From positions 1 to 37,342 of IMG/VR virus record IMGVR_UViG_3300005732_000056: a stretch of DNA of 37,342 nt. One strand, 5' to 3'. The notes under the pieces are model-generated. The model saw nothing but the letters and a program-made list of their open reading frames with translations. It had not been told where the DNA came from and searched no databases. Both the position numbers and the translations under genes were made by a program. This document shows, one piece after another, positions 1 through 37,342 of the stretch; the stretch's first letter is position 1; each line of letters opens with the position of its first letter. This DNA is from a virus.

Positions 1-68
1 ACAATTCAATCGATTTATAGAATTACCTTTCAAGTCGTATTTGTCGCGACTAAAGGAAACTTTCAAGA
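1..68. repeat. Left copy of 68-bp terminal direct repeat (assembly overlap)
   Basis: Bases 1-68 are identical to bases 37275-37342. The minus-strand oxygenase gene stays open when 37274 is joined to 1, so the repeat marks a circular or circularly permuted molecule of 37,274 bp opened inside a gene. I infer a k-mer overlap left by the assembler, not a biological terminal repeat. Confidence 0.95.
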
Positions 69-573
69 ATGTTCGAAGACCCGAAGAAGATTCTTCGTTT
101 ACTTTGTGAATAACGCGTTCGTTAAGCCTTAAAAGCGTACCGGGTGCGAAAGAATATTCTTTTGAATCGTCCCATTGTTCGGACATTTCACGAATAGACA
201 CTTCGTCGTCGGGTGTTAAATCAAAAACGCAATGGTTGAATAAAGTCGGGCTTTTGTTTGACCATATATAGTTTATATCGTCAGTCATAAACCCGTCGGA
301 GTGACACCCGAACCGGTTAAAAGAATAACCTTCAGGTTGAAACAAGTGTTTCGCAGTGACATAAATATATCGTGCATTGAATTCGTCAATTCCAAAGGCT
401 TCAATAAAGTCAATAAAACATTCGTGTATTATTTCCTTGAATGGCGAAAGTCGTTCTTCAATGTGTTGCCCCCCCAAGTTTGCCAGTTTGATCGGTAAAT
501 ATTGGTAAAACATCATTTCTTCACAATTAACTTCAAAGTGTCGCATTGCGAAAGGTCTTTCGTTATATATCAT
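1..573 (-). CDS. Putative 2OG-Fe(II) oxygenase, N-terminal 191 residues (gene continues across the circular join)
   Basis: Starting at the ATG at 573 and continuing through the join (1 to 37274), the frame gives about 212 residues ending at 37209. It carries the Fe(II)/2-oxoglutarate dioxygenase signature: His91-Ser-Asp93 (CHSDGF) as proximal metal ligands, His156 (RVIHKV) as distal ligand, and Arg167 (GLRTF) eleven residues later, where the 2OG carboxylate-binding residue normally lies. FAPGTLLRLNERVIH resembles the strand leading into the distal His of this double-stranded beta-helix family. Members hydroxylate proteins, nucleic acids or small molecules; the substrate cannot be read here. 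The start overlaps the stop of the upstream minus gene (ATGA), indicating translational coupling. The motif spacing makes the family likely, but the overall fold is inferred. Confidence 0.65.
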   Translation of the reverse strand, partial: MIYNERPFAMRHFEVNCEEMMFYQYLPIKLANLGGQHIEERLSPFKEIIHECFIDFIEAFGIDEFNARYIYVTAKHLFQPEGYSFNRFGCHSDGFMTDDINYIWSNKSPTLFNHCVFDLTPDDEVSIREMSEQWDDSKEYSFAPGTLLRLNERVIHKVNEESSSGLRTFLKVSFSRDKYDLKGNSINRLNC

Positions 574-851
574 TGCTTTATTCTTCTAAATACGTACAAC
601 CCTAATTCCATACCAACGAAGACTTTGCAAAAGCCCAAATATTCCAATTGTAACGCGTTTTCTATTTCTTGGCCGGTTTTATACATTTCAATAGTGACTT
701 TTTCAAGCTTTGGGTTTTCTTCAACCATAATAAGAACCCAAATAAAAAGCCGTCCTTCTACGTCCGAAACTCTTAATATTTCGGCGCCAATTGGAAGTTC
801 AAGTTGTTGTTGTTCTAAGACCCCCAATTCGTATTTGTATATTCTTTTCAT
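570..851 (-). CDS. Small conserved phage protein, DUF7352-like
   Basis: This 93-residue protein has the pattern IYKYEL...LPIGAEILRV...GRLFIWVLI...TGQEIE...YLGF. It recalls the small beta-rich DUF7352-type phage proteins, which open with KYEL and a P-x-GAEIL-x-V segment. No catalytic residues or membrane segments are seen. It is the sixth gene of the minus operon, 6 bp after the exported protein gene, and its stop overlaps the oxygenase start. The function of the family is unknown to me. The family assignment is from memory of the pattern only. Confidence 0.55.
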   Translation of the reverse strand: MKRIYKYELGVLEQQQLELPIGAEILRVSDVEGRLFIWVLIMVEENPKLEKVTIEMYKTGQEIENALQLEYLGFCKVFVGMELGLYVFRRIKQ

Positions 852-857
852 TATAAA

Positions 858-1286
858 TTATTTACAGTTTTCAACGAATTTGATTAATGGGTCGATCTTA
901 TTATAAAAGATATAATTGCAACCGCCGTTTAAGTCACACAAGACAAGCTTGCGGCCCCGGTTCGAAATGGTGTAAGTGTGGCCGACAAACATAACTTGGT
1001 TTGTTCCATAGTCAATTTCGTTTTTAAGGTTCTTCAGGTCAACCAAAAACCAGTTTATTGCCGAATCTCCGACAATGTTGAACGACTTTATGTTGGTTAT
1101 TTGCTTGAATTCTTCGTCTTGATATTTGAATTGAATAAATGGAACCGAAGTCGAATCGATCGTCGCAATGTTGAAAGAAGCCCGTACTTGGTTAAACTTC
1201 GCAAATTCAAGCGTTTGAATTTCGATTGAATTTTGGCCGAAAGAATTGGCCGAAATGAATAGTAAAATAAATGTTAATCGTTTCAT
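858..1286 (-). CDS. Exported small protein with signal peptide
   Basis: The 142-residue product begins with a typical signal peptide: Lys/Arg at positions 2-3, a hydrophobic core (LTFILLFISANSF), then GQ, a frequent cleavage context in Bacteroidota. There is no lipobox cysteine, so the mature protein of about 120 residues is probably periplasmic. The mature part is beta-rich with a Cys pair near the C-terminus (VLCDLNGGCNYIF). I do not recognise the family. An exported product in the probable early accessory operon could alter the cell envelope, for example to exclude superinfecting phage; this is inference only. It starts 1 bp downstream of the ASCH gene. Confidence 0.6.
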   Translation of the reverse strand: MKRLTFILLFISANSFGQNSIEIQTLEFAKFNQVRASFNIATIDSTSVPFIQFKYQDEEFKQITNIKSFNIVGDSAINWFLVDLKNLKNEIDYGTNQVMFVGHTYTISNRGRKLVLCDLNGGCNYIFYNKIDPLIKFVENCK

Positions 1287-1287
1287 A

Positions 1288-1890
1288 TTATGTTTTTAAG
1301 TTTCCTTTTTCAATTATAGGCCCAAGTTTTATTTGAATGTCGCCTTCTTTGACATTAACAACCAGCCCGTTCGAATAGTGTGCTTTTCTTACTTCGGTAT
1401 CTTTTACCGATTCGTAGCCGTAATATTTACAAGTGAAGAACGGCTTGTCGTTTCCGTAGCCATTTCGAAACAATATAATGTCGTATTCTTTCGAAAACAA
1501 GCGCGACTTGATCCACTTTGAAGGCTTTCGAAATTCAATTGTTTTTTCGCCCGTTACCATAACGTCAAAAGCTTCTTTTTTAAGTGTAAGAAAAAGAACT
1601 TTCGGTTTCAACTGGTTCGCGCGTTTCTGTATGAATTCAAGTTGAACCTTTTGTATAATATTATAAGTTATATCGTTTACGTCGCACGATTTTAGTATTT
1701 CGTTCTTCAATTCTTTGATCAAATATTCAAACGAAACAACTATTGCGCCGGAAAAAATCACGCGCGCACGAAGTTTTTCACCCCCGTCTTCGTGTAAAAA
1801 CCAAGTTATAGCTTCAGTAATTCCAAACTTCATTTTGGTTTCGTCACCCCATTGTTGTCGTATACGAAACGGCTGGTTTATATTAGACAT
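1288..1890 (-). CDS. ASCH-domain protein
   Basis: The protein has 200 residues. The C-terminal half holds an ASCH-like (PUA-fold) core: VLFLTLKKEAFDVMVTG followed by GEKTIEFRKPSKW, which matches the family's G-x-K-x-x-E-x-R signature, and then a strand segment YDIILFRNGYG. ASCH domains are linked to RNA binding and, in some members, to nucleoside amidohydrolase activity. The N-terminal half, of about 100 residues and including a helix (FEYLIKELKNEILKS), is not recognised. Its first codons overlap the end of the upstream minus gene by 13 bp. A role in RNA or nucleotide handling during takeover is plausible but unproven. Confidence 0.65.
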   Translation of the reverse strand: MSNINQPFRIRQQWGDETKMKFGITEAITWFLHEDGGEKLRARVIFSGAIVVSFEYLIKELKNEILKSCDVNDITYNIIQKVQLEFIQKRANQLKPKVLFLTLKKEAFDVMVTGEKTIEFRKPSKWIKSRLFSKEYDIILFRNGYGNDKPFFTCKYYGYESVKDTEVRKAHYSNGLVVNVKEGDIQIKLGPIIEKGNLKT

Positions 1891-2408
1891 TGTTTTAATC
1901 TTTTAATTTCCATGTTAACCCGGTCGTTGTGTTGTTCTTTTTTGATTGGCACACAATTAACTTCAAGTATATTTAAACAGTGCGCAACGGCGTCGTGTTT
2001 ACTATATACGCCAGCCCTTAAAACGCTTTCAGTGTAACCGCAATAATTGGGACCGTAGTAAGAACCGCGTTTTGAAATATAGCAGTGTGTTATAGAATTG
2101 TCTTCTAATATTTTAGTTAAGGCGGCGTTGTGTTCTTCTTGGCGAAGTCGCGCTTCATAAATGAACCGCTTCATTGTTTCGCCCTTGTATTCTACCAAGT
2201 CTATATTTTTACACCTATGAATTGGGGCGTTTAAGAACGTAACCCGGTCGCCGTTCAATAAATGAATGTCGCGATCTTCACAAACCGAAGCAATTTTTGC
2301 TTTTGCTTTGCTTCGTGTTTCACCTGAAGCGACTACTTGTTCAAAAAAATCAGTTCCTTCGAATACTTGGTTTTCATCTAGCTTATAATATTTCTTAATT
2401 ATTTTCAT
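1878..2408 (-). CDS. Hypothetical accessory protein
   Basis: The product has 176 residues, is mixed charged and soluble, with no signal peptide or membrane segment. Visible pieces are a basic helical stretch (GETRSKAKAKIASVCEDR), a short strand segment (LLNGDRVTFLNAP), and a region with Cys, His and Tyr residues (THCYISKRGSYYGPNYCGY). I recognise no family. The start overlaps the stop of the 2405-2611 gene (ATGA) and the end overlaps the ASCH gene, so it is part of the same translationally coupled operon. Confidence 0.55.
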   Translation of the reverse strand: MKIIKKYYKLDENQVFEGTDFFEQVVASGETRSKAKAKIASVCEDRDIHLLNGDRVTFLNAPIHRCKNIDLVEYKGETMKRFIYEARLRQEEHNAALTKILEDNSITHCYISKRGSYYGPNYCGYTESVLRAGVYSKHDAVAHCLNILEVNCVPIKKEQHNDRVNMEIKRLKQCLI

Positions 2409-2611
2409 GCTTCGCTTTCAATTGCTTTTTCAACGTTAGACCAATAACCAGCTTCACCGCGCCAATATGTTGTTCGTTCGGTGTTGCCTTTTTTGGCGTT
2501 AATTTCACACTGTTTTTTTGCGTTACCTTGTCGTTGTCTACAAATGCCAAGCGCTTGTTCGCGGTTGTATTTGTCCATTAAACGTTTCGCTTCAATTGCT
2601 TCTTGTATCAT
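2405..2611 (-). CDS. Small basic helical protein
   Basis: The 68-residue product is highly charged and predicted helical, with a central stretch (REQALGICRQRQGNAKKQCE) and conserved-looking aromatic positions near the C-terminus (WRGEAGYWSNVEKAIE). No family is recognised. It is the second gene of the minus operon, 4 bp after the HTH gene, and overlaps the next gene by 4 bp (ATGA). It could bind nucleic acid, judging from charge only. Confidence 0.5.
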   Translation of the reverse strand: MIQEAIEAKRLMDKYNREQALGICRQRQGNAKKQCEINAKKGNTERTTYWRGEAGYWSNVEKAIESEA

Positions 2612-2615
2612 TTTA

Positions 2616-2876
2616 TTATTCTATAAATTTACCTAAATCTTCATAGATTCGAAACTTATTAAGACGCTTGTGTCGCGCTTCAATAAGTTTCGCGGCGGTT
2701 GAAGTGCTTATGTCTAATTCTTTGGATAATTCCAACGTAGAACCAAAGCCCAACCGTTCCCAAGTTTCAAAAACTATTTCTTGATCTTTTATTCTTTCCT
2801 TATGTGGCTTAAAGCGATCACTCCAAACCAATTTATAATTGTCGCGTGTTCTTCGCCCTTTTTTAATATCTGACAT
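2616..2876 (-). CDS. Small helix-turn-helix DNA-binding protein, likely regulator
   Basis: The 86-residue product contains a helix-turn-helix-like segment in its middle: LELSKELDISTSTAAKLIEAR, about residues 48-68. A short basic N-terminus (KKGRRTRDNYK) could contact DNA. It is the first gene of the minus operon, divergent from the capsid module, and lies beside a 15-bp palindrome at 2954-2968. That position is typical of a switch or early regulator acting on the shared intergenic region. The HTH is read from pattern; the target and the sign of regulation are inference. Confidence 0.55.
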   Translation of the reverse strand: MSDIKKGRRTRDNYKLVWSDRFKPHKERIKDQEIVFETWERLGFGSTLELSKELDISTSTAAKLIEARHKRLNKFRIYEDLGKFIE

Positions 2877-2901
2877 TCGTCTTTTGTTCGTTTCGCTTGC
2901 G

Positions 2902-2932
2902 CAAATGTAGCAAAGAAAAACAGAAAATAAAA
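2902..2932 (-). promoter_or_regulatory. Promoter of the minus-strand accessory operon
   Basis: Read on the minus strand, a -7 box TACATTTG lies at 2909-2902, with a T-rich -33 region (TTTT at 2932-2929) 19 bp upstream. The box continues into GCGCAAGCGAAACGAAC, shared with the 14701 promoter at the same distance. Transcription would start near 2898, giving a leader of about 20 nt before the ATG at 2876. Confidence 0.6.
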
Positions 2933-2953
2933 AATATTTTCAAAATGTAGCAC

Positions 2954-2968
2954 CACAAACAGTTTGTG
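2954..2968. promoter_or_regulatory. Perfect 15-bp palindrome, candidate operator
   Basis: CACAAAC-A-GTTTGTG is a perfect inverted repeat of 7-bp arms around one base, in the divergent intergenic region between the HTH regulator and the protease gene. Such symmetry suits a dimeric repressor. It overlaps an in-frame TTG at 2964, another reason to prefer the ATG at 2991 for the protease. No consensus plus-strand promoter is clear in this gap. Confidence 0.45.
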
Positions 2969-2990
2969 CGGGCTGAAGTTTGTCGTGCAA

Positions 2991-3980
2991 ATGACTGTAA
3001 AAGCAAGACAATTCGACCTTCCTATAATTATAAGCAAAGCCGACGCCGGTGAAGGCGAAGAAGGTTTTCTTTATTTTGAAGGTTACGCGTCAACTTCGAC
3101 GAAAGATCGACACGGCGATATAATTCCAGCAAGCGCATGGAACGAAAAAGCACTTGAAGCTTTCCGAAAAAATCCAATTATGTTATATGAACATTCACGT
3201 TACGACGTGGCTGGAAAGTTTGACTTAATTGAAGCACGCGACGAAGGGTTGTTTGTACGTGGTGCCGTAGACACTGAATGGCATAGCGCCAACAAGGTCG
3301 GCAAAGGCATATTGAAAGCGCTTTCGGTTCGTTTTTCCGCTGAAGATTGGGAATTCGACGAAAACCGCGAAGCGTGGATAGCGAAAGGTTTAGACCTTCG
3401 CGAAATTAGTATTGTATCAATTCCAGCGGCCCCCGATTCGGTTTTTTCCGTTGAAAAGTCGTTGGGCGCTGAAGAATATAAAGAATTCAAAAAATCACAT
3501 TTAAAGAAAGAAGACATGAACCTTTTGGAACGCGCCAAAGCATTGTTGGCAAAACTTAAAACCGGTGACGCTACCGACAACGAAAAAGCGGAACTTAAAC
3601 AAGTACAAGCTGAAATTGCTAAAGCATTGGACGAAGGCGAAGAAGGTGCTGAAGGTGCTGAAGAAGGTGCTGAAGGTGCTGAAGAAGGTGCTGAAGGTGC
3701 TGAAGAAGGCGCTGAAGGTGCTGAAGAAGGTGCTGAAGAAGGTGCTAGCAACGACGACACACCAGCAGCGGACGCAGCAAAAGCATCACGCGACAAAGAA
3801 TTCGCTGACTTGAAAAAGAAAAACGATATTCTTGAAGCTAAATTGGCGAAAGCCAAGGGCGCGCCAACTGACACCAGCAAAAAAGGCGCAGAAAGCAACC
3901 CGGATTCGGAAACGAAGTTAACCGGAAACGCCAAAGCGGCAAACGAAACGCTTGAATATTATAAGTCTTTGAACTTATAG
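2991..3980 (+). CDS. Prohead protease fused to scaffold-like domain
   Basis: From the ATG at 2991 the product has 329 residues. The first 155 match the HK97-type prohead protease: FEGYAS near residue 30, HGDII, the catalytic His68 in YEHSR, the Ser112 segment LSVRFS, and LREISIVSIPAAP, the conserved terminal strand. This enzyme matures the capsid by cleaving scaffold and capsid proteins inside the prohead. After about residue 160 comes a charged helical region with an acidic Gly-Ala-Glu tandem repeat (about 217-251) and a Lys-rich helix, which suits an in-cis scaffold. It lies directly upstream of the capsid gene, as expected. An in-frame TTG at 2964 would add nine residues but sits in a palindrome. 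Confidence 0.85.
   Translation: MTVKARQFDLPIIISKADAGEGEEGFLYFEGYASTSTKDRHGDIIPASAWNEKALEAFRKNPIMLYEHSRYDVAGKFDLIEARDEGLFVRGAVDTEWHSANKVGKGILKALSVRFSAEDWEFDENREAWIAKGLDLREISIVSIPAAPDSVFSVEKSLGAEEYKEFKKSHLKKEDMNLLERAKALLAKLKTGDATDNEKAELKQVQAEIAKALDEGEEGAEGAEEGAEGAEEGAEGAEEGAEGAEEGAEEGASNDDTPAADAAKASRDKEFADLKKKNDILEAKLAKAKGAPTDTSKKGAESNPDSETKLTGNAKAANETLEYYKSLNL
3639..3746 (+). repeat. 21-bp tandem repeat in the protease-scaffold gene
   Basis: Units 3639-3659, 3660-3680, 3681-3701 and 3702-3722 are near-identical (one T-to-C change in the fourth) and are followed by a shortened unit. They encode repeats of EEGAEGA. The stretch makes an acidic, flexible linker between the protease and the scaffold part and is prone to copy-number change by slippage. 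Confidence 0.85.
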
Positions 3981-4041
3981 ACTATTTAAGCTTAACGATA
4001 ATTAACACTAAGTAAAAACATAAAAAACGCACATTTCACAA

Positions 4042-5256
4042 ATGAAAAAACGCAATTCACTATTTAACGGACTTTTTAGTATTGGTTTCGCTATGGTCTT
4101 CGGGGCCTTGGTTGCCGGTATGTTTAATATTAACCAAGCGGCGGTTTCGGGCGCATTTGGTTTACTTTCGGCGGCTGCAAATTTTGCGCCTATGCCTTCG
4201 GGTTCATTGTTCGCGACGCTTTTACAAGCTGGAACGTATCAATGGAACGGCAAAGAAAACTTTCAAGCTTTATTTCGCCCGCGTTACGCTTCGGTAAAAC
4301 CTGAAGATTTAGGTTTCCGGATCATTCCAAGCGTACAAGACACGCTTAAATTGCACTTCTTTGGCACATTGAAGAAACTTTTAATGCCATACGGAACCGG
4401 CTTTCAAGGTGGTTCGGGTGCAACGCAAAAAATTCGCGTTGTTTCTACTAAAGAATTTAAGGCTGAAGTTCAATATGACAAACACGACTATGACGGTATG
4501 ATTTGGGAAACCCTATTCCAAGACGGAATTGACCAAAACGACGTTACGGCGCAACAATTACTTGACGCTGAAACGACTATCTTCATGGACGGCGTAGACA
4601 ATGACATTAACCGGTTGTTTTGGTTGGCTGACACGGCGAAAACGCACGGTTCCGGCGGCACATATCCGAACGGCGTAACTTATTCAACTTCGGACCCTGA
4701 CTTATATTATAACCAATTCGACGGAATTTTAAAACAACTTGCCGACAGTGACAACACAACGTTGACCGACGGCGAAGTGTTCCGTGTGAATATGGCCGCA
4801 ACGTTAACAACCGACACGGCTGAAGATACTATGAAGGCGTTATTGAACGGTTGCGACAAGCGTTTAAGGAAGCTTAAAGATAGCGGTTTACTTCGCTTCT
4901 ATGTAACCGAATCGTTTATGCAGAACTACGAAGACACGCTTGAAGCCGACGGAACTGAAGCGGCAAGAATGGAAAAAATCAACGGTGTTAACCAGTTGAC
5001 ATATAAAGGTATTCGTTTAATTAAAATCGATATTGAAGAACATTTGGTTGCTGACTTCGGTGCAGCTACGAAAAACTATTGTATTCTTTCAACACCTCAA
5101 AATTTAGCGCTAGTATTAAACACTGCCGGGTCGCGTGCTGAAACGCGTATGTGGTTCAACCCTGACGAAAATGCGCGAAGACATAGAACTCAATTTAAAA
5201 TGGGTGCGAACTATTTGCTTCCTGAATTGATCGCTTATGCAAAATACGAAGCCTAA
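4042..5256 (+). CDS. Major capsid protein (HK97-fold, probable)
   Basis: The 404-residue protein directly follows the protease-scaffold, the usual place for the capsid gene. It has the length and composition of HK97-fold capsid proteins. Features include an extended middle segment (LMPYGTGFQGGSGATQKIRVV), an acidic helix around LLDAETTIFMDGVDNDINRLFW, and a late segment GIRLIKIDIEEHL followed by NYCILSTPQNLAL, which looks like the A-domain strands. The first 60 residues are strongly hydrophobic and Ala/Gly-rich (FAMVFGALVAGMF), signal-like, and could be a cleaved delta-type scaffold region. No assembly cleavage site can be named from sequence. The fold is inferred from context and composition. 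Confidence 0.78.
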   Translation: MKKRNSLFNGLFSIGFAMVFGALVAGMFNINQAAVSGAFGLLSAAANFAPMPSGSLFATLLQAGTYQWNGKENFQALFRPRYASVKPEDLGFRIIPSVQDTLKLHFFGTLKKLLMPYGTGFQGGSGATQKIRVVSTKEFKAEVQYDKHDYDGMIWETLFQDGIDQNDVTAQQLLDAETTIFMDGVDNDINRLFWLADTAKTHGSGGTYPNGVTYSTSDPDLYYNQFDGILKQLADSDNTTLTDGEVFRVNMAATLTTDTAEDTMKALLNGCDKRLRKLKDSGLLRFYVTESFMQNYEDTLEADGTEAARMEKINGVNQLTYKGIRLIKIDIEEHLVADFGAATKNYCILSTPQNLALVLNTAGSRAETRMWFNPDENARRHRTQFKMGANYLLPELIAYAKYEA

Positions 5257-5278
5257 GTAAAAGACTTTGAACTATAAC

Positions 5279-5300
5279 GGGGTTTGTTCAAACAAACCCC
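5279..5300 (+). terminator. Stable hairpin after the capsid gene
   Basis: GGGGTTTG (5279-5286) pairs with CAAACCCC (5293-5300) around a TTCAAA loop, 23 bp after the capsid stop. No long T-run follows (TAATGTTT), so it may act as a partial terminator or an mRNA 3'-end stabiliser. Either would favour high capsid mRNA relative to downstream genes. Confidence 0.5.
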
Positions 5301-5327
5301 TAATGTTTAACTACTAAATAAAAAAAA

Positions 5328-5843
5328 ATGAGTTTAACTGGATTTATAAAAACGTGTGGCGCCAAAGCGGCCGGCGTTCTATCTGTTTGGGTTGCCAAGA
5401 AAGACGACGTGACAAGCTTCACGCTTACTTCGGGTGAATATAGTGCGGTAACTATGAACGGGGCCAACTTGTTCAAAGAATACGACTTTAAGAAAGACGA
5501 AGCCGAATTGAAGATCGGGACAACCCGCGAAAACGGTTCGAAAATGGTCGCCAATACGGTCGACTTCTTTGTCGACGAATTGTCTACTACTTCGCAAGCG
5601 GCTATTGACGAACTAGCAAACGAAAGTAATTGCGGTTTAATTGTTATAGTAGGAGACAACAACGGGAACAAATGGGTTCTTGGTTACTCTGAAACACACG
5701 GCAAGAAAAGACCGGCCGAACTCTTAACGGGTGAAGCGACAACTGGACGTGTTCTAACGGATCAAAACGGCGAAGTTGTTACTTTGTTCTCTGACGGGCG
5801 TGACCGTCCTTTAAACTTTACGGGAACGGTACCAGTAACATAA
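5328..5843 (+). CDS. Structural protein, possible major tail tube protein
   Basis: The 171-residue product is rich in beta-strand and small polar residues. It ends with a GYSE...KRPAELLTG...TTGRVLTDQNGEVVTLFS pattern that I associate with tail-tube-like proteins of Bacteroidota siphophages. It has no signal peptide or membrane segment. It lies between the capsid and portal genes after a hairpin, so it is clearly in a structural block and could also be a head decoration protein. The tube assignment is inference from composition and remembered patterns. Confidence 0.5.
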   Translation: MSLTGFIKTCGAKAAGVLSVWVAKKDDVTSFTLTSGEYSAVTMNGANLFKEYDFKKDEAELKIGTTRENGSKMVANTVDFFVDELSTTSQAAIDELANESNCGLIVIVGDNNGNKWVLGYSETHGKKRPAELLTGEATTGRVLTDQNGEVVTLFSDGRDRPLNFTGTVPVT

Positions 5844-5853
5844 TATTTTAATT

Positions 5854-6081
5854 ATGGCGAAGAAGTATATAGTACCGGAAAAGTTTAAAAATTGCACGGT
5901 TTACACTAACGGAAAAAAAGTTGTTTTGTCAAAGGCTACCGACGCCAAGTTGAAAGAACTTTTTGCGCTTGGTGTGCCTGAAGTTACTGAAGTAGATACT
6001 GAAGCCGAAGCGAAGGCAAAAGCGAAAGCTGAAGCCAAAGCTAAAGCGAAAGCTGACGCTGAAGGAACCGAAGAAGACTAA
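5854..6081 (+). CDS. Small structural-module protein with Lys/Glu/Ala repeat tail
   Basis: The product has 75 residues. The first 50 form a compact segment (YIVPEKFKNCTVYTNGKKVVLSKATDAKLKELFALGV) that looks like a short beta-helix unit. The tail is a simple alternation of E/A/K (TEAEAKAKAKAEAKAKAKAD), a charged helix. It starts 10 bp after the tube-like gene and ends before a terminator. Similar short proteins occur beside capsid and tail-tube genes of Bacteroidota phages, but no function is known to me. Confidence 0.55.
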   Translation: MAKKYIVPEKFKNCTVYTNGKKVVLSKATDAKLKELFALGVPEVTEVDTEAEAKAKAKAEAKAKAKADAEGTEED

Positions 6082-6118
6082 GAACAAAGTAAACTTAAAA
6101 TTCAAAACATTTAATTCT

Positions 6119-6153
6119 AAAAAGTGGTCGGTTTATTCGTCCACTTTTTTTTT
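6119..6153 (+). terminator. Rho-independent terminator overlapping the portal leader
   Basis: AAAAAGTGG (6119-6127) pairs with CCACTTTTT (6141-6149), then more T to 6153. The T-run ends 3 bp before the portal ATG at 6157, so the hairpin would lie in the portal mRNA leader. It probably lowers portal expression relative to the capsid and tube genes. Confidence 0.75.
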
Positions 6154-6156
6154 GTT

Positions 6157-7404
6157 ATGGCTAAAAAAGAAATTAAAAACGCGGAAATATTAGGTTCACC
6201 GGGCAAAACAAAAATTAGCCCGCACAAAAAAACGGGCCTAATAGCTTCAAACAAGGGTTATATTCCCTTCGGTAGTGACAACTTGTTCCCGCAAGCAATA
6301 ATGTATTTAAACCGAAAGGCCGGAATACACCGGGGTATTATGAACCGAAAAATTACGTTCATAAATGGCCGGGGGTTTATGTTTGACGACAACAACACGA
6401 AATTGTCGGAATTCGTTAACGGTTGCGACTATAGGGGGTCAAACCTTCGAAACCTTTCAAAGCGCTTTTATACTGATCGTATTTTCGGGGGTAATGGTTA
6501 TATTGAATTTATTACCGACAACAAGCGAAGCTTCTTTAATATGTCGCACCAAGATAGCACAAAATGCCGTGTTGGTGAAGGTGACAATGAGGGGTATATA
6601 TTACTTCATTCAGATTGGTCGACATACGAATCAAACCGAAAGACATTAAAAAAACTACCTATTTACCCGGAATTCGAAGAAGGTGAAGACGGTTTTTTAC
6701 ATTCAATATTTCACGTTAAAGAGTATGAACCCGAATTCGATCACTACGGGGTTCCGTCTTGGATTGCTGGCTTAAACGCTTCTTCTATAGCATACAAGAC
6801 GAACACATGGAATATTTCAGAACTAGACAACGGTTATAAAATGTCCGGGCTTTTGGTTATGGACGGCGAATTCAAAACGCCTGAAGAAGCCAAAGCGTTC
6901 GACAAGAAGTTGGACGCGGTATATTCGGGTGAAGGCAACCAAGGCCGGGTTTTAAAAGTAAACAAGCCGCCGGAAAGCGACGGTTCTAAATTTGTGCCGT
7001 TTCCAAATAAATCGGAAGGCAATTTTTTAAACCTACACAAGCAAAGCGCCGACGAATTGATTGTTGCACATTCTTGGTTTCCAACCTTGTCGGGTGTTGG
7101 TATCTCAAACGGATTCGAAACCGAACAAATATTGAACGAATACTATATCGCACTTTCTACAATTATAGAAGAAGAACAATCTGTTTTTCTTGAAATGGTC
7201 CGCGCGGTTTTAGATATACAAGGCATTTGTGACGCTTCTTCGTTGGAGTTTGTTAACCGGCCGCCAGTTACCACGAAACCGGATTATATGCGGGTTTGGG
7301 AAGGTCGACGTGCTGACGGTCTTGACTATGACGAAAACGACCCGGCGCAAAAAATGTTTATTGGTCAAATGAAGAACTTCAAAACGATTGAATTAACGCC
7401 ATGA
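6157..7404 (+). CDS. Portal protein
   Basis: From the ATG at 6157 the product has 415 residues, a usual length for siphovirus portals. Consistent segments are GYIPFGSDNLFPQAIMYLNRKAGIHRGIMNRK at the N-terminus, FGGNGYIEF in the wing, an IFHVKEYEPEFDHYGVPSW segment, and SGVGISNGFETEQILNEYY before the long helix STIIEEEQSVFLEMVRAVLD. Portals form the dodecameric DNA channel at one capsid vertex and dock the terminase. A GTG at 6124 in the same frame lies inside the terminator stem and is rejected as start. The gene overlaps the next one by ATGA. It stands downstream of the capsid gene, opposite to the usual order. Confidence 0.85.
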   Translation: MAKKEIKNAEILGSPGKTKISPHKKTGLIASNKGYIPFGSDNLFPQAIMYLNRKAGIHRGIMNRKITFINGRGFMFDDNNTKLSEFVNGCDYRGSNLRNLSKRFYTDRIFGGNGYIEFITDNKRSFFNMSHQDSTKCRVGEGDNEGYILLHSDWSTYESNRKTLKKLPIYPEFEEGEDGFLHSIFHVKEYEPEFDHYGVPSWIAGLNASSIAYKTNTWNISELDNGYKMSGLLVMDGEFKTPEEAKAFDKKLDAVYSGEGNQGRVLKVNKPPESDGSKFVPFPNKSEGNFLNLHKQSADELIVAHSWFPTLSGVGISNGFETEQILNEYYIALSTIIEEEQSVFLEMVRAVLDIQGICDASSLEFVNRPPVTTKPDYMRVWEGRRADGLDYDENDPAQKMFIGQMKNFKTIELTP

Positions 7405-7892
7405 GTACAAGCAATTTTATAACGGTTTCGGAAGTGCTTTCGATAGCTTTTCGACGCGATAACGTGGACAAAAAAAACATTCCTTCAGACTTTATTGAAA
7501 TGTGTGAAGAAAACTATATTCGCCCGGCCTTGGGCGACACCCTTTTCGATCGCCTGAACACTAGTTCACCAAGCCCCGCTTTTACCGCCCAAGAAACGGC
7601 GGTTCTTTCTAAGATCAAGAAACCCTTGGCGTATTATGTCAAACATGAAGTTTTGCCTGAATTATCGGTAAAAATTTCGAATAGTGGTATGTCAATAATA
7701 AATTCGCACCAAGCCGAAGCCGGTGACGCGAAAGCGCGTTCTGAAATGCGACAAGCTACACTTCGAACGGCTGAACAATTTATGCTTTTAGTTAAGCGAT
7801 ATTTGGAAGATAATAAAGACGATCTTTCCAACTTCAAAAGCGGCGAAGATTCGCATAACGAATATAAAATGCACGGGGGTATAATTTTATAA
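7401..7892 (+). CDS. Head-tail connector (adaptor) protein, probable
   Basis: The 163-residue product directly follows and overlaps the portal gene. It is largely helical with segments typical of head-completion adaptors: FIEMCEENYIRPALGDTLFDRL, then LAYYVKHEVLPELSVKISNSG, and a C-terminal helical stretch LRTAEQFMLLVKRYLEDN. Connectors of this kind (DUF6712-like in Bacteroidota phages) form the ring under the portal that receives the tail. The call relies on position and helical layout, since the family is poorly conserved. Confidence 0.65.
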   Translation: MSTSNFITVSEVLSIAFRRDNVDKKNIPSDFIEMCEENYIRPALGDTLFDRLNTSSPSPAFTAQETAVLSKIKKPLAYYVKHEVLPELSVKISNSGMSIINSHQAEAGDAKARSEMRQATLRTAEQFMLLVKRYLEDNKDDLSNFKSGEDSHNEYKMHGGIIL

Positions 7893-7893
7893 T

Positions 7894-8784
7894 ATGGCTA
7901 ACAATACAAAAGCCGGACTTTTTGCCGGTGGTGCTGGTTGGGGTGTTTGGACGGTAGCCGTCCATTCAGTTTTAAGAATACCTTATCAAACTTTTATTGG
8001 GACAAGTACGGGCGCGCTTATTGCGTTGTTTTTGGCCCTTGCACGCATAGATTCGCGTTTCTACGAAATTTTGATCTATGAGTATCTAAATATCACGAAT
8101 TATCAAATGTATGGCTTCCTTTCGCCGTACAAGAAGAACGGCAAAATTAACCGGGCCAAGTTGGGGGCCGCGTTAATTCGAATGATATGGCAAAATAAAA
8201 ACCATGCTTACGACATTGGCAAAGAATTAGAACGCCGAATATTAAAGCACTTCGACAAAAAATTGTTTGACACGTTACGCGCCCGAAATATAGACGTTAT
8301 TGTAACGGTTAATTGTGTTTCGCTAAAGAACGAACCAACGCGTTACGTTAGCATATTGAAAAAAAGCATGACTTTCGAAAGGTTTGTTAAAGCGGTCGTT
8401 GCCAGTGCTTCAATTCCTTATTTCGCTAAACCCGTTATTTGGAACAACCGTTCGCACACCGACGGCGGCGTGTTTGACACCGCGCCAACCGGTTTAATAT
8501 CAAAATACAAATTCCCGGACATTTGGTTAATGCACTCTTTACAGTCTGAAGAATCTTCACACCAAGAAGTAGACGGATTTTTAAAACTTGCCGGCGCTTT
8601 GTTTAATGGTATGCGCGCGGAAATAAAACGCGACGACCTGAAGGGCGTAAAAGACGCACAAGTGTATTATTCGCCAAGCTTTTCTTGGTCCGCTGCGGAT
8701 TTTAATAAGGCAAGAATGAAGGAAGCGTTCAACCGTGGAATATCTGACGCCGAAAACAATAATATTGTAATGGTTCAAAAATGA
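7894..8784 (+). CDS. Patatin-like phospholipase
   Basis: The 296-residue protein shows all patatin landmarks. These are a glycine-rich oxyanion-hole region (FAGGAGWGVW, residues 10-19), the nucleophile elbow GTSTG with Ser38, the segment VVASASIPYFAKPV (about 168-181), and the catalytic Asp190 in the DGG motif (HTDGGVFD). Patatins are Ser-Asp dyad acyl hydrolases that cleave membrane phospholipids. No signal peptide is present, so it acts in the cytoplasm or needs release through a holin. It is translationally coupled (ATGA) to a PAS-domain gene and lies two genes before the endolysin, so a role in membrane destruction at lysis is the simplest inference. A role in entry or anti-defence is also possible. 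Confidence 0.85.
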   Translation: MANNTKAGLFAGGAGWGVWTVAVHSVLRIPYQTFIGTSTGALIALFLALARIDSRFYEILIYEYLNITNYQMYGFLSPYKKNGKINRAKLGAALIRMIWQNKNHAYDIGKELERRILKHFDKKLFDTLRARNIDVIVTVNCVSLKNEPTRYVSILKKSMTFERFVKAVVASASIPYFAKPVIWNNRSHTDGGVFDTAPTGLISKYKFPDIWLMHSLQSEESSHQEVDGFLKLAGALFNGMRAEIKRDDLKGVKDAQVYYSPSFSWSAADFNKARMKEAFNRGISDAENNNIVMVQK

Positions 8785-9230
8785 CTGATAGCCAAAGAAT
8801 TCTTGATAAATTTTTAGACGCCGTTTTAAGTATTCAAGACCCGGTTAACCCGAATTATGAAATGTTAATTGCGCGAAAGTTGCGTCGATACCCTTTTGCA
8901 AGTGTTGTTTATACTGAATTTCGCGACGGTGAAGTGTTTATATTGAAGGCCGACGATAGAATTGAAGGTATAACCGGGTATAAACCCGAAGAACTAGCTG
9001 GAAAGCCATTAACTTTTATAATGTTTAAACCATTTGAACCGAAGACGTTGGCGAAGACAATGGACGAACTAGTAAAATACGGCGCCAGCTTAAAGACTAA
9101 TTTAAACAAGAAGAAAGACGGAACTTCGGTTGAAACATTTGGCGTTCTTGAAGATATGGGTAAAAACCTATATCGTGAAGTTGTAGTTGACGCGTCTAAA
9201 ATTATAGGCCATGAAGTTAGAAAACCTTAA
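8781..9230 (+). CDS. Stand-alone PAS-domain protein
   Basis: The 149-residue product is essentially one PAS fold. A strand with VVYTEFRDGEVFILKADDRIEGITGY leads into YKPEELAGKPLTFIMF (the usual G-y-x-p-e-E-l-x-G-x-x-l), then a helix with DELVKYGASL, and a KKDGTSVETFGVLEDM strand pair. PAS domains sense ligands, redox state or light, or mediate dimerisation, normally joined to kinases or cyclases. Here there is no output domain. Its start overlaps the patatin stop (ATGA) and its end overlaps the following TM gene, so it is made with the lipase and may bind or regulate it. The cofactor cannot be told from sequence. Confidence 0.72.
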   Translation: MTDSQRILDKFLDAVLSIQDPVNPNYEMLIARKLRRYPFASVVYTEFRDGEVFILKADDRIEGITGYKPEELAGKPLTFIMFKPFEPKTLAKTMDELVKYGASLKTNLNKKKDGTSVETFGVLEDMGKNLYREVVVDASKIIGHEVRKP

Positions 9231-9519
9231 CCATTTAGCAAGTATAGCGGCTAGCATATTTGTAATATTTGGCGGCGGTTCTATAGTTGTTTTTTGGAAA
9301 CGAATCACAAACAAAAAAGAAGTCGACCAAATAAAAGAAGAATTGGCCGTTGCTTTAATCGATTTACAAAAAAGCGAAGAACGCGCTGAAGTTGTTGTTG
9401 CCAAGCTTGCCAAATTTGAAACAACCGTTCGCGCCTTTAAGAGTGCGGCCCAAGCGAACCCGGAAGTTGCAAATGCGGTTTTGCCGTTTTTAGATGATTT
9501 AATACACGAAAAAAAATGA
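9211..9519 (+). CDS. One-TM protein with coiled coil, lysis-cassette member
   Basis: The 102-residue product has one hydrophobic segment (HLASIAASIFVIFGGGSIVVFW, about residues 8-29), then a basic stop-transfer patch (KRITNKK). A long charged coiled coil follows (about 38-80) and ends in a short helical C-terminus. It overlaps the PAS gene by 20 bp and the endolysin gene by 4 bp (ATGA). The topology fits a small holin-like, antiholin or inner-membrane spanin-like protein, but no family is recognisable. The context supports a role in lysis. Confidence 0.6.
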   Translation: MKLENLNHLASIAASIFVIFGGGSIVVFWKRITNKKEVDQIKEELAVALIDLQKSEERAEVVVAKLAKFETTVRAFKSAAQANPEVANAVLPFLDDLIHEKK

Positions 9520-10337
9520 GTTTAATTAGTAAAATTAATACGAAGGGAATTCGAACCTTCTTCTTGCGCGCCGTTGCGGCTATAGTTGCGTTAATTCACG
9601 TAGTTGGTATGTGTTTACATTATTTTCTTGGTCAAGCAATAGACCACGTTCTGTTTCAAACGAACGCGCAGTTGTTTTATTGGATCGTAATAGGTACCGT
9701 TGTTGACGGTGTGGCGCGTGTTCCGGAAATACGATCTTTTGTCGGCGCCACTGTAGGGCGTTTAAGAGGTAAAAAGAAGCCGGGCGACGCAATTACCCAA
9801 GAAGAAGAAGAAACGGCTTCAGATGAAGCGAAACACCCCGAAGAAGTACTATATAAGACCGCGAAACAATATATTGGTGTTGAAGAAGTAGCTGGCGCGA
9901 TACACAACAAGACAATTATGTCTTGGATCGATAAATTGAACTTCAAAGTTAAATTTGGTATTGATAGCGACGAAATTCCTTGGTGTGGAACTATGGCTTG
10001 CGGTTGTGCTGACGAAGCCGGACTTGAACACCCCGGAAGCGCAAACGCAAAACAATGGCAAACGGTTGGCGAAAGGTTTGAACCGGGAAAAACTGAAGTT
10101 CCGGCTGGTATTTACGGAATAGTTGCCGTTTCGCACCGAAAATATATTTCGCAAAGTCTTCTTGACGGTCCGGGACACGTTGAAATTGTAGACCCGACTT
10201 CTTTTAAGCCTGACGGAACATATAAAACAATTGCGGGCAACCTAAACCGCGACAAGTCAAAAGGCAAAGTTGGCGTTTCAATAAGGAACACAAACGACCC
10301 TATGTTCATAGGCTTCTTTTTGTTGGGGCCTTCTTAG
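9516..10337 (+). CDS. Membrane-anchored endolysin, holin-like N-terminus fused to a Cys/His peptidase domain
   Basis: The product has 273 residues. Two hydrophobic segments occupy about residues 14-39 (FFLRAVAAIVALIHVVGM) and 51-68 (AQLFYWIVIGTVVDGVAR), followed by a charged acidic linker (about 85-110). The C-terminal domain begins TAKQYIGVEEVAG and carries PWCGTMACGCADEAGL with catalytic Cys157, then AKQWQTVGE, and His221 in GPGHVEIV. This is the layout of TIGR02594/NlpC-P60-like phage amidases or peptidases that cut peptidoglycan. Fusing holin-like helices to the lysin would deliver it to the membrane without a separate holin. It is the last gene of the four-gene cassette, and a promoter for the next unit follows. 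Confidence 0.78.
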   Translation: MSLISKINTKGIRTFFLRAVAAIVALIHVVGMCLHYFLGQAIDHVLFQTNAQLFYWIVIGTVVDGVARVPEIRSFVGATVGRLRGKKKPGDAITQEEEETASDEAKHPEEVLYKTAKQYIGVEEVAGAIHNKTIMSWIDKLNFKVKFGIDSDEIPWCGTMACGCADEAGLEHPGSANAKQWQTVGERFEPGKTEVPAGIYGIVAVSHRKYISQSLLDGPGHVEIVDPTSFKPDGTYKTIAGNLNRDKSKGKVGVSIRNTNDPMFIGFFLLGPS

Positions 10338-10366
10338 ATAAAATAGATATTCTTGAAATAAAAAAG

Positions 10367-10398
10367 TTTGTTTTGTAACTTTAAGCGCTATATATTTG
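10367..10398 (+). promoter_or_regulatory. Promoter of the recombination module
   Basis: TTTG (10367-10370), a 20-bp spacer and TATATTTG (10391-10398), followed by CGCAA, fit the Bacteroidota -33/-7 promoter. The start of transcription would be near 10402, about 15 nt before the ATG at 10417. Confidence 0.75.
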
Positions 10399-10416
10399 CG
10401 CAACTCAAAAGAACAA

Positions 10417-10677
10417 ATGACAAACGAATTAACGCCTTTAGACTTTAAAAACCTAAGTGAAGCCGACCAACAAAAGGTTCGAATATTAGCCTTGAAAGCT
10501 AAGTTTGCCGAAATTGGTGTAAAAAAATATTTCACACATTTTAAATTCTATTACCCGGAACACAAAAACGAAAGCGCCCGCATTTATAGAGTAATGAACG
10601 GCCGCGAATCCGGTGTTGATATTGTTGAAAAAATGGAAGCCATGTTGAAGACATTAACAAAGGCGGCCGGAAAGTAG
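10417..10677 (+). CDS. Small phage protein at head of recombination operon, possible DNA-binding regulator
   Basis: The product has 86 residues from the ATG at 10417; a TTG at 10396 in frame lies inside the -7 box and is rejected. The middle FKFYYPEHKNESARIYRVMNGRESG resembles short Bacteroidota phage proteins with an R-I-x-x-V-x-N-G-R signature, followed by a helix (IVEKMEAMLKTLTK). It is basic and helical and might bind DNA, but no clear HTH can be assigned. It stands alone between a strong promoter and a terminator, as a regulatory or highly expressed early gene would. Confidence 0.6.
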   Translation: MTNELTPLDFKNLSEADQQKVRILALKAKFAEIGVKKYFTHFKFYYPEHKNESARIYRVMNGRESGVDIVEKMEAMLKTLTKAAGK

Positions 10678-10684
10678 TTAACGA

Positions 10685-10718
10685 AAAACGGGGCCAAGCA
10701 AGCAAGCGGCCCCGTTTT
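10685..10718 (+). terminator. Rho-independent terminator
   Basis: AAAACGGGGCC pairs with GGCCCCGTTTT around AAGCAAGCAAGC, just after the small gene ending at 10677. It would make that gene a monocistronic unit, with read-through feeding 10739 onward. Confidence 0.85.
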
Positions 10719-10738
10719 AAAGAATATTTAGAATAATA

Positions 10739-11164
10739 ATGAAGCACAAAGTTAAAACAATTGCGCAAATTCGCCAAGGTGTGAAAAATGCGTCTTTCTT
10801 AGACAAGCGAATCGGAATCGATTCTTGCGGAACATGGTTAATATTTCCCGATTCACCGGTCGATATTTACATTGAATTCAGCCCTGAAGATTTTAAAGAA
10901 ACCATTGAAGAACACGGTTTAAACCTAATGGAAGAAGACGTTGTTCGCGAAATAGAGGGTTCGCCGGTCGATATGGACCAAAGACCCGTTGAGGTTCCGG
11001 TTCTTGAAGCAATGGAAAACGACTATTGTTTAACCGAAGCAATAGAACACGGTATGCCCTTTGAAATTGGCACGTATTACTTCGATTCTAAGTTCGACCG
11101 CGCCGTTCGTTGGTTTTGTTCAATACTTCCTTCACCACTAAAAAAAGGGGGGTGTTATGTCTAA
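10739..11164 (+). CDS. Hypothetical protein of recombination module
   Basis: The 141-residue product is acidic and soluble. Segments include a basic N-terminus (MKHKVKTIAQIRQG), a strand region (IDSCGTWLIFPDSPVDIYIEF) and an acidic helical part (FKETIEEHGLNLMEED). I recognise no family. It follows a terminator and overlaps the next gene by 8 bp, so it is co-translated with the recombination genes and probably serves with them. Confidence 0.55.
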   Translation: MKHKVKTIAQIRQGVKNASFLDKRIGIDSCGTWLIFPDSPVDIYIEFSPEDFKETIEEHGLNLMEEDVVREIEGSPVDMDQRPVEVPVLEAMENDYCLTEAIEHGMPFEIGTYYFDSKFDRAVRWFCSILPSPLKKGGCYV

Positions 11165-11681
11165 TAAATCACATTATAGAAACGTTTACAAAAGCGACCA
11201 CTTGTCGGCCGCTGATATTGAAGACTTTATTGAACAAAAGCGTTCTTTGGTGTTTACAATAAAAGAAGTAATTCAACACGAACTTATTGCTGGCGACCGA
11301 AATTCGGGTGTTATTGTTACCGGGAAAAGAATAAGCGCCAACATAGCGCACTTTGTCGAAAATATAAAGCCTATGGTTTTAAATGCGACAAACGGAAAGA
11401 TTGTTCGGTCTTTAGCTGGCGGTTCTCCTTTTGTTCAAGATTGGAAAAATATTAAGGTTGAAGTTTATGTTGATCCAAACGTTAAAATGAAGGGCGAAGT
11501 GGTCGGTGGTTTGCGTATTAGAAAACAAGCACCGGCGCCGCCTACAAAAGAAGAAATTGAAACACAAGTAAAAGAAGCGACCAGTGTTTCACAGTTAACG
11601 AATATTCGGTCGTATATTCAAAAGTATAACTTAACCCTATTAGCCAGCGCACGCGCAAACGAAATAAAAAATGGACTTTAG
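11157..11681 (+). CDS. Conserved phage recombination-module protein
   Basis: The product has 174 residues. The central segment KPMVLNATNGKIVRSL...PFVQDWKNIKVEVYVDPNVK...GLRIRKQ matches a pattern I know from small proteins next to exonuclease and annealing genes in phages of Bacteroidota and Firmicutes. The strand-rich core (VYVDPNVKMKGEVVGGLRI) could be OB-like. The C-terminal 45 residues form a helical tail (TKEEIETQVKEATSVSQL). It overlaps both neighbours, including the YqaJ-like exonuclease. Single-strand DNA handling is a reasonable inference but not demonstrated. Confidence 0.6.
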   Translation: MSNKSHYRNVYKSDHLSAADIEDFIEQKRSLVFTIKEVIQHELIAGDRNSGVIVTGKRISANIAHFVENIKPMVLNATNGKIVRSLAGGSPFVQDWKNIKVEVYVDPNVKMKGEVVGGLRIRKQAPAPPTKEEIETQVKEATSVSQLTNIRSYIQKYNLTLLASARANEIKNGL

Positions 11682-12426
11682 CAACTATAAATTCAGGTGT
11701 TCACAGTTGAACAAATTAATGACGAACCCACGTTCAAAGGCGGCGCGCGAAGCGGGTGAACCTTCAGACACAACCAAGACGTATTTGCGCGAAATATTTA
11801 TTGAAGAAAAATATGGCCGCCGCAAAGAAATAACTTCTAAATACTTGGAAAAAGGCAAAGAAGGCGAAGAAGGCGCTTTTGATTTATTGGGCGACGTTAC
11901 CGGCCGGTTATTGATCAACAACAAAGAACGGTTAACTAATGACTATATAACGGGCGAATGGGACACGACGCACCCGATAGAAAACCCGGTTGTTGTTATC
12001 GACACAAAAACGTCTTGGGACATTTGGACCTTTGCCGAATCTGAAATGAAACCAGTTTATGAAGACCAATTGAACGGTTATATGTGGCTTTTAGGTTTAC
12101 ACCGGGCCGAACTGGCTTATTGCTTAATTGATACGCCTGAACATTTTATTTCGTCTATGTTCTACCGGGAAACTTTCAAACAATCCGACTTGTTTTTGTC
12201 AGATCAAAAAAAGTATGAGATAGCAAAAAACAACATTTACACTATTGACGGCCTTGAAGAAATGAAAGCTATTCATTTCGATAGCGCTGACACTAGCGAC
12301 TTTATACCAATATCAAAACAAGAACGGGTTAAACGCTTTGAAATAGATCGCGACGAAATGAAAATTGAAGAATATAAAACGCGAATTATTGCCGCCCGTA
12401 GGTACTTAAATAGTTTAACACTTTAG
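11671..12426 (+). CDS. YqaJ-like viral recombinase / PD-(D/E)XK exonuclease
   Basis: The product has 251 residues. Nuclease motifs lie in the expected order: Glu66/Glu67 in KGKEGEEG, Asp98 in TGEWDTTHP, the DTK core with Asp111 and Lys113 (VVVIDTKTSW), and Gln133 in YEDQLNGYMWLLG. This is the lambda-exonuclease/YqaJ arrangement that resects double-strand ends for phage recombination. The first 10 bp overlap the preceding gene. No RecT/Bet annealing protein is recognisable nearby; the neighbouring conserved genes are candidates for that partner role. Confidence 0.82.
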   Translation: MDFSNYKFRCSQLNKLMTNPRSKAAREAGEPSDTTKTYLREIFIEEKYGRRKEITSKYLEKGKEGEEGAFDLLGDVTGRLLINNKERLTNDYITGEWDTTHPIENPVVVIDTKTSWDIWTFAESEMKPVYEDQLNGYMWLLGLHRAELAYCLIDTPEHFISSMFYRETFKQSDLFLSDQKKYEIAKNNIYTIDGLEEMKAIHFDSADTSDFIPISKQERVKRFEIDRDEMKIEEYKTRIIAARRYLNSLTL

Positions 12427-12436
12427 AATTATAAAA

Positions 12437-13759
12437 ATGACAAACAACAAAAACAACAATGAAGAAGCCGCTGAAGTAGTGGTTGTTTCTTCCAACGAAA
12501 TTTCAAAACAAATTGAAGAAGCTGGTTTGGTTCCGGCAAGCGATAGCGCCGTAAAAATTACGAATTCCTTCACACAATTCTTTCAAGACATAAACCAATA
12601 TAAAGAACGCGTTCAAGCTTTGGTTGTTACCGACGAAACACAAGTCGACAAAATGAAAGAAGCGCGTGAAGCGCGTTTGAAGCTTGTTAAAATACGAACG
12701 GGCGCGGACGGTGTTCGAAAAGACTTAAAAGCCGAATCAAACCGTTACAATAAAGCCGTTCAGGGTGTTTACAATATACTTGAATATGTTGTAAAACCTA
12801 TGGAAGAACATTTGTTAAAACAAGAACAATATATTGTTTTGAAGCGTCAACAAGAACAAGAAGCGCTTCGTATTTCGCGACAAAAAGAGTGCGAACCATA
12901 CCGGGAATTTATACCGTTAGGTGTTGACCTTGGTAAAATGGTAGACACTGAATATCAAAAACTATTCAACGGGGCGAAGCTTCAGTTCGACCAGCGCGAA
13001 GAACTAAAAAGGAAAGAAGAAGCTGAAAGGGTTGAAGCCCAAAAGAAAGAAGAAGCCCGCATTGAAGCCGAACGCGTGGCGAAAGAACGACTTGAAAAAC
13101 AACGAAGTGTTCGCTACGACGAAATAGCGCCGTTTGTGCCGGTGTATATTGAAAAGCCCGGTGTTTTTATTGATCTTCCTGAAGAAGAATATTTAATCGA
13201 ATTGTGTAAAATAAAAGAAGCGGCAAAAAAAGAAGAAGAAGAACGTATTGAAGCCGCGCGTGTAAAAAAAGAACGCGAAGAACTTATTGCCGCACGTCGC
13301 GAACAATTGTCGCCGTATATGTTTTACATAGATGATTTTGACGGTGTTTTAAACCTTCCAAATGAATCTTATGACATAGAGTTCAAAAAGATTGTGGAAC
13401 GTGCAGAAAAGGCAAAGAAGGACGCCGAAGAAGCCCGTTTAAAACGCGAAGAAGAAGCCCGAATTGCAAAAGCAAAGGCTGAAGAAGCTGAAAAGAAAGC
13501 GAAAGCCGAAAAGGCTGAAAAAGACCGAATTGCCGCCGAACTAAAAAGGCGCGAAGAAGCTGAATCGAAAGCAAAAGCTGAAGAAGAAGCGCGGATTGAA
13601 GCCGAATTAAACAAGGGTGACGCCGAAAAGGTTGAAGACTTAGTTGACGATTTAAACGGATTGAAAACTAAATATAAATTTAAGTCTTCCAAGAACCGGA
13701 AAATGTACGAAGAACTTTCGTCTTTGATCAATGAATTAATAACACACGTTAAAAGGTAG
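12437..13759 (+). CDS. DUF1351-like coiled-coil protein with three internal repeats
   Basis: The product has 440 residues. Residues about 60-135 resemble the DUF1351 family found beside phage recombinases (LVVTDETQVDKMKEAREARL, VRKDLKAESNRYNKA). The rest is long charged coiled coil interrupted by three similar modules at about 153-190, 226-268 and 286-330. Each module has a pF/pY turn, a short strand, L-P-x-E-x-Y and a helix (compare IDLPEEEYLIELCKIK with LNLPNESYDIEFKKIV). The last 35 residues form another small helical unit. It starts 10 bp after the exonuclease gene, suggesting a structural or accessory partner in recombination. Confidence 0.6.
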   Translation: MTNNKNNNEEAAEVVVVSSNEISKQIEEAGLVPASDSAVKITNSFTQFFQDINQYKERVQALVVTDETQVDKMKEAREARLKLVKIRTGADGVRKDLKAESNRYNKAVQGVYNILEYVVKPMEEHLLKQEQYIVLKRQQEQEALRISRQKECEPYREFIPLGVDLGKMVDTEYQKLFNGAKLQFDQREELKRKEEAERVEAQKKEEARIEAERVAKERLEKQRSVRYDEIAPFVPVYIEKPGVFIDLPEEEYLIELCKIKEAAKKEEEERIEAARVKKEREELIAARREQLSPYMFYIDDFDGVLNLPNESYDIEFKKIVERAEKAKKDAEEARLKREEEARIAKAKAEEAEKKAKAEKAEKDRIAAELKRREEAESKAKAEEEARIEAELNKGDAEKVEDLVDDLNGLKTKYKFKSSKNRKMYEELSSLINELITHVKR

Positions 13760-13761
13760 TT

Positions 13762-14043
13762 ATGAAGGACTTTTTAACACTTGACACGGCTATAGGACAC
13801 GCGCGGGCTAATGTTGAAGTTAACGCGCTACAATACCCGGATTTAGAAGTCGCGCAACGTGCGAACCACTACGCAACAATTGCTTATAATATTAGGCAAA
13901 TAATAAAACACGGCGGTTATGAAGTTCGATATAATGAACGTTTTAAAACGTATTCGTATTTTTACAATTCGCAACGCTGCGTTTTATCCGGCGAAGTGCC
14001 TTCTTCGAAAGAACTGTTTGAACACGAACAAAACGGTGTTTAA
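13762..14043 (+). CDS. Small hypothetical protein
   Basis: The product has 93 residues with an N-terminal helix (TAIGHARANVEVNALQYPD) and a following helix (ANHYATIAYNIRQIIKHGG). A strand-rich part follows with a basic, Tyr-rich motif (RYNERFKTYSYFYNSQR). No family is recognised. It begins 2 bp after the coiled-coil gene and closes the operon before a terminator at 14056. Confidence 0.5.
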   Translation: MKDFLTLDTAIGHARANVEVNALQYPDLEVAQRANHYATIAYNIRQIIKHGGYEVRYNERFKTYSYFYNSQRCVLSGEVPSSKELFEHEQNGV

Positions 14044-14055
14044 TTATTCTAAAAT

Positions 14056-14085
14056 AAAAAGGGGGCCGCGTTGGTCCCTTTTTTT
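14056..14085 (+). terminator. Rho-independent terminator ending the recombination operon
   Basis: AAAAAGGGGGCC (14056-14067) pairs with GGTCCCTTTTT around GCGTT, including two G-U pairs, and runs into seven T. Confidence 0.85.
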
Positions 14086-14096
14086 ATCTTAATACT

Positions 14097-14306
14097 ATGG
14101 ACAAAAAACACGAAGTATTGAAATTTCTTAAAACCGTCGAATTCGCTACACTTAAAGAAATAGCTGAAGCGGTGCCGTTTTACTATTACCACAATACACA
14201 CAAATACGTCGGCGAAATACTTTCTAGGTTGGTTAAGCGCGGCTTGGTGTTTAGGATCAAAAAGGGCGTTTTTAAGATAAACCCAAACCAAAAAATACTA
14301 TTCTAA
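14097..14306 (+). CDS. Small winged-helix DNA-binding protein
   Basis: The 69-residue product has a winged-helix pattern over its whole length: HEVLKFLKTV, LKEIAEAVPFYYYH, then KYVGEILSRLVKRGLVFRIKKGVFKI as recognition helix and wing. It starts 12 bp after a terminator and overlaps the nuclease gene start by 1 bp. It may be a local repressor for the nuclease and replication genes. Family and role are inferred from fold pattern only. Confidence 0.65.
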   Translation: MDKKHEVLKFLKTVEFATLKEIAEAVPFYYYHNTHKYVGEILSRLVKRGLVFRIKKGVFKINPNQKILF

Positions 14307-14647
14307 TGAAACAAGAAGAACACATTCTTCAAAAGTCTTTCGTTCGTTGGTTTGACTACCAATATCCAAACCGACAACACCAGCTTTTCGCCGTTCCAAA
14401 TGGCGGCCAAAGAAACAAAAGTGTTGCCGCAAAACTGAAATATGAAGGCGTTCGCCGTGGCGTGTCTGACTTAATACTTATACACAATAGTAAAACGTAC
14501 TTTATAGAGGTAAAAACGCCCAAAGGCACGCAAAGCGACAACCAAAAAGAATTTGAACAATGTGTTGTAAAGCAAGGCTTTTTGTATATTATAATTAAAA
14601 CTTTTGAAGAATTTGAAAGCTTTATTGTTTCGATTCTTGGAAGATAA
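14306..14647 (+). CDS. VRR-NUC domain nuclease
   Basis: The product has 113 residues, a full stand-alone VRR-NUC domain. FAVPNGGQRNK, GVRRGVSDLILI (Asp55), YFIEVKTPKGTQS (Glu68, Lys70) and DNQKEFEQ (Gln80) are the family's PD-(D/E)XK motifs in order. Phage members act as Holliday-junction resolvases or structure-specific nucleases, here suiting resolution of recombination or replication branches. The start codon overlaps the stop of the winged-helix gene. Confidence 0.85.
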   Translation: MKQEEHILQKSFVRWFDYQYPNRQHQLFAVPNGGQRNKSVAAKLKYEGVRRGVSDLILIHNSKTYFIEVKTPKGTQSDNQKEFEQCVVKQGFLYIIIKTFEEFESFIVSILGR

Positions 14648-14700
14648 AATTGTTAATAACAAACGAATGTAAAATGTTAAATATATCCAAAACAAGCGGG

Positions 14701-14708
14701 TATATTTG
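14701..14708 (+). promoter_or_regulatory. Promoter of the replication module (-7 box)
   Basis: TATATTTG followed by CGCAAGCGAAACGAA repeats the core and the first transcribed bases of the minus-operon promoter. The -33 element is poor (TGTT at 14675-14678, spacing 22), which may mean a need for an activator. Transcription would start near 14712. Confidence 0.6.
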
Positions 14709-14710
14709 CG

Positions 14711-14806
14711 CAAGCGAAACGAATAAAAAAAGCAAGTAATAAAAACATTGGCCCCAATTGGTTGTTGTGGTTCGTTTCGCTACTTCTACCGACAACCGCC
14801 GGGGCC
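14711..14806 (+). promoter_or_regulatory. Structured leader RNA upstream of the replication genes
   Basis: GGCCCC (14750-14755) pairs with GGGGCC (14801-14806), and inside it GGTTGTTG (14760-14767) pairs with CGACAACC (14790-14797). The apical loop holds TTCGTTTCGCT (14771-14781), the exact complement of AGCGAAACGAA (14713-14723) at the very 5' end of the predicted transcript. The leader could therefore form a pseudoknot or switch between two folds. TTCTT follows the hairpin, so attenuation is possible. The first coding start is at 14822. Confidence 0.55.
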
Positions 14807-14821
14807 TTCTTATAAATAATA

Positions 14822-15493
14822 ATGGCAAAAGACAAAAAATCGTTCCTTTTATATAGTGATCTAATTCACACGGTTCAAAAATTACCGAACGAAACCGCTG
14901 GCGAATTATTCAAACACATTCTTCAGTATGTGAACGACCAAGACCCGGAAACCGATAATATTTTGGTTGAAATAGCATTTGAGCCAATTAAACAAGCTTT
15001 AAAACGTGACTTAGAAAAATACGAAAACAAGCGTTTGCAAAATTCGGAGAACGCAAAAAAGCGTTGGAACGCAAAAAAAAGCGAACCCATTAAAAAAGAT
15101 GCGACAGAAAGCGAACTTATGCGACCGCATACGAACGCACAAAACACAAAGCGAAGTGATACGAAACATACCGATAATGTTATTGATAATGATAATGTTA
15201 TTGATAATGATAATGTTATTGATCATTCTTCGAATGAGGGTTTAAAAACATACCGCGCCTTTAAGCATTTAAAAATAACAGTTGAAGAAGTTGAAAAACT
15301 AAAAGAAAACTATTCTATTGAACAAATTGACGAAACGTTGGACAATATCGAAAACTATAAAAAAAATAATAGTTACGTTTCTTTATTTGTTACCGCAAGA
15401 AGTTGGCTGAAGAAAGACTTCGGACAAAAAAGTAAACCTTCAGTTCTTCAGCGTGGACACGAAGCAATTGTAAAACCCAAAGTATTAGAATAA
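14822..15493 (+). CDS. DUF6291-type replication protein (putative initiator)
   Basis: The product has 223 residues. The first 85 match DUF6291: [37 protein letters not shown], then [17 protein letters not shown] and a basic [10 protein letters not shown] patch. This family heads replication modules of many phages and is taken to be an initiator or organiser. The middle is a polar linker encoded by 18-bp direct repeats ([13 protein letters not shown]). The C-terminal 80 residues ([36 protein letters not shown]) form helices ending in [10 protein letters not shown], common in replisome-organiser proteins. It precedes a DnaC-like loader, as lambda O precedes P. Confidence 0.68.
15173..15223 (+). 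repeat. 18-bp direct repeats within the initiator gene, candidate origin iterons
   Basis: GATAATGTTATTGATAAT occurs at 15173-15190 and 15191-15208, with a third copy of 15 bp at 15209-15223. The unit is AT-only apart from three G. Iterons inside the initiator gene are the lambda O arrangement. As a coding repeat they give only a low-complexity D/N/V/I linker, so selection at the DNA level is plausible. Confidence 0.6.
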
Positions 15494-16302
15494 TGAAAGA
15501 AACTAATGAAACAACGCAATTGAACGAACTGGTTGGTTCGGCTTTGCAAATGTACGGCCATTTACCAGCCGAAGAATTGAAGCGGTTCGGATATAAAAAG
15601 CCCGAAAACAACGTCGACGAAATGGCCGAAAATACTGCGGACTATTGGAACAAAATAAACAATATGCGGGTTCAAAAGACCTTAACCCGTGGCGGTCGCA
15701 ATGTTTTAATTAAGCAAACGCTTAATCGATTAGCACAACGCGACAATATAACCGAATTCATTCCTGACGAAAAGCAAATTGTTCTTATGAAGCATTTGAA
15801 CGAATACTTTATGGGAATATCAAAAGTCTTAACACCTGAAAAGGGTTTAATATTAATGGGTGACACTGGCGTCGGCAAAACGACAATATTAACGGCCTTT
15901 TTAAGTGTTCCTTATTGTAGTTTTTCGGACTTTGATTTAGTTGACTTCCGGGCCGCAAAATTCCGAAGTTGTATTTCAGTCATTCAAGACTATAACCGAA
16001 TAAAAAGAAGTAACGAAAACACCGATTGGTTGTCTGAAAACCTATTCGGCGACATATATTTTTCGGACCTAGGAAGCGAACCAACGCACGACTTCGCAAG
16101 AAAAGACGAAGAATCGTTAATGTCGAAGGTTATCGAACAAAGGTATTTACACAAAAGCGGGCGAACCTTCTTTTGTACAAACCTAAATCAAGACGAAATT
16201 GCCCGGAAGTATGGAAAAAGAATAAATTCACGTTTGGCGCAAATGTGTCACTTCATTGATTTAAACGAATCGGGTATTATTAAAGACTATAGAACGAAGT
16301 AA
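15493..16302 (+). CDS. DnaC-like AAA+ ATPase, putative helicase loader
   Basis: The product has 269 residues. It has Walker A GDTGVGKTT (residues 123-131), a Walker B strand DIYFSDLGSE (187-196), a sensor-1 FFCTNLNQDE and an Arg-finger region KRINSRLAQM, in the order found in DnaC/IstB proteins. The N-terminal 110 residues are a helical partner domain not recognised. Such ATPases place the replicative helicase on DNA at the origin, and since no helicase gene is found the host DnaB is the likely client. The start overlaps the previous stop by 1 bp (TAATG). Confidence 0.8.
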   Translation: MKETNETTQLNELVGSALQMYGHLPAEELKRFGYKKPENNVDEMAENTADYWNKINNMRVQKTLTRGGRNVLIKQTLNRLAQRDNITEFIPDEKQIVLMKHLNEYFMGISKVLTPEKGLILMGDTGVGKTTILTAFLSVPYCSFSDFDLVDFRAAKFRSCISVIQDYNRIKRSNENTDWLSENLFGDIYFSDLGSEPTHDFARKDEESLMSKVIEQRYLHKSGRTFFCTNLNQDEIARKYGKRINSRLAQMCHFIDLNESGIIKDYRTK

Positions 16303-16680
16303 ATGACATCAACAAATAAAATATACCAAGCCGTCGCCGAAGTTGTTGGCGTGGACGCTGAAGAACTAAAAAACAACACTTGCGGAAAAAGTGCGCGCCA
16401 CTGCGTTCGTTATTTCTTAGTTAAAAAGACGATATTCAACCGGGCCGAAATTGCCCGGCAAATAGGCGTTAAACCTAACGCAATAAAAACTTCGGTTTTA
16501 AAGTGGTCCGAATTGGTACAAACCGACGCAACGATCCGGGCGACACACAACGCGGTCGCTCAAACTTTGAAAGGTGTTATTGTAACCGATTTTTCTGAAG
16601 ATAAAAGCCGACGCTTCTTTACACAAAAAGACCTTAATGAACACCTTCGGGCGAAATTCAATATTGAAATTATTACATAA
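16303..16680 (+). CDS. DnaA domain IV-like DNA-binding protein
   Basis: The product has 125 residues. Residues about 5-90 follow the C-terminal DNA-binding domain of DnaA: IYQAVAEVVGVDAEEL, then SARHCVRYFLVKKTI (position of the basic helix), FNRAEIARQIGVKPNAIKTSVLKW (HTH, with PNAIKTSV in place of the DHSTV signature), and DATIRATHNAVAQTL as the last helix. There is no AAA+ domain. It starts 0 bp after the DnaC-like ATPase gene, so the two could together act like a split DnaA. The C-terminal 35 residues are unknown. A simple transcription regulator is the alternative. Confidence 0.6.
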   Translation: MTSTNKIYQAVAEVVGVDAEELKNNTCGKSARHCVRYFLVKKTIFNRAEIARQIGVKPNAIKTSVLKWSELVQTDATIRATHNAVAQTLKGVIVTDFSEDKSRRFFTQKDLNEHLRAKFNIEIIT

Positions 16681-16684
16681 CCGC

Positions 16685-16714
16685 TTGTTTATATCAAATA
16701 ACGACCTATCTTTG
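16685..16714 (+). promoter_or_regulatory. Promoter, first copy of a duplicated 35-bp element
   Basis: TTG (16685-16687), 19 bp, TATCTTTG (16707-16714). The 35 bases from 16684 match those from 18126 with one mismatch. The next gene's ATG at 16719 is 5 bp beyond the box, so its mRNA would be almost leaderless. Confidence 0.75.
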
Positions 16715-16718
16715 TGTT

Positions 16719-17252
16719 ATGAATAACGCAGAAAACAACACTAAAAGCTTAATCGATCAACTTAAAATTGAAACGGTTGAATTAAAAAACGCATATATCG
16801 CGCGCACGAAGGAATTCACAAACGCGGAATACAATAGAATTGTAGAACGAAAAAATTGGAGTGCGAAAGAATGGTGTGAACTTTTGGGTTTAGAACCATT
16901 AAAAAACGCAAACGGCAAATATTCATTTCCTAAAAACTTTTTTAATACTTCAGATTCAAGAAAACACTTTAAACTAGAAGCTGAAGCTTTTCGTGTTGCA
17001 AGTAAAACGCAAGCGCAACACCTAGAAGTCGCTATTTCTGACGCTGAAAAACATTTCGCCGGATCAATTGAAAAGCTAGCGCTTAGAGTAATAAAAAAGG
17101 GGCTTAATTTAGGTTCGTTTAAAATGCAATCTACTTATTTAGACCCCAATATGTCGACCGTGATAACTGACGGTAAAATAACCGTTCGCGCATATACGAT
17201 AATTGCCGGCGGTCCTATTCAAAAGCCGCACTATAGATATTTAGTTAAATAA
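16719..17252 (+). CDS. Hypothetical protein, probably translated from a leaderless mRNA
   Basis: The product has 177 residues. The N-terminal half is helical (SLIDQLKIETVELKNAYIART, EYNRIVERKNWSAKEWCELLGL). The C-terminal part is strand-rich, with a KMQSTYLDPNMSTVITDGKI segment and an ending ...YRYLVK. No family is recognised. The ATG lies at the predicted transcription start of a strong promoter, and no alternative ATG with a normal leader occurs within the first 100 residues. It could act in early takeover, which is inferred only from the promoter type. Confidence 0.6.
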   Translation: MNNAENNTKSLIDQLKIETVELKNAYIARTKEFTNAEYNRIVERKNWSAKEWCELLGLEPLKNANGKYSFPKNFFNTSDSRKHFKLEAEAFRVASKTQAQHLEVAISDAEKHFAGSIEKLALRVIKKGLNLGSFKMQSTYLDPNMSTVITDGKITVRAYTIIAGGPIQKPHYRYLVK

Positions 17253-17254
17253 TT

Positions 17255-17491
17255 ATGCCAAACACACACACAAACGAAGACAAGCCCGTAAGGGCGACAA
17301 CGGTACACGGTGAAGTTTTATCTGCCAGTGTAGACGTTTTTATCTTAGACAAAGCCGCGCCGCCAAGGGTCGGATATTACGACTATAATTTGGAACGGTG
17401 GTTCTTTTATGACGAAGAAGAATATAACAATTGGGCCTTTGTTTGGATTTACGTCCCTTCGGAAATGGTCGAAAAGTTAAAAACGCTTTGA
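17255..17491 (+). CDS. Small hypothetical protein
   Basis: The product has 78 residues, acidic and aromatic-rich (VGYYDYNLERWFFYDEEEYNNWAFVWIYVPSEM), with the pattern of many short phage proteins of unknown role. No motif is recognised. It lies 2 bp after the preceding gene, so the two are co-translated. Confidence 0.5.
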   Translation: MPNTHTNEDKPVRATTVHGEVLSASVDVFILDKAAPPRVGYYDYNLERWFFYDEEEYNNWAFVWIYVPSEMVEKLKTL

Positions 17492-17502
17492 TTGTTCATA
17501 TA

Positions 17503-17586
17503 TTGAATTTTGCCGCTGGCGCCTTAATTGGTGCGATATTGTGGTGTATTGTAGAATTAATAAAAATGATAATTAAAAATGATTGA
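17503..17586 (+). CDS. Possible 27-residue membrane peptide
   Basis: A short frame beginning TTG at 17503 (or ATT at 17491, overlapping the previous stop) reads NFAAGALIGAILWCIVEL then IKMIIKND. This is one clear membrane helix with a basic end. It overlaps the next gene by 8 bp, which fits the compact operon. There is no ATG start, so this is tentative. Small membrane peptides are common in phage accessory regions. Confidence 0.35.
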   Translation: MNFAAGALIGAILWCIVELIKMIIKND

Positions 17587-17773
17587 CAACAAACCGCCGA
17601 CAAGGCTTAAAAACACAATTAAAGCCATTAAAGCCATTAAAGCCACTGAAGGGCAAAGCGGAACGATAGAGTGTCCACAATGCAAAGGTTCTATTCTATG
17701 GCGCAAGAATGGCGACAACGGCCATATTTGGGGCCGGTGCAACTTGAAGGGGTGTTTAGATTGGAATGAATAA
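17579..17773 (+). CDS. Small zinc-ribbon-like protein
   Basis: The product has 64 residues. Two Cys pairs, CPQC and CNLKGC, separated by 17 residues with aromatic and Gly positions (LWRKNG, HIWGRC), indicate a small zinc ribbon. The N-terminus is encoded by 9-bp repeats giving IKAIKAIKAT. Such proteins bind nucleic acid or partner proteins. It is the last gene before a 400-bp noncoding stretch with a tRNA. Confidence 0.6.
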   Translation: MIDNKPPTRLKNTIKAIKAIKATEGQSGTIECPQCKGSILWRKNGDNGHIWGRCNLKGCLDWNE

Positions 17774-17858
17774 GAATTTGACAAACCGGGGGCCGGGGGC
17801 CGCGTGCTTTTAAGCTGCGTTTATATTTGTACTGCGTAGACGCTTCGCCCGGTGTCGG

Positions 17859-17889
17859 TTTGTTATTTGTGTAATAAAATATACTTTTG
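17859..17889 (+). promoter_or_regulatory. tRNA promoter
   Basis: TTTG (17859-17862), exactly 19 bp, TACTTTTG (17882-17889). The predicted transcription start falls at about 17893, the first base of the tRNA, so the 5' end may need little or no RNase P trimming. Confidence 0.8.
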
Positions 17890-17892
17890 CGC

Positions 17893-17965
17893 CGCGCGGT
17901 GGTGTAGCGGTTAACATAGCGGATTCATAACCCGCAGATCATTGGTTCGAACCCAATTCGCGCAA
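17893..17965 (+). tRNA. tRNA-Met (anticodon CAT), initiator-like acceptor
   Basis: A 73-nt cloverleaf fits. Acceptor CGCGCGG pairs with TCGCGCA except for the first pair, which is C1-A72, the mark of bacterial initiator tRNA. D stem GTGT/ACAT with loop AGCGGTTA. Anticodon stem GCGGA/CCCGC (last pair A-C) with loop TTCATAA. Variable loop AGATC. T stem ATTGG/CCAAT with loop TTCGAAC. Discriminator A73 is followed by CAACA, so CCA is not encoded. The D stem pair T11-A24 is elongator-like, and only two of the three initiator G-C pairs are present in the anticodon stem. A lysidine-modified Ile tRNA is another possibility for CAT. Confidence 0.82.
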
Positions 17966-18080
17966 CAACAACACAAACGAAGCTTGTGAATTTTCCGAAC
18001 AATTCGGCGTCGCGTTTTTAATCTCTTTTCGAAATAAACGGCGCCGGGTTTAAGGTTCTGAAGCAAGCACTGGAAACCAA

Positions 18081-18112
18081 GGGGCGACAACTTATTCGAC
18101 GCCCCTTTTTTT
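18081..18112 (+). terminator. Rho-independent terminator of the tRNA unit
   Basis: GGGGCG (18081-18086) pairs with CGCCCC (18100-18105), followed by seven T. Confidence 0.88.
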
Positions 18113-18126
18113 ATTCAAAAAAATTC

Positions 18127-18156
18127 TTGTTTATATCAAATAACAACCTATCTTTG
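18127..18156 (+). promoter_or_regulatory. Promoter, second copy of the duplicated 35-bp element
   Basis: TTG (18127-18129), 19 bp, TATCTTTG (18149-18156), identical in 34 of 35 bases to the copy at 16684. The leader to the ATG at 18181 is about 20 nt and includes AAAAAGGAATAATAATT. Confidence 0.8.
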
Positions 18157-18180
18157 TGTTGTTAAAAAGGAATAATAATT

Positions 18181-18459
18181 ATGAAAACAACGAAAAAAGA
18201 CAGATATGCAACCGCTAATAATATTAACATTGGCGACACCGTAGAATTTTTACAAATACCCTACTACACGGAAGATTTAAGAATGTTTTGGGTATCTAGG
18301 ACGGTTGAAAATATAAAACTATCAGAAACGGGTAAAAGGGTTACTGTAAGTTTTACTGATGGGCATTACGTTTCGAATATTGGACCAAACACGCCGTTTT
18401 GTGACATTACTGACAAGTTTATGAAACGAATGGAAAAAGAAAGGGGCTGGCGAAATTAA
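18181..18459 (+). CDS. Small beta-rich hypothetical protein
   Basis: The product has 92 residues. NINIGDTVEFLQIPY, FWVSRTVENIKLSETGKRVTVSF and YVSNIGPNTPFCDIT suggest an SH3-like beta barrel with a basic C-terminal helix (KFMKRMEKERGW). No family is named. It is the first gene after a strong promoter, the place of an early, highly expressed product. Confidence 0.55.
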   Translation: MKTTKKDRYATANNINIGDTVEFLQIPYYTEDLRMFWVSRTVENIKLSETGKRVTVSFTDGHYVSNIGPNTPFCDITDKFMKRMEKERGWRN

Positions 18460-18496
18460 AATAACTTTAACCTATAAAAATATAAATAAGCAAGCA

Positions 18497-18733
18497 ATGA
18501 ATAATAAAAAACGTAAAGATTTAAGCGCCGCCGTCGATCTAATTAAGCAAGCGCTTATTCAAATTGAAGAAATTCAAATTGAAGAACAAGACGGTTTTGA
18601 CAATTTGCCGGAAGGTTTACAAGAAAGCGAAAAAGGCGAACAAATGGAACGCCACGCCGAAACAATTCAAGACGTATTCGACGAAATTGAACAACAAATT
18701 GATATTTTAGAATCTGAAGTAATAGAATTATAG
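18497..18733 (+). CDS. Small acidic coiled-coil protein
   Basis: The product has 78 residues, almost entirely helical and acidic, with heptad-like spacing (LIKQALIQIEEIQIEEQ, ETIQDVFDEIEQQIDILESEVIEL). It is likely a small oligomeric or partner-binding protein of unknown role. It lies 2 bp before the next gene. Confidence 0.55.
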   Translation: MNNKKRKDLSAAVDLIKQALIQIEEIQIEEQDGFDNLPEGLQESEKGEQMERHAETIQDVFDEIEQQIDILESEVIEL

Positions 18734-18735
18734 TA

Positions 18736-19272
18736 ATGAATAATAAAGATCAAAAAACACGAAAATTATCTTTTAAGACACACGTTCCGAACCTTTTAAA
18801 AGAAATTACCGACAACGCTATAGGCGCGTCTAAAGGAATGGGCGTTTTGTTTGTTCCTATGAACCAGTTTCGAATACATTTGGTTCATTTGGCGCAATGT
18901 GCAGCCGAAATAAACAACCCGGAATTGAATCTTATTATGTGTCAAATGACACTATACGATCAGGTTGACCCGCAAAGCGCAAACTACCAAGAAGGGCTTT
19001 TTGAAGAAGTGCAAAAGCAAGCGAAAATATATCGAGAACAAAAAAAGTCTGAAGAAGCCGCTGGTGACAAAAAACCGTCTTTTCGTGAAGAAGTGTTGTC
19101 TGCGTTCGCTGGCTACGTAACAAGCGAAGGTTGTTCTTGTTGTGCGGACGAAAAGAAACACGCGAAATATGAAAATAAGCTTGGCGAACTTTTGGACGCC
19201 GAAAAATGTGAAGACGGAAGCGGCTTCGATTGGTTTAAAATAGTAAGAGAAGACGAAAATGGAAAGAAATAA
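18736..19272 (+). CDS. Hypothetical protein with Cys cluster
   Basis: The product has 178 residues. The N-terminal 90 are helical (NLLKEITDNAIGASKG, FRIHLVHLAQCAAEINNPELNLIMCQM). A lysine-rich linker follows, then FREEVLSAFAGYVTSEGCSCCADEKKHAKYENK. The CSCC motif with a nearby His could bind metal. No family is recognised. The 3' end overlaps the next gene by 14 bp. Confidence 0.55.
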   Translation: MNNKDQKTRKLSFKTHVPNLLKEITDNAIGASKGMGVLFVPMNQFRIHLVHLAQCAAEINNPELNLIMCQMTLYDQVDPQSANYQEGLFEEVQKQAKIYREQKKSEEAAGDKKPSFREEVLSAFAGYVTSEGCSCCADEKKHAKYENKLGELLDAEKCEDGSGFDWFKIVREDENGKK

Positions 19273-19462
19273 CATAATTGTATTAAGTAGCGGAACAAGC
19301 GTTGAAACTTGGGGTTCTTTGGCTGAAATATGTCGTGAATACGATCTTGTATTCAACACACTTTCGCGTAAGAAATACCCATTCGAACACCGGGGCGTCT
19401 TGTTTACGCGCACCGAATACCGAAAGAAGTCCGGTTTAATTAAATTAAAGGCAATCAAATGA
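19259..19462 (+). CDS. Small conserved phage protein
   Basis: The product has 67 residues. The pattern TWGSLAEICREYDLVFNTLSRKKYPFEHRGVLFTR resembles short Bacteroidota phage proteins with W-x-S-L...PY/F-x-T-L...PF-x-y-x-G, which look like small DNA-binding folds. It overlaps both neighbours, the downstream one by ATGA. The function is unknown. Confidence 0.55.
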   Translation: MERNNIIVLSSGTSVETWGSLAEICREYDLVFNTLSRKKYPFEHRGVLFTRTEYRKKSGLIKLKAIK

Positions 19463-19908
19463 AAGGAACTACATTTAAAGGAACGGTAGATTTTGTATTG
19501 AAGACAATCAAAGCCAATGATAGGGGTTTATTCTTATTCGTTGACCAAGTTGAGGCAATCGCACAACTAGAAGCAAGCCAACCAATACTAGGGCATTTTA
19601 TCAGATGTGATTTAGAGGGTAATCCGTTGGAGCAGCCGAAGGCGTGGGGTATTTATTGTTATGCAGACATAGACGACACAATACAAAAGAAGTTAAAACC
19701 AATAGACATTGAATTGTGCAAAGCCTACCAAGAAGCAGAAGCAAGGGTATTGTGGGAAGGTGATTTCAAATGGTATAAAACGGGGGATAATCGCTATGGT
19801 CTAATAATTTACACACATAATAGAGAGCGTAAATTTTCAGTAGACTTTAGTAAAACCTACTCCGACCTAAAAGACAAGGGGTTAATATTCAAGAATGATT
19901 TGCTATGA
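19459..19908 (+). CDS. Hypothetical protein with unusual codon use
   Basis: The product has 149 residues and is soluble (GTVDFVLKTIKANDRGLFLFVDQ, ILGHFIRCDLEGNPLEQPKAWGIYCYADIDD). No family is recognised. Its codons differ visibly from neighbouring genes: several GAG for Glu and AGA/AGG for Arg, where the rest of the genome uses almost only GAA and CGN. This suggests recent acquisition, although ATGA overlaps on both sides show it is fully integrated in the operon. Confidence 0.55.
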   Translation: MKGTTFKGTVDFVLKTIKANDRGLFLFVDQVEAIAQLEASQPILGHFIRCDLEGNPLEQPKAWGIYCYADIDDTIQKKLKPIDIELCKAYQEAEARVLWEGDFKWYKTGDNRYGLIIYTHNRERKFSVDFSKTYSDLKDKGLIFKNDLL

Positions 19909-20348
19909 GTAGCTACAGTTTCATAAGAAACCTATTTAAAAACAAGACAACAAAGAATCGTGAAAACAAGCGAAAGGAAATAATGTCTTTAAGGGTTGGC
20001 GACATTGTAATCATAGGCAAAAGCCCCCGATTAATTAGACGAATTAGGGTTGTAAAAAATAGGAATGGCAAAGAAATGAAACACTTCTATTTTGCAAAAA
20101 AGAAAAGAAGCCAATACCCCGACGCATATACTTCGTATAATGTAAACGATATGGACCGGGTGTTCAATGGCTTGGTTAAACGTGGCGTCAAATTAATCAA
20201 CACGAAAGAAGAAGCTGCCGTTCAATACTCTATTAACGCGGATTTGTGCGGCAATACTAAAGGGGGCGGCAAGCGTGTCGAACACATTAAAAGCGCCAAG
20301 AAATACGGATTGTATGCAAGCCAAGAACAAGCCGTTCGTTTTAAATAA
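19905..20348 (+). CDS. Hypothetical basic protein
   Basis: The product has 147 residues from the ATG overlapping the preceding stop; a later ATG at 19983 (MSLRVGDIV) is a credible alternative start. The core LRVGDIVIIGKSPRLIRRIRVVKN, then KHFYFAKKKRSQYPDAYTSYNVND is strand-rich and basic. The C-terminal third (VQYSINADLCGNTKGGGKRVEHIKSAKKYGLYASQEQAV) resembles peptides with an A-x-K-Y-G-L helix. No family is named. Confidence 0.5.
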   Translation: MSSYSFIRNLFKNKTTKNRENKRKEIMSLRVGDIVIIGKSPRLIRRIRVVKNRNGKEMKHFYFAKKKRSQYPDAYTSYNVNDMDRVFNGLVKRGVKLINTKEEAAVQYSINADLCGNTKGGGKRVEHIKSAKKYGLYASQEQAVRFK

Positions 20349-20352
20349 TGCT

Positions 20353-20700
20353 ATGAGTATAGAACAACAAATAATTGATTCGAATTGCAACGATTGTAAA
20401 TTCTTGGTTCGATCACTTGTTAAAAGGCAAAAACACATTGACTTTTTATATATCGAACAAAAAAGGCTATTTGACACAAAGCGGTTGAAGCTGGTTGAAG
20501 CCGCTGAAGATTGGATTGTTAAAGGAGAACGCAAGAAAGCCAAAGATATATTGAAGCAAGTAAACGAAATGAATTTTGTTTTTAGCTTAAATTCAAGAAT
20601 TGCCTTCGGTTATTGCTCAAAGAACAAGAAAGACGTTTCATTCATACCAAATACTTGCCAGTTGGAAACACAAGAATGTTTTCAGCATAGAAGACAATAG
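20353..20700 (+). CDS. Cys-rich small phage protein, possible zinc-binding
   Basis: The product has 115 residues from the ATG at 20353; an in-frame GTG at 20275 would overlap the previous gene by 74 bp. Cys pairs at the start (SNCNDCKF) and end (GYCSK, PNTCQLETQECFQHRR) flank a long helical middle (DTKRLKLVEAAEDWIVKGERKKAKDILKQV), an arrangement suited to one or two zinc sites. The closing C-x-x-x-x-x-CF-x-H-R motif recurs in short Bacteroidota phage proteins, as far as I recall. It is the last gene before the packaging promoter. Confidence 0.55.
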   Translation: MSIEQQIIDSNCNDCKFLVRSLVKRQKHIDFLYIEQKRLFDTKRLKLVEAAEDWIVKGERKKAKDILKQVNEMNFVFSLNSRIAFGYCSKNKKDVSFIPNTCQLETQECFQHRRQ

Positions 20701-20723
20701 CAAAAAAGTCACTATATTCACAC

Positions 20724-20754
20724 TTTAACGTCAAACAATTGTTCTTTATATTTG
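20724..20754 (+). promoter_or_regulatory. Promoter of the packaging/tail operon
   Basis: TTTA (20724-20727), 19 bp, TATATTTG (20747-20754), followed by CGCAACTGT. It shares the extended core of the 10391 and 14701 promoters. It precedes an unbroken run of plus genes to 36818. Confidence 0.7.
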
Positions 20755-20790
20755 CGCAACTGTAAACAATGAAGAAACAGTGAACAAATA

Positions 20791-21180
20791 ATGGCTAACG
20801 AACAAAATTTAACACCTTGGAAGAAGGGCCAAAGCGGCAACCCCAACGGAAGGCCAAAGAAGTCGTTCAATAAGATTAACGACCAATTAAAAGCTGAAGG
20901 CTATGAAGTCTTAAAGAAGTCCGAAATGTTGGAAGCGTGCCAACTACTTTTCAATTGTGACGAAACTAAGCTTCGCGAATTAGAACAAGACAAAGAAACC
21001 CCTTATGCGATCAAGGTTCTTATAAAAGAATTGATTGACGTAGAAAACCGGGGTAAAACGTTGTCGAATTATCGCGATTGGTTGTTCGGAAAGGCTACAG
21101 TTACTAAAGATATAACCAGCGGCGGCAAAGAAATAAATGTCTTGGTTCTTCCTGAAAATGGACGTGAAACAAAAGTATAA
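20791..21180 (+). CDS. DUF5681-like protein, probable small terminase subunit
   Basis: The product has 129 residues. WKKGQSGNPNGRPKKS at residues 10-25 is the DUF5681 signature found in proteins beside large terminases. The rest is helical (MLEACQLLFNCDETKLRELEQD, AIKVLIKELIDVENRG) and ends in YRDWLFGKATVTKDI. It is two genes upstream of the large terminase and first after the promoter, so DNA recognition for packaging is the likely role. The sequence pattern supports the family; the terminase function is inferred from position. Confidence 0.7.
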   Translation: MANEQNLTPWKKGQSGNPNGRPKKSFNKINDQLKAEGYEVLKKSEMLEACQLLFNCDETKLRELEQDKETPYAIKVLIKELIDVENRGKTLSNYRDWLFGKATVTKDITSGGKEINVLVLPENGRETKV

Positions 21181-21642
21181 ATGATCAACAACAAATTACC
21201 ATTTGACAACCGCGCTTTTTCTTCTGAAGACTTGGTTCGAATTAGCGCAACCCCAAACAAATTAATTGAAATAAAGAACGTTGATATTATACGCAACGGC
21301 TACTTCGGCCAAGGTGTTAATGTTAATATATCGGGGCTACGTTTTAAAGAGGGCTTCAAGTACCCGTTATTTCGCAACTTTGACCCAACGCAACTAATTG
21401 GAACAATAGCGCTAAAAAGGGGCGACGACAATTTGAACGACCTATTTGGCACGATCGAAACAACGTATTCTTGCCTAAACATGAAGCCAAGCGTTCAGAT
21501 TCTAATTAATGACGACACCAAAATAAAAACCGACACAATAACACGCGCGGAAATAGTTAGTGTTTCGCTTTTGGACCCACAAAAAGCCCGCAAAGTAGAA
21601 GTTCGGCCGCTAATTGAATATTTAACGCCCGACAACGTGTAA
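21181..21642 (+). CDS. Hypothetical protein between terminase genes
   Basis: The product has 153 residues, strand-rich (KLIEIKNVDIIRNGYFGQGVNVNISGL, VQILINDDTKIKTDTITRAEIVSVSLL), and soluble, with no known motif. It starts directly after the upstream stop and ends 2 bp before the large terminase. A packaging accessory role is possible from position only. Confidence 0.5.
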   Translation: MINNKLPFDNRAFSSEDLVRISATPNKLIEIKNVDIIRNGYFGQGVNVNISGLRFKEGFKYPLFRNFDPTQLIGTIALKRGDDNLNDLFGTIETTYSCLNMKPSVQILINDDTKIKTDTITRAEIVSVSLLDPQKARKVEVRPLIEYLTPDNV

Positions 21643-21644
21643 AT

Positions 21645-23105
21645 ATGCCAAGAATTGAAGCGCAACCGGGGTTTCAAGAAGAATTTTTAAAATCCAAAGC
21701 CGATATTGCGGTCGGTGGTGGTTCGGCTGGTGCTGGTAAATCGTTCGCCTTACTAATGGAAGCCGGTCGAAACGTTGGTGTTGAAGGCTATAATGCCGTT
21801 TTATTTAGGCGAACAAGCCCACAAATTCGGCAAGCTGGCGGCCTTTGGGACACTAGTACAGAACTATACACCAGTATAGGCGGCGAACCGCACGAAACGT
21901 TTTTGGAATGGCGTTTCGGCAACGAATCGAAGATCAAGTTCGCACACCTTCAGTATGAAAAAGATAAAATTTCGTGGCAAGGCGCACAAATAGCAATGAT
22001 AGGATTCGACGAATTGACGCACTTTTCACAAACTACTTTCGACTACTTGTTAAGCCGTAACCGTACAATGTGCGGAATTAAGCCATATATTCGGGCCACT
22101 TGCAACCCCGACCCCGATTCATGGGTCGCCAAATTCTTGTCTTGGTGGATCGATCAAGACCAAACAAGCCCGACGTATGGACTAGCAATTCCCGAACGCG
22201 CTGGTGTTATACGCTGGTTTGCCCGTGACGCTGGAAACTATGTTTGGGGCGACACACCCGAAGAAGTTGTTGCTAAGTGTCCGCACATATTCGAAAACGA
22301 AGCGTTGAAAGACATAAAGGTTTCGGACTTGGTTAAGTCGGTGACTTTTATACCGGGAACAATACACGATAACGCTAAACTTTTGAAGAAAGACCCGGCT
22401 TACTTGTCGAACCTATTGGCCCAAGACGACGCAATGGTCGCCCAATTATACCGGGGTAACTGGAAAGTAAGAATTGACGGCAACGACTTGATAAACCTTT
22501 CAAACCTTCGCAACTGTTACACAAACAAATTTGTTGAAAAGGGTTTGAAGTATATAACGGCCGACATTGCTTTGCACGGTTCCGACCGGTTTGTCGTTGC
22601 GGTTTGGTCCGGTTGGCGCTTGATCGACTTGGCGGTAATGGAAAAAAGCGAAGGCGACGAAGTAATAAAACTAATTGAACAAAAGGCGCTACAACATAGT
22701 GTACCGCAATCAAATATTGTTTATGACGCTGACGGCGTTGGTGCTTATCTTCGTGGCTTCTTGCGTAACGCTAGGGCGTTTAAGAACGGAAGCAAACCGT
22801 TCAGGGGTGAAAACTTTTTCAACTTAAAAACGCAATGTGCGTATAAATTGGCCGAAATAATCAACGACGACTTGGTTTATATTTCGCCCCTTGTCGCTTC
22901 AATGAAATTTGATTCTCAAAATGTAACTGAAATATTTGAAGACGAAAGACGATGTTTGAAGCGACTTAAACCCGACGACGACGGAAAGTTGAGAATAATT
23001 ACAAAGCCCGAAATGAAAAACATTCTTGGGCGTTCTCCCGATTTTTTAGACGCGTTAATAATGCGCGCATATTTCGACGTTCGGCGTAAGTTTATGACAA
23101 TGTAA
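21645..23105 (+). CDS. terL: Large terminase subunit
   Basis: The product has 486 residues. The ATPase half has Walker A GSAGAGKS (residues 26-33), Walker B IAMIGFDE (116-123) and the coupling motif TCNP (152-155). The RNase H-like nuclease half has TADIAL (Asp307), VYDADGVG (Asp361) and a last Asp in SPDFLDALIM. This motor cuts concatemeric DNA and drives it through the portal. Length and motif order are standard. It is separated from the portal and capsid genes by about 12 kb, which is unusual. Confidence 0.93.
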   Translation: MPRIEAQPGFQEEFLKSKADIAVGGGSAGAGKSFALLMEAGRNVGVEGYNAVLFRRTSPQIRQAGGLWDTSTELYTSIGGEPHETFLEWRFGNESKIKFAHLQYEKDKISWQGAQIAMIGFDELTHFSQTTFDYLLSRNRTMCGIKPYIRATCNPDPDSWVAKFLSWWIDQDQTSPTYGLAIPERAGVIRWFARDAGNYVWGDTPEEVVAKCPHIFENEALKDIKVSDLVKSVTFIPGTIHDNAKLLKKDPAYLSNLLAQDDAMVAQLYRGNWKVRIDGNDLINLSNLRNCYTNKFVEKGLKYITADIALHGSDRFVVAVWSGWRLIDLAVMEKSEGDEVIKLIEQKALQHSVPQSNIVYDADGVGAYLRGFLRNARAFKNGSKPFRGENFFNLKTQCAYKLAEIINDDLVYISPLVASMKFDSQNVTEIFEDERRCLKRLKPDDDGKLRIITKPEMKNILGRSPDFLDALIMRAYFDVRRKFMTM

Positions 23106-23112
23106 AAACAAC

Positions 23113-23823
23113 ATGGACAAAACAATCGAAACTCAAATTAGGGCCTTAAAGAACGAAGGAAAATCGGACCAAGAAATTATTTCTATTTTAGCCGAAAGCG
23201 AAATCATTGTAACACCTGACGAAGTTGACGGTGTTGAAGCTGAAGCTACTGAAGAAGCACCGGCTGAAGCGACAAATGAAGACAATGCTGAAGAAGTTGA
23301 AGAAGTTGAAGAAGCTACTGAAGGCGAAGCACCAGCCGAACCAAGGTTGAACGCGAAAAAAACCATTGCTTTAATTTCAGAAACTACCGACTTCGACAAG
23401 TTGGCCGAAATGCAAGCGAAAGAAGATCGCGTAACGGTTGTAGACGCAATTATTAAACAACACGTTTCAATACTTGAAGGAATGGCGAAAACGGCTATTT
23501 CTGAAGGTTCTGACAATGTTGTCGAATTCTTGGAAGAAGTACCCGCAAGACTTCAAGGTGTTGCCAAAGCGGCCTTTAATCGTGTCCTTATTGACATAGA
23601 AAAAGAAGGTATGTCTAAGCGTGAAGCCGAAGCCGCTGAAAAAGAAGCAAAAGAACTTGAAGAAGCTGAAGCACTTATTCAAAAGGCAATTGACAAGTCT
23701 AAAGAATTAGATTCGGCAATTGATAAAGTAATTAAATTTAAAGCTAAAAACGGGCGGCCGACTACGCGTTACCGTCAGCTTGGAACAAAGGTTCGAAGAC
23801 TTGTAAAAAAAGCCTTAGTTTGA
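23113..23823 (+). CDS. Acidic hypothetical protein after terminase
   Basis: The product has 236 residues. The N-terminal 30 form a small helical unit (IRALKNEGKSDQEIISILAE). A low-complexity Glu/Ala stretch (about 38-76) is followed by a helical domain (DFDKLAEMQAKEDRVTVVDAIIKQHVSIL) and a Lys/Glu coiled coil (MSKREAEAAEKEAKELEEAEAL), ending in a basic RYRQLGTKVRRLVKKAL. It may be a tail or packaging accessory. No family is known to me. Its stop overlaps the TTG start of the next gene. Confidence 0.5.
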   Translation: MDKTIETQIRALKNEGKSDQEIISILAESEIIVTPDEVDGVEAEATEEAPAEATNEDNAEEVEEVEEATEGEAPAEPRLNAKKTIALISETTDFDKLAEMQAKEDRVTVVDAIIKQHVSILEGMAKTAISEGSDNVVEFLEEVPARLQGVAKAAFNRVLIDIEKEGMSKREAEAAEKEAKELEEAEALIQKAIDKSKELDSAIDKVIKFKAKNGRPTTRYRQLGTKVRRLVKKALV

Positions 23824-24638
23824 TCAACTTCGAAGTAAATCTTGAACCGGTAAAATTACGCGTTGATTGGTCTGAAATAACGATCGACGAAGCGGCCACT
23901 TTGTACAAAATGGCAAAGGAACAATTGCCGAAAGAATTAATTGACTTCTACGCGCTACACTACCAACCCGAAAGCGAAGAAAACGAAATCGAGAAGCAAA
24001 AACTTGTTTCTTCAATGCCGCAAAAGGTGTTTGACGTTACAATCCCAACGTTTTGCGGGTCTTGTTTAGAGGTGTTAAGCGACATTAAACCGGAAGTTTT
24101 AAAAACAATTCTTGGGCCTTGGCGCGCTACTTTGTACCGTGAATATATTGCCCCGGTTATAATGGGTTTATTGAATGTCCCCAACTACGAACACAAGGGA
24201 ATTAAATCATTCAAATTTGAAGGTGAAACGTATTATTTGCCCGAATCACAAGAAGGTTATGGCGTTGTCGTACCTATGGCGAAGGGTGAAGCCCTTGAAT
24301 TTTGTGAAGTTGCCGACATAGAAGCCAATTCGAAAGAAATGGCTGGCGGTCGTTGGGAATTGGCCCCGGTTATATTGGCAATAATAGCCCGGCCGAAGTA
24401 TAAAGGAAAGAACAAGAAGTCGAAACCAATACGTGAAGAATATAACCAAACGGTTTCGCTTGAAAGGGCTAAGAATTTTAAGTTGCTCAAAATGAACGTG
24501 GCAATGGAAGTTTTTTTTTGCTTTATTCAGTCTTTGACCATATCAAACAGTATCACCCGGTCTTATCTGATAGGACCGGACGAAAGTCGGGGCGAAATGC
24601 GCGTTGGCTTGAAAGATACGGTTGGGGCGGTGCCTTAA
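23820..24638 (+). CDS. Tail assembly chaperone, short (0-frame) form
   Basis: The product has 272 residues from a TTG overlapping the previous stop (TTGA); the next ATG is about 30 codons in. Segments such as WSEITIDEAATLYKMAKEQLP, FEGETYYLPES, KGEALEFCEVADIEAN and RWELAPVILAIIARPKYK recall chaperone-like proteins of Bacteroidota phage tail modules. The frame ends 39 codons after a run of nine T with an unconvincing tail (SLTISNSITRSYLIG), while the -1 frame continues as a good helix. This is the layout of lambda G/GT. If the T-run is a sequencing error, the fused frame is the only product. Confidence 0.6.
   Translation: MINFEVNLEPVKLRVDWSEITIDEAATLYKMAKEQLPKELIDFYALHYQPESEENEIEKQKLVSSMPQKVFDVTIPTFCGSCLEVLSDIKPEVLKTILGPWRATLYREYIAPVIMGLLNVPNYEHKGIKSFKFEGETYYLPESQEGYGVVVPMAKGEALEFCEVADIEANSKEMAGGRWELAPVILAIIARPKYKGKNKKSKPIREEYNQTVSLERAKNFKLLKMNVAMEVFFCFIQSLTISNSITRSYLIGPDESRGEMRVGLKDTVGAVP
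24512..24518 (+). promoter_or_regulatory. Candidate -1 ribosomal frameshift site
   Basis: In the chaperone frame the codons read GTT TTT TTT TGC, giving a T-TTT-TTT slippery heptamer inside nine T (24511-24519). A -1 slip leads into TTG CTT TAT, matching the open second frame to 24763. Confidence 0.6.
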
Positions 24639-24763
24639 AGAGTGTGGCGGCTTCGGGTACTATTGGAAAACTTGAAGAAGTAGAAAAGACAAACTTGTAT
24701 ATTTTTGTTGAAACTATGGCATATATGAAGGCCGAAATGAAGGCCCAAATGCCAGCAAAATAA
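24518..24763 (+). CDS. -1 frame extension of the tail assembly chaperone (GT-like)
   Basis: About 81 codons open in the -1 frame from the T-run. The fused product would read VFFLLYSVFDHIKQYH and then LERYGWGGALKSVAASGTIGK, followed by a helix (NLYIFVETMAYMKAEMKAQ), about 313 residues in all. The R-Y-G-W...S-V-A-A-S-G-T pattern resembles the C-terminal parts of tail chaperones. There is no separate start codon with a leader, so it is best read as an extension, not a gene. Confidence 0.6.
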   Translation: MLYSVFDHIKQYHPVLSDRTGRKSGRNARWLERYGWGGALKSVAASGTIGKLEEVEKTNLYIFVETMAYMKAEMKAQMPAK

Positions 24764-24770
24764 CGAAAGA

Positions 24771-25133
24771 ATGATTGATAAATATTACCTAGGCGAAGAT
24801 ATACCGTTACGAATTGAAATGGTAAACGACGAAACCGACGAAGACGTGCTTCGGACGAATATAAATTGGGCTACTTTCGATATAATTATCAACGAAATAA
24901 CGGTTGGAAAATTCCGTTGGCCGTCCACAAGTGGCGAATACACTTCAGCCGCAATTGACGGCGCCGAAGACAATGAAATCGACATACCAATAACAACCGC
25001 GCAAATTGAAGCGGCAACCCCCGGTCCGGGCGAAATAGAAGTTCATGCAAAAGTTAACATTGACGATTCGGCTTATCCGGTAACGGGACGAACAAAGGCT
25101 TCAGTGCTGGAAGGGGGCGAATTATGTCAATAG
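24771..25133 (+). CDS. Small beta-rich baseplate/tail-tip protein, BppU-like (tentative)
   Basis: The product has 120 residues. It has alternating strands (YYLGEDIPLRIEMVNDETDED, INWATFDIIINEITVGKF) and an ending of Ile/Val-Pro strands (GEIEVHAKVNIDD). The pattern recalls the N-terminal Ig-like domain of baseplate upper proteins that attach receptor-binding proteins. It overlaps the fibre gene by 10 bp, which supports a joining role. The family call is tentative. Confidence 0.5.
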   Translation: MIDKYYLGEDIPLRIEMVNDETDEDVLRTNINWATFDIIINEITVGKFRWPSTSGEYTSAAIDGAEDNEIDIPITTAQIEAATPGPGEIEVHAKVNIDDSAYPVTGRTKASVLEGGELCQ

Positions 25134-26512
25134 CGTTAAGAATAGGGTTCACACCGGCCCGCGCTGGTGTTGCAAAGGTTCCACAAACCGCAAGACAATG
25201 GCGTGTTGGTGACAAAGCTTTCGGTTTTACGCCGGGCGAATTCTTCACGGTTGACGCTGACGACTATATTGTTCAAGCGGCCGTTACAACACAAGTAACC
25301 GAAGGCGACACTTACGCGTCGGGCGTTGCAAACGCGGTTCCGTTTTTGAATGGTGCGTCGCAATGGACCACAAGCGCCGGTTTTGTTTATGATCCTGACG
25401 GAACGTTAACCGTTTCGTTTAATGCTGGTCATACTGGACGCGCTTTTGAAGTTATCGAAAACGGTGCGCGAACGTTTCAATGGTACGGTTCAACCTTGGG
25501 GTTAAATGTTGCCGGAACACCGCAAGCAACTATTCACGCTATAGCTGAAAACGATTATGTTGGTATAAGATACGACGGTGTAAATATGCAAACCGCCGAC
25601 TATTTGAACTTTAATAGTGACGGGAATACCGGGGGAAATATTTTAAAGATTGACGTAACTGGAAACACTATATTGAATAATTCCAGTTATTTAAGGTTGC
25701 TTTATGACGGAACAACTACTGTTCCGGCGCTACAAATTGGTGACAGTGAAGTCGGTTTAAATGGCTTCAGTTATGACGCGGCGAACGGAATACGGGTTAT
25801 TTCAGGCGGTAGTTATAGCCACACATTCACAACGCGACTAATTAGACAAGGCGCGTATGGTGGACCCGGCACCGAATACGCCTTGAAGGCGCAATACCCT
25901 ATTGGCTGGACAAACCAAACCGGGACTAATTTAGGTTTATATGCTGGTTCGGGTTCCGGTAGTGCGGGCGGTGGTGACATTATTTTTTATTCATCTAATA
26001 CGGGCGGCACAAGTGGAACTTCCGAAGCCAGTGCGATCGAAAAAGCCCGACTTATGGGTGTTGGTTATTGGGGTGTAGGAACAAGCAACCCCGGCACAAC
26101 GGCGCATTTTTCCGGCGGTGTTACGGGTACGCAAGGCGCACCTTCCGAAAGGGTTTTAATAGTAGAGGGGTCACTCCCGGAAATATGGTTGAAAGACACA
26201 TTTGGGTCTAATGGGTTAACCATATCAAAATATAACAATAACTTCTACCTAACCAAAACAAACAGTTCAGGCGGTTACACAAATCACGTTTTAAATATAG
26301 ATATAAATACGCCGCGCATGTATTTGGGCGGCGGTAGTTCTCCAAGTGCGGTTTTGCAATTGGCGGCTTCTTCAGCAAGTTATGCTTCGTTAAGACTAAC
26401 GACGGGGGTAGCACCAGCAGCGCCAAACGACGGGGATATGTGGCAAAATGGAACCAACTGGCAAGTTCGAATGAATGGAGTGACTTATAATATAAACTTA
26501 ACCGCGGCATAA
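25124..26512 (+). CDS. Tail fibre / receptor-binding protein
   Basis: The product has 462 residues, rich in Gly, Ser, Thr and Asn with repeated short strands, typical of trimeric beta-structured fibres. The N-terminal 60 residues (TARQWRVGDKAFGFTPGEFF) may be the attachment part. The C-terminus ends with APAAPNDGDMWQNGTNWQVRMNG, a motif seen at the ends of phage fibres and tail spikes. No S74 chaperone domain or enzyme motif is seen. It probably recognises the host surface. Confidence 0.72.
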   Translation: MSIALRIGFTPARAGVAKVPQTARQWRVGDKAFGFTPGEFFTVDADDYIVQAAVTTQVTEGDTYASGVANAVPFLNGASQWTTSAGFVYDPDGTLTVSFNAGHTGRAFEVIENGARTFQWYGSTLGLNVAGTPQATIHAIAENDYVGIRYDGVNMQTADYLNFNSDGNTGGNILKIDVTGNTILNNSSYLRLLYDGTTTVPALQIGDSEVGLNGFSYDAANGIRVISGGSYSHTFTTRLIRQGAYGGPGTEYALKAQYPIGWTNQTGTNLGLYAGSGSGSAGGGDIIFYSSNTGGTSGTSEASAIEKARLMGVGYWGVGTSNPGTTAHFSGGVTGTQGAPSERVLIVEGSLPEIWLKDTFGSNGLTISKYNNNFYLTKTNSSGGYTNHVLNIDINTPRMYLGGGSSPSAVLQLAASSASYASLRLTTGVAPAAPNDGDMWQNGTNWQVRMNGVTYNINLTAA

Positions 26513-26674
26513 ATGGAAGCAATACAAAATTTTTATAGTAAATATAGGGCGGGCGAAATTAGCCGCGAATCACTTGAACAAATGGTTGGTATTGTTAAAG
26601 GGTTTACTTTTGTAGGTGTGAGCGATACCGAAATGACTGTATTGCACAATGGAGAATCAAAAAACATAAAATGA
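26513..26674 (+). CDS. Small protein between fibre and exported tail gene
   Basis: A 53-residue frame starts 0 bp after the fibre stop and overlaps the next start (ATGA). It reads MEAIQNFYSKYRAGEISRES...LEQMVGIVKGFTFVGV...TVLHNGESKNIK, a helix plus a strand. The tight spacing on both sides is the main evidence. It could be a fibre assembly helper, but the role is unknown. Confidence 0.55.
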   Translation: MEAIQNFYSKYRAGEISRESLEQMVGIVKGFTFVGVSDTEMTVLHNGESKNIK

Positions 26675-27642
26675 AAATGATCAAAGAAGCGCTATTTACA
26701 ACAATGTTAATTTTGGCAATGTCTTCTATTGTCACACAATGCGACGCGCAAAGCTACCAAGGTGTAGCGCCAGTTATATGCGATTCTTCGGGTAATTGTT
26801 ACCCATTGCCTTTTTATACAGATGGCAAGCCCGCAAACATTCCCGATTCATTCCAAAGCAATTTTGGAATTGACACCACACAGGGTATTGCATATATCTA
26901 CAACGGTGAGTGGAAAAACCAAACACCAGCTTTAAACTCAGATTACGCAATTGTTACGGGCATAATCAAATACGATTCTAACGGGTGGAGTGTATTGGTT
27001 GACCAAGATCACGACAATATTGGAGTAGATTCGGCAAAGGTTAATAATGGACAAATAACCATTTACTACGATGGACAGTATTCGCACGTAATTAGTGCTT
27101 TCCAATGTGTTGATGAAACGTTGGCTGCTGAAGGTGTTTTTTTAGGTGGTGGCTATGGACTTAACTATTCGCAAATTGACGGATATGTTCACAAGGATTA
27201 CAGAGGTGTGATTTATTGCGCTTACAATGGGAGTGAGTGGATTGTTCAGGACTACGGTGGTGGTGTTTATACGAACCCAACGGTAATAAGTTGGGATTCG
27301 ACTACAAAAATATTGAAGGTGGGTCACGTACCATTTTTACACGCTTGTTTCAGTACAAAGTCACTAGGCAACGGGTACGGGACGACCGAAACGACCGAAT
27401 ATGACGCCGGATATGCTTATAATTATACCCAATTTAGAATTGAAGACAAGCAAGGCAACCCGAAACAACCACTAACAAATTACGCTTTTATGTTTACACG
27501 ATTGGGTAAAAAAAGCGACATTTCAAGCCAGTTTAATAATACGCAAAATGTTGTTCGAATTAGCGATTGGACGGGCTTCATAGAAAGTCAATCTAATAGT
27601 GTTACAAACTTTGAATTTATGGCAGTACTTAAAAGAAAATGA
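26671..27642 (+). CDS. Tail-module protein with signal peptide, mosaic composition
   Basis: The product has 323 residues. Residues 1-27 are a signal peptide: KMIKEALF, hydrophobic TTMLILAMSSIV, and TQCDAQ with cleavage likely after CDA. The mature part is fibre-like, rich in Gly, Tyr and Asp (TQGIAYIYNGEWKN, GQITIYYDGQYSHV, VIYCAYNGSEWIVQDYGGG). A different C-terminal part (about 230-323) begins ACFSTKSLGNGYG. Codon use in the first two thirds (GAG, GAT, TCA) differs from the genome and returns to normal near 27355, suggesting that a foreign fibre domain was spliced in. An exported protein inside a tail operon is unusual. Confidence 0.55.
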   Translation: MKMIKEALFTTMLILAMSSIVTQCDAQSYQGVAPVICDSSGNCYPLPFYTDGKPANIPDSFQSNFGIDTTQGIAYIYNGEWKNQTPALNSDYAIVTGIIKYDSNGWSVLVDQDHDNIGVDSAKVNNGQITIYYDGQYSHVISAFQCVDETLAAEGVFLGGGYGLNYSQIDGYVHKDYRGVIYCAYNGSEWIVQDYGGGVYTNPTVISWDSTTKILKVGHVPFLHACFSTKSLGNGYGTTETTEYDAGYAYNYTQFRIEDKQGNPKQPLTNYAFMFTRLGKKSDISSQFNNTQNVVRISDWTGFIESQSNSVTNFEFMAVLKRK

Positions 27643-28052
27643 ATAAACAAGACTTTTTAAACAAAATGGAAGAAGCGTTTGACAAAGGTTTAAACGCATA
27701 TTATACACCCAAAACGGGCGCCGTTGTGCTTCCTGAAGGCAAAGTATTGGTAACGTTCGAAGAAGACGCCAAAAGCGTAATAAACGGCGTTTCGGCAGTT
27801 TGTTCGAAATACCCAATAATGCCAATTGAAAACGATCAATACGACGTAAACAAAGAAGACACCGGAGAATTCGACCCGGAATTAGGCCCCGAAGAACAAA
27901 ATACAAAGTATCTTCCGAACCCTATAACACCCGAAGAACACACGAAGAATATTTGGCGTCAATGGTTGAAGAATGTGACGAATAAATATTTGGAACAAAA
28001 ACGAATTTCGGACGCGATCGCTTCGGCGCCGCCAGCCGAAACGGTAGACTAG
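27639..28052 (+). CDS. Hypothetical tail-module protein
   Basis: The product has 137 residues, acidic (FLNKMEEAFDKGLNAYYTPKTGAVVLPEGKVLVTFEEDA), with a long charged middle (EDTGEFDPELGPEEQ) and a C-terminal helix (TKNIWRQWLKNVTNKYLEQK). No family is named. It overlaps the exported protein gene by ATGA. A structural accessory role is inferred from the operon. Confidence 0.5.
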   Translation: MNKQDFLNKMEEAFDKGLNAYYTPKTGAVVLPEGKVLVTFEEDAKSVINGVSAVCSKYPIMPIENDQYDVNKEDTGEFDPELGPEEQNTKYLPNPITPEEHTKNIWRQWLKNVTNKYLEQKRISDAIASAPPAETVD

Positions 28053-28066
28053 TAAATAATTTTTTT

Positions 28067-28534
28067 ATGAAAAGCAGAATAGCAACATACGGCCAGCTTC
28101 TTCTTATTCGAAAATATTCGGTAGCTGAAGCATTGACTAAACTGGAACGTTCCGTTCGAATAGAATGGAATAAACTTCTTCGCGCTTCCGAATTAGGGGC
28201 GACGAAATTAACCGACCTTGAAATCGGTGTAATGATTGAAAACGGGGGTGAAGAAAAAACCCAACCGCAAACTTCAAACAAATATTGGGCTATGCCTTCG
28301 CGGCCCGAATTAAAAACGGGAACGGGTTCTATTAAAAAGAACGCGGAACTTGTGAAGCAGTGGAACCAAGAAAAGCAGATCATTAACGAAAAAATTCACG
28401 CCTTAAAAGATAAACCTAGTGGTGTTAAGGTGGTACCGTTTTTAAGTGTTAAAGACTTTGAAAAAATTCTTTCTTCCGTTGGTGTAGAATTCGACGAATT
28501 GTTCGACCTTTTAACAATACCGGAAAATGAGTAA
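28067..28534 (+). CDS. Hypothetical tail-module protein
   Basis: The product has 155 residues, helical (YGQLLLIRKYSVAEALTKLER, LVKQWNQEKQIINEKIHALKD). It ends with a helix pair, VKDFEKILSSVGVEFDELFDLL. No motif is recognised. It lies 14 bp after the previous stop and overlaps the next gene by 8 bp. Confidence 0.5.
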   Translation: MKSRIATYGQLLLIRKYSVAEALTKLERSVRIEWNKLLRASELGATKLTDLEIGVMIENGGEEKTQPQTSNKYWAMPSRPELKTGTGSIKKNAELVKQWNQEKQIINEKIHALKDKPSGVKVVPFLSVKDFEKILSSVGVEFDELFDLLTIPENE

Positions 28535-28877
28535 TATTAAAAAATCGTGGTTTCGCGGTGTGCTAAAAACAAGCCCGGCTTCAAAGGCATACATTAAAAA
28601 GCGAATTGAAATATTGGACCAACCGGGGCGACGAATTGATCACGCAATGGCAGAACATGAACTTCAGACGTATATGAAAGGAATAATTGAAGGACGCGGA
28701 AAGACGAAAGAACACCGCCTTGACGAAAATTTGGACTTGATACCGGTATCTAGTAAGCAATTGAAGCGTGAAGCTAGAGAACGCGAACAGAAGGCCGACG
28801 AAACGAAAGTTGTGTCTGACGCGCCCGAAGTAAAGCCGGACGAAAAAGAAGAAACAAAAATCGTTTCTATGAAATAA
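28527..28877 (+). CDS. Small charged hypothetical protein
   Basis: The product has 116 residues. It has a basic N-terminal helical part (KKSWFRGVLKTSPASKAYIKKR), then HAMAEHELQTYMKGIIEG, then a strongly charged low-complexity C-terminus (KQLKREAREREQKADETK). The function is unknown. It overlaps the previous gene and lies 8 bp before the next. Confidence 0.5.
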   Translation: MSNIKKSWFRGVLKTSPASKAYIKKRIEILDQPGRRIDHAMAEHELQTYMKGIIEGRGKTKEHRLDENLDLIPVSSKQLKREAREREQKADETKVVSDAPEVKPDEKEETKIVSMK

Positions 28878-28885
28878 AAGGGTAA

Positions 28886-29347
28886 ATGAAAAAAAGCACG
28901 ATTGTAAAATATTACCAGCAATGCGCCGAAGCAATTGAAGAAGTTAATGAATTTTCGTATGGTTGGGCGGCTGACATAAATGAAACGCCAAGCCGCGACT
29001 ATCCTTTGGTTTTATTAACACCAATTCCGGCCGTTGTTCCAACCAAAACGCGGGGCGTTAAGTTTTACGACGTGCTTTTTTTTGTAGTTATGCGAAATAT
29101 CGATTGTACTGAAGACGAAATTCGGTCCGGTATTGCAAAAGCAAAGAATGAAGAAGCCCTTGAAGACATTGTTGAAGAACTTATTGAAAAATTAGTTGAT
29201 AGGTCGCAACAAATTAAAGATTGGGGCAAACCCTTACTTGATATAGTCGGCGACACTAGAATAACGCCAAATGATCAACTTACGATTGACGGCGACACGT
29301 TCGTCGAAGTTCGCCATAGAATATCCGTAAATGTTACGCCATGCTAA
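28886..29347 (+). CDS. Tail terminator-like protein (tentative)
   Basis: The product has 153 residues. A helix (KKSTIVKYYQQCAEAIEEV) leads into PLVLLTPIPAV, a strand pair (GVKFYDVLFFVVM), a long acidic helix (EALEDIVEELIEKLVDR), and ends with VEVRHRISVNVTP. This alpha/beta order and length fit gpU-type tail terminators that cap the tail tube. It overlaps the gp10-like gene, a common partnership. Sequence similarity alone would not identify it. Confidence 0.5.
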   Translation: MKKSTIVKYYQQCAEAIEEVNEFSYGWAADINETPSRDYPLVLLTPIPAVVPTKTRGVKFYDVLFFVVMRNIDCTEDEIRSGIAKAKNEEALEDIVEELIEKLVDRSQQIKDWGKPLLDIVGDTRITPNDQLTIDGDTFVEVRHRISVNVTPC

Positions 29348-29844
29348 TAGAACGCTTAAAAACGGGTGTTGCGGACTTCTTGCAAGCTGAACTTGTTAAA
29401 GAGTTGGTTTCCCAAGGCCACGAAGCAACCGGAAAGTTAAAAGAATCGATTGAAGTTTCGGTTCGTAAGTCTATAGACAACGTTTCTATTCGTGGCGAAT
29501 TCGCGTTTTATGGTGAATATGTGGACCGGGGCCGAAAAGCTGGTGGAAAGAAAGTTCCAATTGACGTTTTAATTGAGTGGATAAGGGTAAAAAAGCTTTC
29601 ATTGAATGGAAAGCGCGAAAAAGACGTTGCTTTCGCTATTCAAAACAGTATTCACAAGAAAGGAATACCAACCGACGGCGACCGAAGAAAGAAGCGGTTT
29701 GTTTCCCGGACATTAGACAAACATGAAAACGAAATAATTGCACGCGTTGACGAAATTGTGTCGGGTTTTATGTTTGTACAGTTCAATAACTTGATCGAAC
29801 GAAGCCAAAAAGAATTTGACATTTTAACAAAAAGGGCCGCATGA
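29341..29844 (+). CDS. HK97 gp10-like neck/tail completion protein
   Basis: The product has 167 residues. EATGKLKESIEVSV, then FAFYGEYVDRGRKAGGKKVP and IDVLIEWIRVKKL, AIQNSIHKKGIP, KRFVSRTL follow the layout of HK97 gp10-like proteins: TGxLxxSI, a Y-x-x-YVDxGR loop and a helix leading to the W-I motif. These proteins act at the head-tail joint. The gene overlaps both neighbours. Confidence 0.65.
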   Translation: MLIERLKTGVADFLQAELVKELVSQGHEATGKLKESIEVSVRKSIDNVSIRGEFAFYGEYVDRGRKAGGKKVPIDVLIEWIRVKKLSLNGKREKDVAFAIQNSIHKKGIPTDGDRRKKRFVSRTLDKHENEIIARVDEIVSGFMFVQFNNLIERSQKEFDILTKRAA

Positions 29845-31352
29845 ATTTTATAAAAGAACCAAATACTAACACGGTACTTTCGGCTTACGAACCACTAGTT
29901 GTTTCTATTACCGAAAACACGGTCGACGAAACGTCTACCATGACGGCAATCGTTGAAGTTATGCGCGATAATAACGACCGTTGGATCGCGATAGGTGAAA
30001 AACAACAATTTGTTTATCGTAACGCGCAACACTTTCGTTTCGAAGTATCTGAAATTGTTCAACGTGAACTTGGTCACGATTACCCAAGCCAGCCGGATTC
30101 GAATATTATTATAAATCAAAACGAATCTATAGGCAAATTTCGCGTTTGGGTTAAACATTATAAGGCCGGAACCTTTCAAACCCAAGCTTGGACAAACGTC
30201 TTTTATGCTTCAAACACAATACCGGACAAACCAAGCGACACCGATTTAACAAAATTCATATTTGTCGACGGTGAAGAAAACGAATTTCTTACACGTATTA
30301 AGCGCCAAACGTTACGCCCAAACGAACACCTTCAATTTCACTTTTTCTTTTATGAAGGCCAACTTGGCACCGACGCGCAGATAAAAAAATATCCAAAGTC
30401 AGGAAGCCCAACAACAACGGCAATTCCAATATTAGCGCACAACGAAAGTTCGCACGCCTTTCAGGGAAAAGACGACGGTTCTTCGTTAAGCAGTACGCCA
30501 ACGCTTTCTTATACCGGTGCGGCCTTGGCGCGCGTAACTGGAAGCGATCGAAAAGAATATGTTGGTGTATCAATAAACCCAACCAGCCAGTATGTAGAAA
30601 TACCATGCACGGCAATAGGTGACAAATTAAACTTTGAGGTGTTTATGTGGGAAACGGGCAACGTTTTGGTTACTTGGATAAATGGAACCGGGTCCGAAAC
30701 ATTTGTTGCAGTAGACGGTTATAACACATTTACGTCGGTAGATATTCCTTCGGGAACTACTGACATACGTATCGAAAACAAAACTTCTTCGCAAATGTGG
30801 CTTATTTGGGCCAACACATTAGAAGCCGGTGTTGACACAATACAATTAAGACGCGGAATTCTTTATATAGACGAATACGACGAAACATTGGAAAAGTTCG
30901 AAGTATGGGTTGAAAATGACGACACGCCAGTATCGGAAGTTATAACCGTAGATATTGCGGAATGTTCAACCGGTCCAAGGTTGGCTTGGCTTTCTAGGCG
31001 TGGAACTATGGAACACTACACGTTTGCACCTTCGCAAGCTGGAACCAAGAACGCGACAAAAACCAAAGTGTTATCGGAACAATTCGGCCCAATTGGCGAA
31101 AGTCGCGGTATTCGATCCGCTTTTAGTGAAAGCAATGACGTAACAACCGTGTTTTCTTTTCACGAAGACAACGACGTGTTGGCGTGGCTTGGTGAAATAG
31201 TTGAAAGCCCTGAAGTTTATTTGGTCCATTCTTTCGACAACCGTGAACCGGTCGACGTTATTTCGGCGTCATTTCCAACGGAAAGCAAAAGAATAACACA
31301 AGGAAGTATTTCCTTCAGGCCGTCACACTCTAATAAAATACAAAATGGCTAA
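29841..31352 (+). CDS. Distal tail-like structural protein
   Basis: The product has 503 residues, beta-rich throughout, with repeated Ig-like stretches. The C-terminal third contains PRLAWLSRRGTMEHYTFAPSQ, a pattern I know from Bacteroidota phage distal tail proteins (W-L-x-x-x-G-x-x-x-x-T-F), and DREPVDVISASFPTESKR near the end. It probably forms the ring joining the tube to the tip. It overlaps the previous gene by ATGA and the next by 8 bp. Confidence 0.6.
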   Translation: MNFIKEPNTNTVLSAYEPLVVSITENTVDETSTMTAIVEVMRDNNDRWIAIGEKQQFVYRNAQHFRFEVSEIVQRELGHDYPSQPDSNIIINQNESIGKFRVWVKHYKAGTFQTQAWTNVFYASNTIPDKPSDTDLTKFIFVDGEENEFLTRIKRQTLRPNEHLQFHFFFYEGQLGTDAQIKKYPKSGSPTTTAIPILAHNESSHAFQGKDDGSSLSSTPTLSYTGAALARVTGSDRKEYVGVSINPTSQYVEIPCTAIGDKLNFEVFMWETGNVLVTWINGTGSETFVAVDGYNTFTSVDIPSGTTDIRIENKTSSQMWLIWANTLEAGVDTIQLRRGILYIDEYDETLEKFEVWVENDDTPVSEVITVDIAECSTGPRLAWLSRRGTMEHYTFAPSQAGTKNATKTKVLSEQFGPIGESRGIRSAFSESNDVTTVFSFHEDNDVLAWLGEIVESPEVYLVHSFDNREPVDVISASFPTESKRITQGSISFRPSHSNKIQNG

Positions 31353-33615
31353 CGTTAACGTAATTGTAAACGACGAAGAAATATATGACTTTGTACCCGG
31401 AAGTCTTGGGTTGTCGACCAATTGGCAAGCCAAGCTTATAGACGATATTAACGCATATAGGTTAAAGCACACCAAAACAATAACGTTAATTTTAACCAAA
31501 AGCTTGTCGAAGATATTGGGCGCGCCGTTGGTTTTAGATTCTCCTTCAGAATTAAACCCAATAAGCAAACCGACGATATTAATTGAAGTCGACGGCCAAC
31601 GCTTTATTGAGGGTTACATGAAGATAACCAGCGGATCAATTTTCGCAATTGGCGGCACAATTGAATTTTCAGTTATACCAATAGAAAAAGACTTTATTTC
31701 GGCGCTTAAAGCTTTGAATATGCGCGATATTGATTTATCGGGAATGAATCACACGTTCAACGAAACCAATATATATTTGAACATGACAAGCGTTTCGGCG
31801 CCTACCGAATACGCGTATTTTCCGGTTCATGTTGGTCGTGTTGGGTATAGAAAAATACTTTCTATTGTTGACGCTGGCGGCGGTGTGGCGCGTGTGTATT
31901 ATATCGGTGAAAGAATTACGACGCCCGAAACGGTTGACGTTGTTGGGTGTGAAGATTCGTCTTATAATGTAACCAACGCGACTTTTTCCGACGAAGTTTC
32001 TACGTTTTGGAATGGAATAAACGTTTGGCGCGCAACGACGCCGGATATAACCGTAAAAGAAAACGGGTATAACCAAACCGGATTTTTTAAATACAATTCG
32101 GAAACGTTTTGGCGTATGCACGACTTTGTTCCGGCCGTGAATATGAAAGAATTATTTTTGGCAATGTTTGAATCGATCGGTTGGGAAGTTTCCGGCGACG
32201 ATTATTTAAACATATTGGCCGACAAGTGGCACTATCAATATAATATGTCATTGTTTTCGGAAGCCCTGAAGAAACGACTTGAATATAGAACGGGAATACA
32301 AGAAGGACACTTTACACTTACGGGCGTAGCGGGTCCGGTGGTGGTCCCTTTTCGAAAGTTTGAAGAACTTGGTTTAAATTCAAACCAATATTATAACGAC
32401 ACCGATTCGGATAATTTAACGCAAATTGTAGGAAACAACCACGTTTCCGAATGGGTCGCGCCCGAAACCGGCTGGTTTCATATCGAATCAAGGTGTTATT
32501 TCCTAGGCAACGCGTCATTGATCGACATTTCTGTTTACGACGGGGGTGGAAGCCATTATTTGACCGTTGACACGGCTGGCATAACTTCAACGGCTGGAAG
32601 CTACGACGAAAAGTTGTTCGGCTTGGCATACATTCCGGCGGGCTATTCTGTTCGGGTAACAATTACGTTTACCGGGTCAACGTTCACCCCGGTATTGTTT
32701 GACGATTCTTATTTCCACGGGGTACCGGTTCCGGCACTACTTGACGGAATGACCGCACACCCGCAAGAAATACTTCCAAATAATACGGCTTATGAGTGGT
32801 TGAAAGACTTGTCTTTACTTCACCAGTTAAGGCTTTACCCGGACGAAGTGAAGAAGAAAGTTTTTGCAGTTTTGGACAAAGACAATATGACCGGACAAAC
32901 GAACGATTGGGTTCAAAAATTGGATCGTAGCGCCGAAATAGAGGTCAAACCGGTTTCGCTTTTTCACCCCTTGAAATATAGGTTTGATTGGTTAAGCGAT
33001 TCGAACGACTACGAAATGACGTTCCGCGAAAGTATTTCGGGGCGTTATGCTGGCGGCGAAGTGGACAACCCGAACCCGTTCGTTGAAGGCACCACAACGA
33101 AAGCTTTATCGATCTATGCGGCCACAATAAACGGAATTGAACGCTATGAAGGCGCTTTTGAAATGGGAAACCCAATAATGAGGGGCGAAGACGGTGAAAG
33201 GAAAGACTACGAAGCCCGTATTTTCGAAATAGATCGCGATTTTAATTTGTGGGTCTACTATGAAGACACCAACGTATTGCAATTTTTCTATTTCGAATCA
33301 AATAATACTACAGATTACCCAAGGGCATATTTCCCGGAAGAACTACATTTTGAAGAACTAATTGCGGACTATTGGGGCCGTATGATAGACGCGATTAAAT
33401 TCGGTGTGTTAATCCGGGCCGCCTTTGGATTAAATGCAACCGACGCGTTAAAATTCAACGATATTTCCGAAAAAAGTGTCGAATTTCGTAAGTGGCACCA
33501 AATAAAAGTCAATGGAACGGAAGTTCGCGCTGAATTACTTGGTATTAAAGACTACCAACCAACCAACAACGAAAACACAATTTGTGAATTATTATGTCAG
33601 ATATTAAGAAACTAG
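31345..33615 (+). CDS. Tail hub / tail-associated protein
   Basis: The product has 756 residues. The N-terminal 130 (SLGLSTNWQAKLIDDINAYRL, then KTITLILTKSLSKILGAPLVL, FIEGYMKITSGSI) match a pattern of large tail-tip proteins in Bacteroidota phages, where a lipase- or hub-like domain begins with a T-x-x-x-x-P/K-T-x-x-x-x-K-x-L-G segment. The middle and C-terminus are beta-rich with no enzymatic motif visible. It is probably the tail hub or Tal equivalent. Its end overlaps the tape measure by 22 bp. Confidence 0.6.
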   Translation: MANVNVIVNDEEIYDFVPGSLGLSTNWQAKLIDDINAYRLKHTKTITLILTKSLSKILGAPLVLDSPSELNPISKPTILIEVDGQRFIEGYMKITSGSIFAIGGTIEFSVIPIEKDFISALKALNMRDIDLSGMNHTFNETNIYLNMTSVSAPTEYAYFPVHVGRVGYRKILSIVDAGGGVARVYYIGERITTPETVDVVGCEDSSYNVTNATFSDEVSTFWNGINVWRATTPDITVKENGYNQTGFFKYNSETFWRMHDFVPAVNMKELFLAMFESIGWEVSGDDYLNILADKWHYQYNMSLFSEALKKRLEYRTGIQEGHFTLTGVAGPVVVPFRKFEELGLNSNQYYNDTDSDNLTQIVGNNHVSEWVAPETGWFHIESRCYFLGNASLIDISVYDGGGSHYLTVDTAGITSTAGSYDEKLFGLAYIPAGYSVRVTITFTGSTFTPVLFDDSYFHGVPVPALLDGMTAHPQEILPNNTAYEWLKDLSLLHQLRLYPDEVKKKVFAVLDKDNMTGQTNDWVQKLDRSAEIEVKPVSLFHPLKYRFDWLSDSNDYEMTFRESISGRYAGGEVDNPNPFVEGTTTKALSIYAATINGIERYEGAFEMGNPIMRGEDGERKDYEARIFEIDRDFNLWVYYEDTNVLQFFYFESNNTTDYPRAYFPEELHFEELIADYWGRMIDAIKFGVLIRAAFGLNATDALKFNDISEKSVEFRKWHQIKVNGTEVRAELLGIKDYQPTNNENTICELLCQILRN

Positions 33616-36548
33616 CGTTTGAATTAAACATATTAGGCACCGACGGCCAATTGGACAAGCTGACACAAGCCGAAAAGAAGATAATTCGATTAACTGAAGG
33701 CACTAAGCACTTAAAAAAGGCATACGAAGCGGGCGAATTGTCACAAGACGAATATGCGGCCGCCGTTGGAAAGGCGAACGCACAATTGAAGGTTGCGCGA
33801 CGCCAAAAGAATGAAGTAATAAAAACTATTGACTTAGAAAATAAGCGTGTAAAGTCTGCAAACACGTCGTACAATAGTCTTTCGGCAACGTATTCGTTAA
33901 TGAAAAAGCGAATTAATGAAATGACCGAAAGCCAACGGAAGAACACCGAAGAAGGTCGAAGACTTGTAAAACAGTCGAAAGAAATTCGCGAAAAAATGAA
34001 CCAACAACAAATTGCGACCGGAAACAGTTCGCTAAACGTTGGTAAATATTCGGAAGCTTTAAGCGGTTTAAATGGCATATTTGGACGTTTCGGGGGGCAA
34101 TTAGGTCGACAAATTCAGATTCTTACAACTATGCAAGGGTCAATGAAAGAAGGCGTTGGCATATTGAAGAAGTTCGCACTTGGGACCGACGGTTCAACAA
34201 AGGCGTTAAGCCGTTCTTCAAAGGCACTTCGGATATTTCGGGCTGCATTGATCGCGACGGGTATCGGTGCAATAGTTGTTTTAATTGGTTCATTGGTTGC
34301 GGCCTTCTTGTCTACTCAACGCGGAATGGACGCCGTTAACAAGGTTTTAAGGCCATTGCAAGCCCTTTTTCAACGTTTCGTTGGCTTCCTTCAAAACGTG
34401 GCGCTTGGCGCCTTTGACGGGCTTAAAAACGCCATTAATAATCCAGTGGACGCCCTGAAGCGTTTGGGAACGGCTATAAAAGACAATATTATAAACCGGT
34501 TTACCGCGCTGAAAGTGTTTGCTGGTGCAATACAAAAAATATTTTCCGGTGACTTTAAGGGGGCCGCGAAAGACTTCGGAAACGGTGTTATTCAAATGAC
34601 TACCGGGGTAACTGAAGGAATTGACAAGCTACAAAAGGCCGGACAAAAAACCGGCGAATTCATACAAGAAGCAATTGAACAAGGTAAACGACTAGACGCA
34701 ATTCAAAAGCAAATTGAACTTGTAGAAATAGAACGAATTAGACGCGGCGCCAAGCTTACGCAGTTGGCGAAGGAATCAAATAAGATAGCGGACGACACAA
34801 CCAAGTCTTTCGAAGAACGTTCCGCAGCGGCAAAGCGTGCTATGAAGCTGGAACAAGAACGACAAAGCATTGATATACGTTATTTTGATTTATTGGTAAA
34901 ACAAAAGCGCCTTCAAAATTCCCTTAATGACACAAGCCGCGAAGACGAAAAAGAACTTGCCGAAATAGAAAAGCAACGCGCCGAAGCAATTACGGCACGG
35001 GTGAAGGCTCAAACCTTGTATAATACCAAGTTGAACACCATAAACACACAAGCGGCGGTTCTGACTAAGCAACAATTGAAAGCCGTTGAAGATGCGGCCA
35101 AGGGCAACTTAAAAATAGCCTTAAAGATTCGCGACGAAGGTTTGGCAATTAAGAAAGACGGGCTTGAAAAAGAGTTGGCAACAATTCAAAACAAACACGA
35201 CGACGAAACAAAACTTCTTCGTTCCCAATTGATCACTGAAGAAGAAATAAACAAAGCCAAGGGTGCTTTGAAAGAAGAATTGTTAAAACGTAATGAATTA
35301 ATTAACGAACGAATTCTTCAGTTGGAAGAAGTTTTGTCGGGTAAATTAATCAAGGCCCGAAAAGAAGACGCAGAAAAAACGAAAGCGCTACGTTTAAAAG
35401 AACTTGAAAGCCTTGAAAAGTTGGAACAACTTAGTGTTCGAAATAAGGTTATAAACGAAACCATAACAACCGAACAAGGTGAACGCGAAATTCTTGAAAT
35501 AAAGAAGCGATACTTGAAAGAAAAGTTGGCGCTAATTGATACCGAAACGACCGAAGGTAAAGCAGCATATCAACAACTTGTTAATGAAATAGATCAAATT
35601 AACAACGCGGACGGGAAAAAAGGCTTGGCCGACTTGTTAAGCATTTCGGACGAAGACGCGGTTTTAATTAAACAAAAAGCTTTTGCACTGGCTTCGGAAA
35701 TTAGCCAAACAATAGCAACTATAAATTCAAACGCAAGAAAGGCCCAATTGGCGAAAGACTTACGCGAAACCGACGACGCAAAGCGCGCCGAATTGGCTAT
35801 TGAAGACAATCGTTTGGAACGTGGTTTAATATCACAAGAACAATATACCGCCCGGAAGTCACTTCTTGAACAAGAATATGACCAAAAGCGTGAAGATATT
35901 GAACGCCAAGCTTTTGAAAGAAACAAACAAGCGTCGATTCTTGCGGCGGCTATGGCTGGAAGTTTGGCCGTTCTTAACGTATTGGCTACAAATAAAGGCG
36001 GTGCAATATCGCGGGCTATTGAAGCCGGTTATGTCATAGCACAAACGGCGCTTCAAATAGCGGAAATAAGAAGCCAAGAATTCGCTGAAGGTGGTCTTGT
36101 TCAATTTTCCGGCGAACGTGTACCACAAGGCGCGCGAAACATACGTCAAAAACGAAATGGCGACAATGTATTGGCTACAGTAAAAGAAGGCGAAGTTGTG
36201 TTGAATGACGAACAACAAGAAGCCCTTGGCGGCGACGCGGTTTTCCGTGCAATAGGTGTTCCGGGCTTCAGTTCGGGCGGTTATGTGAAAGCCGACGGCG
36301 CTTTGGTTCTTGGATCAACGAAAGCACCCGATTCGTTTTTAAATCCACTATTAGCACCGGGACCGTTATTTAACACGCCTTCGTTACAAAATACAAAGCT
36401 ATCTTTGAGCGGTGAACAACTTGAAAGTATGGTAGCGACATTTGGAAGTATTGTTGAAGCACGTATTCAAGGTTTAAGAATAAGTGAATATGAAGTCAGT
36501 AAGGCGCAAAATAATGTTGAAACAATTCAAAGCGAATCAAATTATTAA
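33594..36548 (+). CDS. Tape measure protein
   Basis: The product has 984 residues, the longest gene. It has a helical coiled-coil N-terminus (LTQAEKKIIRLTEGTKHLKK, RKNTEEGRRLVKQSK) and a hydrophobic segment at about 218-240 (LIATGIGAIVVLIGSLVAAF). A long charged coiled-coil middle (KELAEIEKQRAEAITARVKAQ) precedes a Gly/Ala-rich C-terminal part (SILAAAMAGSLAVLNVLAT, GGLVQFSGERVPQ). These are the marks of tape measure proteins, whose length sets tail length. At about 0.15 nm per residue it predicts a tail of roughly 150 nm. Confidence 0.88.
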   Translation: MSDIKKLAFELNILGTDGQLDKLTQAEKKIIRLTEGTKHLKKAYEAGELSQDEYAAAVGKANAQLKVARRQKNEVIKTIDLENKRVKSANTSYNSLSATYSLMKKRINEMTESQRKNTEEGRRLVKQSKEIREKMNQQQIATGNSSLNVGKYSEALSGLNGIFGRFGGQLGRQIQILTTMQGSMKEGVGILKKFALGTDGSTKALSRSSKALRIFRAALIATGIGAIVVLIGSLVAAFLSTQRGMDAVNKVLRPLQALFQRFVGFLQNVALGAFDGLKNAINNPVDALKRLGTAIKDNIINRFTALKVFAGAIQKIFSGDFKGAAKDFGNGVIQMTTGVTEGIDKLQKAGQKTGEFIQEAIEQGKRLDAIQKQIELVEIERIRRGAKLTQLAKESNKIADDTTKSFEERSAAAKRAMKLEQERQSIDIRYFDLLVKQKRLQNSLNDTSREDEKELAEIEKQRAEAITARVKAQTLYNTKLNTINTQAAVLTKQQLKAVEDAAKGNLKIALKIRDEGLAIKKDGLEKELATIQNKHDDETKLLRSQLITEEEINKAKGALKEELLKRNELINERILQLEEVLSGKLIKARKEDAEKTKALRLKELESLEKLEQLSVRNKVINETITTEQGEREILEIKKRYLKEKLALIDTETTEGKAAYQQLVNEIDQINNADGKKGLADLLSISDEDAVLIKQKAFALASEISQTIATINSNARKAQLAKDLRETDDAKRAELAIEDNRLERGLISQEQYTARKSLLEQEYDQKREDIERQAFERNKQASILAAAMAGSLAVLNVLATNKGGAISRAIEAGYVIAQTALQIAEIRSQEFAEGGLVQFSGERVPQGARNIRQKRNGDNVLATVKEGEVVLNDEQQEALGGDAVFRAIGVPGFSSGGYVKADGALVLGSTKAPDSFLNPLLAPGPLFNTPSLQNTKLSLSGEQLESMVATFGSIVEARIQGLRISEYEVSKAQNNVETIQSESNY

Positions 36549-36551
36549 AAT

Positions 36552-36818
36552 ATGTTGAATACGATCGACGAAATTCAAAAAATAGCCGTCGCTAAGTTGG
36601 GCCAAGAATTCAGCCCCGAAACTTTTGAATTTTTAAAGAAACTATTGGATAAACGAAAATGTCGAATTGGCTTGATCAAAAAACTTTATGACGAAAGTTT
36701 AAAAGAAGGGTTGGCCCCGGTTGACGCACGTTTTGAATGTGAAGAAGAATTTAAGGCTTCCGAATCGTTTGTGAAAAACTGTATTTACCGTTATAGGAAC
36801 GTAGAAATTCCTATTTGA
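36552..36818 (+). CDS. Small helical protein after the tape measure
   Basis: The product has 88 residues, fully helical and charged (IDEIQKIAVAKLGQEFSPETFEFLKKLL), with a late segment SESFVKNCIYRYRNVEI that has an HTH-like feel. It is the last plus gene of the tail operon and overlaps the convergent minus gene by 8 bp. The role is unknown; a regulator or tail accessory is possible. Confidence 0.5.
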   Translation: MLNTIDEIQKIAVAKLGQEFSPETFEFLKKLLDKRKCRIGLIKKLYDESLKEGLAPVDARFECEEEFKASESFVKNCIYRYRNVEIPI

Positions 36819-37035
36819 CAAGCAACCAGCTATAAAAGCCAGCCTTTTCAAATTCGAATATTATCATGTTTTGCCGTGGTTCTTCAATTGTGTCAGACGA
36901 AAACGCAGCTTGCAACGGAAGCTTAACGGGAATTTTTATTCGTTCGTAGGGGTAACGCGACGCAAGCGGCAACGCCTTCTTCGCTTCTTCAAACGCTTCT
37001 TCGTATTGGTCCGCAAGTTCGTCGAACGTCTTCAT
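36811..37035 (-). CDS. Small hypothetical protein, end of minus operon
   Basis: The product has 74 residues: a helix (DELADQYEEAFEEAKKALPLA), a basic turn (RYPYERIKIPVKLPLQA), then NMIIFEFEKAGFYSWLL. No family is recognised. It is the ninth and last gene of the minus operon and ends convergently with the tail operon, overlapping it by 8 bp. Confidence 0.5.
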   Translation of the reverse strand: MKTFDELADQYEEAFEEAKKALPLASRYPYERIKIPVKLPLQAAFSSDTIEEPRQNMIIFEFEKAGFYSWLLVK

Positions 37036-37202
37036 TTTTTAATATCTTCAATGCAGTCGCTTATTTGTGTCGATATTACCCGCAACGCGTTCTTAACTTC
37101 TTCGGGTTGGTTTTTAAATCCTACTAAAGAGTTGTCGACCTGAACACTATCAAGCGCTTTTAATCCGCTTATATAACCCAATATAGACTTTGGTTTACGC
37201 AT
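37032..37202 (-). CDS. Small hypothetical protein
   Basis: A 56-residue frame starts at ATG 37202, 6 bp after the oxygenase stop, and overlaps the next gene by ATGA. It reads MRKPKSILGYISGLKALDSV...QVDNSLVGFKNQPEEVKN...ALRVISTQISDCIEDIKK, a helical protein. Support comes from the tight operon spacing. No function is suggested. Confidence 0.55.
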   Translation of the reverse strand: MRKPKSILGYISGLKALDSVQVDNSLVGFKNQPEEVKNALRVISTQISDCIEDIKK

Positions 37203-37208
37203 TTTGTT

Positions 37209-37342
37209 TTATACTAAAGTTGTTAATTCTTGCGGAATATTTCGCGACAATCTTCGATCGCGCATAATCCAATAACAATTCAATCGATTTATAGAATTAC
37301 CTTTCAAGTCGTATTTGTCGCGACTAAAGGAAACTTTCAAGA
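37209..37342 (-). CDS. 2OG-Fe(II) oxygenase, C-terminal part (joins bases 573-1 across the circle)
   Basis: The final 21 codons before TAA at 37211-37209 read YWIMRDRRLSRNIP...QELTTLV and continue the frame from 1-573 once the 68-base overlap is removed. Bases 37275-37342 duplicate 1-68. The oxygenase motifs lie in the 1-573 part. Confidence 0.65.
   Translation of the reverse strand, partial: LKVSFSRDKYDLKGNSINRLNCYWIMRDRRLSRNIPQELTTLV
37275..37342. repeat. Right copy of 68-bp terminal direct repeat
   Basis: Identical to bases 1-68. See the left copy for interpretation. Confidence 0.95.

What the first reader, a model, noticed from the sequence alone, without database searches (positions are those of the whole stretch)
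7894..10337. Four-gene coupled cassette: patatin lipase, PAS protein, TM coiled coil, holin-endolysin
Seen: a complete patatin-like phospholipase (GTSTG, DGG), a stand-alone PAS domain, a one-TM coiled-coil protein and a two-TM endolysin overlap one another (ATGA, 20 bp, ATGA). Known: patatins hydrolyse phospholipids, PAS domains sense small molecules or redox state, and endolysins cut peptidoglycan. Inference: this may be a lysis system in which a phospholipase replaces or helps spanins to break membranes, with a PAS partner controlling timing by cell state. I know of no described phage lysis module with this set.
Basis: partly seen in the sequence, partly recalled or inferred. Interest (0 to 1): 0.82.

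Follow-up and report, generated by a model that had tools for sequence, protein, structure and literature searches.

The report
Phospholipase gene in a phage lysis cassette
A virus of (probably) Bacteroidota bacteria carries a fat-splitting enzyme gene tightly joined to its cell-bursting genes, and the same kind of gene sits beside differently built wall-cutting enzymes in several otherwise unrelated viruses, which suggests that it helps to break the bacterial membranes when new viruses leave the cell.

Summary
The four genes are real and overlap as described: patatin (7894-8784), PAS protein (8781-9230), one-TM coiled-coil protein (9211-9519), membrane-anchored endolysin (9516-10337). The patatin is intact by sequence (Pfam E=2e-21; Ser38/Asp190 invariant in 20 phage homologues). 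Overlap alone proves little, since much of this genome overlaps likewise. Comparison supports the lysis reading: homologous patatins lie beside endolysins in four other elements: M15 endolysins (L218, L228), an amidase with a recognised holin upstream (L229), and a TIGR02594-type endolysin in a Cytophagales genome (L309). L228's patatin is 49% identical and is the only gene its contig shares with the window. Small N-terminal-TM proteins are enriched beside non-T4 phage patatins (12/17 loci, 6.6 expected, p=0.0006). The PAS protein is found only here, so PAS control is unsupported. A patatin-based lytic cassette was already proposed for Wolbachia phage WO, with another patatin subfamily, a similar TM-coil protein and no canonical endolysin. 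Against: T4-like phages keep patatins away from lysis genes, and no activity is measured. Verdict: new variant of a proposed kind, worth testing as a membrane-disrupting (spanin-like) lysis factor.

The parts
7894..8784 (+). patatin-like phospholipase (296 aa), no signal peptide; Gly loop GGAGWG (residues 12-17), nucleophile S38 in GTSTG, D190 in DGG
   Evidence: Pfam PF01734 E=1.8e-21; S38, G40, D190, G191 invariant in 20 phage patatins; AlphaFold2 pLDDT 87, Foldseek hits CapV, CapE, PlpD, plant patatin
8781..9230 (+). stand-alone PAS-domain protein (149 aa), overlaps patatin by ATGA
   Evidence: TIGR00229 23.4 bits, cut-off 22.9; PAS_9 E=8e-4, below Pfam cut-off; phototropin LOV/PAS by phmmer E=9e-4, no LOV cysteine
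9211..9519 (+). N-terminal one-TM, charged coiled-coil protein (102 aa), holin-like or spanin-like candidate; 20-bp overlap with the PAS gene
   Evidence: TM residues 9-27, positive charges on the C-terminal side of the TM; same architecture next to patatins in other phages and in phage WO
9516..10337 (+). membrane-anchored endolysin: N-terminal TM hairpin (16-34, weaker 45-63) plus TIGR02594-type cysteine hydrolase domain; ATGA overlap
   Evidence: TIGR02594 E=1.8e-12; phrog_1259 E=2e-12; tblastn to 'putative lysin' of Acinetobacter phage ABMM1 E=2e-8; TM prediction
7401..7892 (+). context: DUF6712 head-completion-type protein, ends 1 bp before the patatin start
   Evidence: PF20459 E=1.8e-13
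6124..7404 (+). context: portal protein
   Evidence: PF04860 E=2.7e-10, phrog_11226 E=2e-21

Best explanation
The block is the lysis cassette of a Bacteroidota-type tailed phage, placed at the end of the head-gene block, and the patatin is one of its working parts. SHOWN: a catalytically intact patatin gene is joined by overlapping starts to a PAS gene, a TM coiled-coil gene and a membrane-anchored endolysin gene; homologous patatins stand beside endolysins of other folds in other phages. INFERRED: the patatin, which has no signal peptide, accumulates in the cytoplasm late in infection. When the membrane hairpin of the endolysin protein and/or the one-TM coiled-coil protein permeabilise the inner membrane, the endolysin domain cuts peptidoglycan and the patatin deacylates phospholipids of the inner membrane and of the inner leaflet of the outer membrane. 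This does by hydrolysis what spanins do by fusion. The PAS protein is a local, lineage-specific addition; a regulatory role is only a guess.
For: Patatins directly beside endolysins in separate elements. L218: TM-coil, 2-TM protein, patatin, M15 endolysin (phrog_894 E=1e-25). L228: patatin 49% identical, TM protein, M15 endolysin E=7.5e-18, overlapping starts. L229: holin (phrog_2359 E=4e-10), patatin, TM-coil, Amidase_2 E=1.6e-21. L309, in a Cytophagales genome: patatin, 2-TM holin-like, TM-coil, multi-TM protein, endolysin (phrog_9589 E=1e-11). The patatin is the only protein the window shares with L228's contig, as for a gene that moves by itself between lysis blocks. Two well-separated patatin clades are lysis-linked. 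Small N-TM proteins lie within 3 genes of 12/17 non-T4 phage patatins, 6.6 expected, p=0.0006. Catalytic residues are invariant. Phage WO independently pairs a patatin with a TM-coil protein. No lipobox spanin was found in the window.
Against: About a dozen T4-like contigs (several near-copies) carry related patatins between tail/structural genes and terminase or tail sheath, with no endolysin recognised next door, and RM378 has one beside a DNA polymerase gene; so patatin in a phage does not always mean lysis. Late genes here are all tightly packed, so adjacency to lysis genes could be incidental. No enzymatic or lysis data. The endolysin score is under the TIGR02594 cut-off. The spanin search was a simple lipobox scan. 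The relatives were found by pattern scans that cover only part of the family.
Confidence: 0.6

Rival explanations
1. The patatin is a virion-associated or late accessory enzyme (entry through the host membrane, or lipid remodelling during assembly) that merely lies next to the lysis genes in a packed late operon.
For: It follows the portal and DUF6712 head genes with 1 bp spacing; T4-like relatives keep patatin among tail and terminase genes.
Against: In five elements the neighbours are holin/TM/endolysin genes of different families; the gene, not the head module, is what is shared with L228.
Confidence: 0.2
2. The patatin is an auxiliary metabolic or host-interaction gene (release of fatty acids, membrane change), as suggested for a marine megaphage and for Burkholderia prophage morons, with no role in lysis.
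For: Published annotation of phage patatins as AMG or moron (PMC9723777, PMC2920897); Bacteroidota hosts carry a chromosomal homologue beside an M1-type aminopeptidase gene.
Against: Phage patatins form lineages outside the chromosomal clade and repeatedly sit beside endolysins; the gene is embedded by overlapping starts rather than as a free-standing moron.
Confidence: 0.12
3. The patatin with its PAS partner is a signal-gated effector, for example exclusion of rival phages or an abortive action resembling the CBASS phospholipase CapV, with PAS as the sensor.
For: Nearest solved folds are CapV and CapE; weak PADLOC phospholipase-effector hits; PAS is translationally coupled; a degenerate receiver-domain protein overlaps the patatin of L244.
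Against: PADLOC scores are weak; no nucleotide cyclase was recognised near it (not searched systematically); PAS is missing from the other patatin loci seen; the endolysin neighbours fit lysis better.
Confidence: 0.08

Closest known systems
Putative patatin-based lytic cassette of Wolbachia phage WO (PMC9203015; PMC3173496)
   Same: Patatin beside a small protein with one N-terminal TM and a charged C-terminal coiled coil, next to the tail/late genes; proposed exit function.
   Different: WO has no canonical endolysin and has an ankyrin-TM protein; its patatin belongs to another subfamily (BLASTP E=0.017 to the window, hhalign 96%). Here an endolysin is present and the host group is free-living Bacteroidota-type.
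Canonical Gram-negative holin / endolysin / spanin cassette
   Same: Endolysin with membrane segments and a small TM coiled-coil protein in one overlapping block.
   Different: No recognised spanin; an intracellular-type phospholipase takes a place in the block.
Mycobacteriophage LysB esterase (own knowledge, not tested)
   Same: Idea of a lipid-acting hydrolase added to the endolysin to breach an outer lipid layer.
   Different: Different fold, substrate (mycolyl-arabinogalactan) and host envelope.
CBASS phospholipases CapV/CapE and chromosomal Bacteroidota patatins
   Same: Patatin fold with Ser-Asp dyad.
   Different: CapV/CapE are activated by cyclic nucleotides in a defence operon; the chromosomal copies stand beside an aminopeptidase gene; the window gene is in a phage late operon and on a separate branch.

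Membership tests
Patatin-like phospholipase (PF01734) | Family profile match over the catalytic domain | tested here: met
   E=1.8e-21, 77.6 bits vs cut-off 27.7
Patatin-like phospholipase (PF01734) | Ser nucleophile in GxSxG and Asp in DG[GA] | tested here: met
   S38 in GTSTG, D190 in DGG, invariant in 20 phage patatins
Patatin-like phospholipase (PF01734) | Gly-rich oxyanion loop GGGxR/KG | tested here: inconclusive
   GGAGWG; glycines 12, 13, 17 kept, basic residue replaced by Trp; nearest relative has GGAAWG
Patatin-like phospholipase (PF01734) | Phospholipase A activity | not testable with these tools
   needs an assay
Phage WO-type patatin lytic cassette | Patatin close to a <150-aa protein with one N-terminal TM and charged coiled coil | tested here: met
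   102-aa protein two genes downstream, 35% charged after TM; the PAS gene lies between
Phage WO-type patatin lytic cassette | No canonical endolysin; ankyrin-repeat TM protein present | tested here: not met
   Endolysin at 9516-10337; none of the four cassette proteins matched an ankyrin family. So not a WO-type member
Holin-endolysin-spanin cassette | Endolysin domain | tested here: met
   TIGR02594-like E=1.8e-12 (below curated cut-off), phrog_1259 E=2e-12, phage 'putative lysin' relative
Holin-endolysin-spanin cassette | Holin | tested here: inconclusive
   No holin family matched in the window; TM hairpin of the endolysin and the TM-coil protein are candidates; L229 and L309 have holin-family matches beside patatin
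Holin-endolysin-spanin cassette | Spanin pair or unimolecular spanin | tested here: not met
   No plausible lipobox gene in the window (simple scan); the TM-coil protein has positive charges on the wrong side of the TM for an i-spanin
PAS domain | PAS/S-box profile | tested here: met
   TIGR00229 23.4 bits vs 22.9; Pfam models under cut-off
LOV photosensor | Adduct-forming Cys in the NCRFLQ motif | tested here: not met
   GKPLTFIM aligned to GHNCRFLQ
CBASS phospholipase CapV | Profile match at curated strength and cyclase in the operon | tested here: not met
   NF041079 18.7 bits vs cut-off 200; cyclase not systematically searched

The most novel reading that the evidence does not exclude
Phospholipid hydrolysis by phage patatins is a widespread, more than once evolved third step of phage lysis (a spanin alternative) in Bacteroidota and other phages, used with several unrelated endolysins, and in this phage gated by a PAS sensor.
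Probability: 0.15. Interest if true: 0.88.

Novelty: new variant of a known kind. Interest (0 to 1): 0.62.

Why it matters
How phages of Bacteroidota breach the outer membrane is poorly described. A membrane-lipid hydrolase that recurs beside M15, amidase and TIGR02594 endolysins would be a lysis strategy that needs no spanin, would put the untested phage WO proposal on a broader footing, and can be tested in ordinary laboratory E. coli lysis assays.

Tried and rejected
Single-protein scans of IMG/VR with patatin, PAS, endolysin and portal found nothing; plasmids: no patatin match; phages: one weak hit, a 462-kb phage. Terminase relatives do not carry the patatin, so the cassette does not travel with the terminase; I dropped that route. 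Searches of about 1,400 genomes in four Bacteroidota orders mostly returned chromosomal patatins; of the loci whose neighbourhoods were opened, one (L280/L309) lies in a phage-like element. AlphaFold2 of the PAS protein alone failed (pLDDT 38), so no claim is made on its pocket. I considered calling the 212-aa L309 protein a GAF sensor and rejected it: no family match. Considered LOV photosensing: rejected, no cysteine. Considered CBASS CapV: rejected as membership. Overlapping starts as proof of a functional unit: rejected, too common in this genome. Promoter scan: no more hits than shuffled sequence, not used.

Full report
WHAT IS THERE. The window is a complete IMG/VR virus record of 37,342 bp. 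Gene content is that of a tailed phage with Bacteroidota-type relatives: protease 2964-3980, capsid 4042-5256, portal 6124-7404, DUF6712 7401-7892, early genes from 10396, terminase 21645-23105 and a long (984-aa) protein 33594-36548 that reads as the tape measure. Terminase relatives lie in Carboxylicivirga, Chryseobacterium, Flavicella and other Bacteroidota genomes. The four genes of the finding exist at the stated coordinates with the stated overlaps.

PATATIN. PF01734 E=1.8e-21. Nucleophile S38 (GTSTG) and D190 (DGG) are invariant in an alignment of 20 phage patatins. The Gly loop is GGAGWG; the nearest relative has GGAAWG, other lysis-linked copies have the usual GGGSKG. The AlphaFold2 model on that alignment has pLDDT 87.4, pTM 0.88; Foldseek's best solved structures are CapV, CapE, PlpD and plant patatin, and a profile search of PDB sequences agrees. 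There is no signal peptide, so the enzyme should start in the cytoplasm (sequence reading).

PAS. TIGR00229 just over cut-off, Pfam PAS_9 below, phototropin LOV by phmmer E=9e-4, but without the LOV cysteine. No relative was found in phages or in eight patatin-carrying records.

TM-COIL AND ENDOLYSIN. The 102-aa protein has one TM at residues 9-27 and a charged helix behind it; positive charges follow the TM, which suggests the helix stays in the cytoplasm and speaks against an ordinary i-spanin (positive-inside rule, own knowledge). The 273-aa protein has one strong and one weaker TM and a TIGR02594-type domain, related to a 'putative lysin' of an Acinetobacter phage. N-in/C-in topology is likely from the charges (inference), so a holin-like hairpin fused to an endolysin is plausible.

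CONTEXT BEYOND CHANCE. Overlapping starts are frequent in this genome, so I looked for recurrence. A profile of the window patatin with Bacteroidota chromosomal patatins found 18 viral loci; profiles with phage members found more. Four elements besides the window place the patatin in an endolysin block. L218: TM-coil, 2-TM protein, patatin, M15 endolysin (phrog_894 E=1.2e-25), overlapping starts. L228: patatin 49% identical, TM protein, M15 endolysin E=7.5e-18. L229: holin family phrog_2359 E=3.8e-10, patatin, TM-coil, Amidase_2 E=1.6e-21. L309, integrated in a Cytophagales genome: patatin, a 2-TM holin-like protein, TM-coil, multi-TM protein, TIGR02594-type endolysin phrog_9589 E=1e-11. The patatin is the only protein that the window shares with the L228 contig at E<=0.01. 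Across 17 non-T4 patatin loci (window included), 12 have a small N-TM protein within three genes, 6.6 expected from random positions on the same loci, p=0.0006.

COUNTER-EVIDENCE. T4-like contigs (L210-L226, several of them near-copies) keep the patatin between tail/structural genes and terminase or tail sheath, without an endolysin recognised by eye; RM378 carries one beside a DNA polymerase gene. The N-TM enrichment is not significant for the T4 group. So a lysis role is claimed for the cassette type seen here, not for all phage patatins.

PHYLOGENY. Window and L228 form one clade (100/100), L218 and L229 another (100/99); all phage groups lie outside the chromosomal clade. One or two origins of the lysis-linked type cannot be told apart.

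KNOWN PRECEDENT. [quoted passage not shown] earlier PMC3173496). Its patatin is of another subfamily. Other reports treat phage patatins as AMG or moron (PMC9723777, PMC2920897). I found no paper in the held library that links patatins with endolysin cassettes of Bacteroidota phages; most subscription papers are not held.

MECHANISM. Most likely: late expression; membrane lesion by the hairpin/TM-coil proteins; endolysin cuts the wall; patatin deacylates phospholipids in the inner membrane and inner leaflet of the outer membrane, so that the envelope fails without spanins. Only the gene arrangement and the catalytic residues are shown; the rest is inference, about 60% likely for a lysis role at all, lower for the exact step.

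VERDICT. Observation confirmed; interpretation partly supported; new variant of a proposed kind; interest 0.62.

Noticed in passing
L210, L213, L215, L216, L217, L220, L222, L225 (patatin coordinates): T4-like phage contigs carry a patatin at a recurring place between tail/structural genes and the terminase or tail sheath; in L217, L220, L224 and L225 a conserved 2-TM protein (163-193 aa) lies one or two genes upstream.
   Followed up: partly
L244:6812-7351: A receiver-domain protein (PF00072 E=1e-4) whose usual phospho-Asp position reads Ser overlaps the end of the patatin gene, followed by a TM-coil protein: a second case of a signalling-type domain coupled to a phage patatin.
   Followed up: partly
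L309 and L312 (one contig of a Cytophagales genome): Integrated element with many repeated fibre-like genes, small TM proteins and a lytic-transglycosylase-like gene but no tail genes seen by eye; possibly a tailless phage with a patatin lysis block.
   Followed up: partly
window 4042-5256: The capsid protein candidate begins with a strongly hydrophobic, TM-like segment (residues 10-28), unusual for a capsid protein.
   Followed up: no
L176, L177, L184: Flavobacterial chromosomes carry this patatin type, in L177 and L184 as a tandem pair; in L176 and L177 it lies just behind an M1-type aminopeptidase gene.
   Followed up: no
window 12437-13759: 440-aa protein made largely of charged coiled coil with repeated KEEEER-type stretches, between an exonuclease-like gene and small early genes.
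   Followed up: no
window 17893-17966: tRNA-Met gene in an otherwise gene-poor stretch (17250-18180).
   Followed up: no

Follow-up and report, generated by a model that had tools for sequence, protein, structure and literature searches.

The window analysed here, a 37,342-base IMG/VR virus record, carries terminase, portal and head genes together with a compact run of three genes that the first-pass annotation had read as a replication-initiation module (Table 1). The gene families and gene order found here support that reading of the region as a phage DNA-replication-initiation operon. All three ORFs were re-found, and their gapless packing was borne out: the first two share a TAATG overlap at 15491-15495, and the ATG at 16303 abuts the stop codon of the second. 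Upstream of the operon, TATATTTG fits TAnnTTTG, which we take to be the -7 element of Bacteroidota promoters, and the evidence for a promoter at this site is weak because the window holds 37 motifs of this type where 45 are expected; Bacteroidota-type TTTG-TAnnTTTG promoters likewise number 4 versus about 3 expected. The hairpin in the leader may be a terminator, an attenuator or a DNA structure, and the promoter-like stretch behind the third gene probably marks the end of the operon. A VRR-NUC nuclease gene (14306-14647) lies immediately upstream of the module. Elsewhere in the window, an unannotated stretch at 17618-17645 holds a perfect 9-bp tandem repeat (ATTAAAGCC, 3.1 copies), and the small phage protein encoded at 8781-9230 weakly matches a PAS domain (E 0.0008, under the cut-off). 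Searches based on the terminase and on the protein encoded at 12437-13759 matched four terminase loci and returned no sister phage comparable in this region.

Table 1. Features of the proposed replication-initiation operon and its flanks (window coordinates).
Feature	Position	Strand	Basis
TATATTTG, candidate operon promoter	14701..14708	+	match to TAnnTTTG -7 element; weak
G+C-rich hairpin in DUF6291 leader	14750..14806	+	-26.2 kcal/mol, z -3.5, 0/200 shuffles equally stable
DUF6291 protein, 223 aa, proposed origin-binding initiator (replisome organizer)	14822..15493	+	PF19808; arrays; downstream Walker A
DUF6291-domain coding segment (aa 7-84), helical in model	14840..15073	+	Pfam match and AlphaFold2 model
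10-bp-phased array, core [AGC]CGA in 8/10 successive 10-bp registers; proposed initiator-binding iterons	15081..15176	+	
Perfect 18-bp tandem repeat GATAATGTTATTGATAAT x2.8, G+C 18%; proposed DNA-unwinding element	15173..15223	+	Tandem Repeats Finder
DnaC-like AAA+ helicase loader, 269 aa	15493..16302	+	PHROG and PDB matches, AAA+ motifs
125-aa HTH-like protein; possible diverged free DnaA domain IV or transcription regulator	16303..16680	+	
Promoter-like 50-nt stretch, second copy 18126-18175 (86% identity)	16684..16733	+	TATCTTTG at 16707 and 18149

The first protein had been assigned to DUF6291, and this identity is solid (PF19808, E 8.3e-25, 87.2 bits versus a curated cut-off of 27.2). It also matches a primosomal protein family (phrog_6451, E 2.9e-5), and its match to the PHROG category "replisome organizer" reaches only E 0.012. 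In the AlphaFold2 model, residues 91-139 form a low-confidence or disordered linker, approximately the same stretch of the gene that holds the repeat arrays described below. A fold search with the model gave zero solved structures under E 0.001 and no known DNA-binding fold among the listed matches; the top match (Z 4.3) was a UBA domain aligned to the C-terminal part, and the best viral matches were other DUF6291 or unnamed phage proteins. The family is matched in 119 named phage records and had not previously been assigned a function, and our search of the open literature found no paper naming it. In Leeuwenhoekiella phage Arctus_1 (L195:3001-3474), the domain occurs as a fusion with an HNH endonuclease, and a different putative initiator and a DnaC-like loader are encoded downstream of it.

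Within the DUF6291 gene of the window, CGA occurs eight times in a single 10-bp phase between 15082 and 15172, a regularity with p=0.001 against 1000 codon shuffles that preserve the protein, each scored by its maximum over all 3-mers. The array abuts the 18-bp repeat, the A+T-richness of which is matched by only 0.3% of 51-mers in the window, and both elements lie in the DNA that codes for the linker. The gene therefore contains a repeat array beside an A+T-rich region, which is the arrangement sought for an initiator of the lambda O or gp38 type.

The second element sought for such a module, a helicase or loader gene directly 3' of the initiator gene, is also present. The middle protein matches DnaC-like ATPases, as had been proposed (phrog_50, E 7.7e-15; phrog_3277, E 1.3e-10; also phrog_26922), and its best PDB match is a helicase loader (E 0.0069); its Pfam AAA and IstB matches all fall under the cut-off. 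The residues that we take to be Walker A (G123-K129), Walker B (D192), sensor-1 (N230) and the arginines R243/R247 are invariant in five aligned loaders, those of the window, Freya_1, phi13:2, LS06-2018-MD05 and Carboxylicivirga. L002 and L003 were considered as sources of loader relatives and rejected, the match being confined to a short stretch of ORFs that read as tail-type genes. Across the family, the ORF adjoining DUF6291 on its downstream side has a Walker A motif at 78 of 82 loci and lacks one at four (L079, L083-L085), a count that excludes L053, L071 and L081, which run into contig ends, and L090, which has no qualifying ORF after DUF6291. Seventy-five of the 78 fall into one cluster, six sampled members of which match primase-helicase or DnaB types in PHROG, and the other three (window, L088, phi13:2) are DnaC-like loaders. 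When ten downstream genes were sampled, nine matched helicase, primase-helicase or loader PHROGs and that of L079 matched none. Named phages display the same variety: a primase/helicase follows DUF6291 in elemoA, hattifnatt and tooticki, DnaB follows it in Aeromonas phiA005 and Vibrio 1.074.O, and in Vibrio BT-1011 DUF6291 itself comes after the annotated loader.

The third gene is the most difficult to place. It had been described as encoding a small, ATPase-free protein that aligns along DnaA domain IV; the absence of an ATPase was confirmed, and the alignment was borne out weakly, in that Bac_DnaA_C is its best Pfam match (profile positions 2-55 of 69) and matches the window at this gene only, but the match (E 0.027) scores 15.0 bits versus a cut-off of 31.5. 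Against a DnaA-IV profile of 32 non-redundant sequences that we built, the protein scores 8.8 bits, a value reached by 5 of 2000 shuffles and by none of 1149 other ORFs of 90-180 aa; with an earlier, longer profile the window ORF at 11157-11681 ranked above it (10.3 versus 6.7 bits). The hhalign probability is 3.4, and two shuffles out of 300, as well as a spurious ORF of the window, score higher; an AlphaFold2 model made from the single sequence, without relatives, has a pLDDT of 48, too low to inform on the fold. Domain IV of DnaA reads DnaA boxes with a basic RKR-type loop and a DH[ST]TV motif. In an alignment with eight clear free DnaA-IV proteins, which have most of these features with variations, the 125-aa protein lacks both and reads NTCGKS---ARH and KPNAIKTSV at the two positions. 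A sequence search of the PDB gave one unrelated match (E 0.4), and no relatives appeared in viral contigs, genome contigs, named phages or 395 Bacteroidia genomes; weak matches in 20 of the Bacteroidia genomes were read as chance.

One alternative bears on this third gene only and is compatible with an origin in the DUF6291 gene. The 125-aa protein might be a transcription regulator resembling GafY/HdaB and the N-terminal part of GafA, with the promoter-like repeats at 16684 and 18126 as possible targets. Its gene is the last before the first of these repeats, its best NCBIfam match is a sigma factor (E 0.0027), and the N terminus of GafA, which binds a promoter, is described as resembling the DnaA DNA-binding domain. 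However, the sigma match lies far under its cut-off (17.4 versus 350 bits) and the gene is located in a replication operon, so that we see a regulator as possible but somewhat unlikely.

The interpretation of the DUF6291 gene itself depends on whether its repeats mean anything beyond the protein they encode. A tandem array is present in 65 of 75 distinct DUF6291 genes. Among 33 representatives, which are mutually related so that their p-values are not independent, 28 have one versus 37 of 357 control ORFs, and the excess extends to arrays of 10/20 bp (9/33 versus 4/357) and of 6/12/18 bp (25/33 versus 16/357). A 10-bp period beyond what the protein demands (codon shuffles, p<=0.05) was detected in 20 of the 33 and missed in 13, versus 4 of 200 controls (the first 200 of the 357, also used for the RCGA test below), and the best 10-bp match fell at nt 220-330 of the gene in 28/33 representatives versus 29/200 controls. 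The most prominent periods among the representatives are 10 (in 17), 12 (in 18) and then 20 (in 8), with 11 in none, and the absence of an 11-bp period when the protein is held fixed counts against an alpha-helix artefact. In-phase RCGA occurs in 13 of the 33 representatives, one of 12 named phages and none of the 200 controls, counts that are descriptive since the motif was picked after the arrays had been seen. A general test for 4-mer phasing gave p<=0.05 for no more than six representatives, the autocorrelation and RCGA tests being stronger, and the units themselves vary (for example, AACGAACGTT, ATAGCAAACG, GCATGCGAAC and AACGAAGCAA). The 12 named-phage genes were hand-picked for host variety from 60 listed of the 119 named phage records, Arctus_1 being left out because of its HNH fusion. 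All 12, including those of Vibrio, Aeromonas, Shewanella and Pseudoalteromonas phages, have an array in the linker; the 10-bp test was passed by four and missed by eight, and the 12-bp test was passed by eight.

These repeats could in principle be nothing other than low-complexity linker codons that are prone to slippage and play no part in an origin. The 6/12/18-bp arrays do encode linkers rich in DN, DS and SV, for which an origin by slippage is possible, and the linker is disordered in the model. Yet 10 bp is not a multiple of three, the signal survives shuffles that keep the protein, the 6n-bp arrays are A+T-rich (mean G+C 0.25 versus 0.35 for the gene), their position is constant, and the gene that follows DUF6291 usually encodes a helicase-type ATPase. 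We therefore regard slippage alone as an improbable account of the arrays.

Free DnaA-IV genes are frequent companions of DUF6291. Among 80 viral DUF6291 records, Bac_DnaA_C is matched in 45 and exceeds the cut-off in 32, a count that omits four named phages, all of which match. With our own profile, which was built from many of these sequences and so favours their detection, a free DnaA-IV ORF was found near 62 of 82 DUF6291 loci, many of them near-copies: 58 lie upstream, at no more than 151 nt in 47 cases, and four downstream. In L086 and L087 the order is DUF6291, primase-helicase, DnaA-IV, and in Arctus_1 the gene for a DnaC-like loader overlaps by 4 nt the next gene, which encodes a DnaA-IV protein (9937-10398) of 64 bits. 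Free DnaA-IV can thus occupy the slot after the loader, and the gene order favours a diverged free DnaA-IV as the identity of the 125-aa protein. Taken with the scores, and resting mostly on gene order, homology of the protein to DnaA-IV seems to us about an even call. The layout is not unique to the window, as DnaA-type HTH genes are already annotated in Cellulophaga phage phi13:2, Polaribacter phage Freya_1 and Flavobacterium phage tooticki6-1; our literature search found no paper on the DnaA-type helix-turn-helix of Flavobacterium phages in replication initiation. Binding to host DnaA boxes had also been envisaged for the small protein. The window has 98 DnaA-box-like sites versus 125 expected, and DUF6291 genes and their leaders show no enrichment either; recruitment of host DnaA via such boxes was accordingly dropped as the main model.

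The model of the first-pass annotation, in which the third gene would encode a genuine free DnaA domain IV that serves origin recognition and recruits or blocks host DnaA, with the AAA+ protein as the other half of a split DnaA, can draw on the best Pfam match, on the free DnaA-IV genes beside DUF6291 in many phages and on the orders seen in Arctus_1 and L086/L087, but we consider it very improbable given the sub-threshold scores, the missing basic loop and DH[ST]TV motif, the unenriched boxes, the match of the ATPase to DnaC-like loader families and the absence of any Bac_DnaA_C match from the records of 10 of the 12 named phages with arrays. DUF6291 is the better candidate for binding the origin, since its own gene holds the likely origin.

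From the computed arrays, their position and excess over protein-preserving controls, the gene order and the gene families, we infer that the window probably encodes an initiation module of the lambda O-P or SPP1 gp38-gp39 type, with DUF6291 as the initiator, the origin in its own gene, an AAA+ loader next and the 125-aa protein as an accessory. In phage lambda, the loader P is encoded next to O. The DUF6291 protein would bind the helically phased 10-bp array within its own gene and open the adjoining A+T-rich 18-bp repeat, and the opened site would be handed to the DnaC-like loader encoded next, which would place the DnaB helicase. DUF6291 is the natural candidate for the initiator because the array lies in its gene and because arrays persist in phages with no DnaA-IV match, and the location of the candidate origin in DNA for a disordered linker suggests how the protein tolerates it. 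The accessory role of the 125-aa protein may be that of a diverged free domain IV of DnaA, bending or marking DNA, or that of a transcription regulator, in either case without classical DnaA boxes. Helical phasing of iterons has been described as general at iteron plasmids, which are reported to require DnaA yet to manage without its AAA+ domain; such help could thus come from a free domain IV. A bolder extension, which we offer as speculation on the unlikely side, is that DUF6291 founds an initiator family common to phages of Bacteroidota and gammaproteobacteria, combining its own phased-iteron origin in the gene with an exchangeable engine (DnaC-like loader, DnaB or primase-helicase), and that many members add a free domain IV as a minimal DnaA, replacing the host-DnaA help on which iteron plasmids rely. 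If DUF6291 is an origin-binding initiator with its origin in the gene, a candidate initiator and a candidate origin of mapped position become available for 119 named phage records, and the helicase-type gene that follows DUF6291 is also accounted for. The question then raised is why so many of these phages keep the DnaA DNA-binding domain without its ATPase.

The proposed module can be compared with several known systems. The flavophage free DnaA-IV proteins (phi13:2 gp011, Freya_1 gp53, tooticki6-1 gp26 and Arctus_1 9937-10398) are, like the 125-aa protein, small, ATPase-free and encoded near a loader or DUF6291, but they score 30-64 bits to Bac_DnaA_C, whereas the window protein scores 15.0 and is without the box-reading motifs. 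Caulobacter HdaB/GafY (hdaB having since been renamed gafY) and Rhodobacter GafA are described as having a domain like the DnaA DNA-binding domain without the DnaA ATPase (PMC9632790, PMC6363796); their likeness to the 125-aa protein is drawn from these descriptions, and they differ in being reported activators of gene transfer agents. For the initiator itself, the available accounts place the iterons and A+T-rich region of ori-lambda inside gene O (PMC5043065), as proposed for the window, although the lambda iterons are 19-bp inverted repeats and the candidate iterons of the window are 10-bp phased direct repeats, nearer to iteron plasmids. The organizers of the lactococcal P335 phages TP901-1 and Tuc2009 are reported to bind repeats in their own genes, and r1t pairs organizer ORF11 with a DnaC-like loader, ORF12 (PMC8965321); both traits recur in the proposed module, but no Pfam match ties DUF6291 to these organizers, the PHROG "replisome organizer" match being the one at E 0.012. 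In the Bacillus subtilis phage SPP1 gp38/gp39/gp40 system, gp38 is described as binding direct repeats within gene 38 near an A+T-rich DNA-unwinding element, with oriL in gene 38 and the gene for the loader gp39 directly after it (PMC6316719), an arrangement proposed for the window as well. The window departs from SPP1 in that DUF6291 forms a separate Pfam family, in that its 269-aa loader is of the DnaC-like AAA+ type whereas gp39 has 126 aa, and in that the gene after the loader encodes the 125-aa protein rather than a helicase. Together, SPP1, the P335 phages TP901-1, Tuc2009 and r1t, and lambda, as described in these reports, provide the precedent for an initiator that binds repeats and opens an adjacent A+T-rich stretch for a loader or helicase (PMC6316719, PMC8965321, PMC5043065), the role in which we would cast DUF6291.
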